64,000 nt of DNA from a virus: positions 62,001-126,000 of IMG/VR virus record IMGVR_UViG_3300033143_001962, one strand, 5' to 3'. The position numbers and the translations under genes are program-made. The notes below the pieces were generated by a model that saw only the letters and a list, made by a program, of their open reading frames with translations, made no database searches and was not told the DNA's origin. Below are positions 1 to 64,000 of this stretch, in pieces. Every line of letters starts with the position of its first letter. Positions within the stretch are counted from its first letter, which is position 1.

Positions 1-2
1 TC

Positions 3-128
3 AGAACAGACATTCCGCATAATATTATAATGGGTGACGTGCCTAGGCTGGCTGTTAGTGTACGCTTTAGTGAAGGTGAGTACACATGGGCAGAGTCCGT
101 AGAAAGAATGAAGGAGTACATAGTATGA
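3..128 (+). CDS. 2OG-oxygenase-like protein, C-terminal fragment cut by window edge
   Basis: An open frame enters from the left edge and ends in a TGA that overlaps the next start codon (ATGA). Its 41 residues carry RTDIPHNIIMGD and an SVRF segment that closely resemble the C-terminus of the following gene (RADIPHDVIMGD, TIRF). This is seen directly and indicates a tandem duplication. The conserved His and the following Arg fit the distal metal ligand and 2-oxoglutarate-binding Arg of cupin-fold oxygenases. The 5' part lies outside the window. Confidence 0.75.
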   Translation, partial: RTDIPHNIIMGDVPRLAVSVRFSEGEYTWAESVERMKEYIV

Positions 129-718
129 GTGAATGTATGCACAGAACAAACATAAGTTTTAAAGGCGCGCTATCCGAGTTAGGTGGAATAGAAATAAATC
201 GTATCAGGCGACTAGTTGACAAAAAAACATTCCATCATCAAAAGTTTATATTAGATAAAGAAAAGATATTTACAGATGAATGGATGCAGTACGTACATGA
301 TAAGTTAGGAATGACTCCTACTACTGCAATGGCATTTTGTCGTAACCCGCACGTACAATTAGGCGCAGCACATATAGATGGCGGCCGAGACCGTGAAATA
401 TTTATGGGTCTGAATTGGGTGCAAGGCGAAGACGATAGTGAAATGATATGGTACGACATGCCCGACGTACTCAACGATATGCTTGAAGATGAATATGTTA
501 AGTACTGGACGTTCCCAGAAGATGAATACGACTTAAAAGAAATACATAGAGAGTGTGTTGGCAATAGTGATAACTTAGCACTTGTACGCGCAGACATACC
601 GCATGATGTTATTATGGGAGACAAACAACGTTTCGGGTTTACAATACGTTTCTGGAAAGACTACGAAAGTTGGGATGATGTTGTAGAACAATTTAAGGAC
701 GTTATAGTTGAAGAGTAA
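125..718 (+). CDS. Putative 2OG-Fe(II) oxygenase-like protein
   Basis: 197 residues. The ATG at 125 is chosen because it overlaps the upstream stop (ATGA); a more upstream ATG at 86 would run inside the previous gene. Possible iron ligands are an HxD motif (AAHIDGG, H83 and D85) and a distal His (IPHDV, H160), followed by Arg residues near 169-175 that could bind 2-oxoglutarate. This layout is that of aspartyl-hydroxylase-like or prolyl-hydroxylase-like double-stranded beta-helix enzymes. The substrate is unknown; its position before six radical SAM genes suggests a role in the same modification pathway. A non-catalytic cupin is an alternative. Confidence 0.6.
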   Translation: MSECMHRTNISFKGALSELGGIEINRIRRLVDKKTFHHQKFILDKEKIFTDEWMQYVHDKLGMTPTTAMAFCRNPHVQLGAAHIDGGRDREIFMGLNWVQGEDDSEMIWYDMPDVLNDMLEDEYVKYWTFPEDEYDLKEIHRECVGNSDNLALVRADIPHDVIMGDKQRFGFTIRFWKDYESWDDVVEQFKDVIVEE

Positions 719-2078
719 ATTTTTAACAGATGCAGAAAACATGAAGGAAAAGTTGGATACAGTATCTCCTTCATTTTGTTTAGCAAAGTGGAAGCAAGTA
801 TCCTTGCACTTAACAAATGGCATGAATAACTCTTGCTACCATCCTCCATTGCATAAAATTAATGTAGACGATATAATAAAAGATCCAAGCGCACTACATA
901 ATACAGCAGAAAAAGCTATAGCCAGAAAACAAATGGTGAGCGGCGAGCGACCCTCTGAATGTAGCTACTGTTGGGCAATGGAGGATAACGGTGAGTTAAG
1001 TGACAGGCATTACAGAAGTGGAGAACCATGGGCAGCACAGGACTTTGATACAATAGTCGCAAACCCAGAAGCTTCTGTAACGCCATCGTATGTAGAGGTT
1101 AATTTTAACCACTCATGTAACTTAGCTTGCTCTTATTGCAGCCCACAATTTTCGAGTACGTGGGGGGTTGAAGCAAGAAAGTTCGGAGCTTACCCTACTT
1201 CAACTCCACATAACGATCCTGCTTATTTTGCAGGTAATCGTAAACCAATTCCTAATCGCGAATACAATCCATACGTAGAAGCATTTTGGAAATGGTGGCC
1301 CGAGCTTTACAAAGACTTAGTACATTTCCGCATGACAGGCGGCGAACCATTACAAGATAAAAATACTTACAAAGTCTTTGATTATGTTTTGGAAAATCCA
1401 AAACCTGATTTACATTTGAATGTAACTTCAAACCTGTCTGTAGATCAGAAGCTGTGGGACAAATATTTAGGGTACGTTAAGCAATTAACTACTGGCAAGA
1501 TTGAACACTTCATGCAGTACGTATCAGTAGACACATGGGGTGAACAAGCAGAGTACATACGGCACGGGTTAGACTTTGATTTACTTTGGAAACGAGTAGA
1601 CCAGTACTTGACAGAAGTGCCTGAGTACTGTAGTATTACATTTATAATTACTATGAATAACTTGTCGATATACAGTTTGGATAAGTTAATGGAAGGCATC
1701 TTAGAGTTGCGTAAGAAGCACAGTAAAACATATCAGCGTGTATGGTTTGATACTCCAGTCTTGCGTACACCAGAATGGCAGAGCTTACAAATTCTGCCAG
1801 AGTACTATGCAACTAAGTTGATGGATATAAAAGAATTCATGATAGACAACGCGGAGACAGCTGATGAGCTGTATCATGGATTCAAAGATTATGAAATACA
1901 ACGTATGAGCAGAGACATAGCTTGGATGAGACAAGGAACTGATAACGTGGAACAAAAGAAAGCGGACTTTTATCGCTTCTTTAACGAAGCAGACAAACGT
2001 CACGGCACTAACTTTGAAGAAACATTTCCAGAACTTACACACTGGTACCGCGCAGGAAGATACCTTGCTAACAAGTAA
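708..2078 (+). CDS. Radical SAM protein with N-terminal twitch-type domain (type A)
   Basis: 456 residues from a TTG start that overlaps the previous stop by 11 bases and has AAGGA about 8 bases upstream; the paralogue at 3240 has the same N-terminal length before CLAKW. N-terminal cysteines C24, C43, C85 and C88 (CLAKW, SCYHPP, CSYCW) form a twitch-like auxiliary-cluster region. The radical SAM cluster is CNLACSYC (C137, C141, C144) and the SAM-binding MTGGEPL follows near 211. Enzymes of this kind cut SAM to a 5'-deoxyadenosyl radical and modify peptides, proteins or small molecules; the substrate here is unknown. First of six such genes in tandem. Confidence 0.88.
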   Translation: MKSKFLTDAENMKEKLDTVSPSFCLAKWKQVSLHLTNGMNNSCYHPPLHKINVDDIIKDPSALHNTAEKAIARKQMVSGERPSECSYCWAMEDNGELSDRHYRSGEPWAAQDFDTIVANPEASVTPSYVEVNFNHSCNLACSYCSPQFSSTWGVEARKFGAYPTSTPHNDPAYFAGNRKPIPNREYNPYVEAFWKWWPELYKDLVHFRMTGGEPLQDKNTYKVFDYVLENPKPDLHLNVTSNLSVDQKLWDKYLGYVKQLTTGKIEHFMQYVSVDTWGEQAEYIRHGLDFDLLWKRVDQYLTEVPEYCSITFIITMNNLSIYSLDKLMEGILELRKKHSKTYQRVWFDTPVLRTPEWQSLQILPEYYATKLMDIKEFMIDNAETADELYHGFKDYEIQRMSRDIAWMRQGTDNVEQKKADFYRFFNEADKRHGTNFEETFPELTHWYRAGRYLANK

Positions 2079-3243
2079 AAACAAAGATTCATTCTGTCCT
2101 GGCCATTGGGATGATATTCAATTTGCTCCATCGCAGGGATATATGTACGGGTGCTGTAAAGCTAAACCTATCTTACTCTCGGATACTAAGGAGCTAGAAA
2201 AACGCAGGACTGATGCATTAAATGGAATTAAAAATCCAGCATGTAGTTATTGTTGGGATACAGAAGCAAAAGGTAATGACAGTTACCGCCATTCGAAATT
2301 AAGCCGCTGGCATGGGTCATTGGCACCACGCCATGTGACGCTAGTGGTGGGTAATTTATGTAATTTACAATGTACGTATTGTAATGAAAAGGCAAGTTCA
2401 AAATGGCAGACAGACAGAAAACAAAATGGTCAGATTGATATGCAGTTTGATACTAATGTATATTATGGTGGAGCAACTTGCGATAATAAAAATTCGCAAG
2501 TATATATAGACTTTTTTAATAAGCTGGATTCGATTTTCAAGTTAACTGTATCCGGTGGCGAGCCACTAATAGGTACCGATTTGTATGATATTTTATCTGG
2601 TTGTGATTTGACAGGAGTCAGACGTATACACATTGCATCTAATTTAAACTACCCTAATACTAGAACATTGGATAAGTTATTAGAGCTCCAACATACACAC
2701 AGAATAACTATTAATGCTAGTTTAGATACAGTTAATGCACCAATACAAGAATATTTACGCTTTGGTTTTAACTGGGAAACATTTAAAAGTAACTTAGATT
2801 TTTTATTAACAAGCACCACGGTGAATGTATCATTCGGTACACTAGTAACAGCACAGACAGTATTCGGGATAAATGACATGTACGAGTTTGTGTACGAGAT
2901 GAAACATAACTATCCTAATAGGATTAACTGGTTTGTGTCGACTTGCACACAGCCGTTAACACATACGTTCGATGCATTAACTGATACAGAGAAAGCTCGC
3001 GCATTAACAGAGACTTTGAAAGTGCAAGAAAAGATATCCAATGTACAACATTTAGATGCTAAAGAAAACAGAGTGGCAATGGAGTTAATTAATATCAATA
3101 CAGTAATTGCAGCATTACAAAATGCAACATTCAATGAAGAATTACGACAAGATCAACAACATTTCTTTAAGCAGTTTAATGAACGCAATGGGTTAACAAC
3201 TCCAGAAGAATTAAAATTTTTAATAGAAGATGAGATTAAATGA
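2065..3243 (+). CDS. Radical SAM protein with N-terminal twitch-type domain (short type)
   Basis: 392 residues. A TTG start at 2065 is preferred: AGGAAG lies 5 bases upstream and it overlaps the previous stop by 14 bases, mirroring the TTG start at 708. N-terminal cysteines are C11, C30, C31, C60 and C63 (FCPGHW, GCCKAKP, CSYCW). The radical SAM motif is CNLQCTYC (C99, C103, C106), followed by VSGGEPL. The spacer between twitch and core is shorter than in its neighbours. It ends in an ATGA overlap with the next radical SAM gene, so the three are almost certainly co-translated. Substrate unknown. Confidence 0.87.
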   Translation: MLTSKNKDSFCPGHWDDIQFAPSQGYMYGCCKAKPILLSDTKELEKRRTDALNGIKNPACSYCWDTEAKGNDSYRHSKLSRWHGSLAPRHVTLVVGNLCNLQCTYCNEKASSKWQTDRKQNGQIDMQFDTNVYYGGATCDNKNSQVYIDFFNKLDSIFKLTVSGGEPLIGTDLYDILSGCDLTGVRRIHIASNLNYPNTRTLDKLLELQHTHRITINASLDTVNAPIQEYLRFGFNWETFKSNLDFLLTSTTVNVSFGTLVTAQTVFGINDMYEFVYEMKHNYPNRINWFVSTCTQPLTHTFDALTDTEKARALTETLKVQEKISNVQHLDAKENRVAMELININTVIAALQNATFNEELRQDQQHFFKQFNERNGLTTPEELKFLIEDEIK

Positions 3244-4595
3244 GTTTAAGAAAAGAAGGCAGAGAAACAGACAAAGAAGTACTAGACTATATCAATAGTT
3301 ATAGTAAGTCAATGTGTTTAGCTAAATGGTACAATGCTACTATATGGCTAGGCAGCGGCATGACTACTAGTTGTCATCACCCACCAGCACATAACATTCC
3401 AGTACACGAAGTAAAGTTTAATCCATCGGCATTGCATAACACTCGCGATAAAAAGTTAGATCGTTATATGATGCAAGAAGGAGTACGACCTAAAGGGTGT
3501 GAGTACTGTTGGAAAATAGAAGACATGGGCACTGATGCAATTAGTGATCGTGTGTATAAGTCTGTTATATATAAAGACAGAGACATGGTGTATGCAGCTA
3601 AGTCAGACTCAAAAGATAATATTAATCTTAAAACACTTGAGATTGCATTTGATAGAACGTGCAACCTTGCTTGTTCTTATTGTAACCCTGCATTTAGTTC
3701 GACCTGGGTAAGAGATATTAAACGCAACGGCCCGTACGAGAACTTAATAAGCGATGGTAGAGGACACTTTACACATACACACGATGCCGCGCAAATGTAT
3801 AAGCCGGACGAAGAAAACCCTTACGTAGAAGCATTCTTTAAATGGTGGGAAAGCGACTTGAAACATAGCTTACAAGAGCTACGACTGACCGGTGGCGAGC
3901 CACTAATGTCTCCGTATACATTCAGATTGTTTGATAAATTCATTGAAGACAAACCGGATATGCAGTTTGCTCTTAATAGTAATCTTTGTGTTAAGGATAG
4001 TATCATTACTAAGTTAATTGAAACAACCCATAGTATAGACAACTTTCAATTATACACAAGCTGTGAAGCAGTAGGTGACAAAGCAGAATACATACGCGAT
4101 GGGTTCAACTGGGATCAGTGGATGGGTAATATACATAAAATCTTAACGCTAGGAAAAGTAAACGGCTTCCATATGATGTGTACTGTTAATGCATTATGCT
4201 TAGATTCGTTACCTGGTTTCTTAGATCATATGATGAACTTAAAGAAACAGTACGGTAAAGATTATCCAACGTTTTCATTAAACATTTTACGCTTCCCATC
4301 GTTTCAGAGTCCGTTAGTACTGCCAGATGATTTGCGTACAGAGTTTAAAGATGATTTGCAAGTGTGGTTAGATAAGAATATTGATAGTCCATTGTTACAC
4401 CAAATGGAAATCAATCAAGTTAAGCGTTTAATAGATTACTTAGATGTAGTTAAAACGCCGCATGATGATAGTTTTGACTTGCCTACGTTGCGTCATGACT
4501 TTAAACAGTTTTATACGCAGTACGATGAACGTAGAAACAAATATTTTAATATAACGTTTCCTATAATTTCGGAGTGGTACGATGCCCTTAGTTAG
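3240..4595 (+). CDS. Radical SAM protein with N-terminal twitch-type domain (type A)
   Basis: 451 residues, ATG overlapping the previous stop (ATGA). It is the closest paralogue of the gene at 708: CLAKW (C26), SCHHPP (C45), CEYCW (C87, C90), radical SAM cluster CNLACSYC (C141, C145, C148), LTGGEPL, and a related C-terminus (YFNITFPIISEWY against NFEETFPELTHWY). The shared architecture shows expansion by duplication. Likely contains a 4Fe-4S SAM cluster plus one auxiliary cluster; substrate unknown. Confidence 0.88.
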   Translation: MSLRKEGRETDKEVLDYINSYSKSMCLAKWYNATIWLGSGMTTSCHHPPAHNIPVHEVKFNPSALHNTRDKKLDRYMMQEGVRPKGCEYCWKIEDMGTDAISDRVYKSVIYKDRDMVYAAKSDSKDNINLKTLEIAFDRTCNLACSYCNPAFSSTWVRDIKRNGPYENLISDGRGHFTHTHDAAQMYKPDEENPYVEAFFKWWESDLKHSLQELRLTGGEPLMSPYTFRLFDKFIEDKPDMQFALNSNLCVKDSIITKLIETTHSIDNFQLYTSCEAVGDKAEYIRDGFNWDQWMGNIHKILTLGKVNGFHMMCTVNALCLDSLPGFLDHMMNLKKQYGKDYPTFSLNILRFPSFQSPLVLPDDLRTEFKDDLQVWLDKNIDSPLLHQMEINQVKRLIDYLDVVKTPHDDSFDLPTLRHDFKQFYTQYDERRNKYFNITFPIISEWYDALS

Positions 4596-4839
4596 TCCAA
4601 GTGTAACAGTTAGAGAAGTTGCCAGTTCGAATATAGTTGGCATACAACAAAAACGTTTTATTCCATCACTGCGCATAAACAATAAATGGACGTTAATTAT
4701 TTCTGATTATCATTACTGGATGAGCAATGAAGTTGATCTAGAAAATTCAGTAATTGAATTGAATGGTGTAAGGGAAGGAATGACAATAGAATTTGAAACA
4801 AAAGAAGAACGCACATGGTTCTTACTAAGGTGGCAATGA
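4582..4839 (+). CDS. Small protein with tail-sheath-like N-terminus and DAxxF-type C-terminus
   Basis: 85 residues, overlapping the upstream radical SAM gene by 14 bases. The first residues, MPLVSPSVTVREV, closely resemble the N-terminal arm of contractile phage tail sheath proteins (pattern M..LSPGVEVRE), yet the protein is far too short to be a sheath. The C-terminus EFETKEERTWFLLRWQ matches the shared ending of a microprotein family encoded at 18-20 kb. The position between a radical SAM gene and an SGNH hydrolase makes it a candidate substrate or regulator (inference). Confidence 0.6.
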   Translation: MPLVSPSVTVREVASSNIVGIQQKRFIPSLRINNKWTLIISDYHYWMSNEVDLENSVIELNGVREGMTIEFETKEERTWFLLRWQ

Positions 4840-5594
4840 TGAGTACTCAAAGATACGAAACCAGGATTAGCCAGTTGATAGTAAGCGGCTGTAGTTTTAC
4901 ACACAACAATCATGATACCCATGTCGCTTGGCCTAATATACTCGAAGCATGGTCCGACATGCAACTAACAAATTTAGCTGTACCTGGTGCCGGCAATACA
5001 CATATAGCTAATAGTATTATCTTGCACTTAGAAAAGAATAAGCCTAATCCATCGGATACATTAGTAATGGTTATGTGGACCGGACCTGAACGTATTGATT
5101 GGATAACAGATAAAGAGAGTTCGAAATTTAAAGATGCCTATCCATTTACATACGATTACGATGATAACAATGAATTAGTACTTGGAGGCGCATGGTGGGG
5201 AAACAAGCCCAGGTCCGACGTTGAAAATTTAATCATTCAGTACTCGAAATATCAGAGCGACTCTAGTTTAGCATTAACCAGTTGGCTCGCTATGCAAAGC
5301 CTAACGAATTATCTCGAACAAAACGGATACGATTACATATATACTTCTATTGCAGACTTAGACGGTGCTGAAGATGCTAATAGGTGGATACAGTACACTA
5401 ACGAATTATCGGAAATTGGGCTATCTGTGGATAATCCACATTGGATACAACCATTCCTGTACGAACACGGAAAAACAAATAATGTATTAATGGACGATAA
5501 CTTTCATGTGCATTGGCAAGGTCACGAATCGTGGGTAACGGATGTGCTAGTGCCAAGATTACAACAGGCAGGGGTTATAACAAATGAGCTATGA
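4836..5594 (+). CDS. SGNH/GDSL-like hydrolase
   Basis: 252 residues; ATG at 4836 forms ATGA with the previous stop, with AAGG 5 bases upstream. Block I is SGCSFT (S20 as nucleophile), GAGN provides the block II/III Gly and Asn, and DNFHVHWQGHESW near the C-terminus supplies the Asp-x-x-His pair. SGNH enzymes are esterases or acyltransferases acting on carbohydrates, lipids or peptidoglycan. No signal peptide is visible, so it probably acts in the cytoplasm, perhaps on a glycan or product made by its neighbours. A related GCSFT protein lies at 21439-22389. Confidence 0.7.
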   Translation: MMSTQRYETRISQLIVSGCSFTHNNHDTHVAWPNILEAWSDMQLTNLAVPGAGNTHIANSIILHLEKNKPNPSDTLVMVMWTGPERIDWITDKESSKFKDAYPFTYDYDDNNELVLGGAWWGNKPRSDVENLIIQYSKYQSDSSLALTSWLAMQSLTNYLEQNGYDYIYTSIADLDGAEDANRWIQYTNELSEIGLSVDNPHWIQPFLYEHGKTNNVLMDDNFHVHWQGHESWVTDVLVPRLQQAGVITNEL

Positions 5595-6864
5595 TTATAA
5601 CAGTTGGGAACCTGTAAAAATATCCGCAGATGAATTAGACCAGTACGAAACTGAATTGCTACGTGATAGTAAAACATTTTGTATCTATCCGTGGATACAT
5701 TTACACGCATATCCTACAGGCGAAACGTATCCTTGTTGCCACGCTGACATGCAATTACCGGTTGGCAATGCAAGAGTCAATACGCTTAAAGACATGTGGA
5801 ATAGCGAAGGCATGAAACAAATTCGTCATAATATGATCGAAGGTGTTAAGTGCGGCGAGTGCGTAGGATGTTATGAACAAGAAGCAAGTGGGTTCTTTAG
5901 TGGACGGAAGAGTGCTAATAAGCATCACGGTCACCACATAGACTTAGTAGAAGAAACACATGCAGACGGGCATTTAGATAAGTTTAGTATGTCGTACTGG
6001 GATATAAGGTTTAGTAATTTGTGTAATCTTAGTTGTAGAAGCTGTGGACACATTTTTAGTAGTAGTTGGTATAAGGATCAAGTAAAGTTAGCCGGTCCCG
6101 ATTGGGGTGCAAACAATAGCGCATTGCAAATAGCAGGCCGCGGTAAAACAGACATGGTTGATCAACTTATGCAGCATATTGATAGTGTGGAACAAATATA
6201 TTTCGCAGGCGGTGAGCCACTTATGATGGAAGAACATTATAAGATTTTAGACGAATTAGAAAAAAGAGAAATGTTCCATGTCCGCTTAATTTACAATACT
6301 AATTTTACACAAATTAAACTTAAAGATAGAGAAGTCTTTGACTACTGGAAAAAGTTCGACTCAGTGAGTGTAGGCGCAAGCTTAGACGCAATGGGGCAAC
6401 GTGCAGAGTACATACGCAAAGGTACTGACTGGGCTGTAGTAGAAGCTAATCGTCGTAAGATGATAGAAGTATGTCCTAACGTAGACTTCTATATTAGTGC
6501 AACATTAAGCATTATGAATGCATTGCACATCGCAGACTTTCATAGGGCTTGGGTAGCTAAAGGATTAATTAACCCACAAGACTTTAACATTAACATATTG
6601 CAGGATCCGATGCATTACCGTATTGACATTGCTCAAGCAAAGTACAAAGACAAAATACGTACTAAGTTCCGCGAACACTTACTATGGCTAAAAGGTAAAG
6701 ATGACTTGAACAGAGCAAGCACAGGTTTTGAAAGTGCTATACAATTTATGGATGCAACAGATAACACAGATCAGATTACGTGGTTCTGGACACACATAAG
6801 ACAACTTGATCTGTTACGCAACGAAGACTGGCATGACTTTATTCCGGAGTTACAAGACTTATAA
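5584..6864 (+). CDS. Radical SAM protein with N-terminal twitch-type domain (type B)
   Basis: 426 residues; overlaps the SGNH gene by 11 bases. N-terminal twitch-like cysteines are C33 (FCIYPW), C51-C52 (YPCCHA) and C90, C93, C96 (CGECVGC). The radical SAM cluster is CNLSCRSC (C147, C151, C154), followed by FAGGEPL near 208. The FC.xPW and PCC pattern separates this subtype from the CLAKW/SCHHPP subtype. A histidine-rich stretch (NKHHGHH, about 112-118) follows the twitch region. Substrate unknown. Confidence 0.88.
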   Translation: MSYDYNSWEPVKISADELDQYETELLRDSKTFCIYPWIHLHAYPTGETYPCCHADMQLPVGNARVNTLKDMWNSEGMKQIRHNMIEGVKCGECVGCYEQEASGFFSGRKSANKHHGHHIDLVEETHADGHLDKFSMSYWDIRFSNLCNLSCRSCGHIFSSSWYKDQVKLAGPDWGANNSALQIAGRGKTDMVDQLMQHIDSVEQIYFAGGEPLMMEEHYKILDELEKREMFHVRLIYNTNFTQIKLKDREVFDYWKKFDSVSVGASLDAMGQRAEYIRKGTDWAVVEANRRKMIEVCPNVDFYISATLSIMNALHIADFHRAWVAKGLINPQDFNINILQDPMHYRIDIAQAKYKDKIRTKFREHLLWLKGKDDLNRASTGFESAIQFMDATDNTDQITWFWTHIRQLDLLRNEDWHDFIPELQDL

Positions 6865-7094
6865 TGAGCAGATTTGAATTCAGACCGTTTACGCCAATGG
6901 ACACGTTCCAACCTGGGTTTACGCATTTAGTAAAAGTGTTCAACTGGCTTGATGCCAACGACATTAGTTACATAACCAGAGAGCAAATAGATAAAACAAA
7001 TTTCGAACCGTATACACAAATAGCAATGTCTAGTAGAAGTGCTACGCTATTTGCATTAAAGTGGAGTAATTTAATTAATGTCTTTGCCAAATAA
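6864..7094 (+). CDS. Small hypothetical protein inside the radical SAM array
   Basis: 76 residues, starting in a TAATG junction with the previous radical SAM gene and overlapping the next one by 17 bases. No known domain is recognised. The segment IAMSSRSATLFALKWSN resembles the C-terminal motif of the microprotein family at 18-20 kb, but here about ten residues follow it. The interleaved position makes it a possible substrate or adaptor of a neighbouring radical SAM enzyme. Confidence 0.6.
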   Translation: MSRFEFRPFTPMDTFQPGFTHLVKVFNWLDANDISYITREQIDKTNFEPYTQIAMSSRSATLFALKWSNLINVFAK

Positions 7095-8265
7095 AACATT
7101 TTGTGTCCTACCGTGGATTAGTTTAGAAACAAGTCCTATCGGCACCGTGCGACCGTGTTGTCTTGCAGATGATGAGATTACAGATGACAGTGGCAGGAAG
7201 TTTAACTTAAACGATGATAGTTTAATAACAATACAGAACAGTACGTACATGGAGAAGCTACGTCAACAGTTCTTAGACGGTAAGATGCCAGAAACATGCC
7301 GCAAGTGCTGGGACGAAGAAAAAGTTGGCCGTACAAGTAAGCGTATGAATACACAAGTACGCTTAGAGCCCTTAATTAAAGATATAAAAGAATGGGGTCA
7401 GTCGGCAAATGATTTACAGTTCTTAGATTTAAAGCTAGGTAACATTTGTAATCTTAAGTGCAGAATATGTGGTAGTTGGAGCAGTAGTACATTCGCAGCA
7501 GAAGAAATAAAGTGTTCGGAAAATAAAGAATTTCATCGTAACATGAATAAGATGGGTGCATGGCCTAGGACTGCTACATCGTTTTGGAGTGAGTTAGATT
7601 TCTTATCTGGCGACATACGTTACCTTGAATTTACAGGTGGTGAGCCATTTATGATACGTGAGCATTTTGAATTCTTACAACGTTTAGCAGATAAGAACTT
7701 AGCAAGCAGAATAGAAATACATTACAATACAAACGGCACACAGTATCCAAAAGAGTTCTTAGATGTATGGAAACATTTTAAGCATGTTGAAATAGCATTC
7801 AGTATAGACAACGTAGGTAAACGTTTTGAGTACGAGCGCACAGGCGCAAAATGGGATATGGTTAACTACAATATTAAAAAGTTCATTAAGCTGCGCGAAG
7901 AGAATTTGAACATATCGTTACAGCTTTGTTGTACTATTAACATCTATAATGTGTTATACTTAGAAGATATATTCAACTGGGAACACTTCCAAGACTTTAA
8001 TTATGTACATTGGAATATGTTACATGATGCACCTCAGAATTGCATTAAGTCGTTACCAGAAAATGCTAAAGATGCAGTGCATGATGAATTGTTAATGGCA
8101 GATGTCGATGACAAAACATTAGATGAATTTAGAAACATTGTCGACTTTATGTACAGTGGTAAAGGAGTGTCCGACATCCTTAATGATATTGTTAAGTTAG
8201 ACATAAGACGCAATTGTACATTAGAAGACACACATAAGGAACTATTTGACTTATTATATGGATAG
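7078..8265 (+). CDS. Radical SAM protein with N-terminal twitch-type domain (type B)
   Basis: 395 residues. N-terminal FCVLPW (C9), RPCCLA (C27, C28) and CRKCW (C74, C77) form the twitch-like region; radical SAM cluster CNLKCRIC (C124, C128, C131); FTGGEPF follows. It begins only a few residues before the first cysteine, as in most annotated phage proteins of this kind. Overlaps its upstream and downstream neighbours by 17 and 20 bases, consistent with a translationally coupled operon. Confidence 0.88.
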   Translation: MSLPNKTFCVLPWISLETSPIGTVRPCCLADDEITDDSGRKFNLNDDSLITIQNSTYMEKLRQQFLDGKMPETCRKCWDEEKVGRTSKRMNTQVRLEPLIKDIKEWGQSANDLQFLDLKLGNICNLKCRICGSWSSSTFAAEEIKCSENKEFHRNMNKMGAWPRTATSFWSELDFLSGDIRYLEFTGGEPFMIREHFEFLQRLADKNLASRIEIHYNTNGTQYPKEFLDVWKHFKHVEIAFSIDNVGKRFEYERTGAKWDMVNYNIKKFIKLREENLNISLQLCCTINIYNVLYLEDIFNWEHFQDFNYVHWNMLHDAPQNCIKSLPENAKDAVHDELLMADVDDKTLDEFRNIVDFMYSGKGVSDILNDIVKLDIRRNCTLEDTHKELFDLLYG

Positions 8266-9319
8266 AATTAAATTAGTACAGCTGGCAGATTCGTTGACAT
8301 ATCTATCAACGATGGACTTACTAGATGACAGTTTTTTCTCAATTGAGAATTATGTTGAGACAAAAACGTACGACAGCCAAACGGTATTTATTATTAACGC
8401 TTTCGCGCTACACAATAACAACGAAACCGCTATCCGAATACTGGATGCTGGATTTAAGTTAATAGTTGATAGTGTCTGGGAGTCTTATAACAATGCCGGT
8501 GTTGCATTATGGCGTAAGTACGGCAACCAGGTCCTAGTGTCGTACTGTGGCACAAAGTCGATATACGACGATTGCACTAATGTACATTTAGTTCCTAGCT
8601 ACTTTTGGATTCGCGAATTTTTGTTTAGTAAAAAAAATAAGCTAGACAGGTATGTACCGTCGCGCATTAATACCAAAAAATTCCTAATGCCAATGAATAA
8701 AATGAAGCCAGACCGCCGCATAATTTACAACACATTAAAAGATGATGACGCAATAATTAGTCGTCACGAAGATGGGATTTCGTTGCCAATGGACGATACT
8801 GGTGCTAATCTTATATTTACTAGTACAACCGACTTTGATAGAGAATTTAATTCAAATTGGTACGATCAAACGTATTTTTCAGTTGTTACCGAGACTAACC
8901 AAACCGTACTCCCCGAAGAGTTAAAAGGAGTGATTCCACCCGGCGACACTACAGAGACGATGAAGAGGTGGTATGGCGGCAGTAGTATTTTTATAACAGA
9001 AAAAACATTTAAACCGATTATGTTTTCTCATCCATTTATAGTTATGGGCCAATCAGGCACACTGGCAAGGTTATCCGAGTTAGGGTTTATTACGTTCAGA
9101 CATATATTTGACGAGTCGTACGATAAAGAGTTCGGAGCACGTAATCGGTTAACAATGATAAAGAATGACATTGAAAACTTTGATGTTATGTTATATGACC
9201 ATCCGCTTACTGCAGAAATACTCGCATATAATCGCAATCACTTTTACAATGAAGAAATTGTAAACAAAATGTTACAAGATGAAATAATAGAACCATTAAT
9301 GGAGTTTGCAAATGCATGA
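8246..9319 (+). CDS. Possible glycosyltransferase-like protein
   Basis: 357 residues from a TTG start with AAGGA 5 bases upstream; the first ATG, at 8258, would leave 17 bases to that site. The C-terminal half contains ITEKTFKPIMFSHPFIVMG followed by GTLARLSELGF, ITFRHIFDESYD and an Arg-rich step. The EKT-KPI and proline-phenylalanine layout resembles the nucleotide-sugar-binding end of GT-B glycosyltransferases such as fucosyltransferases; this is recalled family knowledge, not a verified match. It would add a sugar to a product of the cluster. Function is uncertain. Confidence 0.5.
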   Translation: MTYYMDRIKLVQLADSLTYLSTMDLLDDSFFSIENYVETKTYDSQTVFIINAFALHNNNETAIRILDAGFKLIVDSVWESYNNAGVALWRKYGNQVLVSYCGTKSIYDDCTNVHLVPSYFWIREFLFSKKNKLDRYVPSRINTKKFLMPMNKMKPDRRIIYNTLKDDDAIISRHEDGISLPMDDTGANLIFTSTTDFDREFNSNWYDQTYFSVVTETNQTVLPEELKGVIPPGDTTETMKRWYGGSSIFITEKTFKPIMFSHPFIVMGQSGTLARLSELGFITFRHIFDESYDKEFGARNRLTMIKNDIENFDVMLYDHPLTAEILAYNRNHFYNEEIVNKMLQDEIIEPLMEFANA

Positions 9320-9641
9320 ACTAACTGACAACCAACAAGAAGTATGGGATAGATTAAAACACACTGGAATTGACTCTGAAATCGCAGCTAGTCTACAACG
9401 CCGCCTACAATTTTTTACTGGCATGTCGAATAATGCAGCAACTCAGATTGAGGTAGAGCAAAGTCTGTGCGAATCACTAAATCATTATCTCGATAATCGA
9501 GAAATTTATGATTATACAGTCGTGTGCGACGCAGGTAACAACACCGTCCATGACGTTACTACTAATAGGTTAAATGTTGATGTATTTATTAAGCCTACTA
9601 GAGCAGCAGATATCATAAACATAAACTTGACGATAAAATAA
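9312..9641 (+). CDS. Small protein resembling a tail sheath C-terminal domain
   Basis: 109 residues; ATG at 9312 with GGAG 7 bases upstream. The C-terminal half (LDNREIYDYTVVCDAGNNT, then NRLNVDVFIKPTR and IININL) matches the pattern at the end of contractile tail sheath proteins (CD..NNT, N..V.D..IKPTR, I.LNF). The N-terminal 55 residues are mostly helical in character. With the sheath N-terminus-like protein at 4582, the array carries mimics of both sheath ends. Possible roles: sheath assembly control, a minor tail component, or a modification substrate. Confidence 0.6.
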   Translation: MHELTDNQQEVWDRLKHTGIDSEIAASLQRRLQFFTGMSNNAATQIEVEQSLCESLNHYLDNREIYDYTVVCDAGNNTVHDVTTNRLNVDVFIKPTRAADIININLTIK

Positions 9642-10966
9642 TGAATAAATTTTGTCTAGCACCATTCTTCCATACTTATATGTCACCACAGACAGAACGC
9701 CGCATGTGTTGTGCATCACGCGAACCAGCGCAGAACTTTAAACAGTACATAGATACTGATGAAGGAACAGGCGAGTACAATCCACTTACACTAGCAGAAC
9801 ACTGGAACAGTCCGCACATGATGTCAGTACGTAAACGTATGCTCGCAGGTGAAGAACTTCCAGAATGCGAAGTATGCAACGATAAGCTTTTAAATACAGA
9901 CGTCTATCGCAGCTACTTCCAGCACTTGTTTGAACATAAACGACAAGAAGCTATTGCTAAGACAGATGCAGACGGGTTTACAACATGTAATACAGTAAGT
10001 TGGGACTACAGATTTAGTAACTTGTGCAACTTCAAATGCCGTATGTGCGGAGACATGTTAAGCTCAGCGTGGGAAACTGAAGAACGCAATAACGATATGA
10101 TTAACTTCAATGATCCTAAAAACAATTGGATGCAACCTGAAGTTAGACAAAAAATTAGCAAGTTCCACGACTGGCAAGTACAAGAAGAATTCAGCGATGC
10201 AATCGAAGCACACTGCATGGAAGAGATATACTGGGTAGGTGGCGAACCTCTTATGATGGAAGAACACTGGCGCTTTATGTCACGCATAATTGAGCTAGGT
10301 GACGGTCCAGGACTGTACGCTCGATATAACACTAACTTATCCAGACTTAAGTACAAAGGTCTAGACTTGCGTACAATGTTGCCTAAGATACGTGACTGGC
10401 AAATTTGTGCAAGCATTGACGGAACAGGCGAAATTGGTGAGTACATACGTACTGGATTGGATTGGCCAATGTTCTTATCTAACTACCAAGAGATGCAGAC
10501 GATAGCAACGCACCCTAGACAAATGCGCTTAGACTTTACCCTTACACTACCTGGGTTATTCGAACTGAAAAATATGTTCAACTTAAGTAAAGACTTAAAT
10601 ACAATGATGCTTGCTAAAGTTACATTTGCATTCAGCCCAGACATTTTAATGTCACCGTTAGCATTGCCTAAACACATTTTACATAGAATTGTAAATGAGT
10701 TTTTAGACTATGCTGATAAAGAAGGCTACAATAACAATCAACAACCCCTAATAGATGTCTTGAAGAATCTACTTAGCAGACAAACCTTTAGAGAAGAGTG
10801 GGCTCCTGATTATATTGCAGGTGCAACAAAAGGCAAAGCACGAATATTAAAGCTTGAAGCAATTAGACCTGCTTCACTTACATTTGAAGACATACTTAGA
10901 AAGGATGATGAAGCACATGAGTGGTACACAGCCATTAGACACGATGGTAATAACATTACAGAATAG
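9641..10966 (+). CDS. Radical SAM protein with N-terminal twitch-type domain (type B)
   Basis: 441 residues, starting in a TAATG junction. Cysteines: FCLAPF (C5), RMCCAS (C23, C24), CEVCN (C76, C79); radical SAM cluster CNFKCRMC (C129, C133, C136); WVGGEPL follows. It is the sixth and last radical SAM gene of the array. The next gene, whose product has a relative beside the radical SAM gene at 28436, overlaps it by 23 bases. Confidence 0.88.
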   Translation: MNKFCLAPFFHTYMSPQTERRMCCASREPAQNFKQYIDTDEGTGEYNPLTLAEHWNSPHMMSVRKRMLAGEELPECEVCNDKLLNTDVYRSYFQHLFEHKRQEAIAKTDADGFTTCNTVSWDYRFSNLCNFKCRMCGDMLSSAWETEERNNDMINFNDPKNNWMQPEVRQKISKFHDWQVQEEFSDAIEAHCMEEIYWVGGEPLMMEEHWRFMSRIIELGDGPGLYARYNTNLSRLKYKGLDLRTMLPKIRDWQICASIDGTGEIGEYIRTGLDWPMFLSNYQEMQTIATHPRQMRLDFTLTLPGLFELKNMFNLSKDLNTMMLAKVTFAFSPDILMSPLALPKHILHRIVNEFLDYADKEGYNNNQQPLIDVLKNLLSRQTFREEWAPDYIAGATKGKARILKLEAIRPASLTFEDILRKDDEAHEWYTAIRHDGNNITE

Positions 10967-12002
10967 AGACACTGGTGATTTACTTCCAGTTTACATTGAT
11001 GTATTTAACGATGCATTAAGTACAAAGTGGTACGGCGCACTTAACGATATACTAGCAAAAGAATTACACTTAGAAAAGAACTATCAGTTCTTTGGTATTC
11101 CGCAGTACGAACGTAATGGTGATTACATCACTGATCAAATAAACGATTCAATACATGCAATAAATGATGCTAACTTAGGTTATCACATACACGATTGTTT
11201 TAGTATGGCAAACACTATACAGGACATCGATGGCGAAATAGGCGATAACCTCCCTGGTCGTAAACTAATACATCAACGTATGAATGATTTGCATAGATAT
11301 TTTGAAGACTTGCAGGGTACGTCCGGAAATATGTCTCCTTTTTATAATAAAGCAGATAAGTACACTCGCTGGCACATTAGGCAATTGAACTTGCTATGTC
11401 ACGAGTACGAAAGTTGGGTACTTAGTTACCGCAAACAAGAGTACGCTAAGGAATGGATGCGTCCGAGTCAGTTAATGTGCTTTTTAAATGCTCCACGCTT
11501 TGAATTGACAGCAGAAGATTACGAAAGTTTCGGTATCGAAACAATAGCTCGACCCTTAGGTGGTGTTTTTGTAGGTGTTAACAAAGCAGTAGGAAAACAT
11601 CACTGGGAAGTATTCCAAGATGAAGGCGGACGTAGCATAGATGAATTAACTACTTCAACATTGCGTTCACAGACAGAAGCAGCAGGAGACTTTGATATAG
11701 AATGGGCAAACAATCCAGGTGAATACGAGTTTATGAAAAAAGAATTAGCTGATTTTAAACAGTGGCTAATAAACAACAACTTTGATCCAGCCGATAAATC
11801 ACTAACAATTGGTCATCCACAAGTTGCTCAAGTTAACCTAAACCGTAGCTTTGGCACTGACGATTATGCTATAATATGGAAGCAGCTATTTAATCATTTA
11901 GATGTGTTCTCAATTGAAACCGAGGACAATAGAGTTGAGTTCGAATACAATTGGGATGATCTGGATTACAGAGAACAGCAAGTAGAGGCACTTAGTAAAT
12001 GA
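10944..12002 (+). CDS. Radical-SAM-associated hypothetical protein
   Basis: 352 residues. The ATG at 10944 is chosen because the N-terminus (ITLQNRDTGDLLPVYIDVFN) then aligns with the homologue at 29682-30527 (ITFSNNFKLNFDIYN). Both share an N-terminal aromatic and acidic strand pair, a W..AL segment, an FxGFP/YGF-like element and repeated IN..I segments; no catalytic motif is recognised. Both copies lie directly next to a radical SAM gene, which suggests a partner, carrier or recognition function. Ends in an ATGA junction with a 33-residue peptide gene. Confidence 0.7.
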   Translation: MVITLQNRDTGDLLPVYIDVFNDALSTKWYGALNDILAKELHLEKNYQFFGIPQYERNGDYITDQINDSIHAINDANLGYHIHDCFSMANTIQDIDGEIGDNLPGRKLIHQRMNDLHRYFEDLQGTSGNMSPFYNKADKYTRWHIRQLNLLCHEYESWVLSYRKQEYAKEWMRPSQLMCFLNAPRFELTAEDYESFGIETIARPLGGVFVGVNKAVGKHHWEVFQDEGGRSIDELTTSTLRSQTEAAGDFDIEWANNPGEYEFMKKELADFKQWLINNNFDPADKSLTIGHPQVAQVNLNRSFGTDDYAIIWKQLFNHLDVFSIETEDNRVEFEYNWDDLDYREQQVEALSK

Positions 12003-12100
12003 AATGGCTTAAAAAGATGTGGAACAAAATTAAATTAGAACGACGTTATCGCAAAAAGCTTAAAGAGCTTAAGAAACGCGATCCGTTTATCTATAAATGA
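11999..12100 (+). CDS. Small basic peptide (33 aa)
   Basis: Starts in an ATGA overlap with the previous gene and ends in an ATGA overlap with the next. The peptide is strongly basic, beginning MKWLKKMWNKIKLERR and ending KKRDPFIYK, and is probably an amphipathic helix that binds nucleic acid, membrane or another protein. The perfect junctions at both ends support it as a real gene. Function unknown. Confidence 0.65.
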   Translation: MKWLKKMWNKIKLERRYRKKLKELKKRDPFIYK

Positions 12101-12276
12101 CACACGCACAAGAAACAAACCCGTGCGTTGGCTGCATGATTATCGATGAATGTACTGGTTACTGTACTGGTTGCTTTCGATCAGAATCTGAAATAGGATC
12201 TTGGGATAGCTTTACTGACATTACCCGCAATTCAATATTAAGTGTACTAGGAGTACGAAGAAGAGACAATGGCTAA
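12097..12276 (+). CDS. DUF1289-like cysteine-rich protein
   Basis: 59 residues. The pattern PCVGC, then DECTGYCTGCFR, then EIGSW matches the DUF1289 family (CxGxC..D..GYC.GC.RT..EI..W), small bacterial proteins proposed to bind metal or an Fe-S cluster. It overlaps the basic peptide gene (ATGA) and the carbamoyltransferase gene by 8 bases. An Fe-S-related role would fit a cluster with many Fe-S enzymes, but this is inference. Confidence 0.65.
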   Translation: MTHAQETNPCVGCMIIDECTGYCTGCFRSESEIGSWDSFTDITRNSILSVLGVRRRDNG

Positions 12277-13777
12277 TATATTAGGAATAAGTGCAGGCTT
12301 CCACGACGCAGGTCTGGCAGTAGTTGATAGTGAAACAGGACTAATTAAATTTGCAGGACACAGCGAACGCTTCAGTAAGAAGAAGCATGACGCTAAAATA
12401 TGTCCTGAGATACTTGAGTACGCAAAAGGGCTAGGCCCAATTAGTACTATAGCGTACTACGAGAATCACTTGAAGAAGAATTTACGTATGTGGCGCGCAG
12501 GACAGAAGATAGAAAACTTTAACTGGACTCTGAAGAGTGAACTTAAACAACACTTGCCTGACAATGAAGTACTTCTTGAAGGTGCAAACCTTAAAAGCTA
12601 CGACCACCACAAGTCACATGCCGCAGCAGGATTTCAAACAAGCCCGTACGATGCAGCGACAGTAGTGGTAATAGATGCTATAGGTGAGTTTGATACTATT
12701 AGTATTTGGAATGCAAAGTACGATAAGAATGGCTTTGCAAAGTACAAGAAGGTATGGAGTCAAGGATATCCTCATAGCATTGGATTATTTTACAGTGCAG
12801 TAACAGGCAGCGTAGGCTTACGTCCAATGGACGAGGAATACATTTTAATGGGCATGGCTGCATACGGTAGCCCGCGCCAAAGTATTAAAAAGATACGTAG
12901 AGAATTAATCACATCAGTAAAGCCACCTAAGTTTAAAGAAAACTTGCACATAGGTATAGAACAAGATTCGTTAGAAGACTCACGCATAGACAAGTACGAT
13001 GTAGCAGCAGGCGCACAATTCCTAGTAGAAGAAATGATTGAAGGTATCATGGAAAAGTCTAAGCAGTACGATAACACAGGCAACTTAGTGTACATGGGTG
13101 GAGTGGCATTAAATTGTAGTGCTAATAAGTACCTCGGACAGTACTACGATAATATTTGGATTATGCCTAACCCAGGCGATGCAGGCAGTAGCTTAGGCGC
13201 AGCCGCATTAGCTTACGGTAAGAAAGTATTGTTCGGTGATGCATTCTTAGGGTATAATATTATAAGTGATGGCTATCCCGTAGACGCAATAATTAAAGAA
13301 TTACTTAGCACTAAAATTGCAGGTGTTGCTAACGGTAAAGCAGAGTTCGGACCACGCGCACTAGGTAATAGAAGCTTACTTGCAGACCCTAGAGGTAATG
13401 ATATTAAAGATAAAGTAAACGAAATTAAACAACGTCAAAAGTTCCGCCCGTTTGCGCCTGTGATATTAGAGGAACATGTGCATGACTACTTTGTAATGCC
13501 GGACGGATTCGAAACAAGTCCGTACATGCAAGTCACCGCTAAGTGCAAAGCACCTAAAGAGTTCCCTGCTATTGTACACCACGATGGTACAAGTAGAGTT
13601 CAAACTGTTCCTAAAGACAGAACAGGTATTAGAAAGCTATTGGAAAAGTGGTACGAGGAAACAGGATGTCCTATGTTACTTAATACTTCGTTGAATGTTA
13701 GGGGCGAACCTATAGTAAACGATGTGCATGACGCACATAGATTTGAACAGCATTACGGAGTAAAGGTATTTTCTTAA
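12269..13777 (+). CDS. Carbamoyltransferase, NodU/CmcH/TobZ family
   Basis: 502 residues. N-terminal Kae1-like nucleotide-binding half: ILGISAGFHDAG, metal-binding YDHHKSHAAAGF (H113, H114, H117), VVIDAIGEFD, and GGVALNCSANKYL near 276. The C-terminal YrdC-like half includes FGPRALGNRSLLADPR and NTSLNVRGEPIV. The family moves a carbamoyl group from carbamoyl phosphate through carbamoyl-AMP to a hydroxyl, on sugars, antibiotics or, in some viruses, 5-hydroxymethylcytosine. About 50-60 residues shorter than many bacterial members. With radical SAM, SGNH and GT-like neighbours, a glycan or small-molecule acceptor is plausible; DNA base modification is less supported because ThyA here is not a dCMP hydroxymethylase. 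Confidence 0.88.
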   Translation: MANILGISAGFHDAGLAVVDSETGLIKFAGHSERFSKKKHDAKICPEILEYAKGLGPISTIAYYENHLKKNLRMWRAGQKIENFNWTLKSELKQHLPDNEVLLEGANLKSYDHHKSHAAAGFQTSPYDAATVVVIDAIGEFDTISIWNAKYDKNGFAKYKKVWSQGYPHSIGLFYSAVTGSVGLRPMDEEYILMGMAAYGSPRQSIKKIRRELITSVKPPKFKENLHIGIEQDSLEDSRIDKYDVAAGAQFLVEEMIEGIMEKSKQYDNTGNLVYMGGVALNCSANKYLGQYYDNIWIMPNPGDAGSSLGAAALAYGKKVLFGDAFLGYNIISDGYPVDAIIKELLSTKIAGVANGKAEFGPRALGNRSLLADPRGNDIKDKVNEIKQRQKFRPFAPVILEEHVHDYFVMPDGFETSPYMQVTAKCKAPKEFPAIVHHDGTSRVQTVPKDRTGIRKLLEKWYEETGCPMLLNTSLNVRGEPIVNDVHDAHRFEQHYGVKVFS

Positions 13778-15397
13778 ATGTTCGATATATTTACATTGAC
13801 ATCTTATCCGGGTGCTACTAAGGTAAATAGCATCAATGAAGCGCAAGAACTCACAAAGACTAGGTACTGCTGGATACTTGATGATCGCAATGATTACAGT
13901 AACTTTGATTTCCTATGGGAGCCGGCACCCTGGGAGGCTAATCAGTCGCACGTCTGGCCTAGCCAACATCAAGAGAACGGCGGTACTAGATTAGTACCTA
14001 AGCAAAAGTACACAGATACAAATTACCACACTGAAGAAATACCCAGAACACGCTTTCCTAAAATTGTACACTTAGATCACGGCAATGGCTTTGACCCATG
14101 GCTCGCACCTACAACCGGAATGTACTTGCTAGAACGATCACGTTTTATTAACGACTACTTAGGTACATTGAAACGTGTAGTACAGAAGAATATTGATTGT
14201 GGTCACTTATGGGTGATAAGCTCAGTTTGTAGTTATAGAGATTTTGACTTTACGTGGCATCCTAGTGAATGGCAACAAGATATGTTGCATGTGTTTCCTA
14301 GTAATGAACAAAAGTTTGGTGACACATTCTTAATTAACGTAGAAGACTTTTTAAAACAAAGCAAAGCCTTAGAACTGCTCGAATGGTACGACACTATTTG
14401 TTTCCAAGATACTATTGTACACCGCGCAACTCCATCTATGTACTTACATCAACACGATAATCAAGTTGACGCAATGAAGTCAGCTATTTTTCAGAAGATA
14501 GAAGACCCAAGTGAATTCAACGATCCTGTTACATTGTTTACAACTTCAATTGAAGGGTTCGACGACGGAACTATTCCTACAATTAACTTATGGCGCCCCG
14601 AGACAAGAGCTATTACTCCGTTAGACAAAGGTGCCAAGCGTGTACTTGTGCCGAGAGAAGCATTAACTGAAGTACATGATCAGTTATACGATTACAAGTA
14701 CATAGATAAAAGTCATAATGACGATTACAAGTCTTCCCCAATTGATATTGTGTTTATGAGTAACGGCGAATCATGTGCGCAAGAGAACTACGATCGATTA
14801 TGCGAAGTTGCTGACGGTTACGAGATACACTGGGTTAAAGATGTTGAAGGGCGTATTGCGTCAGCACGTGAAGCAGCCAGAGTTTCAAACACTGATTGGT
14901 TCTTTTCTGTCAATGCTAAACTTAAAGTAGATAGAGACTTTGATTGGGACTGGCAACCCGATTGTATGCAAGCCGCAAAGCATTATATATTTTATGCATA
15001 TAATCCATTAACTGATGATACGTACGGACACATGGCAACTATAGCCTGGAATAAGAATTTAGTTAACACTGATACTGACTGGGGCTTAGACTTTACAATG
15101 AGTCACGAGCACGAAGTTATTCCTGTACTCTCGGGAGAAGCTATATACGCAGACGAACCTTGGGCAGCATGGAGAACAGCATTCCGTGAAGTTATAAAGT
15201 TACAGTTAGATGATGGTATGGAATCGTCTTTGCACTTAAAGAAGTGGCTCGCTGCGAATGATGAATGGACAGCTAAAGGTGCTAATGATGCAGTTGATTT
15301 CTTTAAGACTTCAAACGGTGATATGGATAAGTTGTTGTTAAGCTTTGACTGGGAATGGTTAGCTAAGTACTATTATATTAAATATATAACGTACTAG
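13778..15397 (+). CDS. Large triple-repeat protein, glycosyltransferase-like at best
   Basis: 539 residues, abutting the carbamoyltransferase gene. Three divergent repeats are visible: YCWILDDRNDYSNFDFLWEP near 30, HLWVISSVCSYRDFDFTWHP near 144 and DWFFSVNAKLKVDRDFDWDW near 376. Each has a hydrophobic strand, an FDF.W or FDWDW core and a following HVWPS, HVFPSNEQ or HYIFYAY element. Between them lies a segment (IDIVFMSNGE, REAARVSNTDWFFSVNA) that resembles the start and DxD region of GT-A glycosyltransferases. It ends the plus-strand cluster; function unproven. Confidence 0.6.
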   Translation: MFDIFTLTSYPGATKVNSINEAQELTKTRYCWILDDRNDYSNFDFLWEPAPWEANQSHVWPSQHQENGGTRLVPKQKYTDTNYHTEEIPRTRFPKIVHLDHGNGFDPWLAPTTGMYLLERSRFINDYLGTLKRVVQKNIDCGHLWVISSVCSYRDFDFTWHPSEWQQDMLHVFPSNEQKFGDTFLINVEDFLKQSKALELLEWYDTICFQDTIVHRATPSMYLHQHDNQVDAMKSAIFQKIEDPSEFNDPVTLFTTSIEGFDDGTIPTINLWRPETRAITPLDKGAKRVLVPREALTEVHDQLYDYKYIDKSHNDDYKSSPIDIVFMSNGESCAQENYDRLCEVADGYEIHWVKDVEGRIASAREAARVSNTDWFFSVNAKLKVDRDFDWDWQPDCMQAAKHYIFYAYNPLTDDTYGHMATIAWNKNLVNTDTDWGLDFTMSHEHEVIPVLSGEAIYADEPWAAWRTAFREVIKLQLDDGMESSLHLKKWLAANDEWTAKGANDAVDFFKTSNGDMDKLLLSFDWEWLAKYYYIKYITY

Positions 15398-15507
15398 TAA
15401 CAATACGCTGGTTCTTTAGACTTACAAGCCCTATTTGCTGTAAGTCATTGAATAATAAGTAGTTGTTGTTTTGAGTATGTTATAATATAGCTATAAGAAT
15501 CAATGAC
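15398..15507. other. Convergent intergenic region with inverted GTAAGTCATTGA repeat
   Basis: The gap between the converging plus-strand cluster and thyA holds GTAAGTCATTGA at 15440-15451 and its exact reverse complement TCAATGACTTAC at 15500-15511, the latter overlapping the thyA stop. The 12-base arms are separated by 48 bases. The same motif recurs at five other junctions. No GC-rich terminator hairpin is evident. Confidence 0.6.
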
Positions 15508-16536
15508 TTACACAGCCATGTCAGCTTTAATAGCAGGATGATGATTGTAACCTACAAGCTCGAAGTCGTCCATTGTGAAATCAAAAATGCTTTTAACACC
15601 TTTGTTTATATGCAGTTGTGTATCACCGTATGCGTACGGCTTGCGTGTTAACTGTTCTTTAACTTGATCGATGTGATTATTGTAAATGTGTGCATCGCCT
15701 ATAACATGCTTGAACTCACCTACGTCTAAATTGCAAACTTGCGCTATCATATGTGTTAACAATGAATAACTTGCAATATTAAACGGTACGCCTAAAAACA
15801 TATCCGCACTGCGTTGATACATTTGACAACTTAATTTACTAGTAGGAAGCTCTAATTCTTGTAGTACGTGTTCAGTTTTAATTTTACCTTCGTACAATGC
15901 ATCAAGTCTGTTACGACCGCCTTCATCAAATGTACTGCGGTACTTTCTGTATGAATGATTCATATCATCTTGTGTCATTTTACTAACATAGAACTGTGCA
16001 AGTAAGTGACAAGGTGGTAATGCCATGTTATCTATCTCACCTGGGTTCCAAGCTGTAAGTATGTGTCGTCGACTATAAGGATCGTTTTTAATACCATCTA
16101 TTAGATTAGTAATTTGATCAGTGTATGTTATGCGCCCTACTTCAAGTCCATCTTCATTGTGTGATAAAGATTTAAATGAAGGCCAAGTACGCCATTGCAC
16201 TCCGTATACACTTCCTAAGTCACCTTCGAACTTAGCTTTCTTTTTCCAATAATCTGCATCTGCATTTGCAGACCAAATAGTTTTCTTAGGGGTATCTCTA
16301 TCACCGTAGAGTATTTCGGCAAGTCTGCGCTCATCACCACTACCTTCCAAGAACCACAGTAGTTCACTGACTACACTTTTCCAAGCAAGCCTTTTAGTAG
16401 TTACAGCAGGAAAACCATGCGCTAAGTTGTAGTCTGAGTTCATACCGAATACACTTAACGTACCAGTGCCAGTTCTATCACCACGCTCTTCGCCAGAGTC
16501 TAATACATGCTGTAAGTTAAATTTATATGCGTCCAT
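15508..16536 (-). CDS. thyA: Thymidylate synthase
   Basis: 342 residues. Converts dUMP and methylene-tetrahydrofolate to dTMP. Visible are DRTGTGTLSVFG near the N-terminus, SRRHILTAWNP (about 155-165), the catalytic LPPCHLLAQFYV (C176) and GVPFNIASYSLL with N253. That Asn fits a dUMP enzyme; dCMP hydroxymethylases carry Asp there. A lineage-specific insertion occupies roughly 187-233, accounting for much of the length above the usual 264 residues. It is followed on the minus strand only by the inverted repeat and abuts dihydrofolate reductase upstream, a common phage pairing for dTMP supply. Confidence 0.95.
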   Translation of the reverse strand: MDAYKFNLQHVLDSGEERGDRTGTGTLSVFGMNSDYNLAHGFPAVTTKRLAWKSVVSELLWFLEGSGDERRLAEILYGDRDTPKKTIWSANADADYWKKKAKFEGDLGSVYGVQWRTWPSFKSLSHNEDGLEVGRITYTDQITNLIDGIKNDPYSRRHILTAWNPGEIDNMALPPCHLLAQFYVSKMTQDDMNHSYRKYRSTFDEGGRNRLDALYEGKIKTEHVLQELELPTSKLSCQMYQRSADMFLGVPFNIASYSLLTHMIAQVCNLDVGEFKHVIGDAHIYNNHIDQVKEQLTRKPYAYGDTQLHINKGVKSIFDFTMDDFELVGYNHHPAIKADMAV

Positions 16537-16995
16537 TTATTTTCGTACCCATATTTCGTAAGTGTGCGTTAAACATAACTGTGAACGTGTAAGCTCGAAG
16601 TCTGTTTCTAATCTATCTAAATCAAAAAACGTATCACATTCGTATGCGTCTTTAAGTCTAGTTAAGTGTATCTCGTCGATACCTACCCAGAGATTATCAA
16701 TTAAATTTGCACCACCTATCACCCAATCAATATTGAGTAAGTCAGTGACAGCAAGTTCTTTAATTTGTTCTACACCCTCAGGTAAGTCCAAATCTGAACT
16801 ACTTGCTACAATGTTTTTCCTATTTGGAAGTGGTTTAGGCATACCGGTTGATTCCCATGTGCCTCTACCCATTAAAATAGTTGTATCGAGTGTTAAGTCT
16901 TTAAACCGTTGTAAATCTTTTGATTGTTTAGGCCAAGGCATCGACCCTTCAAAGCCGATGCCCCCATTCTTTTCTACTGCTAAGATTGCTTTCAT
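16537..16995 (-). CDS. folA: Dihydrofolate reductase
   Basis: 152 residues. N-terminal AILAVEKNGGIGFEGSMPWP, the NADPH-binding ILMGRGTWES and VIGGANLIDNLW are the standard DHFR landmarks, and the C-terminal strand is HTYEIWV. It regenerates tetrahydrofolate used up by thymidylate synthase, whose gene follows directly downstream on the same strand. Its start overlaps the stop of the next gene upstream by one base. Confidence 0.93.
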   Translation of the reverse strand: MKAILAVEKNGGIGFEGSMPWPKQSKDLQRFKDLTLDTTILMGRGTWESTGMPKPLPNRKNIVASSSDLDLPEGVEQIKELAVTDLLNIDWVIGGANLIDNLWVGIDEIHLTRLKDAYECDTFFDLDRLETDFELTRSQLCLTHTYEIWVRK

Positions 16996-17312
16996 TATAG
17001 ACCTTTAAGCATTCGCTTAGTTTCTTTTTGAACAGTTCTTGCTACGTGTGCTATGTTAAGATCAAAATCCATAGTTCTTATATTTGTGTAGTACTCGTTG
17101 AGTGTTTCGTTAACAATGTCTTCGATTAAATCATCGCTGTAACCTATTGCTTTGTACTTGCTTACATCGATTAATAATGAGTCTTTGCCGTCTTCTGGTA
17201 CTGAGAACAAAAGATTAATACCATCAACAAATTCAAGTGGTATGTCGAATTTGTCAACGGTACTGATCAACGATTCCCAATCACTTAACGAGTCAGTAAT
17301 TGTAAGATCCAT
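16995..17312 (-). CDS. Hypothetical protein
   Basis: 105 residues, acidic first half and a basic helical C-terminus (TVQKETKRMLKGL). No domain recognised. One-base junctions with DHFR downstream and the basic-tailed protein upstream place it in the thyA operon. Confidence 0.7.
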   Translation of the reverse strand: MDLTITDSLSDWESLISTVDKFDIPLEFVDGINLLFSVPEDGKDSLLIDVSKYKAIGYSDDLIEDIVNETLNEYYTNIRTMDFDLNIAHVARTVQKETKRMLKGL

Positions 17313-17962
17313 TAAACTTTCTTCTTAGCTGTCTTCTTCTTAGCTTTCTTCTTAGCTTTCTTCTTAGGAGCTAGTGCTTTTGCTTCCGCTTTTAAACGTT
17401 TGCTTTCTGCAACTAAGCCCTTAGCTTCGTTAGCCATTTGATCAGCTTGAGCATTTAAGTTAGTGATCATTGAATCATTATCTAAATTCTCTACAGAGAT
17501 AGTAGAAGCAGTTGCAGTTGTAGTTGCATTTTGCTGAACACGATTCGCTTTTGGATCGACTAAGCCTAAGCTTTCGTCTAACTTCTTCATCTTCTCAGCA
17601 GCTTCACCACCAGCTTCAACACCATCAAAGATTTCGTTAAGCTCGTCTAAACGTACAGCTGAAGTAGCATTAGGTGTAACAATAATTTCACTTGTTTTAA
17701 CCTTTTTAATCATGCCTTCTTTGTGTAACGTTTGAAGAATTTGTCTACCATCTGGTAACAAGTTTCTAGAAAGTGCGTCAGCTAACTCAGTAGCGTCCTG
17801 CCCTTCTGGACTTTCAATGACACGCATAATTGCGTCATGAATACCAGCTTGTAATGTTTGCGGATAACATACAAGCGCCATATGCTCTTCACCTGGTACA
17901 GTTCTAAAAACAATAGCAACCTTACGATCGCCGTGCTTTCCTATATGCTTAATAAATGGCAT
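17312..17962 (-). CDS. Conserved phage protein with lysine-rich tail
   Basis: 216 residues. The N-terminal ~115 residues (MPFIKHIGKHGDRKVAIVFR, PGEEHMALVCY) resemble a conserved hypothetical protein remembered from T4-like marine phages. A low-complexity Ala/Gln/Thr linker follows, and the last ~20 residues are almost only Lys, Ala and Thr (KKKAKKKAKKKTAKKK), like a histone H1 or bacterial DNA-binding tail. Nucleic-acid binding is plausible. Confidence 0.75.
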   Translation of the reverse strand: MPFIKHIGKHGDRKVAIVFRTVPGEEHMALVCYPQTLQAGIHDAIMRVIESPEGQDATELADALSRNLLPDGRQILQTLHKEGMIKKVKTSEIIVTPNATSAVRLDELNEIFDGVEAGGEAAEKMKKLDESLGLVDPKANRVQQNATTTATASTISVENLDNDSMITNLNAQADQMANEAKGLVAESKRLKAEAKALAPKKKAKKKAKKKTAKKKV

Positions 17963-17966
17963 AATC

Positions 17967-18260
17967 TTACTCCTCAGTTGTAGCTTCTTCTTCCGCTACT
18001 TCGTCAGTTGTTTCTTCAGTGACAGCTGGAGCTGGAACAACACTTGCAATAAAGTTATTTAAGCGAGTGTAAGTTGCGCCTACTACTGTAAATTCGTTTG
18101 TACGGAAGGCACCACGTTGGCTAGCAACATCGATAATGTTACGTAGGTTAGCTAAGTCTTGAATACTTAGGCTCGCAACATCATTTGAAACTACTTCTTC
18201 TGTAGATTCAGTAGCTTCTTCAACTACTGCTTCTTGTGTATCTTGTGTATCGTCAATCAT
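17967..18260 (-). CDS. Conserved acidic phage protein
   Basis: 97 residues: acidic termini rich in Glu and Thr around a conserved core, LSIQDLANLRNIIDVASQRG followed by TYTRLNNFIASVV. The core resembles a short protein common in T4-like marine phages; function unknown. A TAAATAC late-type signal and AGAGG lie upstream. Confidence 0.75.
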   Translation of the reverse strand: MIDDTQDTQEAVVEEATESTEEVVSNDVASLSIQDLANLRNIIDVASQRGAFRTNEFTVVGATYTRLNNFIASVVPAPAVTEETTDEVAEEEATTEE

Positions 18261-18290
18261 TTATATATTCCTCTTTGTGTTATATAACAG

Positions 18291-18300
18291 CAGTATTTAA
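18291..18300 (-). promoter_or_regulatory. Candidate T4-late-type promoter
   Basis: The minus strand reads TTAAATACTG here, about 30 bases before the start at 18260. It matches the TAAATA core seen at six other gene starts. No good -35 element accompanies it. Confidence 0.45.
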
Positions 18301-18337
18301 CCACCGTTAAAGAGGGTATATAATTTCAGGAACCAAA

Positions 18338-18595
18338 TTAGCTATAGAACATTGCGTACATAGTAGCTTCTGCAGGATCCTCAAAGCCGATTAACATATC
18401 GTTACGCATAAATGACATCGCGCCACCACCTTCAACATCCTGCTTTTCTTCAATAGCAAAGCGACTAACAGTAGTTCTCTCTGACCACTTGAGTGTATCA
18501 CCTACGTCTCCTTTAAGGGGCATAGTGACAAAGTGCTCAGGAATGTAATCCAAGTACCGTAAGTTGAACCAATCTAATGGGTTTATATCTTTCAT
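18338..18595 (-). CDS. Microprotein of the FExxxDAxxF family (85 aa)
   Basis: Last of seven neighbouring small genes whose products end in a related motif; here GFEDPAEATMYAMFYS. The N-terminal part (DWFNLRYLDYIP) is aromatic-rich. No known domain. The family pattern is seen directly by comparing the C-termini. Confidence 0.7.
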   Translation of the reverse strand: MKDINPLDWFNLRYLDYIPEHFVTMPLKGDVGDTLKWSERTTVSRFAIEEKQDVEGGGAMSFMRNDMLIGFEDPAEATMYAMFYS

Positions 18596-18605
18596 CGTTT
18601 AAATC

Positions 18606-18818
18606 CTAATTTGTTAACGCAAACATAACTTCAAACACTTTTGCATCTGCTTCGTGTTCGAACGCTATATAAGTCGGTGTTGTAATACAATTACCTTCAG
18701 TGTACCTAGTCGCCCAATCTAATATTTCTTTGTTGCTTTGTGCATACTTGACTCTCGGGACGAGATGCATAGCCTTACCTTTAATAGTCCAAATCTTTGC
18801 GTCACTGTCTGGAATCAT
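18606..18818 (-). CDS. Microprotein of the FExxxDAxxF family (70 aa)
   Basis: C-terminus AFEHEADAKVFEVMFALTN fits the family pattern: aromatic-E, three residues, DA, two residues, F or Y, then an alternating hydrophobic strand. Overlaps the upstream member by four bases (ATGA). Confidence 0.72.
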   Translation of the reverse strand: MIPDSDAKIWTIKGKAMHLVPRVKYAQSNKEILDWATRYTEGNCITTPTYIAFEHEADAKVFEVMFALTN

Positions 18819-19009
18819 TTTCCGTACCTCAACTTAAAATAAGTTGCATCATGTGGATTCTCAAATCTAACCGAGTACGAACTTATTAAATGACGTGATT
18901 GCGAATGTGAATCTATCCACTTACGTATCTTACCTCGGTCGCGCCAATTAAATGAAACTGTAATCCAACCCTCTTCTATTGCATTCATTGAATCTTTAAA
19001 GTTATTCAT
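18815..19009 (-). CDS. Microprotein of the FExxxDAxxF family (64 aa)
   Basis: Contains EEGWITVSFNW near the N-terminus and RFENPHDATYFKLRYGK at the C-terminus. The GWITV element recurs in the family members starting at 19701 and 20065. Overlaps its neighbours through ATGA junctions. Confidence 0.75.
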   Translation of the reverse strand: MNNFKDSMNAIEEGWITVSFNWRDRGKIRKWIDSHSQSRHLISSYSVRFENPHDATYFKLRYGK

Positions 19010-19251
19010 CTGCCGAACTTTAAAGTGAACATCGTAGCATCCTGGCCATCTTCAAACGTTATTGAATTTAATTGTATCATGAAACGCCCAGTTGTGTTTG
19101 TGTCAACCCAGCGTATCATCAACGGCCCGATGTGTTGATCTGTAAAGGTATGCCCATTTATGAAATGCGCCTTGCGTTTATAAGTACGTGCAATAACATT
19201 GCCAAGTTTTTCAACACCGGACTTTTGTTCAATCGCAACGAACGCTGCCAT
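19006..19251 (-). CDS. Microprotein of the FExxxDAxxF family (81 aa)
   Basis: The internal ATG at 19251 is chosen: AAAGGA lies 5 bases upstream and the previous gene stops just before it, whereas the longer frame would overlap that gene by about 150 bases. C-terminus TFEDGQDATMFTLKFGR fits the family. Confidence 0.72.
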   Translation of the reverse strand: MAAFVAIEQKSGVEKLGNVIARTYKRKAHFINGHTFTDQHIGPLMIRWVDTNTTGRFMIQLNSITFEDGQDATMFTLKFGR

Positions 19252-19252
19252 T

Positions 19253-19510
19253 CTATCCTTTATTTTTGTGTGCTGCATAACGTTCTCGCAAAGTAAGTCC
19301 AACACGCGGATTAAATTGCTGCCCATCTGTACAGTCCGGACCAGCATCGGGATTGCATACAGGCTCACCAGTGTAAAAAGGATTAGGCCAGTGATAAGCA
19401 CCTTCTAAGTACAACCAAGCCGTTTCGGGATTAGCTTCACCAGCTGCCTCTGCTAACGCTTGTGAACTGTTTATCACTTCGCTGTAGTCTAAATCTCTGT
19501 TATCGCTCAT
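19253..19510 (-). CDS. Hypothetical protein
   Basis: 85 residues, containing three cysteines or cysteine-proline turns (VCNPDAGPDCTDG) and a basic C-terminus. It lacks the family motif although it lies within the microprotein run. Function unknown. Confidence 0.65.
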   Translation of the reverse strand: MSDNRDLDYSEVINSSQALAEAAGEANPETAWLYLEGAYHWPNPFYTGEPVCNPDAGPDCTDGQQFNPRVGLTLRERYAAHKNKG

Positions 19511-19701
19511 GACGCACCTTCAAATGACATTTTAAAAAATATAGCATCTACACTGTTCTTAAAGCGTACGATCCTACTCGAAATTGCTACGTCAGCTTCT
19601 ACTAACTTATTATCCATTACCCAATCAGCAATAGCATCAATGCGTAATTGTGCAGGCCACATGTGGATTGTAGGCAATGCTACTGTAATCCAACCATCCA
19701 T
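19507..19701 (-). CDS. Microprotein of the FExxxDAxxF family (64 aa)
   Basis: Begins MDGWITVALPT and ends RFKNSVDAIFFKMSFEGAS. Start and stop form overlaps with both neighbours (TAATG upstream, ATGA downstream). Confidence 0.75.
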   Translation of the reverse strand: MDGWITVALPTIHMWPAQLRIDAIADWVMDNKLVEADVAISSRIVRFKNSVDAIFFKMSFEGAS

Positions 19702-19898
19702 TATGCTATACTCATCTTATAAAACATTGCGTCCTCGGACTTAATAAAATATAAAAACGACGGGCTAATATAAACATCACCTGTACAGTGGACACGAATC
19801 CACGTGCGCAAATCGTGCCCTGTGAAGCAATCATATCTAACTTTGAACCACTCACTTAAGACTTCTTTACTTGTTGACCTTAAGGTTCTAATGTCCAT
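19701..19898 (-). CDS. Microprotein of the FExxxDAxxF family (65 aa)
   Basis: C-terminus YFIKSEDAMFYKMSIA matches the family; the middle contains LSEWFKVRYD and LRTWIRVH. One-base (TAATG) junctions on both sides. Confidence 0.72.
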   Translation of the reverse strand: MDIRTLRSTSKEVLSEWFKVRYDCFTGHDLRTWIRVHCTGDVYISPSFLYFIKSEDAMFYKMSIA

Positions 19899-20065
19899 TA
19901 CTTGCCAGCGTATTTAAGTTGGTACATCAGCGCATCTTCTTCAATTTCGAATTCAATGCTCTGAGCTGAAATTGCGTACTTACCTGTAGTATTCTCTGAA
20001 GCAAGCCAATGATTGGCATTGATTCTATTTCTAGGATCAATGCCAACTGTAGTCCACCCGTCCAT
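19898..20065 (-). CDS. Microprotein of the FExxxDAxxF family (55 aa)
   Basis: A short gene read directly from the sequence. It begins MDGWTTVGIDPRNR and ends EFEIEEDALMYQLKYAGK. TAATG junctions on both sides link it to the VWA gene upstream and the 65-residue member downstream. Confidence 0.75.
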   Translation of the reverse strand: MDGWTTVGIDPRNRINANHWLASENTTGKYAISAQSIEFEIEEDALMYQLKYAGK

Positions 20066-21354
20066 TACTTACCAGCTTCCTGCTCGTAGTATGCAGTTGT
20101 ACCAAACGGTGCAACAATTGAATCGTTACCGTGGATAACCCAAAGCGTATCAACGTAGTCTGGATCACCCCAGCTACCAAATGGGTAACCATCTGTAAAT
20201 ACAATTAAGCGTTCAGGACTAACATCGTATTCTTTCATGTACTCAAAGATTGGTTCGAAGTCAGTACCACCAAAGCCACCAAGTGTGTATTCACTCATAT
20301 CAGCAATATCATCACTTGTGAACTGTACTGGATTATGTACAGCAGTATCAAAACAGAATACATGAATCTTGTACGCTGTAAACATCTCCATACAACCTTG
20401 CACTTCACTTAAGAAGTCAATTAACATTTGCTGGCTAATTGAACCGGATGTATCAATTGCTACTGCAATATCAATAGCTTCACCTGGGTTCATACCTGGC
20501 ATAATTGCATCCATGTGCCATGAACGACGTGATGGACGCATAAAGGTGTAATCATCTTTGATTGCACTTGTTAGAGTTAAGTTAAGCAGTTCACGCCAAT
20601 CCATTTGTGGTTCAGTTAAGTCTTTTAACATCTTCTTAACATTGCCTGGAATGTTGCCTGCATTACTTTCATTGTTAGCGGCGTTGATTACTGCTTCTTT
20701 AAATTCATCGCGTATTTCATCACGCATCGCTTTTGAAATTGTAGGACGACCTTTACCACCTGGCTTGCCATCACCTTCGCCTTCGCCTTCACCTTCACCA
20801 TCTAAATGCTCATCAAGCATTTTATCTATCATGTCTTGCATTTCTTCAGGTGTCATGTACTGAACATCTTCCATAAGCAATTCGTATACTTCTTCAGAAG
20901 GCATGCCTTTGTACTTACGATCGTATAAGATTTCGATAGTTGTAATCTTGCGTCCGATGTTGTGATCAACTAAATCATTGTTAACACAATAGTCATTAGC
21001 AAAGTTCCAAATTTGTGGCTCACGGCTATCTCTACGACCAAAGTGATCATACACACAATGCAGTACTTCATGACCGAAACCAAATTCAATTTCCTTTTGG
21101 TCCATCATCATAACAAAGCGTGAATTGTAGTAAAAGTGACGACCGTCAGTTGCAAGTGTTTGGAGCCATTCATCAGCATTAACAAGTTTTAAACGAGTTG
21201 CTAAGTTACCAAAAAATGCTTGCTTTAAAAGTAATGATACACGCGCTCCGATAAGCTTTTCACGTGCTTCGTGATCTACAGCCTTATCCATTGGACCTAG
21301 TAAGTCTAGTCCTTGCTTTTCGCCTGCATCTGCTGAAGTTTTGTCTTGTGCCAT
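20065..21354 (-). CDS. VWA-like protein with metallopeptidase-like N-domain
   Basis: 429 residues. N-terminal half carries HEVLHCVYDH (zinc-binding HExxH at 95-99, H104), as in putative metallopeptidases linked to VWA domains (DUF2201-type). A Gly-Glu-Asp linker (about 186-200) leads to a von Willebrand A domain with an intact MIDAS: DTSGS (301-305), GGTD (362-365) and FTDG (386-389). Such proteins work with MoxR AAA+ ATPases as metal-dependent chaperone or assembly systems; the MoxR gene lies two genes upstream. A strong sigma70-like promoter precedes it, with AAGGA before the ATG. Confidence 0.85.
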   Translation of the reverse strand: MAQDKTSADAGEKQGLDLLGPMDKAVDHEAREKLIGARVSLLLKQAFFGNLATRLKLVNADEWLQTLATDGRHFYYNSRFVMMMDQKEIEFGFGHEVLHCVYDHFGRRDSREPQIWNFANDYCVNNDLVDHNIGRKITTIEILYDRKYKGMPSEEVYELLMEDVQYMTPEEMQDMIDKMLDEHLDGEGEGEGEGDGKPGGKGRPTISKAMRDEIRDEFKEAVINAANNESNAGNIPGNVKKMLKDLTEPQMDWRELLNLTLTSAIKDDYTFMRPSRRSWHMDAIMPGMNPGEAIDIAVAIDTSGSISQQMLIDFLSEVQGCMEMFTAYKIHVFCFDTAVHNPVQFTSDDIADMSEYTLGGFGGTDFEPIFEYMKEYDVSPERLIVFTDGYPFGSWGDPDYVDTLWVIHGNDSIVAPFGTTAYYEQEAGK

Positions 21355-21389
21355 GGTTTAAAATCCTTCGTATTAGTAAGTTATAAGTA

Positions 21390-21418
21390 ATTATATGGTA
21401 TATTGTAGTAAAGGTCAA
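21390..21418 (-). promoter_or_regulatory. Sigma70-like promoter
   Basis: Minus strand: TTGACC, 17 bases, TATAAT, embedded in AAAGGTTGACCTTT. The predicted start is about 30 bases before the VWA gene. Confidence 0.85.
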
Positions 21419-21433
21419 CCTTTATTTTGCGCT

Positions 21434-21448
21434 GTAAGTCATTGATTT
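21434..21448. repeat. GTAAGTCATTGATTT repeat
   Basis: Overlaps the stop codon of the SGNH gene and lies just upstream of the promoter for the VWA gene. Confidence 0.7.
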
Positions 21449-22389
21449 CCAAGACGGTTTGCGCGTGTTCTGTGCTCCTTAAACGTAAAATCTACGTCAG
21501 CTAACAGCAATTCATTCCATTTTAGTGCGGTTTTTTCCTGAAATTCTGTCAAATTAAATATTTTTATTTGTTGCAAGTATTCCAATGCTTCACTGGGCGT
21601 AGGGTGCTTGTCTACTCTGCCTTCAAGGATGTACTTAATGTTAATATCAAATTCATACTTGTTACATATCTCATCCCGGATATCATTGGGTAGATCTAAT
21701 GTTAAGTCATTAACAAACTCATCAAACTCTGGCCAGGATGGTCCTTTGGTTGCATTCCAGTCATCTTTTAATATCTGCAAATTAGAACGAATAACCTGCG
21801 GTATCGCGACATTCTTAGCTAAATTTGCGTTTCCGTTAAACACGGTATCGATGAACGAAGGACTAATAGATTGTAATGTCTTGCTGTACGTACTGCATAT
21901 TTGTCTGAATAATTCACTCGACTCCGCATCTTCGTACATTTGGGTTGATTGGTTATACGGATGAACCTTTGTCAAAGAGTGCATACTCATCGCATACCAT
22001 GTACACCCGAGATTCTCAACAATACGTTTAACGGCATCAATAACTGCTAGTGATGTTAATTGGTAGCTATCCATATCAATAAACTTATTAATAAATTCGT
22101 CTCCGAATTCTTTATTGACGTCTGCGTTGTGCATACTGCCGTTGCCGTGCCATTGCCCGTTTACTAAACGATCTTCACGATCAACTGTAGTCCACATAAT
22201 AGCAATAGTATCATCAGATGTGATGTTATTTTGTGTAATGCATTCTATTAATGAATATAGTATAAAATGATTCCCACTACCTTGCCTTCCCCAATTCTCA
22301 TAATGGTCGTACTCGAGACCTACAATGTCTGCCCATGTAGGCCATTTGTAATTAGTGAAGCTACATCCAAATGTGAATAATCGTTTCAT
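21439..22389 (-). CDS. SGNH hydrolase-like protein
   Basis: 316 residues. FTFGCSFTNYKWP gives the GCS nucleophile region near residue 10, GRQGSGNHF the Gly/Asn block and DKHPTPSEALEYL the C-terminal Asp-x-His pair. This is the same N-terminal arrangement as the SGNH gene at 4836, but longer, with an added helical segment before the Asp/His block. No signal peptide. The acyl or glycan substrate is unknown. Start overlaps the upstream gene by four bases. Confidence 0.65.
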   Translation of the reverse strand: MKRLFTFGCSFTNYKWPTWADIVGLEYDHYENWGRQGSGNHFILYSLIECITQNNITSDDTIAIMWTTVDREDRLVNGQWHGNGSMHNADVNKEFGDEFINKFIDMDSYQLTSLAVIDAVKRIVENLGCTWYAMSMHSLTKVHPYNQSTQMYEDAESSELFRQICSTYSKTLQSISPSFIDTVFNGNANLAKNVAIPQVIRSNLQILKDDWNATKGPSWPEFDEFVNDLTLDLPNDIRDEICNKYEFDINIKYILEGRVDKHPTPSEALEYLQQIKIFNLTEFQEKTALKWNELLLADVDFTFKEHRTRANRLGNQ

Positions 22390-22796
22390 TGATTTGCTTT
22401 ACGATTTGCTTCTCTTTTCAAGCGATTGTACTTTAAGCTCTTAATGCTTTGCAGTTTTCTGCTAATCCAAGTCTTAGACATACGCCTTTGAATTCTTAAT
22501 TTGAATTCTGTTTTGTATTTGTAGTACAGTGATTTGCATCTTGCTAAGAATGGAAGGTTGGTAACTTTATACGAACCATCATCTAGTTTGACCGGTATTG
22601 CACCGTTGGCAACAAATGCTACGAATTTTCGCAGTTCTGCTTCTTGTTCCATAAACGAATATAGATCGAGTGAGTAAGTTGATGGTTGCTTGCGCATCCA
22701 ATTTAGGATATTAACTATATGCGGTGTGGTTAGATCTTTGATTAAAATCTTATCACCATCTGCGGTTTCCCAAATAGTTTTATCTCTGTCGTACAT
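22386..22796 (-). CDS. Hypothetical basic protein
   Basis: 136 residues from the ATG at 22796, which has AGGAG upstream. N-terminus is acidic and aromatic (DKTIWETADGDKILIKDL); the C-terminal third is very basic (RIQRRMSKTWISRKL, SLKYNRLKREANRK), suggesting nucleic acid binding. Function unknown. Confidence 0.7.
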   Translation of the reverse strand: MYDRDKTIWETADGDKILIKDLTTPHIVNILNWMRKQPSTYSLDLYSFMEQEAELRKFVAFVANGAIPVKLDDGSYKVTNLPFLARCKSLYYKYKTEFKLRIQRRMSKTWISRKLQSIKSLKYNRLKREANRKANQ

Positions 22797-22811
22797 ACTA
22801 TTCTCCTGAGA

Positions 22812-22847
22812 ATTAAAAAAGTGGGCCCGGATTGCTCCTAAGCCCAC
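22812..22847 (-). terminator. Rho-independent terminator
   Basis: The minus strand forms a GTGGGC/GCCCAC stem (22842-22847 with 22821-22826) with a GC-containing loop, followed by a run of T. It ends the MoxR transcript. Confidence 0.8.
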
Positions 22848-22867
22848 AACACGCCACTCAAATAGTT

Positions 22868-24061
22868 TTAGTCTGTAGTAGCACCTAAGATGTATTTTCC
22901 GTATTTCTTGTGGAACTCATCAAAGTTCTTAAGCTTGGTTGGCAACATAGGTAAGTTATAAGTAGTTAACGCGATACGCGCTCCCATTACAACTAACTCA
23001 GTTTCGAAGTTATCCATCATAAAGCGGAAGAAGTTATCTGCCATTTTATGGAATGTATTGTCATCAATCTTGTTGTCAATACCTTCTTTAAGTTCATAAC
23101 ACATAGATACCACAAGTGAAAACATTGCTGAAATCTCTTGTACCTCAAGTGTTTTAACCTTGCCTTCTAAGATGTCGCTTGGGTTAGGCATCTTTGCAGC
23201 TACCTTTCTGTGAGCAACAAACTTAACACCAAGACCTTCACCAACTGTACCTGATACAAGATCAGTTACTGTACGTGAGTCCAGGCCATCATCATCGATT
23301 AATTCACTTACAAATACCCATGAACGCGGAGTTGCAAATGCACGTGATGAACTCTTAGGTTCGAAATCATACAGATCTTGTTTGGCAAAGTTCAAGTAAG
23401 AAACTACATCAGGATGAACTTTATTTTCAACAGCCCAATCAAACCAATCATCGAAGTTAACTTTCATTTCAAAGTGAACGAAACGGTTAGCTAACGGAGT
23501 AGGCATACGGAATGTAACACCTTTATCGCTTTCACGATTACCAGCTGCCAACATAACTACGTTATCTGGAAGTACGTACTTACCGATTCGACGATTCAGG
23601 ATTAACTGATATGCCGCAGCAAGTACACTTGGTGGAGCACTGTTCATTTCATCTAAGAAAAGAACTACTACTGGCATTTCGCCTACTGTGCGTTTTGCAT
23701 CTTTCTCAGCTTGTTTAATATCTGCTGGATCCTTACTTTCTGCAAGTGCTTCAACACGCTTGCGCTCAGATTCAATTGCATCAATAACAAGCTTTTGACC
23801 TGCTGGTAAATCAATTGGTTGTGCCCAATCCATTACATTCTCATCACTATTGTAATAAGGAATACCACGGATGTCTGTAGGTTCCATTTGGCCTAAGCGT
23901 AAGTCATACATGACACCGCCTAAGTCTCTTGTAATACCTTCAACTAATTCTGATTTTCCAATACCTGGAGGTCCCCAAATAAAGGCCGGGCGTTGTACAG
24001 TGAAGCATCGAATAATAGCTTTTTTGATTTCCGATGCTGACATTTGGCGTGTATCTGACAT
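22868..24061 (-). CDS. MoxR-type AAA+ ATPase
   Basis: 397 residues. Walker A GPPGIGKS (30-37), Walker B VVLFLDEMNSAP (about 132-143), a sensor-like AAGNRES, and a C-terminal lid. MoxR ATPases remodel or load metal into partner complexes, usually with a VWA-domain protein, which here is encoded at 20065-21354. It has its own promoter and a strong terminator, so it forms a single-gene unit. Confidence 0.9.
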   Translation of the reverse strand: MSDTRQMSASEIKKAIIRCFTVQRPAFIWGPPGIGKSELVEGITRDLGGVMYDLRLGQMEPTDIRGIPYYNSDENVMDWAQPIDLPAGQKLVIDAIESERKRVEALAESKDPADIKQAEKDAKRTVGEMPVVVLFLDEMNSAPPSVLAAAYQLILNRRIGKYVLPDNVVMLAAGNRESDKGVTFRMPTPLANRFVHFEMKVNFDDWFDWAVENKVHPDVVSYLNFAKQDLYDFEPKSSSRAFATPRSWVFVSELIDDDGLDSRTVTDLVSGTVGEGLGVKFVAHRKVAAKMPNPSDILEGKVKTLEVQEISAMFSLVVSMCYELKEGIDNKIDDNTFHKMADNFFRFMMDNFETELVVMGARIALTTYNLPMLPTKLKNFDEFHKKYGKYILGATTD

Positions 24062-24113
24062 ATATTGCTCCTATAGCAAGTTTTAAGTTTTCAGTTTTTG
24101 TTTCTGTGTATGC

Positions 24114-24142
24114 ATTATATAACCTATTAACGGATAGGTCAA
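24114..24142 (-). promoter_or_regulatory. Sigma70-like promoter
   Basis: Minus strand TTGACC, 17 bases, TATAAT; drives the MoxR gene. The upstream AAAGG block is shared with the other promoters. Confidence 0.85.
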
Positions 24143-24145
24143 CCT

Positions 24146-24373
24146 TTATTTTAAATTTAATGGTTTAGATTCTGGAGTCCATTTACCTGGAGGCCAAACT
24201 TTACCGTTATAACTAACTTTAGCAATAATTTTACCGTTATCTTTTACATTGCCACCAGTGAAATTTGACGAACCTAATGCGTTCTCGTTTATAAATTCAC
24301 TTACAGCGTTTGATGCAGCTTGTAAGTCTGTAACTTCTACGTTGTTGCCACGTGCTAAATTAACTAATAACAT
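24146..24373 (-). CDS. Hypothetical protein
   Basis: 75 residues: helical N-terminus then a Gly/Asn/Lys-rich C-terminus (NGKVWPPGKWTPESK). Own promoter upstream. No domain recognised. Confidence 0.65.
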   Translation of the reverse strand: MLLVNLARGNNVEVTDLQAASNAVSEFINENALGSSNFTGGNVKDNGKIIAKVSYNGKVWPPGKWTPESKPLNLK

Positions 24374-24404
24374 AGTTTGTACCTGTTTATTAACTTATGT
24401 ACAT

Positions 24405-24432
24405 ATTATAGCATACGAGTCCAAAAGGTCAA
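24405..24432 (-). promoter_or_regulatory. Sigma70-like promoter
   Basis: Minus strand TTGACC, 16 bases, TATAAT, before the gene starting at 24373. Confidence 0.82.
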
Positions 24433-24446
24433 CCTTTATATTTGCT

Positions 24447-24461
24447 GTAAGTCATTGATTT
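24447..24461. repeat. GTAAGTCATTGATTT repeat
   Basis: Lies between the stop of the gene at 24460 and the next promoter, in the same arrangement as the copy at 21434. Confidence 0.7.
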
Positions 24462-24711
24462 ATATAGTGTACTTAAAATAAAGTACAAAATCTCCCTCAA
24501 TTTTGACAAGATCGTTGAATTTAGCGTGTAATCGCTCCTTAAACCGTTCCTTATTGGATACATTGGGGTTAATTAGTGTTAATCGTTGATACGATATGTT
24601 GTTGAATTGCTTGTGTGTGACTTCAATGCGGCACTTAGGATTGCCGTACCCTTGCATAACTAGTATTCTTATTACTGCTACACGTTCTTTATTTTTTAGA
24701 ACTGCGCCCAT
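24460..24711 (-). CDS. Hypothetical protein
   Basis: 83 basic residues. Contains CRIEVTHKQF and a C-terminal aromatic strand (FVLYFKYTI). No domain recognised; overlaps the upstream gene by 16 bases. Confidence 0.6.
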   Translation of the reverse strand: MGAVLKNKERVAVIRILVMQGYGNPKCRIEVTHKQFNNISYQRLTLINPNVSNKERFKERLHAKFNDLVKIEGDFVLYFKYTI

Positions 24712-25133
24712 ATACTCTGTTGGAACTTATCAAACACATCGCGGAACTTATGTGCAGGGTAAGAACTTGCAACAACCATAACAGGCATTGTGCTAACACC
24801 TAATGCTTTTGCTACGTATGCTCTATGTCTACCCTCTTGTGAAAAATCTGTTCCGTGCTCGCTTAGTTCGTATACTAATGTAGGCATAGGCATTTTACTA
24901 CCTGCTTTCACTCTCGCAGCATATTCGTCAACTAAATTTTGTTCTGGGTAAAAAGTTCCTTCGCCAAACCCTTTGTGGCAGTACGCGATGTACTTGTCCG
25001 GTGACATTTCGATAATTTTAAAAACCTTGCCCTTTGCACGTTTGAAGTAATCAGGATCTTTGAGCATGTCATCGTAAGTTGGCATGCCTGTGCTGTTAGT
25101 GAATATATCGTCTGTGAATTCTAGTAATCGCAT
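24696..25133 (-). CDS. ParB/Srx-like domain protein
   Basis: 145 residues from the ATG at 25133, which directly follows an ATAAATACAGT signal; the longer upstream frame would overlap the neighbouring gene. FSQEGRHRAYVAKALG followed by PVMVV is the Gly-x-His-Arg loop of the ParB/sulfiredoxin-like fold, which binds or hydrolyses nucleotides. Phage proteins of this type are common and mostly uncharacterised. Confidence 0.7.
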   Translation of the reverse strand: MRLLEFTDDIFTNSTGMPTYDDMLKDPDYFKRAKGKVFKIIEMSPDKYIAYCHKGFGEGTFYPEQNLVDEYAARVKAGSKMPMPTLVYELSEHGTDFSQEGRHRAYVAKALGVSTMPVMVVASSYPAHKFRDVFDKFQQSIWAQF

Positions 25134-25145
25134 ACTGTATTTATG
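25134..25145 (-). promoter_or_regulatory. Late-type promoter abutting the start codon
   Basis: The minus strand reads CATAAATACAGT immediately before ATG at 25133. If it acts like a T4 late -10 element, transcription would begin at or inside the start codon. Confidence 0.45.
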
Positions 25146-25365
25146 TATCAGTCCACATGAATCCACAATCATCACATTGAGTTTGAGCGTACATAAACGC
25201 ACCTCTATCCTTAATGTTGTCATGCGGGCAAGCATTGGCTTTAACTAGTATTTCGTATTGCTCTAATCTGGATTCATAATCTATTCTAGCTTTAAGTAAT
25301 TTGCTCTCAGCTGTGATCATTTCATCAGTGACTACTTTTCTGCCTGCGGCTGTTATATCACTCAT
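25141..25365 (-). CDS. Small zinc-ribbon-like protein
   Basis: 74 residues. Helical N-terminus, then ACPHDN and CDDCGFMW, a possible four-ligand zinc site with one His. Overlaps the upstream gene by 8 bases. Confidence 0.65.
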   Translation of the reverse strand: MSDITAAGRKVVTDEMITAESKLLKARIDYESRLEQYEILVKANACPHDNIKDRGAFMYAQTQCDDCGFMWTDT

Positions 25366-25591
25366 ACCCTAGTTCCTTACAAACTAATTCATTCTTTTTT
25401 CTTCTATCGTTCATTAGTGTAAACACAACAACCTCACCGTGTGCTCCTGTCAGGAAAGCATCTATCCATGCGATCGGACATTGCTCAACTATTTCATCAC
25501 CAGCCTCGCACTCTCCGCCGGCAAAGACTGCGCAATCTTCATTGCAGTTGCCACTCTGTCCATTAATGAAGCAAACGCTATGCTCACTCAT
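25358..25591 (-). CDS. Cysteine-rich hypothetical protein
   Basis: 77 residues with seven cysteines (VCFING, GNCNEDC, GECEAG, QCPIAW, VCKEL) suggesting metal binding or disulfides. No domain recognised. Confidence 0.6.
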   Translation of the reverse strand: MSEHSVCFINGQSGNCNEDCAVFAGGECEAGDEIVEQCPIAWIDAFLTGAHGEVVVFTLMNDRRKKNELVCKELGYE

Positions 25592-25826
25592 GTTTCCTCA
25601 CTGTGCTATTAATCTGCCTCTGCGCCAGCACTAATTGTCTTGCCGGCATTGCATCTACAACTTCATTGATGTTATGTTCTGCAAGTGCGTCAATGTTGTG
25701 AATAAAACTGGTTGTGCTGTAAATCTTAGGACCGTACATACGACAGAACATAACACGCTCATCGGGCAAGCATTTATCTAATCCTGCTTTTATTTTTTCT
25801 CGCTGTTCTGGCACACTTTCAAACAT
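25584..25826 (-). CDS. Hypothetical protein
   Basis: 80 residues, mostly helical, with a basic C-terminus. Overlaps both neighbours by 8 bases. Function unknown. Confidence 0.6.
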   Translation of the reverse strand: MFESVPEQREKIKAGLDKCLPDERVMFCRMYGPKIYSTTSFIHNIDALAEHNINEVVDAMPARQLVLAQRQINSTVRKHE

Positions 25827-26061
25827 CGGTTGTTACCCAATCAGCTAATTTCATTGTATCGCACCATGTTATATATTCAGCAGCTGAAATAGATTGTACA
25901 AAAAAGTTATCACAGTTATCAATATTGACTTTAAAATCTACAACGGTGTCGTACATTTTTATAATAACTAATTCAGCATCTGCGCTACGTCCGCCCCAAA
26001 ACTTATCCAGGAATGCATCTGCATTATGATACGCGAACTTAGTGTAGTCTTCTTTAGTCAC
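25819..26061 (-). CDS. Hypothetical protein
   Basis: 80 residues; mixed alpha/beta composition, no motif recognised. 8-base overlaps on both sides, so part of the same polycistronic run. Confidence 0.6.
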   Translation of the reverse strand: MTKEDYTKFAYHNADAFLDKFWGGRSADAELVIIKMYDTVVDFKVNIDNCDNFFVQSISAAEYITWCDTMKLADWVTTDV

Positions 26062-26320
26062 TTAATGTGCCAAGCTTCTTAGATTCGAGTAAGTACTTTT
26101 CAACCTTAGCTTGTTTAGCTTCGACGAGATCATTGTCGTCGTGTGCATCGATACCTTCTTTATAAAGCATCTCAACCGCAGCAAGCACGTCATTGTATTC
26201 TTTTTGGAAGCGTACACCTTTTTCTTTAGTGTGTCCAAAGCGTAGTATTTTTGCAGCCTCTTGAGACAACTCCGCACATTCTTCCATTAGTATTGTTAGT
26301 AAGTGTTCTCTACGATTCAT
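26054..26320 (-). CDS. MazG-like NTP pyrophosphohydrolase-type protein
   Basis: 88 residues. LMEECAELSQEAAKILRFG gives the EExxE half of the metal site and EYNDVLAAVEML the ExxD half of the all-alpha MazG/dUTPase-like fold. Such enzymes hydrolyse (d)NTPs to monophosphates and could change nucleotide pools or alarmone levels during infection. Single-domain and short. Confidence 0.7.
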   Translation of the reverse strand: MNRREHLLTILMEECAELSQEAAKILRFGHTKEKGVRFQKEYNDVLAAVEMLYKEGIDAHDDNDLVEAKQAKVEKYLLESKKLGTLSD

Positions 26321-26332
26321 AGCTTAACCTTG

Positions 26333-26518
26333 TTATTTTGTTAAATGCAAATACATTGTGTGGTATTCATTCTTTGCGTCAAGCCATTCACCTTTTGGTA
26401 CGTGGTGTGCGTAATACAAAGGATACTTCTTTTTATGTTCTTCTTGTAACTTGTTTTGTGCGGTACGATCCCCATTCTGTACTAACTTATAAAGATCAAA
26501 CAGTTCGGTGTGGGTCAT
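26333..26518 (-). CDS. Hypothetical protein
   Basis: 61 residues, helical, with a KKKYPLYYAHHV segment. ATGA junction with the upstream gene. Function unknown. Confidence 0.6.
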   Translation of the reverse strand: MTHTELFDLYKLVQNGDRTAQNKLQEEHKKKYPLYYAHHVPKGEWLDAKNEYHTMYLHLTK

Positions 26519-26730
26519 TTTAATTTGCCTTGGATTTCATTGACCCTTTTATTAATCTCGACTAACCCTGCTTGTAAGCGTTCAATTTCGTTCGCTGCAT
26601 CATTGCAGAAACTTCTGTCCCAGTAGTCCCCTAATAGGTTTTGCTTACCCTCTGCGATGTCACGCATAATAGAAACAATGTTTTGCTGCTCGGTGCTCAG
26701 TGACTGGCAGTGCGGAGTGTCACCTTTCAT
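26515..26730 (-). CDS. Hypothetical coiled-coil phage protein
   Basis: 71 residues. The segment DAANEIERLQAGLVEIN is a helical heptad pattern often seen in short phage proteins. ATGA overlap with the upstream gene. Confidence 0.65.
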   Translation of the reverse strand: MKGDTPHCQSLSTEQQNIVSIMRDIAEGKQNLLGDYWDRSFCNDAANEIERLQAGLVEINKRVNEIQGKLK

Positions 26731-27014
26731 AGTCTATCCATTAGTATTTTTTTACGTGCATCACGTCTATTATGCTCGCACAGTTTGTGAAACTTTGAAA
26801 GTTCCATTCCTGTTAGTACCCCGTCGTTGTCTATTAGATCTTTGAGTGTGTTCTTTAAGCTTGGACAGGTGTAGAGTAAGTCGTCTGCTAACTTATACCC
26901 TGACGTATCTGTTTCACGTTCATATGGCGCCGGAAATGAATTACCTACGGTTACTATTGTCCCGACGATAGCGATTGCAGCACATATTCCTACGATAGTT
27001 GGACTAATCTTCAT
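26727..27014 (-). CDS. Membrane-anchored or secreted small protein
   Basis: 95 residues. An N-terminal hydrophobic segment (about 5-25, IVGICAAIAIVGTIV) is followed by a hydrophilic domain with two cysteines, likely periplasmic. ATGA junction downstream. Confidence 0.65.
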   Translation of the reverse strand: MKISPTIVGICAAIAIVGTIVTVGNSFPAPYERETDTSGYKLADDLLYTCPSLKNTLKDLIDNDGVLTGMELSKFHKLCEHNRRDARKKILMDRL

Positions 27015-27219
27015 TGATCTTTACCTTCTCTACGAATACAATTTGTGAAATAGGAATCCAGTATTTTGAATCCTCGCCGTAAGTAAACTTGCCATCATCG
27101 TTAATCCAAAAGCCTTGTTTAATGTCGCTTATGCTTTTACCTCGCGGCATGTTTACATGTGAGATTGAAGGTATAATGTGTGTTAAGTGTACCTTGAAAA
27201 AGTAAGTAGGATCGTCCAT
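27004..27219 (-). CDS. Hypothetical protein
   Basis: 71 residues; beta-rich ending YWIPISQIVFVEKVKI. Overlaps the membrane protein gene by 11 bases. Function unknown. Confidence 0.6.
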   Translation of the reverse strand: MDDPTYFFKVHLTHIIPSISHVNMPRGKSISDIKQGFWINDDGKFTYGEDSKYWIPISQIVFVEKVKINED

Positions 27220-27422
27220 TATAGTGTCACTAATACGTAAGTTGAATTAGTAATAATATCTTCAGGATCCTGTTCTTCAGCTGGACTAAAAATAGTATCC
27301 ATGTTGTCTTGCGTTAGTTCAAACGCATCACCGGCCATCCCGCCTAAACCAGAAATCATTGCGTCGTCTGGTAAGTGTTCATCGATTAATTTTAAAAGTG
27401 CTTGTTTGCTAATTGCTCTCAT
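27219..27422 (-). CDS. Hypothetical acidic protein
   Basis: 67 residues, acidic, starting MRAISKQALLKLID. TAATG-type one-base junction with the next gene and ATGA with the previous one. Confidence 0.6.
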   Translation of the reverse strand: MRAISKQALLKLIDEHLPDDAMISGLGGMAGDAFELTQDNMDTIFSPAEEQDPEDIITNSTYVLVTL

Positions 27423-27628
27423 AATTCCACCGTTACAGTTGCGTTTGGAGTCTTGAGTTTAATATATCTAAATGCAGCATCAAGTACATCGTCGTTATTA
27501 TCCGGTGTGCGGATAATAGTAGTACCGCCATGAAAGGCCCACGGAATAGCAATGAACCCTAAGAAATACTTACGCTTCCAAATATACGCGGAACCGTGCT
27601 GTAATCTAATTAGCCAGTAGTCTGTCAT
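27419..27628 (-). CDS. Hypothetical protein
   Basis: 69 residues from the ATG at 27628, which overlaps the stop of a 39-residue membrane peptide (ATGA). Contains aromatic strands (YIWKRKYFLGFIAIPW). Function unknown. Confidence 0.6.
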   Translation of the reverse strand: MTDYWLIRLQHGSAYIWKRKYFLGFIAIPWAFHGGTTIIRTPDNNDDVLDAAFRYIKLKTPNATVTVEL

Positions 27629-27744
27629 TTTGACATGCAACTCTTTTGCTTAGTTACACCTTTTTTCATTCGACACATTGCAAATGCGAATACAACTACA
27701 ATCACACCTAATGCTCCGATACCTGCTACAATAAATCCTGACAT
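27625..27744 (-). CDS. Single-helix membrane microprotein (39 aa)
   Basis: Short gene read from the sequence: MSGFIVAGIGALGVIVVVF forms one transmembrane helix, followed by a basic Cys-containing tail. GGTGA precedes the ATG and the stop overlaps the next start (ATGA). First gene after the promoter at 27792-27820. Confidence 0.7.
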   Translation of the reverse strand: MSGFIVAGIGALGVIVVVFAFAMCRMKKGVTKQKSCMSK

Positions 27745-27791
27745 TTTGATCACCTATAAATATATAGAGTTAAAAGTTATAATATGAATAC

Positions 27792-27820
27792 AGTATATAC
27801 TACAATACATCAAAGGTCAA
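27792..27820 (-). promoter_or_regulatory. Sigma70-like promoter
   Basis: Minus strand TTGACC, 17 bases, TATACT. Starts the operon running from 27744 downwards. Confidence 0.82.
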
Positions 27821-27832
27821 CCTTAATTTTAG

Positions 27833-27840
27833 ATAAATAC
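27833..27840 (+). promoter_or_regulatory. Late-type promoter abutting a start codon
   Basis: ATAAATAC, then four bases, then ATG at 27845. Same layout as at 28119 and 28423. Confidence 0.5.
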
Positions 27841-27844
27841 GGAT

Positions 27845-28120
27845 ATGGAAGCAGAAATCGAACAATTCAAGCATGTTGTTAAATGTTTAGAGTTATATTG
27901 GGGAGACCCAGAATTCTTAATGTACCACAGAAAACTAACCATTTCGGATAGAACACATCGCCAGGGCTTTCCACCAGCGGTTATAGAAGAAATACAATTT
28001 CTGTATCAATTATATTGCAGCCAGTACAAGCTTATTAATCGTATGCCAATGACAGCATCGCAGCAAGTAGAAATGGACGACATACTAGGTAATAACGATG
28101 TATGGTTCAAACACATATGA
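27845..28120 (+). CDS. Hypothetical protein, paralogue of next gene
   Basis: 91 residues. The core (FLMYHRKLTISDRTHRQGFP, IEEIQFLYQLY) aligns with the following gene (FIEYYHSLVIRDRADRQGFS, LEELSFLYQVC). Helical; function unknown. No Shine-Dalgarno site; a TAAATA signal lies 4 bases before the ATG. Confidence 0.65.
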   Translation: MEAEIEQFKHVVKCLELYWGDPEFLMYHRKLTISDRTHRQGFPPAVIEEIQFLYQLYCSQYKLINRMPMTASQQVEMDDILGNNDVWFKHI

Positions 28121-28127
28121 TAAATAG
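28119..28127 (+). promoter_or_regulatory. Late-type promoter abutting a start codon
   Basis: GATAAATAG, TACT, then ATG at 28132; the first bases overlap the stop of the previous gene. Confidence 0.5.
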
Positions 28128-28131
28128 TACT

Positions 28132-28416
28132 ATGGACAATATAATTTTAGATAACGTAATTTACATTAACCTAGTAGACGTAGACGAAAGTAGCTTAGAA
28201 GGTTTCCCGCACATTGCAACCGAAATTACAAGGCTTTGGCGAACAACTAAATTCATTGAGTACTACCACAGTTTAGTAATACGCGACAGAGCTGATAGAC
28301 AAGGTTTCAGTGATGAAGTACTTGAAGAACTAAGCTTTCTGTATCAAGTATGTATGAATAACTTCATGCTAATGAATCGCGAAAATAACGAACACTATAA
28401 TTTGTCCAACGCTTAG
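28132..28416 (+). CDS. Hypothetical protein, paralogue of previous gene
   Basis: 94 residues. The ATG at 28132 is preferred to a frame opening at 28102 because the TAAATA-NNNN-ATG layout matches its neighbours and avoids overlap. The N-terminus is an acidic beta segment; the second half is the shared helical core with DRADRQGF. Confidence 0.65.
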   Translation: MDNIILDNVIYINLVDVDESSLEGFPHIATEITRLWRTTKFIEYYHSLVIRDRADRQGFSDEVLEELSFLYQVCMNNFMLMNRENNEHYNLSNA

Positions 28417-28422
28417 TACTAC

Positions 28423-28431
28423 ATTAAATAG
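28423..28431 (+). promoter_or_regulatory. Late-type promoter abutting a start codon
   Basis: ATTAAATAG, TACT, then ATG at 28436; the AAATAGTACTATG string is identical to that before 28132. Confidence 0.5.
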
Positions 28432-28435
28432 TACT

Positions 28436-29701
28436 ATGCAAGACGAATACTTTCCAATACAAACCAAAACGGCATGTAAGTCAAAATGGGCATGGAGCAC
28501 AATTTGGTTATATGATGGTACCACGGCGAGTTGTCACAGATGCGATAGGCACGAGATTGATCTCAATGACTTTGATAACTTCCACAACACACCAGACAAA
28601 ATAGTCCAACGTAAAATGATGCTAAACGGCATGTGGCCTGTTACAGGCGGGTGTGACTACTGTCAAAAAGTAGAAGACGCCGGCGGGCATAGTGATAGAC
28701 AATTCCAAAATACCATACCGAACCAAACACCTCCTGAATTGTTTATTGACCATACTGCTACGCATGTCACTCCTACTATACTTGAAATATTCTTATCTAA
28801 TACTTGTAATCTTCAATGTATCTATTGCCGCCCTGCTAACAGTTCAAAAATTGAAGCAGAATTTAATAAGCACGGCCCATTTAAAGCTGGAGATATATTC
28901 ACACGTGGCAAAGCTGCCCATACACCTAAAGTTGATCAAGAATTACTTAAAGAAAAGTTCTGGGATTGGATGGCACGTAACTCTAATTCACTCAGACGCT
29001 TTCATATTCTAGGTGGTGAGCCTTTGTTTATGAAAGACTTTCAACTGTGTCTAGACCACTGGGACAAATATCCTAACCCTTTAGTAGAAGTAAACGTAGT
29101 ATCAAACTTATCAATCCCGCATGAACGTTTTAAAGAGTACATTGATTACATTAAAACTCTTGTCAAGAATAAAAAGATTAAACGCTTTGATATGACAGCA
29201 AGTATTGACTGCTGGGGCAAAGCACAAGAATACGTGCGAATGGGATTAGATTTAGAATTATTTGAAAAGAACATGAATTACCTTCTAGCTCAAGATGAAA
29301 GCTGGTTGCGTATAAATGTCAATCAGACAGTAGGCGCACTAACTATAAAAACAATGCCTGCGCTGATTGTTAAAATTAACGAATGGAAGAACCAACGTAC
29401 TGAGTTCGGCCATTACTTCCAAGTACTAGATACACCAGCATTGATGCGTCCTACTATATTTGCCCCGGGATTCTTCCAGGAAGACTTTGAAGCTATTATG
29501 TCCTTGATGAAAAATGAAACGTGGGATGAAAAACACGCTTATGAAATGATGCAGGGAATGATAGCACAAATAGAAAGTGAAGCTGAACGTAATTGTAACT
29601 TAGAAGCAGAACTTGTTATGTACTTAGATGAAATCGACGAGCGACGCAACACGAACTGGCACACTGCATTTCCTTGGTTGGCTAAACTAATAGGAGAGTA
29701 A
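28436..29701 (+). CDS. Radical SAM protein with N-terminal twitch-type domain (type A)
   Basis: 421 residues. Cysteines: ACKSKW (C14), SCHRCD (C33, C36), CDYCQ (C73, C76); radical SAM cluster CNLQCIYC (C124, C128, C131); ILGGEPL follows. The C-terminus (TNWHTAFPWLAKL) matches type A members at 708 and 3240, so this is a relocated paralogue. It overlaps tail-to-tail by 20 bases with a homologue of the partner gene at 10944. Confidence 0.88.
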   Translation: MQDEYFPIQTKTACKSKWAWSTIWLYDGTTASCHRCDRHEIDLNDFDNFHNTPDKIVQRKMMLNGMWPVTGGCDYCQKVEDAGGHSDRQFQNTIPNQTPPELFIDHTATHVTPTILEIFLSNTCNLQCIYCRPANSSKIEAEFNKHGPFKAGDIFTRGKAAHTPKVDQELLKEKFWDWMARNSNSLRRFHILGGEPLFMKDFQLCLDHWDKYPNPLVEVNVVSNLSIPHERFKEYIDYIKTLVKNKKIKRFDMTASIDCWGKAQEYVRMGLDLELFEKNMNYLLAQDESWLRINVNQTVGALTIKTMPALIVKINEWKNQRTEFGHYFQVLDTPALMRPTIFAPGFFQEDFEAIMSLMKNETWDEKHAYEMMQGMIAQIESEAERNCNLEAELVMYLDEIDERRNTNWHTAFPWLAKLIGE

Positions 29702-30527
29702 CATCTGTTACTTCTTGAGACTCTTTAATTTTACTTAATATTTCACTTTCGGATAAATCCGAATCCAATGTAGCAACAGGAATCAATCCCGGACGTAATT
29801 GTTTGCTAGTTATATCAAACCCGTTCTTTGCTCCGTACTCTATAATATCTAACATGCGAGTGTGGGCATTTTTTGCGTCAAAGAACTTAACTGTAAAGTC
29901 TGCGCTAAAATGTGTTAGTGGCTGAAACGCACCTTCTGCAATGTACGTGTCGTTGTCTGTATAAAAGTCTTCAAGTACCTTACCAACTTCTGCGTAGTTT
30001 AAATACACTGTTCCGAACGTGTAATCGTTTGTAATAAGATCGAAATCATCATCTGTGTAAAGTCTAGTCTTAGGCAACCCGTAGTACGTTAGCACTACGC
30101 GAGGATCAGGTGTGCGATAAGATCCTTCGCATCTATGTACATCTAAATTTAAATCAGCTAATGCCTTGCGCACATTGTCCGGTGCAGTGATATAAAATGG
30201 ATGCGTTTGCTGATCAAGTAGTCCGTGATATATTTCAAAAATGTTATGCAGGTAGTTTAGTGTGTCTTGATCGTCTACTCTGGTTAACGTGCGATCAATT
30301 AGTAACTTGTGGTTGTTTATTGTGTTAATAGTTTTGTTGATACGCTCTAGTGCATTTTGCTGTTCTGTTACTTGATCACCGAAGCCGTAAAACCGTTTCG
30401 GATCATCGATCGGATAAGGGAATGCCTGCGCATCTTGCAATGCCTCGACCCAACGGTGAGCCATACTTGTATTATAAATATCGAAGTTTAGTTTGAAATT
30501 GTTACTGAATGTGATTTGTAGTTTCAT
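29682..30527 (-). CDS. Radical-SAM-associated hypothetical protein
   Basis: 281 residues, homologous to the protein at 10944 in its first ~90 residues (FDIYNTSMAHRWVEAL, RFYGFGD, ERINKTINTINN). The rest is mixed alpha/beta without a catalytic motif. Convergent with and overlapping a radical SAM gene. The ATG has no Shine-Dalgarno site and lies 5 bases after a stable hairpin that follows the tRNA, so translation may depend on transcript processing. Confidence 0.7.
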   Translation of the reverse strand: MKLQITFSNNFKLNFDIYNTSMAHRWVEALQDAQAFPYPIDDPKRFYGFGDQVTEQQNALERINKTINTINNHKLLIDRTLTRVDDQDTLNYLHNIFEIYHGLLDQQTHPFYITAPDNVRKALADLNLDVHRCEGSYRTPDPRVVLTYYGLPKTRLYTDDDFDLITNDYTFGTVYLNYAEVGKVLEDFYTDNDTYIAEGAFQPLTHFSADFTVKFFDAKNAHTRMLDIIEYGAKNGFDITSKQLRPGLIPVATLDSDLSESEILSKIKESQEVTDVTLLLV

Positions 30528-30532
30528 AATAT

Positions 30533-30558
30533 AAGAAACGCCCCGAAGGGCGTTTCTT
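30533..30558 (-). terminator. Hairpin with UUCG loop after tRNA-Thr
   Basis: On the minus strand an 11-base perfect stem, AAGAAACGCCC/GGGCGTTTCTT, closes a TTCG tetraloop. It sits between the tRNA 3' end and the next start codon, and probably ends or processes the tRNA transcript. Confidence 0.75.
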
Positions 30559-30564
30559 GAAATT

Positions 30565-30641
30565 TGGTGCCGATTGTCGGATTCGAACTGACCACCTACG
30601 CATTACAAGTGCGTTGCTCTGCCAAAATGAGCTAAACCGGC
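30565..30641 (-). tRNA. tRNA-Thr (anticodon TGT)
   Basis: 77 bases including an encoded CCA. Acceptor stem GCCGGTT pairs with AATCGGC; anticodon stem ACGCA/TGCGT encloses the loop CTTGTAA, so the anticodon is TGT (reads ACA); the T arm contains GTTCGAATC. ACA is an AT-rich codon that suits the composition of the phage. Confidence 0.95.
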
Positions 30642-30716
30642 TTAATGATTGTAAACGCCGACCGGACAGTTATATAGTCTTTTGTCTCTTCGGTAATAAG
30701 CATTTACAAAGTTTAT

Positions 30717-30965
30717 TTATGCTTTCTTTTTCAGCTTCTTAAATAATATTTCTGCTACCTTGGGATTATCGTAAGGTGTAACTTCTGTGATTGTAGTTAC
30801 TTTCTTTTGCAACCGCCCTTGTCCTTTGCATATAGTACATAACCTATCGTAGTAATCATAATCACCTTTGTGGTGGTCGACTAAAGTACGCTCTTCGAAA
30901 GAACCAACACCGTTACATTCCGGGCAAAGTAAAATCTCTGTTACTGTACGTTCGCTCAATCCCAC
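30717..30965 (-). CDS. Small protein with DnaJ-type zinc motifs
   Basis: 82 residues. CPECNGVG and CTICKGQG are two CxxCxGxG repeats, half of the usual four in DnaJ, separated by a basic and aromatic spacer, enough for one zinc site. No J domain. Likely a zinc-binding adaptor; function unknown. Confidence 0.7.
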   Translation of the reverse strand: MGLSERTVTEILLCPECNGVGSFEERTLVDHHKGDYDYYDRLCTICKGQGRLQKKVTTITEVTPYDNPKVAEILFKKLKKKA

Positions 30966-31660
30966 AACCCTCTAAAGTACTTGCCAAATAAAGTAGTACC
31001 ACGCTGTATGCGCTCATTGTGTTTAGTGTAGTCTTTCTTATTGAAAGTGTGTGTATCGTTTGGACCTTTTACCATTCTATAACGATCAGCATCTTCTTCA
31101 CTGCATTCATTACCATCCTTATCGATTGGTATATGTAAGAAATCAATTTTCCCTTTGTGAAATTGGCTATCGTTGTCATCATCTGTTAATTGTGTAAACG
31201 TCCAGATCATTTCGTCCATTACCCAGTCCCAACGCTTGTGCCAATTGCCGTCAGTGTACTCGTCACCTTCGCAACCGTACTCGTCAAACTTAGGTGCATT
31301 CTTTACACGTAATTTTGCAGGAACATCTTTGTCATCAACGTCGGGGCTACCGTGCTTAGTTGCTTTGAGTTGAATGAGCATAGGAAGTATAATTAGCCCA
31401 AGGGTGTGATCCATGCCCCAGGTATCGTATTTGTCGATTTGAATTTTAACTTTGCGTTGCTTGCGATCTAAGTACTGATTGATAGTTAAGTTCAATACAG
31501 TCTGCCATCTATCACACCACTTCTCAACAAACTTATCGAGCGCATCTTCTTCGCTATTGCTAACGTCGAAGTACGGCTTTTTATGATTGAATTCTAGCCA
31601 CCAGTTTTCGAAACTAGTAGTAGTCCAGCGATCAATGAATGGTCCAATTTTAATTTTCAT
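30956..31660 (-). CDS. Conserved phage hypothetical protein
   Basis: 234 residues. N-terminal MKIKIGPFIDRW and Trp-rich helices, then KWDWVMDEMIWTF-like segments resemble a protein common in T4-like marine phages; function unknown. A TTGATT-17-TATAAT promoter ends only five bases before its ATG, so its mRNA is probably leaderless. Confidence 0.75.
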   Translation of the reverse strand: MKIKIGPFIDRWTTTSFENWWLEFNHKKPYFDVSNSEEDALDKFVEKWCDRWQTVLNLTINQYLDRKQRKVKIQIDKYDTWGMDHTLGLIILPMLIQLKATKHGSPDVDDKDVPAKLRVKNAPKFDEYGCEGDEYTDGNWHKRWDWVMDEMIWTFTQLTDDDNDSQFHKGKIDFLHIPIDKDGNECSEEDADRYRMVKGPNDTHTFNKKDYTKHNERIQRGTTLFGKYFRGLWD

Positions 31661-31665
31661 ACTGT

Positions 31666-31694
31666 ATTATACAACAATACAGTTATTTAATCAA
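31666..31694 (-). promoter_or_regulatory. Sigma70-like promoter, leaderless gene
   Basis: Minus strand TTGATT, 17 bases, TATAAT, then ACAGT and ATG. The -35 overlaps the stop of the SNase gene. A CTGTATT/AATACAG inverted repeat covers the -10 region and may be an operator. Confidence 0.65.
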
Positions 31695-32136
31695 GTACAA
31701 TTTTACCAGATTCGACCAAAATGTCGTAGTTGTCTAGATGCGCTTGCGCTATAGCATCTTTTGACTGTCCTTCGTATGCTACTGCATAGTGATTCTCAAT
31801 TAAGAAATCATTCAAATTAATCTGTTCGCCTTCACCAACTATACAGTCTACCCAAAGTATTCCTAAAATACGACCGTACTTACCAGTACCATCTAATTGT
31901 GTTTCTACTAATATCTTTTTACCCACTGGGCAAAAACTTTCAACAATGCCAGTAGCTAAGTAACCAAATTGTTTTTCAATTGGATCGCGTGTGCGCTTCT
32001 CAGGTGTATCTACTCCGAGTAATCTTATACGTTGCTTTTTAAGGATAACGCTAAATCCTAAGTCAATGTCTACGTCAACTGTGTCACCATCTACGACTCT
32101 TGTTACTACTGCATTATATACGAATGCTTTCATCAT
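31687..32136 (-). CDS. Staphylococcal nuclease-like (SNase) protein
   Basis: 149 residues. VTRVVDGDTVDVDIDLGF, RIRLLGVDTPE and GKYGRILG contain the Asp, Arg, Glu and Arg active-site positions of thermonucleases. These Ca-dependent enzymes cut DNA and RNA; in a phage it may degrade host nucleic acid or recycle nucleotides. No signal peptide, so cytoplasmic. Overlaps the upstream membrane-protein gene by 23 bases. Confidence 0.88.
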   Translation of the reverse strand: MMKAFVYNAVVTRVVDGDTVDVDIDLGFSVILKKQRIRLLGVDTPEKRTRDPIEKQFGYLATGIVESFCPVGKKILVETQLDGTGKYGRILGILWVDCIVGEGEQINLNDFLIENHYAVAYEGQSKDAIAQAHLDNYDILVESGKIVLD

Positions 32137-32467
32137 TTGCTCTCCTATCTTCCTTGTCGGAAATTCTTCTTTTATTATACCGTCTGTTCACAGCAACCTC
32201 AATTGCTGGATCAGTCACAGCATGGTACGTGTGAAAACTATTTATACCAGCTGTGAACAGTATAAACAATTTAATAAGTATCCCTTCTAGTATGCGATCA
32301 ACCATGTATAAATTGTGAACAAATTCCCACGATGCAAATATAAAAATAAACAAAGCAGCTAACCCGTACACACTCTTTAAACAGCGTGAGCATCTAAATA
32401 TCCATACCATACTAAGGAATGAAAGAACTAATGCAAAGCTACTGATAATAAGTAATAGCGATTCCAT
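32114..32467 (-). CDS. Multi-spanning membrane protein
   Basis: 117 residues from the ATG at 32467, with GGAGGAG upstream and a TAATG junction. Three hydrophobic segments (about 3-25, 35-52 and 60-80) and a basic tail. Shares the MVWIFR/LWIFR turn with the next membrane protein, suggesting duplication. A holin-like role is possible but unproven. Confidence 0.65.
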   Translation of the reverse strand: MESLLLIISSFALVLSFLSMVWIFRCSRCLKSVYGLAALFIFIFASWEFVHNLYMVDRILEGILIKLFILFTAGINSFHTYHAVTDPAIEVAVNRRYNKRRISDKEDRRANDESIRI

Positions 32468-32730
32468 TAACGTCTCCTCCAATTCATGGCATTTATTAAT
32501 GATGTTATAATTAAAAATCCATTGTCAACTAATAAGTGTGTCACTTGCGTTAAGTGATCGGCGTTAGTATGAATGTATAAATGCAATATAGTGTACACTG
32601 CTAGTCCAACTGCAATTATTTTAGGCACAGTCGCGTATGCGTTGTTGTGTCTAAAGATCCAAAGTACAGCTAAGACAGATATCGCAACTGCGATGCTTCC
32701 TGAAATTTCCATTATTAATTCTGGATCCAT
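32467..32730 (-). CDS. Multi-spanning membrane protein
   Basis: 87 residues with three hydrophobic segments (about 8-25, 36-52 and 68-82) and a basic MNWRRR end. Layout resembles the neighbour at 32114. Size and topology fit small holins, without family evidence. Confidence 0.65.
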   Translation of the reverse strand: MDPELIMEISGSIAVAISVLAVLWIFRHNNAYATVPKIIAVGLAVYTILHLYIHTNADHLTQVTHLLVDNGFLIITSLINAMNWRRR

Positions 32731-32731
32731 C

Positions 32732-33151
32732 TTAACCTCCCTTCGTCTTTAAATAACTTTGTAGGAGATATAATCCTACACTTCCTATTAGCCCAACCAC
32801 AGCCCATATAATCTTTTCGTTAGTGTTAACCTTAACGTTAGAACCTTTGTGTGAGGCATATAAGTTTTGAAGTGATTCAGTAACAGAAGAAACGTTAGAT
32901 GTTTGTACACTTAACGTAGAGGCAATATCAGAGATGTCATCCTTTAAGTCAACTTTTAGATCTAATAATCGTTCGCGTAAATCAGCTCGAGACTGTTCTA
33001 CATCTTCGCGTAGGATCCGGTTCAGTTCATCTAGTCTCCTAGATAAATCGTCTTTAGTTGATGTTAGTTTTGATGTTAAAGTGGCAACGTCGCGTTCTGC
33101 TCTGTTTAACCGTTCCTCTAATCGCTCAATCCTGCGAATCGAATCGTCCAT
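32732..33151 (-). CDS. Coiled-coil protein with C-terminal membrane anchor
   Basis: 139 residues. About 100 residues of charged heptads (RRIERLEERLNRAERDV) lead to KIIWAVVGLIGSVGLYLL, a single membrane span, and a short basic tail. This is the layout of XhlA-type and other phage lysis- or superinfection-associated proteins. GGAGAG precedes the ATG, with an AATAAATAG signal further upstream. Confidence 0.7.
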   Translation of the reverse strand: MDDSIRRIERLEERLNRAERDVATLTSKLTSTKDDLSRRLDELNRILREDVEQSRADLRERLLDLKVDLKDDISDIASTLSVQTSNVSSVTESLQNLYASHKGSNVKVNTNEKIIWAVVGLIGSVGLYLLQSYLKTKGG

Positions 33152-33215
33152 TTACTCTCCAATATATGTTTTACAGCTCTATTTATTGTAAATTTAGGAG
33201 AACAATGCGAGTAGA

Positions 33216-33644
33216 TTACTTTTCTAGAAGGTTGGTAAGCGCAGCTTGATCAGCGCGGTCTAGGCAGCGGTAGTAGACTGTATCGCCGTATGTGTCGGGG
33301 TGTGTTATTAAGGGGAGTTCGTATGCACTGACTACAATATCACGTAATACCATCACGTCGATTATACCAATATGATCCCATGCTTTTGACATTGCTTTTG
33401 TTCCTAAGTTAGCAAGTCGTGTGTACATGCCAACAGTAAACCGTTCTTCTACTATATTAGCAGCATAGATAGCTTTGCGTACACAAAATTCTATTTCGAC
33501 CTCGGGTAAGGTGTCTTCGTTTATTGTTATTTCAAGGATGTGGGGGGTGGTAGCAGGGTGAGTTTTACTAGTCGCAAGGCCCGTACTTAAAATTATAGTT
33601 AAACCTATGATGAGCGCCTGGACTGTTTTTGAATTCCTTTTCAC
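33216..33644 (-). CDS. Exported hypothetical protein
   Basis: About 142 residues if a GTG at 33644 is used (MKRNSKTVQALIIGLTIIL then an Ala-rich cleavage-like region); a longer frame would overlap the upstream gene by 143 bases. N-terminal signal peptide or anchor; two cysteines (FCVRK, YRCLD) could form a disulfide. Start uncertain; function unknown. Confidence 0.5.
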   Translation of the reverse strand: MKRNSKTVQALIIGLTIILSTGLATSKTHPATTPHILEITINEDTLPEVEIEFCVRKAIYAANIVEERFTVGMYTRLANLGTKAMSKAWDHIGIIDVMVLRDIVVSAYELPLITHPDTYGDTVYYRCLDRADQAALTNLLEK

Positions 33645-33834
33645 GTGCTTCGCATCTCTTTTCAAATTCTGCAACTTCTTCCTGTGTTGCAGCTCTGTTA
33701 CCACTCGCAATAAACTGTTCTATAGTCATTCTTCTGCGAGCTTTGTATGCGTCAATTTCTTCTTGTGTACACTTGTGGTTCTTAATTAGATCGTACAAAT
33801 CGTCGACGCTAATTTTATTTATAGGTTTATCCAT
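33568..33834 (-). CDS. Hypothetical charged protein
   Basis: 88 residues, mostly charged helices; the phrases CTQEEIDAYKARR and ATQEEVAEFEKRC form an internal near-repeat. Function unknown. Confidence 0.6.
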   Translation of the reverse strand: MDKPINKISVDDLYDLIKNHKCTQEEIDAYKARRRMTIEQFIASGNRAATQEEVAEFEKRCEAREKEFKNSPGAHHRFNYNFKYGPCD

Positions 33835-33988
33835 TTTTTACCTTTGTAAATTCACCGACTAAAAAGTCAATATTAACAAATATGTACTCGTCGAAATCAT
33901 AATGATCCAATTTGTACCCTTCACGCTCTATACAGTTATTAACGTACATTTCACGTGCCCATTGTAGAAATTTTGAATGCCCTTGCAT
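33827..33988 (-). CDS. Hypothetical small protein (53 aa)
   Basis: Short gene read directly: GGGGG-rich Shine-Dalgarno before ATG at 33988, 8-base overlap with the next gene. Begins MQGHSKFLQWAREMYVNN and continues with acidic, aromatic residues. Function unknown. Confidence 0.6.
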   Translation of the reverse strand: MQGHSKFLQWAREMYVNNCIEREGYKLDHYDFDEYIFVNIDFLVGEFTKVKNG

Positions 33989-33996
33989 AGTTCCCC

Positions 33997-34311
33997 CTAC
34001 TCGCTTAATTGGATGTCGCCACCCTCTTCAACACACATCACGCTCCCGGTTTTTGCATCATAAATTGCATTTCTATGTCGGGATAAACATGCGTCCATTG
34101 TTGTAGCTGCAAATTCATTCATTGCTACGGCCTTACCGTGCGGCTTGCAAGTGAAATCAACCTGCCCCATATTACTAAAGTAACGTGGCTTCCATCCTTT
34201 ATCCAAGCATGATTGAAATGCTTTTGCTGCGCCATCGCCCATTGGAACTGGATCACTACAACCAGTTATAAACATTACGGTTAAAATTATTAATACGGAT
34301 AGTGATTTCAT
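33997..34311 (-). CDS. Putative lipoprotein
   Basis: 104 residues from the ATG at 34311. MKSLSVLIILTVMFITGC is a lipoprotein signal with a lipobox-like FITGC. The mature part has four more cysteines (SCLDKG, FTCKP, ACLSRH, MCVEE), probably two periplasmic disulfides. Function unknown. Confidence 0.7.
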   Translation of the reverse strand: MKSLSVLIILTVMFITGCSDPVPMGDGAAKAFQSCLDKGWKPRYFSNMGQVDFTCKPHGKAVAMNEFAATTMDACLSRHRNAIYDAKTGSVMCVEEGGDIQLSE

Positions 34312-34315
34312 TGTG

Positions 34316-34543
34316 TTACCTCTTAGATAATGTAAATAAAATAACAAACATCATACCAGTTAGCATGATTTTTGTCATGGTAAAATCAACAGGAGTGAAT
34401 ATTGAAAATACAATCATTAACATCGCTCCCACGACATATACTGCGGCAGTAGCGCAAACGACTGCGAGTGCGCCAAGCAGTGCATAACCGCAGAGCATGA
34501 ATAATAATGCAAGTTTATTTTCTGAAAAATCTTTATACATCAT
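34316..34543 (-). CDS. Two-span membrane protein
   Basis: 75 residues; hydrophobic segments at about 10-48 and 55-72. AGGTGGGG precedes the ATGATG start. It lies next to the lipoprotein gene; a lysis or membrane-modifying role is a guess. Confidence 0.6.
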   Translation of the reverse strand: MMYKDFSENKLALLFMLCGYALLGALAVVCATAAVYVVGAMLMIVFSIFTPVDFTMTKIMLTGMMFVILFTLSKR

Positions 34544-34763
34544 GTCCCCACCTTAGTGTAAAGTATGCTATTTGTTCATCTGTGTACAAGAAAATGTTTG
34601 GACACGATCCATGCTCTACAGCACTCATGTATGGTGGCGAAGCAATTCCTTCTGCTTCTAACCATTCTGTTACTTCAGCTTCGACACTGTTCCACCAAGT
34701 TATGTTACGAACATTAACAACTTTCTCTAATGCCCTGTGCCAATTCCAATTAGAAAGAGCCAA
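34533..34763 (-). CDS. Microprotein of the FExxxDAxxF family (76 aa)
   Basis: A TTG start at 34763 is preferred: AGGGG lies 6 bases upstream and the overlap with the previous gene is short. C-terminus FLYTDEQIAYFTLRWGHDV is a divergent form of the motif seen at 18-20 kb, with QIAYF in place of DAxxF. This member lies outside the main cluster. Confidence 0.6.
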   Translation of the reverse strand: MALSNWNWHRALEKVVNVRNITWWNSVEAEVTEWLEAEGIASPPYMSAVEHGSCPNIFLYTDEQIAYFTLRWGHDV

Positions 34764-35001
34764 GCCAAACCCCTGGCATGTAACTTGTAATGTAGTGATA
34801 AATTTTAGGATTCTTGTTAGGATTATCCTCGCCTGTATCAAGCATCTTAATGTTCTCTACAACGATATCATCTTTAATCTTCATTCGTTCACTGTGCGCT
34901 TGTAAGTTAGCGAGTGCATCTTCGTAAGTATCAAAATCTTCCTCAAGCCCAACGACCCACTTGGGGCCGTCATGCCAACCTTGTTGTATTAAATATTTCA
35001 T
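34750..35001 (-). CDS. Hypothetical protein
   Basis: 83 residues with an N-terminal W..GPKWVVG strand region and a central acidic helix. One-base junction with the PseT gene upstream, so likely co-transcribed with it. Confidence 0.6.
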   Translation of the reverse strand: MKYLIQQGWHDGPKWVVGLEEDFDTYEDALANLQAHSERMKIKDDIVVENIKMLDTGEDNPNKNPKIYHYITSYMPGVWLGSF

Positions 35002-35870
35002 TAAAAGTTACCGTAGTCAACTTGAAATACAGTTAAGCCTAAGTGGCGCCACATGTGAACAACTTGATCACGATCATCAAACACACCAAGCACGTTGTAC
35101 TTGCCCTTGATGTGGTTGTTGTAGATCTCTTCCTTGATTAACGTATCCTTGCGGTTGTCACCTGCCGGTCGAATGAAGAAGTTATCAAAACGAACGTCAT
35201 TGTCTCTGAGCCAAACCCGGGACATTTCTTTGCATACGCCGTCTCGTCCACTAAGCATAATAAGAGTGGTGCTATTCGCCACAGAATTAACCACGTCGAT
35301 TACCGCTTGATTAGGTTCGTCAGTATCAACCTTCATCCATTCAAATGGTCCACGTCCGTCCATTTGTGCAACGGTACCATCAATGTCACATAAGTAACAA
35401 TCTGGCAAGTCTGGATCGTACACTGGCTTTTCAGGGAACCAAATACCGCGCCCACTTTCAAACATACGTGTAATAACACGTTGCCCTACAGGGAACTCAC
35501 GACGTGCATCACGATCTAAACATTCACCGTAGTGAATATCTGTGAACAATTCTTCACGGTAAGTTGCATTGTACTCGTTAGCAATACCTTCCCAGTTCTT
35601 GTTACGACCTGGGTTTAAGTTAGTGTCAGAGATAATAATAGACTTGCCTTGTGACAATGCTTCTTGAGCCATCATAATAGCGGTATAAGAAACTACCTTT
35701 TCACGCCACTTGCTGAACTTGTTGTAACGCTTTCGCCCTTGCATCATTAACCGAATATCGTCACGGTTGATGTTAATGTAGTTTGGGTCAACGATGATCT
35801 TTTGGTTAGCCCAAGTAGTCTTGCCACTTGCTGGCAATCCAACTGTTAGTACTACTTCTTGCTTGGTCAT
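35001..35870 (-). CDS. pseT: Polynucleotide 5'-kinase/3'-phosphatase (T4 PseT-like)
   Basis: 289 residues, near the T4 enzyme's length. N-terminal kinase: GLPASGKTTW (P-loop, about 11-20), NRDDIR, and an Arg-rich lid. C-terminal HAD phosphatase: CDIDGTVA with the DxD nucleophile, LSGRD and a GVFDDRDQV acidic motif. It repairs 5'-OH/3'-phosphate RNA or DNA ends; in T4 it works with RNA ligase to undo anticodon-nuclease cleavage. Its own strong promoter lies upstream. Confidence 0.93.
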   Translation of the reverse strand: MTKQEVVLTVGLPASGKTTWANQKIIVDPNYININRDDIRLMMQGRKRYNKFSKWREKVVSYTAIMMAQEALSQGKSIIISDTNLNPGRNKNWEGIANEYNATYREELFTDIHYGECLDRDARREFPVGQRVITRMFESGRGIWFPEKPVYDPDLPDCYLCDIDGTVAQMDGRGPFEWMKVDTDEPNQAVIDVVNSVANSTTLIMLSGRDGVCKEMSRVWLRDNDVRFDNFFIRPAGDNRKDTLIKEEIYNNHIKGKYNVLGVFDDRDQVVHMWRHLGLTVFQVDYGNF

Positions 35871-35904
35871 TAAAAAGCCCTGCCCTTATCTATAAATTTT
35901 AACA

Positions 35905-35933
35905 ATTATAGCAAAGTACAGGGCTAAGGTCAA
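35905..35933 (-). promoter_or_regulatory. Sigma70-like promoter
   Basis: Minus strand TTGACC, 17 bases, TATAAT, in the shared AAAAGGTTGACC context; drives pseT. Confidence 0.85.
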
Positions 35934-35958
35934 CCTTTTATTTTATGTTAGTGCTCGC

Positions 35959-37020
35959 TTACCAAGTAGCAACGGCAGCTCTGTGCCAAATATCAGCTAC
36001 ACCGTCTGTCCAATTAGTATGGCATAGAAAAACATACGTTCCATTGGTTGCAATTTGACCAGCTAAATCGCCAACAACGCCCTTAGCAGTACCAGGTGAG
36101 CCAACTCTGACAACCGTACCTAGCCCACTATTAATGTTTATGGTAGCCGCAATAAGTGGGGAAACACTATCGTCTGCATAAGCTTTGATGCTTTGTTGTG
36201 TTGCAAGTGCTGTATCACTATCACTAGTCATGCCATTTTCGTCGAATATATCAGTAACTGATGTACCGCTAAGTGCGACAGTAGTTGCATTAACAGTCGC
36301 AGCATGGAAGTTATTGAACTTGTTAGTTACAAGCCCTAAGTCGAGTCCTAAGTTTGCAACAGGGTACACACCACTGTCGTCTACTTTTAATTTGTTTGTT
36401 TTTACACTACCTACGTCTACTGACATTACAATAGCATTAGTTACATCATCAATCTCGACTACATTTAAGTTGTCTGGACTTGCTATTAACTCGACAAATG
36501 TACCGTCGGTACCATCATGTGCATGTGTAATTCTAATATCGTCTGCATAAGCTTTGATGCTTTGTTGTGTTACGAGTGCAGTAGCACTATCAGCAACCAT
36601 TGTGTCGTCGTCTAATATACCTGTAACAGTTGCACCAGATGCAAGTACAAGATTGGCTAGTGTAGCAGTACCTGCAATGTGTAAGTTCTTAAACTTATTA
36701 GCAACGGTACCTAAGTCTATATCGTTAGTTAGTGATGGAACCAGTGTGCCGTTTGTAATTCTAATTTGTTCAGTTTTGACACCTGTATCGTTAACTGAGA
36801 ATTTTAATTGCCCGCCAACACCATCTACTAATATTTCGTTGTTATTAGCTAAGTCTGAGAGTACAGGTATGTACCCACCGTTGTCTCCGGAGCCATCGTG
36901 ATTATGTCCTGCTGCATTGTTAAACGCAGCTTCGATCGCTTCGTACTCGTTGTTGAAGTCGAGAGCCTCGATGAACTCGTCATCGACTCTATTGTATGAT
37001 TTTGAATATCCTGTTGCCAT
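35959..37020 (-). CDS. Repeat-containing tail-fibre-like structural protein
   Basis: 353 residues. The N-terminal FNNEYEAIEAAFNNAAGHNH resembles phage fibre attachment regions, and the body has two copies of a block ending in TALATQQSIKAYADD or TALVTQQSIKAYADD, with beta-rich, Gly/Asn/Thr-rich sequence between. The C-terminal ~60 residues are a different globular domain with HTNW and WHRAAVATW. Probably a fibre or head decoration protein; preceded by GGAG and a TAAATACTG late-type signal. Confidence 0.75.
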   Translation of the reverse strand: MATGYSKSYNRVDDEFIEALDFNNEYEAIEAAFNNAAGHNHDGSGDNGGYIPVLSDLANNNEILVDGVGGQLKFSVNDTGVKTEQIRITNGTLVPSLTNDIDLGTVANKFKNLHIAGTATLANLVLASGATVTGILDDDTMVADSATALVTQQSIKAYADDIRITHAHDGTDGTFVELIASPDNLNVVEIDDVTNAIVMSVDVGSVKTNKLKVDDSGVYPVANLGLDLGLVTNKFNNFHAATVNATTVALSGTSVTDIFDENGMTSDSDTALATQQSIKAYADDSVSPLIAATININSGLGTVVRVGSPGTAKGVVGDLAGQIATNGTYVFLCHTNWTDGVADIWHRAAVATW

Positions 37021-37039
37021 GTTAGGCTCCTGCGTAATA

Positions 37040-37050
37040 CAGTATTTAGC
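37040..37050 (-). promoter_or_regulatory. Candidate T4-late-type promoter
   Basis: Minus strand GCTAAATACTG about 20 bases before the fibre-like gene, which also has a normal Shine-Dalgarno site. Late expression suits a structural gene. Confidence 0.5.
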
Positions 37051-37067
37051 AGGAATATAATATTGAG

Positions 37068-37844
37068 TTAAATCTCTAGGATTAAACGTGGGTCGTAATC
37101 AGTGCTTTCAAACACTTCTGTGCCATCGTAGCTCTTACTAGCATATCCGTGTTGGTTACTTAGCACCATTGTACCATTTAGATCTACGCTAGTTGTATGG
37201 TGTGTATGTCCAAATAACCAGTATTTTGCTTTGGCGTCTAGTATTTTCTCTTCCAAGCCAGTATTGTGGAAACCGTACGTTGTATAGCTTAGTGGAAAGA
37301 ATGGATGTGGAATCATAATAGGACAATGATGTGTAATGATAACATCAGCATCGTAGTTGATCTTTTCACGTGTTCTGTTGTTAATTGCTATTGTGTTATC
37401 AACGTGCCATTTACGCGGAGCAAAGTTCGCATCATCTGTAATACATTCAAAGTCATAAAAACCTTTGTTGACAGCTTGTTTAGAGAACCAATCACCATCA
37501 TGTAAGTCAGTCCATAGTGTGCTACCCCAAAAGGTAACACCATCTAGTTCTAAGTTATCAGTGCCGAGTGCTTCATCCATTAAAATAATGTCATGGCGCT
37601 CTGCAAAATCGTGTGCGATTTGTAATGCTTGGAGGTACTTGCTATGATAGAACTCGTGGTTCCCTAGTACCCAAATAATCTTGTCAGTTGTTTCTTTAAC
37701 CTTATTGAAATAAGTTTCTAAATCTAGTAAGTTGCATATCAGCCCAATGTCACCAGCACAGACTACAACGTCAGAAGAAACCGCAGGTTCCACTAGTGGC
37801 CCACGGTTCTCAATGTGTGTATCTGATTGTAAATGTATTTTCAA
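37068..37844 (-). CDS. Calcineurin-like metallophosphoesterase
   Basis: 258 residues from a TTG that overlaps the stop of a 26-residue peptide gene (TTGA). Motifs in order: QSDTHIE, VCAGDIG, GNHEFYH, ITHHCP and FGHTHH give a complete two-metal site. Members hydrolyse phosphodiesters, cyclic nucleotides or RNA ends. Location just downstream of a diguanylate cyclase invites the idea of a nucleotide phosphodiesterase, but that is only inference. Confidence 0.85.
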   Translation of the reverse strand: MKIHLQSDTHIENRGPLVEPAVSSDVVVCAGDIGLICNLLDLETYFNKVKETTDKIIWVLGNHEFYHSKYLQALQIAHDFAERHDIILMDEALGTDNLELDGVTFWGSTLWTDLHDGDWFSKQAVNKGFYDFECITDDANFAPRKWHVDNTIAINNRTREKINYDADVIITHHCPIMIPHPFFPLSYTTYGFHNTGLEEKILDAKAKYWLFGHTHHTTSVDLNGTMVLSNQHGYASKSYDGTEVFESTDYDPRLILEI

Positions 37845-37921
37845 TATATTAAACTGTATATGTAAATTGTAATACTAATTGTAATTATAACGAATGCAAA
37901 AAGCTTAACTACTGTTCTCAT
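37841..37921 (-). CDS. Single-helix membrane microprotein (26 aa)
   Basis: MRTVVKLFAFVIITISITIY is one transmembrane helix. The start overlaps the GGDEF stop (ATGA) and the stop overlaps the metallophosphoesterase start (TTGA), so it is coupled at both ends. Confidence 0.55.
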   Translation of the reverse strand: MRTVVKLFAFVIITISITIYIYSLIY

Positions 37922-38703
37922 TGAACAAAGTCCTTAGCAGTGTACATTCTTTCATCCGCTAAGTGAATTAACTTATCAATTGAACTAGACTCTGTGCTGA
38001 TAGCAACACCGGCACTACATGAAATATTTAAAATATTATTCTCGTAATGTAGTGGCTCGCGCACCCGCATCGTTAACTTGTCACGTACTGTTTCTACATT
38101 TTCTGTGTTGTTAGGAAGTACAACAATAAACTCATCGCCACCATAACGACAAAATAAATCACCATCTCTTAAGACATTTGCGATACGCTTGGCAATAGTT
38201 TTAAGTACGAAGTCACCAGTGCTGTGACCGTGTGTGTCGTTGATTGCTTTAAACTTATTAAGGTCTATAAACATCAATGAAAATTCATCTGTGATTTTAT
38301 TCATTGCGCTAAAGAACTGATCGCGTGTTAGTGCATCAGTTAATGTATCAGTTAATGCATAAGCACCTGGGTCATGAAATACTGCATACGATAAACTGTC
38401 ATTGAGTTTATGACATTGTAACCGTAGCTTCACTCGCGCCCCTTCTTCTGAAATACCGATAGCGGGCGCATGGCTAGTGTTGCAAGTGTCACACTCGTTA
38501 CATGCAAACTTACCAACTGATCCAGTATTACAAAATAAGTAATCGTTTAGACTAGACCCGATTGCACGTACATTATCGACACCAAGCAAGTTAGCACCGT
38601 ATTCATTGATGTCTACAATATTTTGGTCAATATCAAAAACAACAATACCTAGCGGGCATGTGTTTACAATTTGCTTAATGGCATCAATGTCAAGTTGCTG
38701 CAT
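37918..38703 (-). CDS. PAS-GGDEF diguanylate cyclase
   Basis: 261 residues from the ATG at 38703. PAS domain at about 8-115 (CPLGIVVFDIDQNIVDIN) with a cysteine-rich insert FACNECDTCNTSH (66-78) that might bind metal, heme or sense redox. The GGDEF domain has FIDLNKFKAIND (metal D147), an intact RYGGDEF (188-192 for the motif) and an RxxD inhibitory site (R179-D182) exactly five residues before it. It should make c-di-GMP from two GTP and be product-inhibited. No membrane segment. It lies two genes downstream of a polysaccharide synthase and barrel pair. Confidence 0.9.
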   Translation of the reverse strand: MQQLDIDAIKQIVNTCPLGIVVFDIDQNIVDINEYGANLLGVDNVRAIGSSLNDYLFCNTGSVGKFACNECDTCNTSHAPAIGISEEGARVKLRLQCHKLNDSLSYAVFHDPGAYALTDTLTDALTRDQFFSAMNKITDEFSLMFIDLNKFKAINDTHGHSTGDFVLKTIAKRIANVLRDGDLFCRYGGDEFIVVLPNNTENVETVRDKLTMRVREPLHYENNILNISCSAGVAISTESSSIDKLIHLADERMYTAKDFVQ

Positions 38704-38935
38704 TATCGTTTTCTCTGTTAATGAAGAACATTTTGTACGAGACGATGTTGTCTCCGCGCGTTGCGTAGCCTGTGTGTTTGTCAAGTTTTTTCCATTTTAT
38801 TTTTGTTGTTTCGGGAAAGGTTTCAAGGTAGTGTTCACATGCGGTGATAGCTGATTGCTTGCTAGACACAACCGCAAGTGGTTCTGGATGAACCTCTTGG
38901 TCTTCGTGTCCTGACATTATCACATACGCTCTCAT
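38690..38935 (-). CDS. Hypothetical protein
   Basis: 81 residues; alpha/beta pattern with VVSSKQSAITACEHYLETFP. First gene after the promoter at 38965-38993 and overlapping the diguanylate cyclase start by 14 bases, so co-translated with it. Function unknown. Confidence 0.65.
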   Translation of the reverse strand: MRAYVIMSGHEDQEVHPEPLAVVSSKQSAITACEHYLETFPETTKIKWKKLDKHTGYATRGDNIVSYKMFFINRENDNAAT

Positions 38936-38964
38936 TGTATCACCTGTTTATTAACTGTTAACTA

Positions 38965-38993
38965 AGTATAGCAGACCCGTAACAAAAGGTCAA
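38965..38993 (-). promoter_or_regulatory. Sigma70-like promoter
   Basis: Minus strand TTGACC, 17 bases, TATACT, within AAAAGGTTGACCTTTT. Drives the diguanylate cyclase operon. Confidence 0.85.
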
Positions 38994-39010
38994 CCTTTTA
39001 ATCACTGTAT

Positions 39011-39024
39011 AAATCAATGACTTA
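39011..39024. repeat. GTAAGTCATTGATTT-type repeat, opposite orientation
   Basis: AAATCAATGACTTA spans the stop of the barrel gene, inverted relative to the copies at 21434 and 24447. Confidence 0.65.
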
Positions 39025-39921
39025 AAAGGTGTATTTTAGCTTTACGCCGTATAATTCCCATTTATATGGGTAAATCCCACCTATATCGAGTAAATCGTAC
39101 AAGAATTGTACTTGTAAGTCCTTATTAATGTTGTTACGCACTAGGACCTTAAAGGTCACTTCCGGAGATTTGTCTGCTGAATTGATTTGTTGTGTGCCAA
39201 CCATAAGTTTACTATCAACGTACCACTTGTTGCTGTACTTCTTTCTATATCCTACACCAATTAGCTCATCTTGCAGGTGCTCGGGTGAGAAGTACTCCTT
39301 AGGATTAAAGCTTGCGTCTTTAATTTTAAGTAATGCTTGAGCACTTAGCCCGTACTTGATAGGAACAATAACTTTTAATTTAGTTATGTCTTTAACATTA
39401 CCATCACTGAAGTTTTGTGTAGTGTACGCACCAACTAGCGTTGTATCTAGGAATGATGTATTGTAATCCCCTGCAACTCCAATTGACGTAAACGTAATCT
39501 TAGAGTTAATTGCATTAACACTGTCTACAATATTCTTCTCAGCACTTGCAGATACATTGCCTTTGCCTAACTTGCTTGATACATTAATAGTGCCACCAAA
39601 TGTAGACCAGTTACTGCCGAAGTAGTTATGAACCGTACCGTTAACTTGTACACCCTTGCTTAAACGTTTGAATGTACCTTGAACTTTGTTAAGTGACACT
39701 GACTTCAATGTATCACTGGCTGTGAACACACCACTGTTAATACCGTAGATGTAATGTCCTGCTTTTCTTGAGTACCCGCCAGTAAACAATCTAGTATCGT
39801 TGCCATCACTGTCAGTTGTTATTTCGTGCTCGAAGTTTACTTCGTCTGCTAGTGCTAAGTCAGTGATAAGAATTAGTAAAAATACTATCGCTGCTAACAC
39901 AAATCCTTGAGCAATTTTCAT
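39022..39921 (-). CDS. Outer-membrane beta-barrel protein
   Basis: 299 residues. Signal peptide at about 1-26 (VFLLILITDLALA before DEVNF). The rest shows alternating amphipathic strands such as HYIYGINSGVF, KWYVDSKLMVG and KWELYGVKLKYTF, ending in a C-terminal Phe as in outer-membrane proteins inserted by BAM. No TPR region. The start forms an ATGA overlap with a PgaC-like synthase gene, so it may be the export pore, like the barrel of PgaA. No specific family is claimed. Confidence 0.75.
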   Translation of the reverse strand: MKIAQGFVLAAIVFLLILITDLALADEVNFEHEITTDSDGNDTRLFTGGYSRKAGHYIYGINSGVFTASDTLKSVSLNKVQGTFKRLSKGVQVNGTVHNYFGSNWSTFGGTINVSSKLGKGNVSASAEKNIVDSVNAINSKITFTSIGVAGDYNTSFLDTTLVGAYTTQNFSDGNVKDITKLKVIVPIKYGLSAQALLKIKDASFNPKEYFSPEHLQDELIGVGYRKKYSNKWYVDSKLMVGTQQINSADKSPEVTFKVLVRNNINKDLQVQFLYDLLDIGGIYPYKWELYGVKLKYTF

Positions 39922-41249
39922 TTAGTTCCCCATGTCTTTTTCGTGTTAAATACTTCACTTAAATATCCTGTAACAGCCGCCGGAGCAACTAGTACTTGGT
40001 ACACAATCATGTACCATATGAACCCAATTGGGTTACGTCTCACTTTTAATCCCATCTTTTCAAAGATGCGTGTTTGATTAATATAGAATATCCAGTTACT
40101 TAAAAATACAATAGGTAACATCATTAAAATGTAAACGCCTACAATAGTATCGTACCCAAACAACAACGATGCTAATGCACCAGGTATAAAGATAAACAAA
40201 TAAAATGTATCAACAAACGGGATGAACATGTTAATCCAAACAAATGGAGTATTCATCTTAATATCTGTAATAGTCCTAGGATGTATTTTAAATGCTTCTA
40301 TAAGTCCACGTGACCAACGCTTGCGCTGATGGAAGAATGTTTTATAATCTTCTGGAACATTTGTAAATGCTATTGCAGTTTCGTCGTACCCTATTCTATA
40401 TCCCTTTGCACGTAGAGCCCAAGTCAAGACAATATCTTCACCTACAGTGTTTGGCCATCCGCCTACTTCATTTAATGCCGAAGTGCGGTATATTGAAAAT
40501 GCGCCTTGGGCAACTAACGTACCTTGGAATAAACTTTGTACACGCTTCACGACAGAAATGCCATGGAAGTAATCCCACTCTTGTATCTTTGTAAGCCAGT
40601 TGTGTCTACTGTTACGTACAAGTGGTGTACCTGCTACTGCCGCAGTGTTCTCCGGACCAAGTACAATGTTACATACGATATTGTTGATAGCATCTTTGTA
40701 CAAGTAAGTATCTGCGTCTATTGTAATAACGTATTCGTCATCAGTTAACGCAAGTCCGCGGAGTAATGCGTGAGCCTTGCCTACATTTTCTTCTAGCATT
40801 AACGTGTGTATTGCTAAGTTATCGCGTGTGTGCTGAGTTGCTGCTATCTGCGCGTTCTCTACGGTAGCATCCTTTGATCCATCATCAATTACAATTACAT
40901 TTAGTTTCCCGCCGTACTCTTGTTTAGCAACAGACTCAATAGTAGCTTCTATACTTTCTTCTTCATTGTATGCGGCAATTAGAATAGTTATGTCAGGATA
41001 TTCCTCAAGCTCGCCTTTAGTGTATTCTGGCCGCTTGTCCATTAACAGCCCTGTCATTATAAAGACGTTTGCAAAGCCTGGAACAAATGCTAAGAAAAAT
41101 ACTACAACCCAAGCTGCATAAGGAACCCAAAATGCAAATAGTACTTTAAGTTCTTCTACCCAAGGTAGTAGAATCATCCAGCTAATTACTAGCCAGAACG
41201 ATCCCATAAGTGTGCAAATTGCGAGTTTCCCTTTTACTGGTATGTACAT
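39918..41249 (-). CDS. Processive family-2 glycosyltransferase (PgaC/hyaluronan synthase-like)
   Basis: 443 residues. Two N-terminal membrane spans (about 10-30 and 40-66), a GT-A domain with DDG (122-124), DAD (178-180), GED (270-272) and the processivity motif QRKRW (308-312), then further spans (about 330-430). The end KTWGTK is typical of this group. Such synthases polymerise and move glycans such as poly-N-acetylglucosamine or hyaluronan across the inner membrane, often under c-di-GMP control. Co-translated with an outer-membrane barrel; a PgaB-type deacetylase is not seen. Confidence 0.9.
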   Translation of the reverse strand: MYIPVKGKLAICTLMGSFWLVISWMILLPWVEELKVLFAFWVPYAAWVVVFFLAFVPGFANVFIMTGLLMDKRPEYTKGELEEYPDITILIAAYNEEESIEATIESVAKQEYGGKLNVIVIDDGSKDATVENAQIAATQHTRDNLAIHTLMLEENVGKAHALLRGLALTDDEYVITIDADTYLYKDAINNIVCNIVLGPENTAAVAGTPLVRNSRHNWLTKIQEWDYFHGISVVKRVQSLFQGTLVAQGAFSIYRTSALNEVGGWPNTVGEDIVLTWALRAKGYRIGYDETAIAFTNVPEDYKTFFHQRKRWSRGLIEAFKIHPRTITDIKMNTPFVWINMFIPFVDTFYLFIFIPGALASLLFGYDTIVGVYILMMLPIVFLSNWIFYINQTRIFEKMGLKVRRNPIGFIWYMIVYQVLVAPAAVTGYLSEVFNTKKTWGTK

Positions 41250-41260
41250 TTAAAATCCGT

Positions 41261-41791
41261 TTAATCTTTGTGGTCATCAGGTACGTTAAGCCTGTCGTAT
41301 GTAGTGAACTTACCAGACTTGATGTCTTGGTAGTTGATGGGCTTACCACCTGTTAGCTCAACACAAACGTTAACATACCTTTCATCCTTAACACCAGTTG
41401 AGTGGGTATGTCCGTGTATAACTGGCCTGCCCCACAGTTCGCTTTCGTGAATTGGAAAGTGGCTAAGCCAATGCTTTTTGTATTTAACCGGTCCGATGAT
41501 ATCGTCAAATATTTCTAAGTACTCACTTGCAGAGCGTTGATCGTGATTGCCCATTAGCAGTATTTTAGTACCTGGTAATCCCTTAATGTGTGTTAGATCA
41601 AATCCAACGTCACCTAAGATGTAAATCTTGTCACGCTTGTTAACTGTGTCATTCCACAGATCGTAAATCATTTCATCGTGTTCTTCAATTGTTTTAATTC
41701 CGCCCATCGCTTTCGATCGTGCGTAATCATGGAACTCTAGTACCCTAGCGTGTCCTAAGTGTAAGTCACTGTTAAAATATACTTGACTCAT
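41261..41791 (-). CDS. Metallophosphoesterase
   Basis: 176 residues. SDLHLGH, LGDVGFD, LMGNHDQ, SHFPIHE and HGHTH form a full two-metal calcineurin-like site typical of short phage phosphoesterases. Lies 11 bases upstream of the glycosyltransferase. Substrate unknown (cyclic nucleotide, RNA 2',3'-phosphate or phospholipid are possible). Confidence 0.88.
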   Translation of the reverse strand: MSQVYFNSDLHLGHARVLEFHDYARSKAMGGIKTIEEHDEMIYDLWNDTVNKRDKIYILGDVGFDLTHIKGLPGTKILLMGNHDQRSASEYLEIFDDIIGPVKYKKHWLSHFPIHESELWGRPVIHGHTHSTGVKDERYVNVCVELTGGKPINYQDIKSGKFTTYDRLNVPDDHKD

Positions 41792-42008
41792 TTTTCTTCC
41801 TTTCCTCTATTTGTTTTGTAATTGAAGCCTCTGTTTGCTTCAATGCTTGGCCTCTTGCCCTGACTCTTGCTAAAACATCAGCAACGGTCTCTTCTTCTTG
41901 TATGCTACCGTCATCTAATAATTTGTACATAGTGAGGTACTGTTCCCATAAGTCTTGTAACCCAGGATGCGCCTCACGCATTAATTCATCTTTGCATTTC
42001 ATAGACAT
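41772..42008 (-). CDS. DAWEQYQ-family small protein (78 aa)
   Basis: Contains REAHPGLQDLWEQYLTMYKL near the N-terminus, a divergent form of the family helix, then a charged helical tail. Overlaps the phosphoesterase gene by 20 bases. Confidence 0.68.
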   Translation of the reverse strand: MSMKCKDELMREAHPGLQDLWEQYLTMYKLLDDGSIQEEETVADVLARVRARGQALKQTEASITKQIEERKKNESSIF

Positions 42009-42289
42009 TATTCCGGATATCTTCTACTAAATGCACTTTTCATATCTGCTAATGTCTTTCGCTTTCTCGCCATAACATCCGCCAATGAATCTTTCTTAGG
42101 GTCGGGATTATCTACTAGGCACAATTTTAAAATAATGTTGTACTGTTCCCATGCATCTTTTAACGCAGGGTTAGTCTCACGCATCTTTTCTTCGTGCGAC
42201 TTACTTGGATAACTGTTTTTGACATCCTGCCGCAAAGTCATCTCTCTATAGAGATCTTTAATGTTTTCGTATAAATCATCGTCATTCAT
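42008..42289 (-). CDS. DAWEQYQ-family small protein (93 aa)
   Basis: The family segment RETNPALKDAWEQYNIILKL lies in the middle, followed by a basic tail similar to that of the gene at 41772 (SLADVMARKRKTLADM against TVADVLARVRARGQAL). Confidence 0.7.
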   Translation of the reverse strand: MNDDDLYENIKDLYREMTLRQDVKNSYPSKSHEEKMRETNPALKDAWEQYNIILKLCLVDNPDPKKDSLADVMARKRKTLADMKSAFSRRYPE

Positions 42290-42428
42290 TATTTTGTACC
42301 TCTTTAACTTTTACAACATACCCGCCATGATCCTCTGCCCATCGCTCAGCTCCGTACAAACTGTTAAATGCTTCTTTAACATCGCCAGTTTCATCTACAA
42401 CTAGATGCCATACCCAATTCTGGTTCAT
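42282..42428 (-). CDS. Hypothetical protein (48 aa)
   Basis: Starts at the ATG at 42428, overlapping the stop of the preceding DAWEKYQ gene (ATGA). The segment VWHLVVDETGDVKEAFNSLY suggests a small alpha/beta fold. Function unknown. Confidence 0.6.
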   Translation of the reverse strand: MNQNWVWHLVVDETGDVKEAFNSLYGAERWAEDHGGYVVKVKEVQNNE

Positions 42429-42574
42429 GTGTGTTCTACCATCTTTAAAATAATTTGATACTTTTCCCAAGCATCTTTAAGCGCAGGATGTTCCTCACGT
42501 AACTTTTCCTCGTTAACTTCGATCCCGTTGAACGGCCCATCGTTGAGTAAATCAGCAAAATCTGTTAAGCTCAT
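42425..42574 (-). CDS. DAWEQYQ-family small protein (49 aa)
   Basis: Short gene read directly from the sequence; MSLTDFADLLNDGP at the N-terminus and REEHPALKDAWEKYQIILKM as the family helix at the C-terminus. TGATG upstream junction and ATGA downstream junction. Confidence 0.68.
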   Translation of the reverse strand: MSLTDFADLLNDGPFNGIEVNEEKLREEHPALKDAWEKYQIILKMVEHT

Positions 42575-42948
42575 CACGATGCTAACCTCGCTAATAATTT
42601 ATATTGTTCGTAAGCTTGCTTAAGCTCTTCGTCGTCCTTTATTAAGTTCTGTACTTTTTCATTAACACTGTACAAGTGCTTTGCTTCTTTACGCCACCGC
42701 CAATCATGCATTGCTAAGTAATTACCTGGGATAATAACCGGCGCCCGCATTTTTAAATGTTGCGGTAACAAGGCTTGATACGTATTGTACGTATCCTTAA
42801 TCCCTTTATTGTTAACTACTGCAATCATAGCTTTTCTGTGTGCTAGTACGATAGATTGTGCTTCAGCATCCAGTTTTCTACGTATTTCAATACGTTCTGC
42901 TTCCGTAGCTATTCTTACCCCTGTACTTGTCATTGGCTCTGCACTCAT
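42574..42948 (-). CDS. DAWEQYQ-related protein (124 aa)
   Basis: Helical protein with a divergent copy of the family helix in the middle (NTYQALLPQHLKM) and a C-terminal KQAYEQYKLLARLAS that matches the end of the family pattern. Overlaps the previous gene by four bases. Confidence 0.62.
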   Translation of the reverse strand: MSAEPMTSTGVRIATEAERIEIRRKLDAEAQSIVLAHRKAMIAVVNNKGIKDTYNTYQALLPQHLKMRAPVIIPGNYLAMHDWRWRKEAKHLYSVNEKVQNLIKDDEELKQAYEQYKLLARLAS

Positions 42949-43178
42949 TTTCTATTCAACTTCAAAACAATTTGATACTTTTCCCAAGCATCTTTTACTG
43001 CTATGTTATTCTTCCTTAAGTCTAATTCTTCTAGTGCATGACCCCTTGGTGGTCGTGGAGGAGGTGGTGGCGGAACTACCCAGCTCGGGCTACGTGACGG
43101 CGGAATATAATTAGGCCCGATACTATCAGTGTACCCGCTACTAAATGCTTGTTTTAACCTGCGCCACATCTCTTTCAT
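42945..43178 (-). CDS. DAWEQYQ-family protein with proline-rich linker (77 aa)
   Basis: The ATG at 43178 overlaps the preceding stop (ATGA); a frame opening at 43217 reads through that neighbour. Basic N-terminal helix, a polyproline linker (WVVPPPPPPRPP) and the family helix KNNIAVKDAWEKYQIVLKL at the C-terminus. Confidence 0.68.
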   Translation of the reverse strand: MKEMWRRLKQAFSSGYTDSIGPNYIPPSRSPSWVVPPPPPPRPPRGHALEELDLRKNNIAVKDAWEKYQIVLKLNRK

Positions 43179-43315
43179 TTGCCGTGCAACCTTAATAACA
43201 TTTGATACTTTTCCCAAGCATCTTGTAAGTCTGGATGTTTAGCCCGCGCCTCAGCCTCAGACATACGTTGTTCAATTGGCTGACTGAGCTTACGATTTCG
43301 TAAACGCTCAAGCAT
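43175..43315 (-). CDS. DAWEQYQ-family small protein (46 aa)
   Basis: Short gene read from the sequence: basic MLERLRNRKLSQ start, then RAKHPDLQDAWEKYQMLLRL. ATGA overlap with the next gene. Confidence 0.65.
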   Translation of the reverse strand: MLERLRNRKLSQPIEQRMSEAEARAKHPDLQDAWEKYQMLLRLHGK

Positions 43316-43334
43316 TTCTGTCCCTGTTTTCTTT

Positions 43335-43709
43335 CTAGTCACTAAACCCTCTGCCCCCTCGTGGTTGCATTATTGTTGGCCTTACTGAGTTGTTAGCTAT
43401 TTTCATTTCTTCAACTTCTGCGTTCTGTGTGCTAACTAACTTCAACATCATTTCGTACTGTAACTTAGCATGTTGATACGCTTCGTATGTTTCATTTAAC
43501 CCTGGATGTTCCGCTCTTAAATTTGCTTCGACTTCACTGTAATCTTTACGTGCTGGCTTCACCCGCGGCATTGGCGGTGGACGCAGGTGGTGCGGAGCAA
43601 TCTTCATCGGGTCATAACCTGATTTTGTAAACAAGCTTTTAAACTCTTCCCAGAACCCTGGGGTATGTATATCTCGTCCGCCTGGCGGATTAGGTGGTAA
43701 TTGTCCCAT
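43335..43709 (-). CDS. DAWEQYQ-family protein with proline-rich region (124 aa)
   Basis: Starts at the ATG at 43709, overlapping the upstream stop by one base. Proline-rich first half (GQLPPNPPGGRD, RPPPMPRVKP) and RAEHPGLNETYEAYQHAK then LQYEMMLKLV as an extended family helix. Gly/Arg tail. Confidence 0.65.
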   Translation of the reverse strand: MGQLPPNPPGGRDIHTPGFWEEFKSLFTKSGYDPMKIAPHHLRPPPMPRVKPARKDYSEVEANLRAEHPGLNETYEAYQHAKLQYEMMLKLVSTQNAEVEEMKIANNSVRPTIMQPRGGRGFSD

Positions 43710-43903
43710 TATTTTCTCGCTAACCTCAACACTGTTTGGTACTGTTCCCATGCATCTTTAACGGCATCGTGATTCTCACGCAAGTCTAATTCTTCAGCGA
43801 CTTCTTTACCGTCGCGTTCAGGAATGTAGTAATCGGTATTAATTTTCCATTCGTCTGATTTACGGTTATTAAAATAATCCTTAGCGTAATCGCCCCAGTT
43901 CAT
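43709..43903 (-). CDS. DAWEQYQ-family small protein (64 aa)
   Basis: N-terminal aromatic-rich segment and C-terminal family helix RENHDAVKDAWEQYQTVLRL. One-base junctions on both sides. Confidence 0.68.
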   Translation of the reverse strand: MNWGDYAKDYFNNRKSDEWKINTDYYIPERDGKEVAEELDLRENHDAVKDAWEQYQTVLRLARK

Positions 43904-44115
43904 TAGTCAACCCACTCTACGTCAATCCATCTATGCACTATGTACCTGGCACCACTCTGTGGGTTAGCGTGAACGACCTCACTGTAAATTTGCCTAATAC
44001 TAACACCTTCGCTCCATCTGGTTTCACCCTGTAACGTAAGCGGGATGAACAAGAAAAGCTTATGTTTTATTCTTTTAGCACCTAACTTAGGTTCTGGTTT
44101 AGCTTTCCATCTCAT
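43903..44115 (-). CDS. Conserved phage hypothetical protein
   Basis: 70 residues. KPKLG-like start (PEPKLGAKRIKHKLFLFIPL), ETRWSEGVSIRQIY and a C-terminal W pair match a short protein common in phages; function unknown. Confidence 0.7.
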   Translation of the reverse strand: MRWKAKPEPKLGAKRIKHKLFLFIPLTLQGETRWSEGVSIRQIYSEVVHANPQSGARYIVHRWIDVEWVD

Positions 44116-44372
44116 ACCGGCTTCACACTCTTAATTGAATCAAGTCTAAAACTACGCCAGCCCTTTGCGTTCACATCGTAAACTGAAAGTACTTCTAAGT
44201 TTTCTTTTTTGGGTTTAGTTTCAGCATCTTCTTTTACTACGCGAGGAGGCAATTCACTTTCTTGTAGTGTGCAAGTCATAACACGCTCATCGCCATTCTT
44301 CTTAGTGAATGTGACAACTACTGTGTCGTCTTTTAATACAGCTTGCAAGTATTTTCTATCAAAATCAGTCAT
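44112..44372 (-). CDS. WYL_2/Sm-like small phage protein (DUF2693 type)
   Basis: 86 residues. VVVTFTKKNGDERVMTCTLQ and the ending AKGWRSFRLDSIKSV fit the phage family described as an Sm-like SH3 barrel. Probably binds nucleic acid or protein. First gene of the DAWEQYQ operon, with its own promoter and GGAGATA upstream. Confidence 0.78.
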   Translation of the reverse strand: MTDFDRKYLQAVLKDDTVVVTFTKKNGDERVMTCTLQESELPPRVVKEDAETKPKKENLEVLSVYDVNAKGWRSFRLDSIKSVKPV

Positions 44373-44396
44373 GCTATCTCCTTAAATTAGAGCACA

Positions 44397-44425
44397 AGTA
44401 TAACAGAATTATGCGTGAGAGTCAA
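44397..44425 (-). promoter_or_regulatory. Sigma70-like promoter
   Basis: Minus strand TTGACT, 17 bases, TATACT; drives the operon starting at 44372. It overlaps the 3' end of the gene at 44409. Confidence 0.8.
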
Positions 44426-44594
44426 AAAAATTGCCCGTGTTTGGCACAATAGACTTTTTGATTTTGCCAAAGCGGGAGTACAGTTTGACACCGATAATGT
44501 AGTCGGTTTTTGGTTTATGGAATTCGTTTTCTAAGTACGCTACCATCCTTGGATCAGCGTTGTTGTGTGTAGGTCGTGTTGGACCAGTTAACAT
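44409..44594 (-). CDS. Hypothetical protein
   Basis: 61 residues; starts MLTGPTRPTHNNADPRMVAY and ends in a basic, Gly/Asn-rich tail. One-base junction with the next gene upstream. Confidence 0.6.
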   Translation of the reverse strand: MLTGPTRPTHNNADPRMVAYLENEFHKPKTDYIIGVKLYSRFGKIKKSIVPNTGNFFDSHA

Positions 44595-44902
44595 TATGCA
44601 GGCATTACCTTATTGGACATAATATCGAATGTTAGCTTTTTAGCTACATCTTCTTTAAAGTACGGGAAGATAGTAAACAATTCGAACGCTTCAACTTCGT
44701 TGTACTCTTTTTCTTTCTTTTTCTTAACTTCTATTAAATCCCATAGATAATTGTGCTGCTTAAAGCGTAGTGCTTTGCCACGCGCACCCCAGCAAGCATA
44801 ATGCTTACTACCTACTTTAATAGCAGTCCAAACCTTGTCGGACTTAACACCATTCTTAGTTTTGTTGCACCAGCCGATGTAAATAAATTCTATATCAGAC
44901 AT
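44594..44902 (-). CDS. WGR-like domain phage protein
   Basis: 102 residues. YIGWCNKTKNGVKSDKVWTA, KHYACWGARGKALRFKQ resemble the aromatic strand pattern of WGR-like domains in phage proteins, then a charged helix. May bind nucleic acid. Confidence 0.65.
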   Translation of the reverse strand: MSDIEFIYIGWCNKTKNGVKSDKVWTAIKVGSKHYACWGARGKALRFKQHNYLWDLIEVKKKKEKEYNEVEAFELFTIFPYFKEDVAKKLTFDIMSNKVMPA

Positions 44903-45096
44903 TAATCAATTTCCTTTACTTCACCGTTAAACATTTCGGCGTATTCGGTTGCAGTACCCCAAGACATTTTAACAGACTCTGCCCCGTCTTTGTACTTTAC
45001 GTAGAACTTACCGTACATGTTTTCGTACACCATAAGCCCTCCACCACCGTAACTAACCTTACGCCATTGTGTTCTGAACCATTTTAATAGTTTCAT
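44902..45096 (-). CDS. Hypothetical protein
   Basis: 64 residues: basic N-terminus, YGGGGLMVYENMYGKFYVKY beta segments. ATGA junction upstream. Confidence 0.6.
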   Translation of the reverse strand: MKLLKWFRTQWRKVSYGGGGLMVYENMYGKFYVKYKDGAESVKMSWGTATEYAEMFNGEVKEID

Positions 45097-45413
45097 ACGT
45101 CCTCCAGCTTCAAGTACCCGTATTCCTTTTCTAAGAATACATCAATATGGTACTCACCGTTACGACCATTCCCGGCATCACGTTTAAAGTACCGTTTAAA
45201 TTCTTCGCACGTTGCGATGCTGCGCATATCATACGCCCATCGCATGTGCTTAGATAATAAAATTACAGTAATCATTTCCGGTGTGTATTGTTGCTCACGC
45301 AAGAATAAAATAATGTTTGTCCACGCTTGCTCACCGTAATCATCGTACATGTACGCATTGCAAGTCTTGTGGACTATTTCATGCGTCTTAATAAGATCGA
45401 ATAAATCATTCAT
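45093..45413 (-). CDS. Conserved phage hypothetical protein
   Basis: 106 residues from the ATG at 45413 (ATGA with the upstream stop). TCNAYMYDDYGEQAWTNIIL and ILLSKHMRWAYD form the conserved pattern of a short phage family; function unknown. The gene upstream carries a similar phrase (LVAWQTIQH), hinting at common origin. Confidence 0.65.
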   Translation of the reverse strand: MNDLFDLIKTHEIVHKTCNAYMYDDYGEQAWTNIILFLREQQYTPEMITVILLSKHMRWAYDMRSIATCEEFKRYFKRDAGNGRNGEYHIDVFLEKEYGYLKLEDV

Positions 45414-45619
45414 GTTAGTCCCCGTTCTTGCCAATTGATAATTGTATCTAAGAAGACAAAATACTTTTCGACACTATCATCTTTGGCACCGGTGGAGTGT
45501 TGTATGGTCTGCCAAGCAACTAATCCATCGTACATTGAACCGTAACGCAGGATCATATAAACTTCAATGTCCTTACGCTTAAGCTCGTCGAACTCATCTT
45601 CTGTCAGCTCAGTATTCAT
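45410..45619 (-). CDS. Hypothetical acidic protein
   Basis: 69 residues from the ATG at 45619, just after the stop of a 37-residue membrane peptide. Acidic N-terminus TELTEDEFDELKRKD. Function unknown. Confidence 0.6.
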   Translation of the reverse strand: MNTELTEDEFDELKRKDIEVYMILRYGSMYDGLVAWQTIQHSTGAKDDSVEKYFVFLDTIINWQERGLT

Positions 45620-45620
45620 A

Positions 45621-45734
45621 CTATCCTTCGTGCCATGGTAGTAAATAATGGTACTTGCCGTACATTGCAATTAAGAAGTATACAGCTAACGCAATAGTAA
45701 AAATGTCCGGCCACTTTAGTTTTTTAATATTCAT
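45621..45734 (-). CDS. Single-helix membrane microprotein (37 aa)
   Basis: Read from the sequence: basic start MNIKKLKWPD, then IFTIALAVYFLIAMY as one transmembrane helix and an aromatic tail. Overlaps the upstream gene by 11 bases. Confidence 0.6.
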   Translation of the reverse strand: MNIKKLKWPDIFTIALAVYFLIAMYGKYHYLLPWHEG

Positions 45735-45912
45735 ACTTCAATTCATCTTGGTTAGGCATTTCTTCAACGTCTACAACCGTGCCCGCGACTTCTTTGTTCA
45801 AGTTATCAGCCCAAGTATCAGCAGTTTCTAAATCCTCGAACATTACAAAATCCTCGTACAATTTTGTACGGGTCGTATTCATTCTTATTACTTTGAATTC
45901 TCTCATGCTCAT
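45724..45912 (-). CDS. Hypothetical protein
   Basis: 62 residues from the ATG at 45912, with AGGAGAT upstream. FVMFEDLETADTWADNLNKE is a beta-helix segment like that in short phage proteins. Function unknown. Confidence 0.6.
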   Translation of the reverse strand: MSMREFKVIRMNTTRTKLYEDFVMFEDLETADTWADNLNKEVAGTVVDVEEMPNQDELKYEY

Positions 45913-45940
45913 TTTGCTATCTCCTGCAATAAATATTTTA

Positions 45941-46141
45941 TTAATCTGAACCTGATTCGTACCCAGAGTCATAACCTTCGTCGTACCCATCTGAATAACA
46001 TGCGCTACCAAAATCTTCGATATCGCTTATGCGCCAGGATGATGTATTGTATTCTTTAGAAGCCTGGAACGCATCACATTCATCTTTAGTTCCTGTGAAA
46101 TGAATAGTTGTCCCGGTGTAACATAAGTACGTGTCGTTCAT
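45941..46141 (-). CDS. Hypothetical acidic protein
   Basis: 66 residues ending in a Gly/Tyr/Asp-rich low-complexity tail (DGYDEGYDSGYESGSD). ATGA junction upstream. Function unknown. Confidence 0.6.
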   Translation of the reverse strand: MNDTYLCYTGTTIHFTGTKDECDAFQASKEYNTSSWRISDIEDFGSACYSDGYDEGYDSGYESGSD

Positions 46142-46395
46142 TGCGTAAGTGCCTCTAGTAATTTATCTTCACTTTCCTTAGTAATGAATTCCATCTTCTT
46201 ACGCTTGAACACACTTTCAATAAATCCTGGTCTGTTCCAACGTCCGACTATTTTCTTAGCATGTGTGCCATATAGCGAATTGGTTTCATCCCCGCATCGA
46301 GTGCAAATTTCACTGTACTCTTTTTCTTTTTCACTGACCTGGTCACCAGTCTTAGGGCATTTATAAATGTAAGAGTATGTTGTATCAAGTTTCAT
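46138..46395 (-). CDS. Hypothetical protein with zinc-binding-like cysteines
   Basis: 85 residues from the ATG at 46395 (GGAG 6 bases upstream). YKCPKTG and ICTRCGDE hold three or four possible ligands; basic FKRKK follows. ATGA overlap with the 30-residue peptide gene. Confidence 0.6.
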   Translation of the reverse strand: MKLDTTYSYIYKCPKTGDQVSEKEKEYSEICTRCGDETNSLYGTHAKKIVGRWNRPGFIESVFKRKKMEFITKESEDKLLEALTQ

Positions 46396-46484
46396 CCTTT
46401 TCTCCAACGCTTATAACGTTCATGAATTTGACCAATGATAACACCAGCAAGTATTCCGTAAAATAATAAATGTATAGCACTCAT
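46392..46484 (-). CDS. Single-helix membrane microprotein (30 aa)
   Basis: MSAIHLLFYGILAGVIIG then a basic end (HERYKRWRKG). Its stop overlaps the next start (ATGA). Confidence 0.6.
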   Translation of the reverse strand: MSAIHLLFYGILAGVIIGQIHERYKRWRKG

Positions 46485-46487
46485 TGA

Positions 46488-46667
46488 TTATACCTCTGCT
46501 TTTAAGTTTTCACTGTGCCAGCCACGTACCCAATCTTCTAACATTTCTAACGTGTTATTTGGATGCCGGCCTAACAGTTCCATAAATTCTTTGTCTAGGA
46601 ATGGCGCATTTGCAGTATCATTTAAAAATGCAGCTCTGCCCATTTCTTGTGATTTTGAAAAAGCCAT
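46488..46667 (-). CDS. Conserved small phage protein (59 aa)
   Basis: Read from the sequence with GGAG before ATG at 46667. MAFSKSQEMGRAAFLND, then PFLDKEFMELL and WVRGWHSENL. Function unknown. Confidence 0.62.
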   Translation of the reverse strand: MAFSKSQEMGRAAFLNDTANAPFLDKEFMELLGRHPNNTLEMLEDWVRGWHSENLKAEV

Positions 46668-46676
46668 AATTAACTC

Positions 46677-46958
46677 CTAGAAGTAGTGTATGCGAGTTCG
46701 ATCTGTACCTTCGAACCGTTCGTCGTATTCTAATGTAATATTTCCGACTTCGTTGATTCCGACAGTTTTGCCACTGCATGACTTTTCCATGTCTTTAGCG
46801 TCTAAGTAACGGAAGCCATTGTAAGCACCAGCTCTATGAAGTGTCTGTTCTAAAAGCATTATAACACCTTCTCGCATTTGAACTTGGTCATCTGCTAAGT
46901 TCATTAGCAGAGCATTTGCATGGTTTGTCATATCTTCAATTTTTGCTGTCTTACGCAT
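46677..46958 (-). CDS. Conserved phage hypothetical protein
   Basis: 93 residues. RKTAKIEDMTNHANALL and AGAYNGFRYLDAKDM resemble a short protein found in T4-like phages. First gene after the promoter at 46987-47014. Confidence 0.68.
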   Translation of the reverse strand: MRKTAKIEDMTNHANALLMNLADDQVQMREGVIMLLEQTLHRAGAYNGFRYLDAKDMEKSCSGKTVGINEVGNITLEYDERFEGTDRTRIHYF

Positions 46959-46986
46959 AAGTCACCCGTTTTGTTAATATGTAGTA

Positions 46987-47014
46987 ATTATAGCAGGTCT
47001 GTTCAAAAGGTCAA
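46987..47014 (-). promoter_or_regulatory. Sigma70-like promoter
   Basis: Minus strand TTGACC, 16 bases, TATAAT, in AAAAGGTTGACCTTTT. Confidence 0.85.
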
Positions 47015-47084
47015 CCTTTTATTTCAGTTAATGGCAATTAGATACAATACGCAGGTACTTGAAAAGTTACAACACCTTATTTTT

Positions 47085-47099
47085 GTAAGTCGTTGTTTT
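47085..47099. repeat. GTAAGTCATTGATTT-type repeat (variant)
   Basis: GTAAGTCGTTGTTTT, two mismatches from the consensus. Confidence 0.55.
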
Positions 47100-47138
47100 A
47101 TATAGAGTTCTTATTTTGTAGGGTTATATTGTGGTTGT

Positions 47139-47153
47139 GTAAGTCATTGATTT
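47139..47153. repeat. GTAAGTCATTGATTT repeat
   Basis: Overlaps the stop of the HNH gene; same placement as the copies at 21434 and 24447. Confidence 0.7.
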
Positions 47154-47442
47154 ACTTACGCTTATTAGGGTTACGTTTGTTAGTCATTCTATTTGAATCT
47201 TTGTAGTTCCGGGGCTTATTGCGCATGTACTTGGCAAATTTCTGCATTGCTTCGTGTTCCATTATTAAGTGTACTGAATGATACCAGTTAGCGAGTTCGA
47301 CATTAGTAAAGATGCTATGTATCTTAGAGTGGCAGACACCGTGTAAAGTTACAGTCTCTGAACCTTTCTTAGACTTAGGGATAAGGTGATGCTCCGTCAT
47401 TGTATCATCACTCTCCCTATTACATATTGGACATTTATACAT
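47152..47442 (-). CDS. HNH endonuclease-like protein
   Basis: 96 residues. CPICNRE, TEHHLIPKSKKG and LHGVCHSKIHSIF give the zinc-binding and His-His-His core of an HNH/McrA-type nuclease; a basic tail follows. Phage HNH proteins can be packaging nucleases, homing enzymes or nucleic acid repair factors. It stands alone, so no assignment among these. Confidence 0.82.
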   Translation of the reverse strand: MYKCPICNRESDDTMTEHHLIPKSKKGSETVTLHGVCHSKIHSIFTNVELANWYHSVHLIMEHEAMQKFAKYMRNKPRNYKDSNRMTNKRNPNKRK

Positions 47443-47638
47443 TTTCGTCTACAGTTGTTTCGTACGTATGAAATTCATAATCGAGTGGTTCGCCATCTTC
47501 ATCCACCGCTATTTTCAGAACTGCAATACGCGCAGCACGTAGTTCTTCTGTACTAAACACTTCGCACGGAGTATAAAATGTATTCCATTCTTCACGCGCA
47601 CCAGTGTCTTGATCGTAGTTTAATATGTAAACTTTCAT
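47435..47638 (-). CDS. Hypothetical protein
   Basis: 67 acidic residues, beginning MKVYILNYDQDTGAREEW. Overlaps the HNH gene by 8 bases. Function unknown. Confidence 0.6.
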   Translation of the reverse strand: MKVYILNYDQDTGAREEWNTFYTPCEVFSTEELRAARIAVLKIAVDEDGEPLDYEFHTYETTVDENV

Positions 47639-48163
47639 TTAAGCCTCTTCGTGTCTGTTGTAGTACTTGCCAGTTTCGATATTAAGAATTTTGTTATCGA
47701 TAGGATCCTTCAAGTAATTAAAATAACTTGTAGATTTCTTGTACTTGCTAAAAGTCTTGATAAACTTCTTAGCATCGTTCCTACGTTGGAACCACAAAGT
47801 TAATTGATGGCCCTGAACAATTCTGTACTGCTCGGTACCCATTGCCCACCCTTGCTCTTTACCTTGCGGCTTAATGTTATCACTTAACCACTGCAAGACT
47901 TCATCCTTTAAAAATGGACAATCTTTAGTAGCCATCTCCTCAACTGGATAGTCTATGTCGGGGTATTTTTCCTTCATCTTTCCCAAAACGGATTTTTGAA
48001 TTTCTAGATCTTCTAAGGACACAACACGTTTGATATCTATTAGACTATCCCAATCATCGGAGTCATTTTCGCGTTTGTTAATCTCTACCATGTTGCCGGC
48101 ATCGTAAAAATCGTTACTGTGCTCAGCCTGTGTACAAAAACAATGGTTAATATGATGATGCAT
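47639..48163 (-). CDS. Hypothetical protein
   Basis: 174 residues. Its segment LWFQRRNDAKKFIKTFSKYK resembles the DAxxF motif of the microprotein family, here internal. His/Cys-rich N-terminus (MHHHINHCFC) may bind metal. Function unknown. Confidence 0.6.
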   Translation of the reverse strand: MHHHINHCFCTQAEHSNDFYDAGNMVEINKRENDSDDWDSLIDIKRVVSLEDLEIQKSVLGKMKEKYPDIDYPVEEMATKDCPFLKDEVLQWLSDNIKPQGKEQGWAMGTEQYRIVQGHQLTLWFQRRNDAKKFIKTFSKYKKSTSYFNYLKDPIDNKILNIETGKYYNRHEEA

Positions 48164-48178
48164 AATTACCTCTTAGAG

Positions 48179-48385
48179 TTAATATCCAAATGGTTTATTC
48201 TCCCATTTAAATACTTCTGTTAATGTTTTTAGATCTACAACCTTATCGTAGTCAGCTTTCGCATCTTCGTACTCGTCATAAGATTGTGTATCTACCTCTT
48301 CGGACAAAGCCCAGGTACCATCTTCGTCTAAGTAGATGTATAACTCGACTTCGTCCTCGATAGTTTTATTTTCAGATAGCTGCAT
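48179..48385 (-). CDS. Hypothetical acidic protein
   Basis: 68 residues, strongly acidic (ENKTIEDEVELYIYLDEDGT). Overlaps the nadV gene by 14 bases. Function unknown. Confidence 0.6.
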   Translation of the reverse strand: MQLSENKTIEDEVELYIYLDEDGTWALSEEVDTQSYDEYEDAKADYDKVVDLKTLTEVFKWENKPFGY

Positions 48386-49808
48386 TTTCTCTTACTTCAT
48401 CAAATGTGTATTCTTTAGTAACTGTACCATTAAAGAATACTGTTTTAAGTTGAACTTCTTGGTCACCGACGTGCTCTAAACGAACAGTTCTGTAATTGCC
48501 GAAGTCGTCTTTAACTAATGTTAACCGTCCTTTCTTAGATACTTTACCAGGATCAGTCTTTGGATCTTTAAACACATCAATCCATTTGTCATCTACGAAC
48601 GCTGCACTTGCCTTCATCGCAAACTTCTGTGTGTCACGATCTAGTTGCTGCAACATGCCACCACCCATACCGTATGCTACGTTATCTGCACTAAACCCAG
48701 CATCTTCGACAGCGGTAATGATTTCTTTAATGCTGTCGTATGTAATGCCATCACCTTGTATTACACGAATGCAATCAGGAAGCACTTTGTATCCAGTGTC
48801 AGTTTCGGTAGTACCGAACTTGTCAGCTAAAATGTTTAAAACATCTACGACTACTGTAGCAGGATCACCACTGTCTGGACGTATAACAATAGTTGCACCA
48901 CTGTCGATAACTTCCTGCTTAAGCTCGCCACCCCAGAAGTTTTCCGCTGCGTTCATCATATCGTAACTATCTGATACTACTGCAACCGTTGCGCCAGGCT
49001 TAGCAAACTGCTTCAACATGTTACGCATAGCATCTATCTCACCTTCGCGTCCGCCCCAACTTGTCATTGTACTGTGTTCACTTGCTGGAATACTAAACCC
49101 AGGCATCTTGTCTTCGAAGTATTCATCACCCATAGTTAACCATTTAGCTAGTGGTTCAGCGTTGTAGTACTCCATAGCAGTTAACGCACCAGTTATGGTA
49201 TCAGTTACCATAAAGTTAACTAAGTGAGCAGCACCGCCGATACCAGCACTCTCCATGCTACTAACGCCTCGCGCTCCGAAGTCAACTAACTTGAACGGTA
49301 ACGTATTCATGTCGCCACCTGTCTTCATCAAACTAGCTGCAAGTAATTTCTTAATAGCACGAGAGTTAGTTGCGACGGTTGTTCCGTACCATACAGCACG
49401 TAACAATGCAGTTTCAACGTAACTTGTTAACCAAAAGAACTCTGGGTCAGTGTTTATAATTGTAAACAATGCATTACCTGTTGGAACAGTTGTTCCTTCT
49501 GCTACTGCTTTGATTTCAAGTGGTAAGAATCCATCACACTTAGTAACAACACGCATCCAGCCATCGTAGTTGAATGGTGTACCGTGCGCTGCCGCAAAGT
49601 CTCTGCCCATCTCAACTTCTAATTCTGTTACTTGTTTTGATAGTACATTCTTTAAGAATATTTGTAAGCCAAACATTGTAGTGTCTGGAAACTTGCCACC
49701 TCTTGATTCACCGTATGATGCGATGTAAGATGTGTTTGGTGGGTATTGTAAAAATTGCCCAAGCTTATAGCTGTCTGTGTTTAGTACTATTGATTTTAAT
49801 ATATTCAT
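48372..49808 (-). CDS. nadV: Nicotinamide phosphoribosyltransferase (NAMPT)
   Basis: 478 residues, full length. Makes NMN from nicotinamide and PRPP. Landmarks: NTDSYKLGQFLQYPP at the N-terminus, VDFGARGVSSMESAGIGGAA, the active-site His in PASEHSTMTSWG, and VVSDSYD and IRPDSGDP in the C-terminal PRPP domain. Together with NadM downstream in the pathway it gives the two-step salvage route used by phages such as KVP40. Confidence 0.95.
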   Translation of the reverse strand: MNILKSIVLNTDSYKLGQFLQYPPNTSYIASYGESRGGKFPDTTMFGLQIFLKNVLSKQVTELEVEMGRDFAAAHGTPFNYDGWMRVVTKCDGFLPLEIKAVAEGTTVPTGNALFTIINTDPEFFWLTSYVETALLRAVWYGTTVATNSRAIKKLLAASLMKTGGDMNTLPFKLVDFGARGVSSMESAGIGGAAHLVNFMVTDTITGALTAMEYYNAEPLAKWLTMGDEYFEDKMPGFSIPASEHSTMTSWGGREGEIDAMRNMLKQFAKPGATVAVVSDSYDMMNAAENFWGGELKQEVIDSGATIVIRPDSGDPATVVVDVLNILADKFGTTETDTGYKVLPDCIRVIQGDGITYDSIKEIITAVEDAGFSADNVAYGMGGGMLQQLDRDTQKFAMKASAAFVDDKWIDVFKDPKTDPGKVSKKGRLTLVKDDFGNYRTVRLEHVGDQEVQLKTVFFNGTVTKEYTFDEVRENAAI

Positions 49809-49845
49809 AATAAAACTCCTTTATTATATGTGACGTGTTTCCACG

Positions 49846-50049
49846 TTATGGTCTGTTAAATTGATCTAACATTTCTTGTCTATCTTCTTCGATTGTTTTT
49901 TCGTATTCTACTATCATGCGCTCACCTAAAATAATACTAGGATGAGAATGTTCGCAACACCGTTGCCCGTTAAATCTTTCACCGCGTAACTGAACAATGC
50001 CACAGTTCTTGCACTTTACTTCTGTAACCATTCGTGTTGTTCTAATCAT
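49846..50049 (-). CDS. Small zinc-ribbon-like protein
   Basis: 67 residues with CKNCG and CCEHSH as possible metal ligands and a charged helical tail. ATGA junction with the gene upstream; lies between nadA and nadV. Confidence 0.62.
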   Translation of the reverse strand: MIRTTRMVTEVKCKNCGIVQLRGERFNGQRCCEHSHPSIILGERMIVEYEKTIEEDRQEMLDQFNRP

Positions 50050-50399
50050 TTTACTACCTTTAATTCAGTGACCGCGCGATTTACTTCTTCTTCTCCACGC
50101 ACCTCTCTGCCATCGTTAAAAATAATATATGCACGATTTGATTCCAGGCCATGCCCGCAACACGCAACTCTCACGTCTGGCAAGTTTGCAATGCATGGAT
50201 CGTGTCCTTCACTTGTCTTAACTCCGTTGCACTTAGGACATTTTCTATCTGCTGCATCTTCCTCGATTGGTTTATCATTGTCTGCATAACGCCACACTGC
50301 AAAATGCTCATTGCCATTTTCAGAAATAGTGTATTCGTCGTCTCGGAGATATATCTCGTGTCCGAACAAATCAGTTATGCTTTTCCAATTCTCTACCAT
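50046..50399 (-). CDS. Conserved zinc-ribbon phage protein
   Basis: 117 residues. CPKCNG, DPCIANLP and ACCGHG supply metal ligands, followed by AYIIFNDGREVRG; the pattern recurs in marine phages. Function unknown. Confidence 0.65.
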   Translation of the reverse strand: MVENWKSITDLFGHEIYLRDDEYTISENGNEHFAVWRYADNDKPIEEDAADRKCPKCNGVKTSEGHDPCIANLPDVRVACCGHGLESNRAYIIFNDGREVRGEEEVNRAVTELKVVK

Positions 50400-50405
50400 A
50401 CTATC

Positions 50406-51305
50406 CTACTTAAAGTTTAACATACGTTCAATTGGAGCTCTCGCCATTACAATCTCATCGTATTTTAAATAATCTATTGCAGTACCACCAGTACCGTCAA
50501 TAGCCGCTTGCACTGCTTCTACAGTATTAAGCTTCATATACGGACAAGTCGCGCACATGCAACCTTTGTAACCTGGCACTAATCTAAAATCTAATTCAGG
50601 TCGTAGCTTTCGCATATCGTTAAGTAACCCTTCTTCAGTTGCTACCCAAATAGTACCAACTTTATTCGGAAAGTTCTTAACCCATTCTAACATCTTACTT
50701 GTACTACCAACAAAGGCAGCTTTATCTAAAATGTCAATTGGACTTTCTGGATGAGCAATAACGTACTTACTACCGTCTGTCCATCCTGCCATATCTTTTT
50801 CAAGTGCTTCTAAATTAAACTGATCGTGTACTTCGCATACAGATGTAAACACGTTCATATCGTACCCGAACTCAGCGTTGATGTACGCGCCCATATTAGC
50901 GTCAGGACTGAATATAACATCATTGCCTGCATCAATCTCTGCTTCTATTATAGCATTAACGTTGGCAGAAGTCACTATAACATCTGCCAAAGCTTTCATT
51001 TCGACTGAGCTGTTAATGTACATAACGTGAGTTGCCCCGGGATTAATAATTTTGAAATTACGTAACCCTACGATATCAGTTTGGGTGACTAATGAACACG
51101 TTGCATTAATGTCAGGAATAATAACTTCGGTGTCCGGAAGCATAACCTTAGCAGTTTCTGCCATGAACTTAACACCAGCAAATACTAAACGTTTAGGATT
51201 GACCTTTTGCGCTTCTTGTATTAAGCCTAAGCTATCACCAACGTAGTCAGCCATTTCTTTAACTTCTTCAGGTGCGTAATAGTGTGCTACTGTCATAGTT
51301 TCCAT
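50406..51305 (-). CDS. nadA: Quinolinate synthase A
   Basis: 299 residues. AHYYAPEEV, YVGDSLGL, GVKFMAETAKVMLP, TCSLV, TSVCEVHDQF and CMCATCPYMKLN carry the three cysteines that hold the 4Fe-4S cluster. Makes quinolinate from iminoaspartate and dihydroxyacetone phosphate, the second step of de novo NAD synthesis; NadB and NadC are not seen in the window, so it depends on the host for those. Somewhat short at the N-terminus. In the same run as nadM and nadV. Confidence 0.93.
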   Translation of the reverse strand: METMTVAHYYAPEEVKEMADYVGDSLGLIQEAQKVNPKRLVFAGVKFMAETAKVMLPDTEVIIPDINATCSLVTQTDIVGLRNFKIINPGATHVMYINSSVEMKALADVIVTSANVNAIIEAEIDAGNDVIFSPDANMGAYINAEFGYDMNVFTSVCEVHDQFNLEALEKDMAGWTDGSKYVIAHPESPIDILDKAAFVGSTSKMLEWVKNFPNKVGTIWVATEEGLLNDMRKLRPELDFRLVPGYKGCMCATCPYMKLNTVEAVQAAIDGTGGTAIDYLKYDEIVMARAPIERMLNFK

Positions 51306-51306
51306 A

Positions 51307-51603
51307 TTAAGCCTCCTTAATAGTTTCGAATAAGTTCATTGCTTGTACTTTTTTCATAGCACCTTCAATGTTCTTAATAACACCTTCTAAGTCATGTTTA
51401 ATAACTTGAAGCTGGTCTTTGTCTAAGTTGCGAACATACTGACTAATAGTAGCAGTATCATCGATACTAATGTTATCATCAATCTCTGGCAGACGATTTC
51501 TAAAATTTATATCATGCGCACCGCGGAACCCCATAATCTGCGCTACTTCATTATTTGATACTTCCATAATGTAGCCGTCGTTTGTGCCTGCTATAATTTT
51601 CAT
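51307..51603 (-). CDS. Conserved phage hypothetical protein
   Basis: 98 residues. MKIIAGTNDGYIMEVSNNEV at the start and a helical second half. ATGA junction upstream; lies in the NAD operon. Function unknown. Confidence 0.65.
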   Translation of the reverse strand: MKIIAGTNDGYIMEVSNNEVAQIMGFRGAHDINFRNRLPEIDDNISIDDTATISQYVRNLDKDQLQVIKHDLEGVIKNIEGAMKKVQAMNLFETIKEA

Positions 51604-51998
51604 AAGTCACCTCCAATGAAAGCGAACTCTTGTTTGTAGTTTGTTTCATCACGCTTGTCAACTTTGTTCTCTGAACTTATCTTGTGCAATGTGCGTATGT
51701 CGTAGTGCGGACGGTAAATTGCTTGTCCTTCCCAGAAGAACTGTTCTCGCGCTTCATGTTCGACAGCCGCAAGCATTGCTTTATAAGCGGTGCTAACAAC
51801 CTCTTCTTCGCACATGTAATAACTCAACATCCACTTGCGGCACTTTTGCAATTCTAATGTCTCGTCATCTGTGAAACTACCTTTAGCCATAAACGTAATT
51901 TGTAAGTAAGGAACGCCTTTGTTTTCTTTAATGTTAAACTTCCAGTCGTTAAATTTAACTGCACTTATTAGTCTTTTAATTGATTCTAATGTTTGCAT
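51600..51998 (-). CDS. Conserved phage hypothetical protein
   Basis: 132 residues. REQFFWEGQAIYRPHYDIRT is a conserved phrase seen in phage proteins. Helical C-terminal region. Function unknown; in the NAD operon. Confidence 0.65.
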   Translation of the reverse strand: MQTLESIKRLISAVKFNDWKFNIKENKGVPYLQITFMAKGSFTDDETLELQKCRKWMLSYYMCEEEVVSTAYKAMLAAVEHEAREQFFWEGQAIYRPHYDIRTLHKISSENKVDKRDETNYKQEFAFIGGDL

Positions 51999-52000
51999 GA

Positions 52001-53083
52001 TTAAGCCCTCCCTAACATGTTCTTAATAATTGAAAAGTGATCTTCGAACATTACACCTTGCATTTTTTCAAACTCTGCAAGTGGAACCCACTTAGCTACG
52101 GCTGCATCATCACTGCCTTTAACTTTTGGCAAATCTTGTGCATCGTCTAGTTTGAAGTAGTAAACGAATGTAAGGGTTCTACCACGTAAAGAACGATTAG
52201 GTTCATCAAAAACTTCCTTAGCTACAATGGAACCACGTAGTACTTTTTCAGCAACCTTTAATTTAGTTTCTTCTCGTAACTCACGTATAACACCGTCCTG
52301 TACCATCTCGTTAGTTTCTAAGAAGCCACCGGGCATAGCCCATAAATCCTTACCTGGCATCTGTCCACGTTGTATTAATAAGACGTGTCCGCTTTGCTCA
52401 ACTACTGCGTCAACAGTAACAAAGTTTACATCGTATGGTGCTACTGCCCAGTCTTTCTTCTTTTGGATTTCATCTTCCCACTCGCATTGCAATTCAAAGA
52501 ACGTTGGAGTTTTGATAAACTTACGTACTTGATTACCGTATGCTTGACCTGGGATAACATTGTCTGTGAATGATGCTTGATTGCTAAACATTAATTGTCT
52601 AATAGCTGTAGAATCAATTTGATCATCTTTAGCAGGGTACGCTTGCATTTCAATGAAGTCGTACTGTTTGAAGTAGTTAAGGTAATAACTACTCTTGTCT
52701 TTATCGTGTCCGATGAACGCAACTTTTACTTCACCGTCACTGCCACGCTTATCGTAGAATTTTTTACTCGCCCATACTTCTTGCTTAACTTCTTCTACCT
52801 TCTCGCCTACTTGCTTAATCCATTCATTATCATTATAAGATATGTCATTGATATCAGCGACGTTAAGATTTAAGATTTGGGCATTGGCCATAATGGCTTC
52901 TTTGCGTTCTTGGTATGTCCATGGGTTTTTTGTAGTGCGTGGTCCGTTTGCTGAACCAATTAGTACTAACACGTTGTCAGCCAAGTAATCTGCTTTCTTA
53001 AGCGTTTCTTGGTGACCTATGTGGAAAGGTTGAAACCGTCCTATATAGACGATCAGATCATATTTCTTTTGTTCTGTATTCAT
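52001..53083 (-). CDS. nadM: Bifunctional NMN adenylyltransferase/Nudix hydrolase
   Basis: 360 residues from the ATG at 53083, with GGGAG 6 bases upstream. N-terminal nucleotidyltransferase: YIGRFQPFHIGHQ and DSTAIRQL (ISTxxR-like). C-terminal Nudix domain from about 215 with a full box GFLETNEMVQDGVIRELREE. Joins NMN and ATP to NAD; the Nudix part may hydrolyse ADP-ribose or related nucleotides. Its unusually long leader suggests regulation. Confidence 0.93.
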   Translation of the reverse strand: MNTEQKKYDLIVYIGRFQPFHIGHQETLKKADYLADNVLVLIGSANGPRTTKNPWTYQERKEAIMANAQILNLNVADINDISYNDNEWIKQVGEKVEEVKQEVWASKKFYDKRGSDGEVKVAFIGHDKDKSSYYLNYFKQYDFIEMQAYPAKDDQIDSTAIRQLMFSNQASFTDNVIPGQAYGNQVRKFIKTPTFFELQCEWEDEIQKKKDWAVAPYDVNFVTVDAVVEQSGHVLLIQRGQMPGKDLWAMPGGFLETNEMVQDGVIRELREETKLKVAEKVLRGSIVAKEVFDEPNRSLRGRTLTFVYYFKLDDAQDLPKVKGSDDAAVAKWVPLAEFEKMQGVMFEDHFSIIKNMLGRA

Positions 53084-53239
53084 GATAGACTCCCTATTCA
53101 TGTTATAAATTTGTACAGTAGCTAGTTTCTCGCAGCCTTGTAGTGGTTTAGTATCTATAGTATACTAGCAAACCCTATAGGTCTCTCACCTATCGTAACG
53201 CTTTGAGCGCATCCTCTGCCGATCCTTACTGTTTACTTG
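53084..53239 (-). ncRNA. Structured 5' leader of the NAD operon (candidate riboregulator)
   Basis: About 155 bases lie between the promoter and nadM. On the minus strand several hairpins can be drawn: GCGCU/AGCGU, ATAGGT/ACCTAT around GAGAG, and GGTTT/AAACC with inner AGTAT/ATACT. No known riboswitch class is recognised. The compact paired blocks upstream of an NAD gene make it a candidate metabolite-sensing RNA. Confidence 0.45.
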
Positions 53240-53245
53240 CTGCTA

Positions 53246-53274
53246 ATTATAGCAGTGTACAGCTATTTAGTCAA
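53246..53274 (-). promoter_or_regulatory. Sigma70-like promoter
   Basis: Minus strand TTGACT, 17 bases, TATAAT; drives the structured leader and nadM. Confidence 0.82.
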
Positions 53275-53293
53275 GAACTATTTTTACTAATTA

Positions 53294-53848
53294 TTACCGA
53301 TGCCATTCTGCATACAGCCGCACATAATCATGGTCTGCATTCAAATTGAACTCTTCTGCCTCTGCACTTTGGGTGAATCCATGCTTATCTGCAAATTCTT
53401 GTAACTTTTCAAAAGTCCAAGGAAAGCAAGTTAAGTATTCTTCTTCATCGTCTGCTTTTGGTGGGATATATGGCATTAATCTCCAATATATTCGCCCCGT
53501 AGGTTTGAGACATTCTACGACTTTTGCAACTTGGGTACTAATTATTTCTTCAGTACCGAAGTTAACAGACCCTAGGCAAAAAGCAACATCAAAGAGGTGT
53601 GGTGGCACAAAATCTTCAATAGTAGAATGCACGTCGGCATGCTCATTTCCAGGATCTACCCCAATGCAGTTAGGTAGAATTTTACTAAATGGATTTGTGG
53701 CACAACCAACATCGAGCACTAATTCACCTTCTTTGATGTTATCGGCTAATTGTCTACCCGATATCTCAAATCCTGCGGTAAACTCAGTATCGCGTGTTTG
53801 CCACTTTTTCAAGTACCATTGATTCATTTTATCTTGGTTATGCCCCAT
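53294..53848 (-). CDS. SAM-dependent methyltransferase (class I)
   Basis: 184 residues. LVLDVGCATNPFSKILP and IGVDPG are the SAM-binding motif I and II; VAFCLGSVNF fits motif IV. A short single-domain enzyme with an unknown substrate. Located at a TAATG junction with a lipoprotein gene. Confidence 0.82.
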   Translation of the reverse strand: MGHNQDKMNQWYLKKWQTRDTEFTAGFEISGRQLADNIKEGELVLDVGCATNPFSKILPNCIGVDPGNEHADVHSTIEDFVPPHLFDVAFCLGSVNFGTEEIISTQVAKVVECLKPTGRIYWRLMPYIPPKADDEEEYLTCFPWTFEKLQEFADKHGFTQSAEAEEFNLNADHDYVRLYAEWHR

Positions 53849-54117
53849 TACCGCTTCACTGAATTGTTCTTAGGATAACACGCTACACCACCTTTCCGCT
53901 CAGCAGCAACAAAAACACATGTAATGTTCTTGTTATCTTTTGGTGTCCACTCATATACACGCGGGCTGTACCCACTAGTGTCTAATTTGTATTCATGTGT
54001 AGGTTTGACATTCTCTTTGCTCATTCCTGCGATAGTATCCCAGCCAAGTGCGTCCGCTTTTTGACAACACCCAACAACGATGAATAGTGCTAATGCACTT
54101 AATAATATTTTTTTCAT
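53848..54117 (-). CDS. Putative lipoprotein
   Basis: 89 residues. MKKILLSALALFIVVGCC has a lipobox-like VVGC. The mature part ends in ITCVFVAAERKGGVACY with two cysteines. Function unknown. Confidence 0.68.
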   Translation of the reverse strand: MKKILLSALALFIVVGCCQKADALGWDTIAGMSKENVKPTHEYKLDTSGYSPRVYEWTPKDNKNITCVFVAAERKGGVACYPKNNSVKR

Positions 54118-54428
54118 TAATCTTCTCCTTTGTTAAAATTTACAGATACTACGTTGCCATCTTGCCCTGTAACCTTATCTTCCTCATCTTCTGACCAACT
54201 TTGCCTAACAATTTGATCTAATAGGTTTACTAATTCTATACAATCCGGTGATCGCTTGAACCAATCTTCTCTGTCTTCTAGTTCGATGCGGCGCATGTTA
54301 AATACTTTTCTACGCTTCCACCACTGCTTAAAATGTACAGTAACACGATCGTACATAATACTATTTCTATTAAATGTATCAGTTGTGTAATATCTAATTT
54401 GCTCGCACATTTCTTTTGGTAAAATCAT
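54117..54428 (-). CDS. Hypothetical protein
   Basis: 103 residues; basic, Trp-rich centre (HFKQWWKRRKVFNMRR) and an acidic tail. Overlaps the next gene's stop by four bases. Confidence 0.62.
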   Translation of the reverse strand: MILPKEMCEQIRYYTTDTFNRNSIMYDRVTVHFKQWWKRRKVFNMRRIELEDREDWFKRSPDCIELVNLLDQIVRQSWSEDEEDKVTGQDGNVVSVNFNKGED

Positions 54429-54580
54429 TTAAACCAACCTTGAAATTTAGCGTACATAGCGACGGATGCCACAATCCCAATTGCAAAGCTCACATCTGTA
54501 TCGTCTGTGAAAAATGAGGTTAATAACATTGCTGCATACCCTAGCAGAAAACTTAACATAATTTGTTTAAAGAATACCAT
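54425..54580 (-). CDS. Membrane microprotein (51 aa)
   Basis: Read from the sequence: MVFFKQIMLSFLLGYAAML then an acidic turn and a second hydrophobic segment (FAIGIVASVAMYA). TAATG and ATGA junctions on both sides. Confidence 0.65.
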   Translation of the reverse strand: MVFFKQIMLSFLLGYAAMLLTSFFTDDTDVSFAIGIVASVAMYAKFQGWFK

Positions 54581-54912
54581 TAGTTTCGTGCCTCTTGATC
54601 TGCTAATAATCTTGCTCGTAAATTCCCATCTACATCTTCTCTGAACCCGTACGGCCCTTTACCGGGTAAGTGGTCGTCAATGAACAAAGGCAAGTCTTTA
54701 ATTGTTTTACCTTCAGTCCACATTTGCACACGCATTAAATCAGTAATGCCTTCTTCGATTCCTGTTTCACCAGTATAGCGATTTTTAAGTACATTGAATT
54801 CTTTGTACGTTTCATCAGTTTTAATAACCATATTAAAATGCGACATAGCCCAGTGGGATAATCCTTCGTGTTCTGTTCTGTACCATTGTTTGTCGTATTC
54901 TATTAGTAACAT
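54580..54912 (-). CDS. Hypothetical protein
   Basis: 110 residues. WTEGKTIKDLPLFIDDHLPG followed by PYGFRED is its most distinctive part. Function unknown. Confidence 0.62.
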   Translation of the reverse strand: MLLIEYDKQWYRTEHEGLSHWAMSHFNMVIKTDETYKEFNVLKNRYTGETGIEEGITDLMRVQMWTEGKTIKDLPLFIDDHLPGKGPYGFREDVDGNLRARLLADQEARN

Positions 54913-55239
54913 TTAAAACTTGCCACCGCCTAGTAACTTGTCAACAGCACCAGTTTCAGCCCGCATATCTTTTGCGCACCAAGCCGCATTAATGTTGACA
55001 TTGGGATCAGTTTCATAAAATGAAAATACTTTCATATCTAACTCACCAAATCGGTTACGCTGTATTAACCAACGCTCAACATCACCTTCGACCATTGGAT
55101 CTAAGTTTTCAACGGCTGCAAAATCAAAATCGTTAGTCGCTTTTAATTTAATAAAAGTCTTAACCTCGGCAGTTGTGCCTTCCATATTGAATTCGGTACG
55201 ACCGTTTGTTTTAGTACTGAAAATAATTTTGAAATTCAT
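54913..55239 (-). CDS. Hypothetical protein
   Basis: 108 residues, beta-rich N-terminus (NFKIIFSTKTNGRTEFN). Abuts the next gene. Function unknown. Confidence 0.62.
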   Translation of the reverse strand: MNFKIIFSTKTNGRTEFNMEGTTAEVKTFIKLKATNDFDFAAVENLDPMVEGDVERWLIQRNRFGELDMKVFSFYETDPNVNINAAWCAKDMRAETGAVDKLLGGGKF

Positions 55240-55267
55240 GGCTAACTCTTAGATAGTTTACTACTAG

Positions 55268-55291
55268 GAAAGCCCCAACTAAGGGGCTTTC
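55268..55291. terminator. GC-rich hairpin, likely bidirectional terminator
   Basis: GAAAGCCCC and GGGGCTTTC pair perfectly around a six-base loop, just after the SPFH gene. T-rich flank is weak on the minus strand. Confidence 0.65.
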
Positions 55292-55315
55292 TCATTTCTA
55301 TGTAGTTAACGCTGT

Positions 55316-56374
55316 TTAGTTAGCGGTAAGGTCCATAATCATGTTAGCACTTTCTGGCATGATGTTAGCAGGTTGCTTACCATTCCAACGTTCAGCTGCA
55401 ATGATCTTAGCCTTAGACTCGTTCAACTTAGCTTCAGCAAGCATTTCTTCAATCTTAATACCAACTTGCTTCTTACGTGCTTGAGCTGCTTTAGCAAACT
55501 CTAACGCCGCTGTTTTATCAGCAGTTGCGATCGCAATGTTGTTCTTGTTGGTTTCTTCTTGGGCTAAACGAACGTTCCGCTTATTTTTGATTTCTAAGTT
55601 AGAGTTAAAGTTCTTGTTAATAGAATCTTGAATCTCTTGATCATCATATGATAAGCCACCAATCAAACCAAACGTACTAATAGTTACACCTGTTTGTGCA
55701 AAGAATTCTTTCAACTCTGAACTTGCTTGTTCAACAATTTCACCTTTGCGTTGGCGAGCACCATCAACCGCTTTAGTAATAAGTTTACCTTGCTTACTAC
55801 GAACTGCTTGAGCACCTTCTAAGTCATGCTTTGCAAATTCACGCGACAAGATCTCAGTTGATTTAGACTTTACAATCTTACCAAGTACCTTTTCTAAATC
55901 GCCCGATGGGTAGTAGTACAAGAACTTAGCAGTATCTTTTTCAGTAATGAATGCTGAGATATTAATACCTACGTTGAAGCCAATTGAATCACGCGATTCT
56001 ACAGCAACACCTTCACTACCACGTCCGATACCTTTCTGTCCGCGTCGACCTTCCCATACGAATGTAACAGGAGCTCTATCTACGCGGATAACTTTGACGC
56101 CATCTAACCATTTGTAATCATACCACATACGACCAGTTGAGATCTTAATCTGTGGCTTATAGATACGCTTTGCTGCTACTTTCTTTTCTTGTAAGAAACC
56201 AATTGAGTCAAACTTCGCCTGGCCCTTCTGACTTGCACCTTCCAATGGAATTACAAATGCAGTTTCATTTGGTTTAATTTCTTCAGTCTTATCGACTTGC
56301 GCCGGACCCATACAACCTGTCATCAATGCTACTGATGCTGCGATTGCAATTAGTTTTGTTGTTGATTTATACAA
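55316..56374 (-). CDS. SPFH/Band 7 domain lipoprotein
   Basis: 352 residues. Signal with lipobox ALMTGC (C about 21); then an SPFH-like domain (about 80-220: VKVIRVDRAPVTFVWEG, DSIGFNVGINISAFI) and a long Ala/Lys/Glu coiled coil (AALEFAKAAQARKKQ). SPFH proteins form ring scaffolds at membranes; in phages they are rare and in T4-like phages are thought to modify the host envelope. It sits beside a membrane protein and a TerD-like protein. Confidence 0.8.
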   Translation of the reverse strand: MYKSTTKLIAIAASVALMTGCMGPAQVDKTEEIKPNETAFVIPLEGASQKGQAKFDSIGFLQEKKVAAKRIYKPQIKISTGRMWYDYKWLDGVKVIRVDRAPVTFVWEGRRGQKGIGRGSEGVAVESRDSIGFNVGINISAFITEKDTAKFLYYYPSGDLEKVLGKIVKSKSTEILSREFAKHDLEGAQAVRSKQGKLITKAVDGARQRKGEIVEQASSELKEFFAQTGVTISTFGLIGGLSYDDQEIQDSINKNFNSNLEIKNKRNVRLAQEETNKNNIAIATADKTAALEFAKAAQARKKQVGIKIEEMLAEAKLNESKAKIIAAERWNGKQPANIMPESANMIMDLTAN

Positions 56375-56375
56375 T

Positions 56376-56660
56376 TTACTTCTCCGTTTCGTTAGTGTTG
56401 AAAATCATGTTATACAAAGTATACACGAAAAGAATAACCATTGCAACCATAATCCAGCTCGGAACTGAACTAGTTGCCATACCCTTTCCTAATGCATACG
56501 CCGCATCGCTGTCTTGTAACTGCAATGCTCCTGCTGTTGATGCTTTGTTTACTGGTAGAAATAGCGTGTAATAAAACATATAGCTAATACTAACCGCCAA
56601 GCTAATAGTGTAAGTCACACCATTGCGCAACTTGGTCAATGCCTTTGTAACTTTACTCAT
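56376..56660 (-). CDS. Two-span membrane protein
   Basis: 94 residues; hydrophobic segments at about 15-35 and 68-88 with a middle loop of about 30 residues. One base before the SPFH gene, so probably co-translated. Confidence 0.68.
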   Translation of the reverse strand: MSKVTKALTKLRNGVTYTISLAVSISYMFYYTLFLPVNKASTAGALQLQDSDAAYALGKGMATSSVPSWIMVAMVILFVYTLYNMIFNTNETEK

Positions 56661-56672
56661 ATACCCTCCGGG

Positions 56673-58802
56673 TTAAATAATTGTGATTTTTGTGTCTGCG
56701 TTGATGTCTTTTTCAACTTCAACAATTGACCCAGTTAAGTACTCTGAGTTGATTGTTTCAATATCGTACGGTGTAACATCTCCACCAAAAGAGAATACAA
56801 AATCTGCATCGTCTTTGTCTTCGACAATCTTACCACGTGCAATAGCGTGTATTTCAAATAGCTCGCCTAGTGATACCTTGTTGTCAAGTGTAGTGAACGC
56901 TTCAACAGTTTCTTCGATTGAGGCACGATTGTTCTCAACGTTGTTGCCACTAGTGCCCCAACGTCCGCCAAAGTTGAAACCGCTGCGGTTTGATGTAGTG
57001 ATATCTGTCCAAATAACCTTACGTTCTTTAAGATCAAACACTGCTGGAATTGTAACAACAGCTTCACCGTTAAGATCAACCTTTTGTTCAACAGTTTTAG
57101 GCTCAAAGATTTCGTTACTCTTAACCTTGTCGCGTGTCATCCAACCTGCAAAGCAAGTATCAATTTCACTAAACTTTTCACCACTGTAGCTTAACACGTT
57201 CATAACAACATAACGAATCTTTTTAGAACTCGCTAGTGCTTCTTTAATGTTAATGTCAACGAACTCACTTGCGCCATTATGTGCGCTTGTGATATCACCA
57301 CTGTGGTACGCTTGTATGTCTGCTGACTTCAAGTGTGTGTATGAAATGTGTTCAACTAACTTAAAGTTCTCATCATGGAATGATGCACTTAAGTCAATGT
57401 CGTTACCTTTCCAGTAAACAAAGAAACGTAAAGCATCCTTGTCTCCCATTGGCATACGTGTGCCACGTGCAACTTCTTTCAAGCCTTCACTAGCACTGCG
57501 CATACCAGTTGGTAATGGACATTCGTACATAGCTGGGTCAATAAACACATTACCTAACTGTTCGCCACCTTTGAAGCGACGATCTAAAGAGTCAGTAATT
57601 GTGCTAATAACTGCTTGAACGGTTGGGGCAGGTAACCTTGCAAGTTCGTTGCGAAGTACATAAGCCTTGGCAATGCTGCCCTTAGGGAATACAACACGTT
57701 TTTCAACATCTTCTGTGCGTGTCTTAAAAGACCCCCAAAGTTGTGTCAAGTTACGCGCTGGTACTTGGTCAACTACTTCCGCAAATGTGCGGATAACTGT
57801 TTGTCGATCACTAAGTGATGTCGCGGCTAACATGCGTCCCATGTTACGTGCAAAGATGCCTGGGCGAGTCTTAGCCAATGCAGTTGCCGCAACCATGTCA
57901 CCGCACTGCATAGCTTCTTCAAACTTGCCGTTGAATGTTTCAATCTTAATGTTCTCACGTAACTTCTTAGCCATTTCGAATATTGACTTACTGTAGTCGC
58001 CAACATGCAAGCTGTGGAATAATTTAACCCACTTCTTACCATGACGTACAAAATCTTCTTCACGCGCTACATTCTCAAGAGCTTTAACTAATAGGCGTCG
58101 AGTTGGGCGTGAAAAAGACTTAAACTTGGTATTTTCCGCAAGTGAAATGTCACCACCACTTAGGTACGTAGCAATACGTAAGACATCAGTTGTGTCTTTA
58201 ACAATGCGTGAATCCCACATGTCGTTTTCTAAGAACAGTCCTGCAAGTAAGCAAGCATTTTCTTTGAAAGGCATTACTGGAATATTAAATGTGCGATCTT
58301 GTTCGACAAACCACTTAATCACTTCTTTGCTTGAATCTGAAATAGAATCGTTTGAAGAAAGAATTGTAGTGAACACGTCGTTGACCTCAGCTTCTGTTAC
58401 TAAGCTAAGAGTTTTGAACTTAGTGTTCTCAAATGCTACTGGGCGGTCTGCTACTGTGAAGTTTGGAATCCACTTGCCTTTAGTAAAGTAATGAGACATA
58501 GCTGATATATACAAAGAAATATCAGACGCGTTCATTACTTGCTCTGGGAAGTTTGGATAGAAAGGCTTGTGCTTAACGTTTGCTCCTACGCTCTTTTTGA
58601 GGATAGGCAGCACTTCGTTATACAGTGAAGTGATATCTGTTTTAGAAAGTTCGCTTAGTGCATCGGCAAGTTCTTCATTAGGCATGTACCCGTAAGCCAT
58701 CATTTCACTGATGAAGCTTAAGCTACGCCCCATGTCTAATTCTTGCTCAGACTGGTTAATAACAATGCCTTTGCAATATTTTATAGCGATCTTTTGTAAC
58801 AT
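56673..58802 (-). CDS. TerD-domain-like stress protein
   Basis: 709 residues. The middle to C-terminal part has FFVYWKGNDIDLSASFHDEN, HSGDITSAHNGASEFVDI and GGRWGTS, which resemble the TerD/TerE fold that binds calcium. The N-terminal ~400 residues are helical with ARNMGRMLAATSLSDR and LWGSFKTRTEDVEKRVVFPK, resembling proteins that accompany Ter systems. TerD proteins are tied to phage defence, tellurite and stress responses. A long leader and its own promoter precede it. Ter-family membership is from memory of sequence patterns. Confidence 0.6.
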   Translation of the reverse strand: MLQKIAIKYCKGIVINQSEQELDMGRSLSFISEMMAYGYMPNEELADALSELSKTDITSLYNEVLPILKKSVGANVKHKPFYPNFPEQVMNASDISLYISAMSHYFTKGKWIPNFTVADRPVAFENTKFKTLSLVTEAEVNDVFTTILSSNDSISDSSKEVIKWFVEQDRTFNIPVMPFKENACLLAGLFLENDMWDSRIVKDTTDVLRIATYLSGGDISLAENTKFKSFSRPTRRLLVKALENVAREEDFVRHGKKWVKLFHSLHVGDYSKSIFEMAKKLRENIKIETFNGKFEEAMQCGDMVAATALAKTRPGIFARNMGRMLAATSLSDRQTVIRTFAEVVDQVPARNLTQLWGSFKTRTEDVEKRVVFPKGSIAKAYVLRNELARLPAPTVQAVISTITDSLDRRFKGGEQLGNVFIDPAMYECPLPTGMRSASEGLKEVARGTRMPMGDKDALRFFVYWKGNDIDLSASFHDENFKLVEHISYTHLKSADIQAYHSGDITSAHNGASEFVDINIKEALASSKKIRYVVMNVLSYSGEKFSEIDTCFAGWMTRDKVKSNEIFEPKTVEQKVDLNGEAVVTIPAVFDLKERKVIWTDITTSNRSGFNFGGRWGTSGNNVENNRASIEETVEAFTTLDNKVSLGELFEIHAIARGKIVEDKDDADFVFSFGGDVTPYDIETINSEYLTGSIVEVEKDINADTKITII

Positions 58803-59039
58803 TTAACACTCCTTAAATAAGTGACGGAAAGTAAAGTGACTAAGTTTTTATCAATTAAAAGTAGAAGGAAGTCAACTCCATAGCCGTCTAAATTGTAAAT
58901 TAGGGTATAGGAAAGAGCAAGTGGTATGTGTTTTTCTTGTGCTGACCGCAAAAGGAGGTATTAAGTCCTTAAGCTAAGTCAGCTTCTCAGTTTGTAGAAG
59001 GAACCATTCCGGGCACAACCCCCGCTTGCATAGCCTATG
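58803..59039 (-). ncRNA. Long 5' leader of the TerD-like gene
   Basis: About 237 bases between the promoter and the gene at 58802. It holds AAGCTGACTTAGCTT (a short hairpin), a GTAGAAGGAA repeat on the plus strand at 58862 and 58995, and a strong GGAGTG before the ATG. No coding frame. A regulatory RNA or processed leader is possible. Confidence 0.4.
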
Positions 59040-59045
59040 TAGTGT

Positions 59046-59073
59046 ATTATACAGTGATTTTAGGTAAAGTCAA
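59046..59073 (-). promoter_or_regulatory. Sigma70-like promoter
   Basis: Minus strand TTGACT, 16 bases, TATAAT; drives the TerD leader. It overlaps the 3' end of the gene at 59070. Confidence 0.8.
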
Positions 59074-59420
59074 CCTATTTCTGCATCTTTTAAAAATTTC
59101 ATTAAATCACCGGTTTGGTGCTTGTTTGCAACAACATCATCTAGCATTTCAGCTGTTAACTCGTAATCATCTGATCGTATTAAACAAATTTTTGGGTACA
59201 TATCGCTATTCATTCGCAACCGTATACCCATACCACGCATTGCATCACTGTCTTGTTTGATTTCTTTTTTGTAGAAATTACCGTCTGATAATGTGTTCAT
59301 TATCTTTGCATCATCGCCTGAGATACCAGCAGGTACTGTAACCTCGTACCATGTGTCAACGACAGGCACTTCGCCAAACCGTTGCCTTACTGTAAATATG
59401 TATCTGTGCATATCGCTCAT
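59070..59420 (-). CDS. Hypothetical protein
   Basis: 116 residues, basic beta-rich N-terminus (HRYIFTVRQRFGEVPVVD). TAATG junction with the next gene. Function unknown. Confidence 0.62.
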   Translation of the reverse strand: MSDMHRYIFTVRQRFGEVPVVDTWYEVTVPAGISGDDAKIMNTLSDGNFYKKEIKQDSDAMRGMGIRLRMNSDMYPKICLIRSDDYELTAEMLDDVVANKHQTGDLMKFLKDAEIG

Positions 59421-59531
59421 TTAATGACCCCAGTCTTTAAAAAATTTATCTAACCGTCTCCATGCTACCAAGCCGACGCCAGCAATAAAAAAAATTGCAC
59501 TTGCAATAAAAAATCCTAGCATTAACTTCAT
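59421..59531 (-). CDS. Single-helix membrane microprotein (36 aa)
   Basis: MKLMLGFFIASAIFFIAGVG is one transmembrane helix with a basic, aromatic tail (ending FKDWGH). TAATG junction upstream; 0-base gap downstream. Confidence 0.65.
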   Translation of the reverse strand: MKLMLGFFIASAIFFIAGVGLVAWRRLDKFFKDWGH

Positions 59532-59629
59532 TACTTCTTCCTTTTTGGTTTTAATTTATTATACAGGAAAGTTACGTATATTGCAAGAAAAACAATACCG
59601 GCAATAACAAGTAATACATCTTCATTCAT
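59531..59629 (-). CDS. Single-helix membrane microprotein (32 aa)
   Basis: MNEDVLLVIAGIVFLAIYVT with a Lys-rich end. TAATG junctions on both sides. Confidence 0.62.
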   Translation of the reverse strand: MNEDVLLVIAGIVFLAIYVTFLYNKLKPKRKK

Positions 59630-59958
59630 TACATTTTCCCTGTAGTAGTTACACTATCTAAATTAACTGTAGCTGATGCATCTGTGATTTCAGGTGGATC
59701 GGGCCATTCGGGTAATTCTTCAACGTCTTGAGTTGGGATAAGTGTATTGAGCATATTGCGTAAATTGTTGAAAAATGCTGCGAGAATGTTAACAGTGATC
59801 ATAAGTGGCCAAATTGCCGATGCGACAATAATACCAATGATCTGTTTATCGTTGTACTTATTTGACTTTAACGCTTTTGTCGCAACAAACGCCATTGCAA
59901 TTATTAATCCGATGTTGTACGTAAAAATAAAATAGTGTGCTTCTATAAAATCCATCAT
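59629..59958 (-). CDS. Two-span membrane protein
   Basis: 109 residues. Two hydrophobic segments at about 8-30 and 44-66, then a Pro-rich cytoplasmic or periplasmic tail (EWPDPPEITD). TAATG start at 59958. Confidence 0.65.
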   Translation of the reverse strand: MMDFIEAHYFIFTYNIGLIIAMAFVATKALKSNKYNDKQIIGIIVASAIWPLMITVNILAAFFNNLRNMLNTLIPTQDVEELPEWPDPPEITDASATVNLDSVTTTGKM

Positions 59959-60269
59959 TACCATTCTACCCAAAATTCAATTGAGTCCGCCCCATTGCCG
60001 AACTCCTCAAAGAACCACTTAGTTACGATGTGTTTGAAGTCATCTTCTGGTAAGTCTTCAAGCACTTCATCGTACATAACAAAATAACTATCACGCTGTA
60101 CATCACACTGATCAATTAACCAATGCCAGTAATTTTGGTACGGTACTCCTTCATCGCCAGGCGACCAATTTGCATAGTTATCAATATCGATATTGTGTTT
60201 ATCGTTAATGTAATCTCTGCACTCGTGATAATCAAGTGCTGATTTAGTTTTTGGTTGTGGTTTATTCAT
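59958..60269 (-). CDS. Hypothetical protein
   Basis: 103 residues from the ATG at 60269. YQNYWHWLIDQCDVQRDSYF and DDFKHIVTKWFFEEFG; acidic C-terminus. Function unknown. Confidence 0.6.
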   Translation of the reverse strand: MNKPQPKTKSALDYHECRDYINDKHNIDIDNYANWSPGDEGVPYQNYWHWLIDQCDVQRDSYFVMYDEVLEDLPEDDFKHIVTKWFFEEFGNGADSIEFWVEW

Positions 60270-60796
60270 ATAGCCAACTTGCATCTGTTGATGCGTTGCA
60301 TTAATTCAATTTCCCAATCGTTATAAAATCTTTCGCTACCTGATTCAAATTTAAGAATTTTGTTTCTTTCCCAATTTTGTCTATCGTACGAATCACGCGG
60401 CATCCGTTTAACCTTATTCATTAACTTAATGCCTTCGTAAATCTCAGGCGGAAGAACAAGCCCAAAGCTTGATGCTGCATCGTCGATGCCTTCTTCACTG
60501 AACAATGCAAAAGGATACGGACTGTAGCCATCGTAGTGCTCGTTTAATCTTTCACTGTCACTGTCTAAATCACCTTCTAAGAATGAATTAAACTCTAGCA
60601 AGTCTTGGCTGAAGCCACCGTTTAACAGTATCATTGTTTTATGCTCGGCAGCCCAGTCGTAATACATTTCATCCTGTCCATCCTGCCACCCAGCACGACC
60701 ATTGTACTTAACAGCCATGTCGCCGATGACGTGTCCGGCTTGTATACCTTGTTGTATAGAACTCAGGTACATGTTTCCAAATGCGTAAAATCTCAT
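60266..60796 (-). CDS. Conserved phage hypothetical protein
   Basis: 176 residues. MRFYAFGNMYLSSIQQGIQA, WAAEHKTMILLNGG and GLVLPPEIYEG match a conserved protein remembered from T4-like marine phages; function unknown. Confidence 0.72.
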   Translation of the reverse strand: MRFYAFGNMYLSSIQQGIQAGHVIGDMAVKYNGRAGWQDGQDEMYYDWAAEHKTMILLNGGFSQDLLEFNSFLEGDLDSDSERLNEHYDGYSPYPFALFSEEGIDDAASSFGLVLPPEIYEGIKLMNKVKRMPRDSYDRQNWERNKILKFESGSERFYNDWEIELMQRINRCKLAI

Positions 60797-60810
60797 TTTA
60801 ATATCCTGTG

Positions 60811-60939
60811 TTAAAAATTAATAATGTAAATTAGAAAGCTGAAAATTATTACTAACTTAATAGCGTCGATGAACCCATAGCGATAATTCTCTAACTTAGA
60901 ATCTTTATCAGTACGGCCAAATTCTAAGAATTTTCTCAT
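60811..60939 (-). CDS. Membrane microprotein (42 aa)
   Basis: Charged MRKFLEFGRTDKDSKLE start, then a hydrophobic end (VIIFSFLIYIINF). The start overlaps the next gene's stop (ATGA). Confidence 0.6.
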   Translation of the reverse strand: MRKFLEFGRTDKDSKLENYRYGFIDAIKLVIIFSFLIYIINF

Positions 60940-61196
60940 GTTAATAATTTTGCCTTTAGTTTAATAAACATGAACTCTTTCATGTCTACTTTTGTGTCTT
61001 GTCCTTGGCGGTGCTTGCGATATCTAACACCGCGTTTATCTTCGAGCCAAATTCTATTTGCACTGTATCCTACAATGCCTGGCATTGTATCACTTCCTCT
61101 AAGATTCACGTCCATTTTGTAGATACCAGCCGGCGTTTCCTTTAAAGGACTAACAGTACGTGATGCACAACCTTGAAGTAATTCAATATATAACAT
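60936..61196 (-). CDS. Hypothetical basic protein
   Basis: 86 residues. GIVGYSANRIWLEDKRGVRY is the most structured part. TAATG junction with the next gene upstream. Function unknown. Confidence 0.6.
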   Translation of the reverse strand: MLYIELLQGCASRTVSPLKETPAGIYKMDVNLRGSDTMPGIVGYSANRIWLEDKRGVRYRKHRQGQDTKVDMKEFMFIKLKAKLLT

Positions 61197-61336
61197 TACA
61201 GTCCGTAAATTCGAATCATTTCTAATGCGCCAACGCCCGTTAAGAACATTGTGCCCGCAACCATTAACGCCATAAAAGAAACAGTGCCTATGTACAGAGC
61301 ACTACGTTTTGTAAAATTAATTGCTATTGTTTTCAT
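61196..61336 (-). CDS. Membrane microprotein (46 aa)
   Basis: One or two hydrophobic segments (LYIGTVSFMALMVAGTMFL). Overlaps the pilin-like gene by 4 bases (ATGA-type). Confidence 0.62.
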   Translation of the reverse strand: MKTIAINFTKRSALYIGTVSFMALMVAGTMFLTGVGALEMIRIYGL

Positions 61337-61683
61337 TTTGGATATCCTGTACAAATGTGATTGCCGTAAGTATCTACTCGTTGCGTTAATGTATTGCCAA
61401 CACCTGGTCCACTTAGGTAATGGCAGCCTGTTAAGTTATCAATGTGTACACCCATGCCACTAATCTTACCTTCGGCTGCATTGTCGGAAGAATCGTAAGC
61501 AATAGGTTTCTTAGCTTCGTTAGCTGTGATTGCATTGTTTCGTAATGATGTGCCTGCGATTGCAACTATTACACCTATCACCGCAATGATGATCATCAAC
61601 TCAATAGTGTGAAGTCCGAGCCACCGCGCTGCTTGTTTTATTAATGCAACTGGCTTTCTAAAATAAAGTAGATTCAGTTTCAT
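61333..61683 (-). CDS. Type IV pilin-like N-terminus with Cys-containing C-domain
   Basis: 116 residues. After a 23-residue basic leader comes ARWLG, then LHTIELMIIIAVIGVIVAIA, very close to the prepilin pattern G-F-T-[LI]-I-E-L with the invariant Glu at position +5. The C-terminal half ends LTGCHYLSGPG and QRVDTYGNHICTG, resembling small phage domains of the DUF6440 kind with a possible disulfide. It could be a phage pseudopilin, a pilus decoy or an anchored small protein. Overlaps the upstream gene by 26 bases. Confidence 0.6.
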   Translation of the reverse strand: MKLNLLYFRKPVALIKQAARWLGLHTIELMIIIAVIGVIVAIAGTSLRNNAITANEAKKPIAYDSSDNAAEGKISGMGVHIDNLTGCHYLSGPGVGNTLTQRVDTYGNHICTGYPK

Positions 61684-62023
61684 TTCTTTCTCTCCAAACT
61701 TTCATAAATTGTTTATCAACATCTAAGCTAACGTAGTCAGAACCTTGCATACCTTGTTCACTGTAGCCTACATCTTGCCCGGTTAACCCTGCTGTAAACA
61801 ATGCAAGTTTTAACATTTCTAGGAACTTGGCATCAGTGTAAATTAACCCGTTTACTTCTACCTCCCAAGTACTTGTATCAAAGTACACCAGCAATTCGCC
61901 GTACTCTGGAAGTTCACCTTCTTCTTCCCAAGTTGAAACTTCAATGTGAGTTGTCTTAACATCACGTTTTAACGTCGACCATAGCCCCATACCGTCCGTG
62001 CATAATGTAGTTTCAAATTTCAT
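61658..62023 (-). CDS. Hypothetical protein
   Basis: 121 residues; beta-rich acidic centre (ELLVYFDTSTWEVEVNGLIY) and a Glu/Arg-rich end. Function unknown. Confidence 0.62.
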   Translation of the reverse strand: MKFETTLCTDGMGLWSTLKRDVKTTHIEVSTWEEEGELPEYGELLVYFDTSTWEVEVNGLIYTDAKFLEMLKLALFTAGLTGQDVGYSEQGMQGSDYVSLDVDKQFMKVWRERNETESTLF

Positions 62024-62252
62024 CTGCTTCCTCTAATTCTTTTTCAAAAGTAATCAATGCTTCATAGCACCTACGCTTCATTGCAACACCCTCCGGCAAC
62101 ATAGCAATTATCTCTTGCATACCTTCAATACTTCTATCTTCGTAGGACTGTAAGAAATCTTGTGACATGGCCATAACAAGTTCTTGCTCAGCTTTTAACA
62201 ATGCTGCCTTAGCTTTGTTAAACTTGTTAATTTCTTTAGTTGGACGTTTCAT
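62013..62252 (-). CDS. Hypothetical helical protein
   Basis: 79 residues, helical throughout (AALLKAEQELVMAMSQDFLQ). Function unknown. Confidence 0.6.
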   Translation of the reverse strand: MKRPTKEINKFNKAKAALLKAEQELVMAMSQDFLQSYEDRSIEGMQEIIAMLPEGVAMKRRCYEALITFEKELEEADEI

Positions 62253-62433
62253 TATCGTCCTCTACCATTTCGATGCTGTGACCACATGCTAGTTCTCCGT
62301 ATACTACACTACCGAGTAATTCCAGTACCGGAGTATTGTTTAGTATTTCATGTGCTGTGTCTAAATCCTCAGCTTGTATGTACTTTGTAATAGTGTGTCT
62401 AAACACGGTTACCTTACATTTAAATGTTGGCAT
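62236..62433 (-). CDS. Hypothetical protein
   Basis: 65 residues. MPTFKCKVTVFRHTITKYIQ with AEDLDTAHEILNN. Function unknown. Confidence 0.6.
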   Translation of the reverse strand: MPTFKCKVTVFRHTITKYIQAEDLDTAHEILNNTPVLELLGSVVYGELACGHSIEMVEDDNETSN

Positions 62434-62683
62434 TTGCTTTTCCTAATGTTACTACATGACAAGTCTCAGACACTTCGTCTTCCGCTTTTTCAATGTGTAC
62501 TAAAATTTGACCACGCTCAGTGACTAAGTTCTCAACCTGTCGTAACCACCATGTCGCTGTAATTTTAGCATTTTCTCGCGAGTATTGATTCGCTTCGCAA
62601 CTATCATCGGCTAATGCATCGTCGCCTGCACCGCTAACAAATTGCTCGTCACCTTGTGTACAAGTTACTATTACAACGTACAT
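62420..62683 (-). CDS. Hypothetical protein
   Basis: 87 residues; YVVIVTCTQGDEQFVSGAGD and a central helix; four cysteines. One-base junction upstream. Confidence 0.6.
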   Translation of the reverse strand: MYVVIVTCTQGDEQFVSGAGDDALADDSCEANQYSRENAKITATWWLRQVENLVTERGQILVHIEKAEDEVSETCHVVTLGKANANI

Positions 62684-62958
62684 TATACAACCTCCTTCAC
62701 AGGAATAACATCGTTACCTACTTTAAGTTCAAGTAAGTCTTCTATTAGTAATAAACGATTACGACCTTTTACACTAACGTAATAACCACCTCTTGTTTCC
62801 TTGCGCCAGTACACCATTTTATTAAAATGATTTGGTCTTGTGAACTTAAGTGGCTTTAAAATCCCATCAATCTTTAAACTGTAAAGCTTCTTATCTTCAA
62901 CATTAAAGAAGTAACCTGCGTACTTTGTTGCTGCGTACGGTGCTGGTAAAGTAACCAT
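62683..62958 (-). CDS. Hypothetical protein
   Basis: 91 residues. YAGYFFNVEDKKLYSLKIDG, LKPLKF and a GYYVSVKGR strand; pattern seen in phage DNA-binding small proteins (NUMOD-like), not confirmed. TAATG junction. Confidence 0.58.
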   Translation of the reverse strand: MVTLPAPYAATKYAGYFFNVEDKKLYSLKIDGILKPLKFTRPNHFNKMVYWRKETRGGYYVSVKGRNRLLLIEDLLELKVGNDVIPVKEVV

Positions 62959-63092
62959 TAGTAAAATGCTCCTAAGCCGTACCCGACATATATGCCAAAT
63001 AAGAAAAACATAACGGCAGTACCAGCTATCCGTAAAATAGGATACGTAAGTTCTTCACCGTGTGAGATAATTTTAAAATGTTCGTTTTTCAT
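62958..63092 (-). CDS. Membrane microprotein (44 aa)
   Basis: Charged start MKNEHFKIISHGEEL, then a transmembrane helix (ILRIAGTAVMFFLFGIYVG). TAATG junctions on both sides. Confidence 0.65.
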   Translation of the reverse strand: MKNEHFKIISHGEELTYPILRIAGTAVMFFLFGIYVGYGLGAFY

Positions 63093-63334
63093 TAATCTAT
63101 CTCCGCGTTATATGTTTCAACTGGACCAACCGGGTAGTGTTCAACTTCTACACGAATGATTCCGCTTGTCCAACGTTTTGCCGCTCTAATTGCTGCCTTC
63201 AACCCTTGCTGCGTGGTCGCGACGCGAGACTTGCATCTGACTTCATCATTGCCGAGTCGCTCAGTCATGCCGCATGGCCCTAACTTGAACACGCCAGTAA
63301 CAATCCAAACACCTTCTACGTTTTTATTAGCCAT
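63092..63334 (-). CDS. Hypothetical protein
   Basis: 80 residues. VTGVFKLGPCGMTERLGND and KSRVATTQQGLKAAIRAAK: beta-alpha arrangement. Function unknown. Confidence 0.6.
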   Translation of the reverse strand: MANKNVEGVWIVTGVFKLGPCGMTERLGNDEVRCKSRVATTQQGLKAAIRAAKRWTSGIIRVEVEHYPVGPVETYNAEID

Positions 63335-63426
63335 TAGTAACCCATCATCATTGCAGTTACAGGAAGTACAGCAAGTAACATGCTAGTTAATACTGCCGCC
63401 CCAAAATAATTTTTAATAAATTCCAT
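63334..63426 (-). CDS. Membrane microprotein (30 aa)
   Basis: MEFIKNYFGAAVLTSMLLAV then TAMMMGY; a short membrane segment. TAATG junctions. Confidence 0.6.
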   Translation of the reverse strand: MEFIKNYFGAAVLTSMLLAVLPVTAMMMGY

Positions 63427-63584
63427 TATTCTTTCTTCCCATCTAAGTAGTTAAGTAACATTATAAATATGCCTAACACTGTGAAGCCTAATCCAATTGT
63501 TAAGAAGCCATGCACCGGCTGAAATTGTTCCATGTTGCCAATACAAAGTCCAGTTATTAAAAGTCCAACCACGTATATAAGCAT
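63426..63584 (-). CDS. Two-span membrane microprotein (52 aa)
   Basis: Hydrophobic segments MLIYVVGLLITGLCIG and FLTIGLGFTVLGIFIMLL with a short His-containing loop. TAATG junction downstream. Confidence 0.62.
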   Translation of the reverse strand: MLIYVVGLLITGLCIGNMEQFQPVHGFLTIGLGFTVLGIFIMLLNYLDGKKE

Positions 63585-63585
63585 A

Positions 63586-63783
63586 TTACACCCAAGGTTG
63601 ATTTAAAATATGCGACATAAGCATTAACTTACTCGCGTTGTTGTTTTCAAAAGAAACTTTAAACATGGTCTTACCAAATACAGGATCATATGGATTGCCA
63701 ATAAAACGACCATCGTACTTCATAACTAATAATTGAATAGTACGTGCAAATCTCCAGTGATTATAAAAAGTTAACGTGGTCAT
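63586..63783 (-). CDS. Hypothetical protein
   Basis: 65 residues; KVSFENNNASKLMLMSHIL is loosely like the FExxxDAxxF motif with changed residues. One-base junction with the partial gene upstream. Confidence 0.55.
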   Translation of the reverse strand: MTTLTFYNHWRFARTIQLLVMKYDGRFIGNPYDPVFGKTMFKVSFENNNASKLMLMSHILNQPWV

Positions 63784-64000
63784 TAGTTGTTGTCCTTTTT
63801 AAGTACAAACATTGTTACAATTTTTGGATCTACTTTAATTAAATCACGTGTGTATCTAGTATCATTCCGAACATACACATCGCCGTATACTTTAGTAACA
63901 ACGGCAGCATCAGCAATAAATTGTGTAATCTCAACTATAACTGGATCAATGTACTCGCCACCTGATGCAAATGCATAATCGCCTATTGCTAAGTCTTGCC
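63783..64000 (-). CDS. Hypothetical protein, 5' part cut by window edge
   Basis: 72 residues of open frame enter from the right edge and end at 63783 (TAATG junction). Beta-rich, Val/Ile/Tyr/Asp-containing (VTKVYGDVYVRNDTRYTRD). No start is present in the window, so function cannot be judged. Confidence 0.55.
   Translation of the reverse strand, partial: QDLAIGDYAFASGGEYIDPVIVEITQFIADAAVVTKVYGDVYVRNDTRYTRDLIKVDPKIVTMFVLKKDNN

Follow-up and report, generated by a model that had tools for sequence, protein, structure and literature searches.

A predicted TPR-less synthase and porin pair for exopolysaccharide secretion is recurrent phage cargo

A TPR-less two-gene exopolysaccharide secretion system, predicted from sequence and a structural model, is recurrent phage cargo. 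It couples a processive GT2 to a 16-stranded outer-membrane barrel, and we consider it likely that the two genes are a minimal synthesis and secretion cargo from Proteobacteria that coats infected cells, with the c-di-GMP enzymes of the same phage forming an independent set. The window, by which we mean the whole stretch of 64,000 nucleotides analyzed, comprises bases 62001–126000 of a record of 249,797 bp. This record encodes a T4-type major head protein (phrog_138), a portal, a DNA polymerase, a baseplate wedge, and a baseplate hub, and its capsid protein is 63–68% identical to those of jumbo phages such as Vibrio phage 2.275.O, PA5oct, and GAP32; on these sequence grounds the source is therefore assigned as a genuine phage, a jumbo myophage. 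Two jumbo phages from IMG/VR, G422 (293 kb) and G412 (344 kb), have capsid proteins 91–93% identical to it (93% for G412). The features of the region, in window coordinates, are as follows.

37068..37844, minus strand: metallophosphoesterase (phrog_1649), conserved in G412 and G422, downstream border of a variable slot
37918..38703, minus strand: predicted PAS-GGDEF diguanylate cyclase (Pfam), ORF extendable to TTG 38784
38690..38935, minus strand: 81-aa protein encoded between the barrel and GGDEF genes (ORF list)
38965..38993, minus strand: sigma-70-like site TTGACC-17-TATACT (TG precedes its second hexamer), lying between the barrel and 81-aa genes
39022..39921, minus strand: predicted 16-stranded outer-membrane beta-barrel, TPR-less, of the PgaA/BcsC/PelB export-porin kind (blastp, AlphaFold, PDB)
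39918..41249, minus strand: processive PgaC/HAS-like GT2, proposed to synthesize and translocate a polymer at the inner membrane (Pfam, NCBIfam, motifs)
41261..41791, minus strand: phosphoesterase (phrog_547), 70–72% identical in G412 and G422, upstream border of the slot

Synthase and export porin

The GT2 is a protein of 443 aa in which DDG (122), DAD (178), GED (270), and QRKRW (308) correspond to the DDG, DxD, GED/TED, and Q-x-x-R-W motifs of a processive membrane GT2. These catalytic motifs fall in conserved columns of an alignment of 12 homologues, and hydrophobic segments are found at both ends of the protein, two N-terminal and three C-terminal. The Pfam Glycos_transf_2 match (2.3e-26) is far above chance. 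Among NCBIfam models the top match was PgaC_IcaA with 193.6 bits, which lies below the cut-off of 422.3, and we therefore describe the protein as PgaC-like and not as PgaC. Pfam returned glycosyltransferase-type matches only, with no PilZ or MshEN match. Full-length relatives with 45–50% identity occur in Legionella, Gallionella, Comamonas, Extensimonas, and other Proteobacteria, and relatives in the Bacillota show about 38–44%.

The GT2 gene overlaps the barrel gene by an ATGA at 39918–39921. The barrel protein is 299 aa long, and its residues 7–25 form a hydrophobic N-terminal signal. Its sequence gave no match in Pfam, PHROGs, NCBIfam, or PDB sequences and none in phages or plasmids, and peptide patterns found nothing in viral and genome contigs. 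The barrel alignment was too diverse for a pattern search. Its identity came from the neighbors of GT2 homologues. In Extensimonas, Gallionella, and Comamonas the gene adjoining the GT2 encodes a barrel homologue of about 310–320 aa, and in Legionella the homologous region is the C-terminus of a TPR-bearing protein adjoining the GT2. Within a handful of sequences, blastp of the phage barrel against the GT2-adjacent barrels of Extensimonas and Gallionella gave E values of 1e-12 and 2e-9, and tblastn against 80 loci reached 3e-10; identity of the barrel to its relatives is low (14–23%). For the PgaA barrel family PF21197, the Gallionella homologue scores 26.5 against a cut-off of 27, and the phage barrel has no match.

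AlphaFold applied to the single barrel sequence was of no use (pLDDT 33.6), and a 16-row alignment yielded a model with a pLDDT of 92.8 and 16 strands. The five top PDB matches of this model are PgaA (4y25), BcsC (6tzk, 9b8a, and 9b8h), and PelB (9h80), with TM-scores of 0.68–0.73 for export porins versus about 0.5 or less for ordinary porins. The PgaA and BcsC barrels have 16 strands (PMC9384988). By its matches and strand number the modeled protein is thus a polysaccharide-secretion-type export porin, encoded together with its presumptive synthase. It lacks the periplasmic TPR scaffold: no TPR match was found in the barrel protein, and beyond the signal the model consists of barrel only. The TPR part is also missing from several of the bacterial homologues.

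Taken together, the predictions from sequence and model make a synthase-plus-pore reading well supported. A sequence-only reading of this DNA had proposed exactly such a pair, a processive GT2 coupled through ATGA to a secreted beta-barrel and forming a polysaccharide synthase and its export pore, and each element was borne out by the motifs, the gene overlap, the N-terminal signal, the predicted strands, and the homologous bacterial neighbors. It had also named a barrel predicted to be an adhesin unrelated to export as evidence to the contrary; the model best fits PgaA, BcsC, and PelB, and the homologues adjoin bacterial GT2s.

Pairing in bacteria and capture by phages

The barrel gene adjoins the nearest bacterial GT2 in all 15 testable proteobacterial genomes, 11 from a first homologue set and 4 from a second; one further genome, L180, was left out of this count because its stretch ends within a downstream secreted protein. 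The same 4-bp overlap is often present in the bacterial loci, and Legionella norrlandica has the pair in convergent orientation.

In the phage, the pair occupies a slot whose contents vary between relatives. G412 has the same order as the window from PNKP through a tail-like gene and the metallophosphoesterase to the GGDEF gene, after which the places of barrel and GT2 are taken by an RNA ligase and by a secreted protein whose tail is collagen-like, followed by the phosphoesterase (72% identical). G422 has no GGDEF in this slot, where its two conserved phosphoesterases flank genes for secreted proteins, repeat proteins, and an RNA ligase; a gene similar by eye to the 81-aa gene lies in the same neighborhood (L233:7009-7269). 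The G412 and G422 records gave no GT2 match. The pair is, on these slot contents, cargo at a site that relatives use for secreted proteins, and the history of the GGDEF gene is separate.

The synthase and porin genes have been captured repeatedly by phages from bacteria. Single-protein searches of viral contigs with the GT2 or GGDEF protein gave false negatives, and alignment-based searches of the same kind of contigs found at least four other phage contigs with adjacent GT2 and barrel genes (L235, L236, L237, and L239). The pair lies near tail-fiber genes in L235 (a record of 85.8 kb), beside a T4-type DNA polymerase in L237, and beside a T4-type exonuclease in L239; L235 and L236 also share the 4-base overlap of the GT2 and barrel genes. 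The single neighbor checked in L236 had no PHROG match, and the phage status of that contig therefore rests on its IMG/VR class. The statement of the sequence-only reading that no such complete phage set was known therefore needs amending for the synthase and porin. The other pair-carrying records, which are fragments, contain no GGDEF domain. In a tree, the window GT2 groups with Legionella-side Proteobacteria and the four other phage GT2s fall on the Comamonas side, and at least three changes between phage and bacterium are needed to explain its well-supported branches. A more distant GT2 in L238 has no barrel, and that record, read by eye, resembles a phage of Gram-positive hosts. L234 was not counted as a pair-carrying phage, being probably bacterial (its GC content is 63%, and the tree places it as sister to Comamonas). 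Many other records deposited as phage and containing GGDEF, EAL, or PgaC matches look bacterial and were likewise left uncounted, pieces of 'Acinetobacter phage MD-2021a' being an example.

Diguanylate cyclase and c-di-GMP enzymes

The PAS-GGDEF gene lies two genes on from the barrel, with the 81-aa gene intervening, and its catalytic and inhibitory sites are intact, both as the sequence-only reading had described. Its Pfam matches are to GGDEF (8.2e-36, far above chance) and PAS_8 (5.1e-6), and the RDGD-x5-GGDEF arrangement preserves active site and I-site (RDGDLFCRYGGDEF). The syntenic G412 orthologue, 46.5% identical over the whole length, keeps the active site and the RxxD inhibitory site as RETDLFCRYGGDEF. 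Because this copy aligns to the listed GGDEF protein from about residue 27, the start is probably ATG 38703 (261 aa) and not the listed TTG 38784. The sigma-70-like site at 38965..38993 is the joint best of 14 such sites in the region, where shuffles lead one to expect 19.9; sites of this type are no commoner than in shuffles, so this candidate for a separate promoter of the 81-aa and GGDEF genes is suggestive only. Late-promoter-like sites of the form TATAAATA were few in the search (20), with none at the GT2-barrel pair.

The genome as a whole encodes three GGDEF and two EAL domains, of which two GGDEF and both EAL domains lie outside the window. The genes concerned, with the HDOD neighbor, are as follows (genome coordinates).

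150920-151879: second PAS-GGDEF, adjoining the stand-alone EAL gene
151884-152630: stand-alone EAL gene
170489-171349: HDOD gene
171342-173333: membrane GGDEF-EAL, overlapping the HDOD gene

Active site and I-site are kept in all GGDEF domains and the main motifs in both EAL domains. Orthologues of the first two GGDEF genes and an EAL are present in G412, and one GGDEF orthologue and an EAL in G422; from these sequences the enzyme set looks like a trait of the phage group, though 36 other capsid relatives, many of them short contigs, showed no GGDEF. The PHROG matches included seven to existing GGDEF-like families of unknown function, and a GGDEF protein is also encoded by Bacillus phage G. 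A literature search of open papers found no report of phage-encoded diguanylate cyclases.

Discussion

From the computed pairing, porin-type fold, cargo position, and repeated capture we infer an enzyme activity, a polymer, its expression, and a benefit along the following lines. The GT2 would polymerize a nucleotide-sugar from the host pool, for which UDP-GlcNAc is the likeliest guess given its PgaC/NodC/HAS-like sequence, and would push the chain through the inner membrane. With no TPR part, the chain would then have to cross the periplasm on its own or with help from host proteins, before passing the outer membrane by way of the 16-stranded porin. Expressed during infection, the pair would place a polymer coat on the infected cell that most plausibly masks receptors from competing phages or makes cells clump. 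In this reading the neighboring diguanylate cyclase is part of the separate c-di-GMP enzyme set and no dedicated regulator of the pair, though it may raise c-di-GMP and so influence the host. Since several unrelated phages have picked up the pair, these phages would probably coat the cells they infect. Counting against this explanation are the absence of a TPR scaffold, a deacetylase, and known c-di-GMP receptor domains, the low identity of the barrel, and the two closest phage relatives that lack the pair.

That last point is what one would expect if the genes were a passenger kept by chance with no selected role in the phage, and the searches of other capsid relatives agree with it, 36 records (many of them short contigs) having shown no GT2. 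However, both frames are open and every GT2 motif has been kept at the observed distance from relatives, the codon usage of GT2 and barrel is phage-like (z of −0.08 and −0.38) and so speaks against a recent accident, and an intact adjacent pair has been captured repeatedly; we regard a chance passenger as improbable. Still more improbable, in our judgment, is a GT2 that adds sugars to lipid or LPS in the manner of GtrB serotype conversion, next to a barrel that is a surface protein with no connection to it. Phages commonly bring about serotype conversion, and the PHROG matches of the GT2 include the O-antigen conversion family phrog_841. Yet QRKRW and five hydrophobic segments typify processive synthases, PgaC/NodC models match the protein far better, and the barrel is a constant partner of the GT2 whose model fits export porins.

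A different question is whether the GGDEF gene belongs with the pair in one module, so that c-di-GMP made by the phage switches on its own synthase. All the genes share a strand and fit within 3.3 kb, the cyclase has both its sites intact, and the synthases of the cellulose, PGA, and Nfr systems are c-di-GMP-dependent (PMC8669469). Against this, the syntenic G412 retains the GGDEF gene without the GT2, the partial records of other pair-carrying phages have no GGDEF, the 5-kb flanks of 11 proteobacterial GT2 loci contain none, there is no PilZ (PF07238) match in the genome and no MshEN, and a candidate separate promoter precedes the 81-aa and GGDEF genes. GGDEF occurs in the flanks of only four of roughly fifty Bacillota GT2 loci. 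The sequence-only reading had favored this single module and had named absence of the GT2 from the same unit in relatives as evidence to the contrary, which is the arrangement found in G412, with RNA ligase and collagen-tailed protein in its place. We consider a single module unlikely; the GGDEF gene is probably, by these sequence comparisons, no part of the export pair, and c-di-GMP regulation of the pair is possible but not supported. A broader proposal, that the two PAS-GGDEF proteins, the EAL, and the membrane GGDEF-EAL beside the HDOD gene form a c-di-GMP circuit belonging to the phage that drives the synthase and porin among its outputs, so that infected cells become coated or aggregated factories at a time of the phage's choosing, seems to us quite unlikely.

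If the preferred reading of a proteobacterial two-gene secretion cargo is true, phages export polysaccharide across the Gram-negative envelope with their own synthase and pore, the equivalent in bacteria of the coats of hyaluronan and chitin that chloroviruses make. Repeated capture of the pair, in some cases by clearly T4-like phages, points to a general strategy of surface remodeling, which is easy to test because two genes suffice. The enzymes that make and break c-di-GMP in this jumbo phage group render the steering of the host's central lifestyle signal testable as well.

Comparison with known systems

The closest sequence and fold relationships are to PgaC and PgaA of the pgaABCD poly-GlcNAc system, the nearest model for the GT2 being PgaC_IcaA and the nearest fold for the porin PgaA 4y25. 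Unlike that system, the phage pair has a PgaC score far below the equivalog cut-off (193.6 versus 422.3 bits) and no TPR domain, no PgaD-like gene was noticed beside the GT2, and no match to a PgaB-type deacetylase (PF01522) was found in the phage genome. Cellulose BcsA/BcsC and PelB share the porin fold and the processive GT2 motifs, whereas the phage pair is without PilZ or TPR and its GT2 is only distantly related to cellulose synthase models. In the E. coli NfrB/NfrA system, too, the genes for a GT2 synthase and an outer-membrane export barrel overlap (PMC8669469), although the phage GT2 has no MshEN domain. The proteobacterial two-gene loci of Legionella, Gallionella, Comamonas, and Extensimonas have homologues of both phage genes side by side and differ in being chromosomal and, in the Legionella forms, in having a TPR part. 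Among viruses, the hyaluronan synthase (A098R) of chlorovirus PBCV-1 coats infected algae (PMC5408694). Chlorovirus hyaluronan and chitin synthases resemble the phage system in being virus-encoded and in placing polymer on the infected-cell surface (PMC5408694), the phage coat being predicted from genes; unlike the phage, these are algal viruses of a eukaryote with no outer membrane, and so they have no porin partner. By analogy, PBCV-1 may be taken as the closest experimental counterpart of the phage pair.

c-di-GMP genes and the variable slot

In the GGDEF protein encoded in the window (37918-38703, minus strand), the PAS portion contains a CNECDTC cysteine cluster, for which metal or redox sensing is a possible role; the orthologue in the related jumbo phage G412 lacks this cluster. 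Further c-di-GMP genes lie elsewhere in the phage genome (stretch coordinates in brackets).

Genome 150920-152630 (L009:5920-7630), minus: PAS-GGDEF gene adjoining a stand-alone EAL gene
Genome 170489-173333 (L010:5489-8333), minus: membrane GGDEF-EAL protein gene overlapping an HDOD-domain gene

GGDEF orthologues of the PAS-GGDEF protein are present in both G412 and the second relative, G422, and the portions of these two genomes that were read showed no orthologue of the GGDEF-EAL and HDOD genes together.

Where the window carries the synthase pair, the slot in G412 contains a gene for a secreted protein with a collagen-like tail (L214:10176-11165, minus), the first part of which is possibly barrel-forming. 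Judged by eye, a G422 gene (L233:1926-2702) resembles it. Directly upstream of the slot in the window, a run of tandem paralogues (41772-43903, minus) encodes small proteins with a common motif resembling 'NPALKDAWEQYQ'.

Other genes

Window 708-13777, plus: single cluster encoding four radical-SAM proteins along with a NolO-like carbamoyltransferase
Window 48372-49808, minus: nicotinamide phosphoribosyltransferase (phrog_448)
Genome 39102-52130, plus: 4,342-aa open reading frame amid baseplate and tail genes
Genome 132483-134662 (L008:6483-8662), minus: TctA-type tripartite tricarboxylate transporter protein and adjoining secreted protein
Genome 161375-162250 (L009:16375-17250), minus: Thg1-type tRNA-His guanylyltransferase homologue

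The radical-SAM cluster, a possible modification pathway, is conserved in part in G412, and the nicotinamide phosphoribosyltransferase is kept in both relatives. With a Pfam match of 6e-38 for the TctA-type protein and weak matches to solute-binding proteins for its secreted neighbor, these genes appear from their sequences to encode a phage-carried nutrient-uptake pair.
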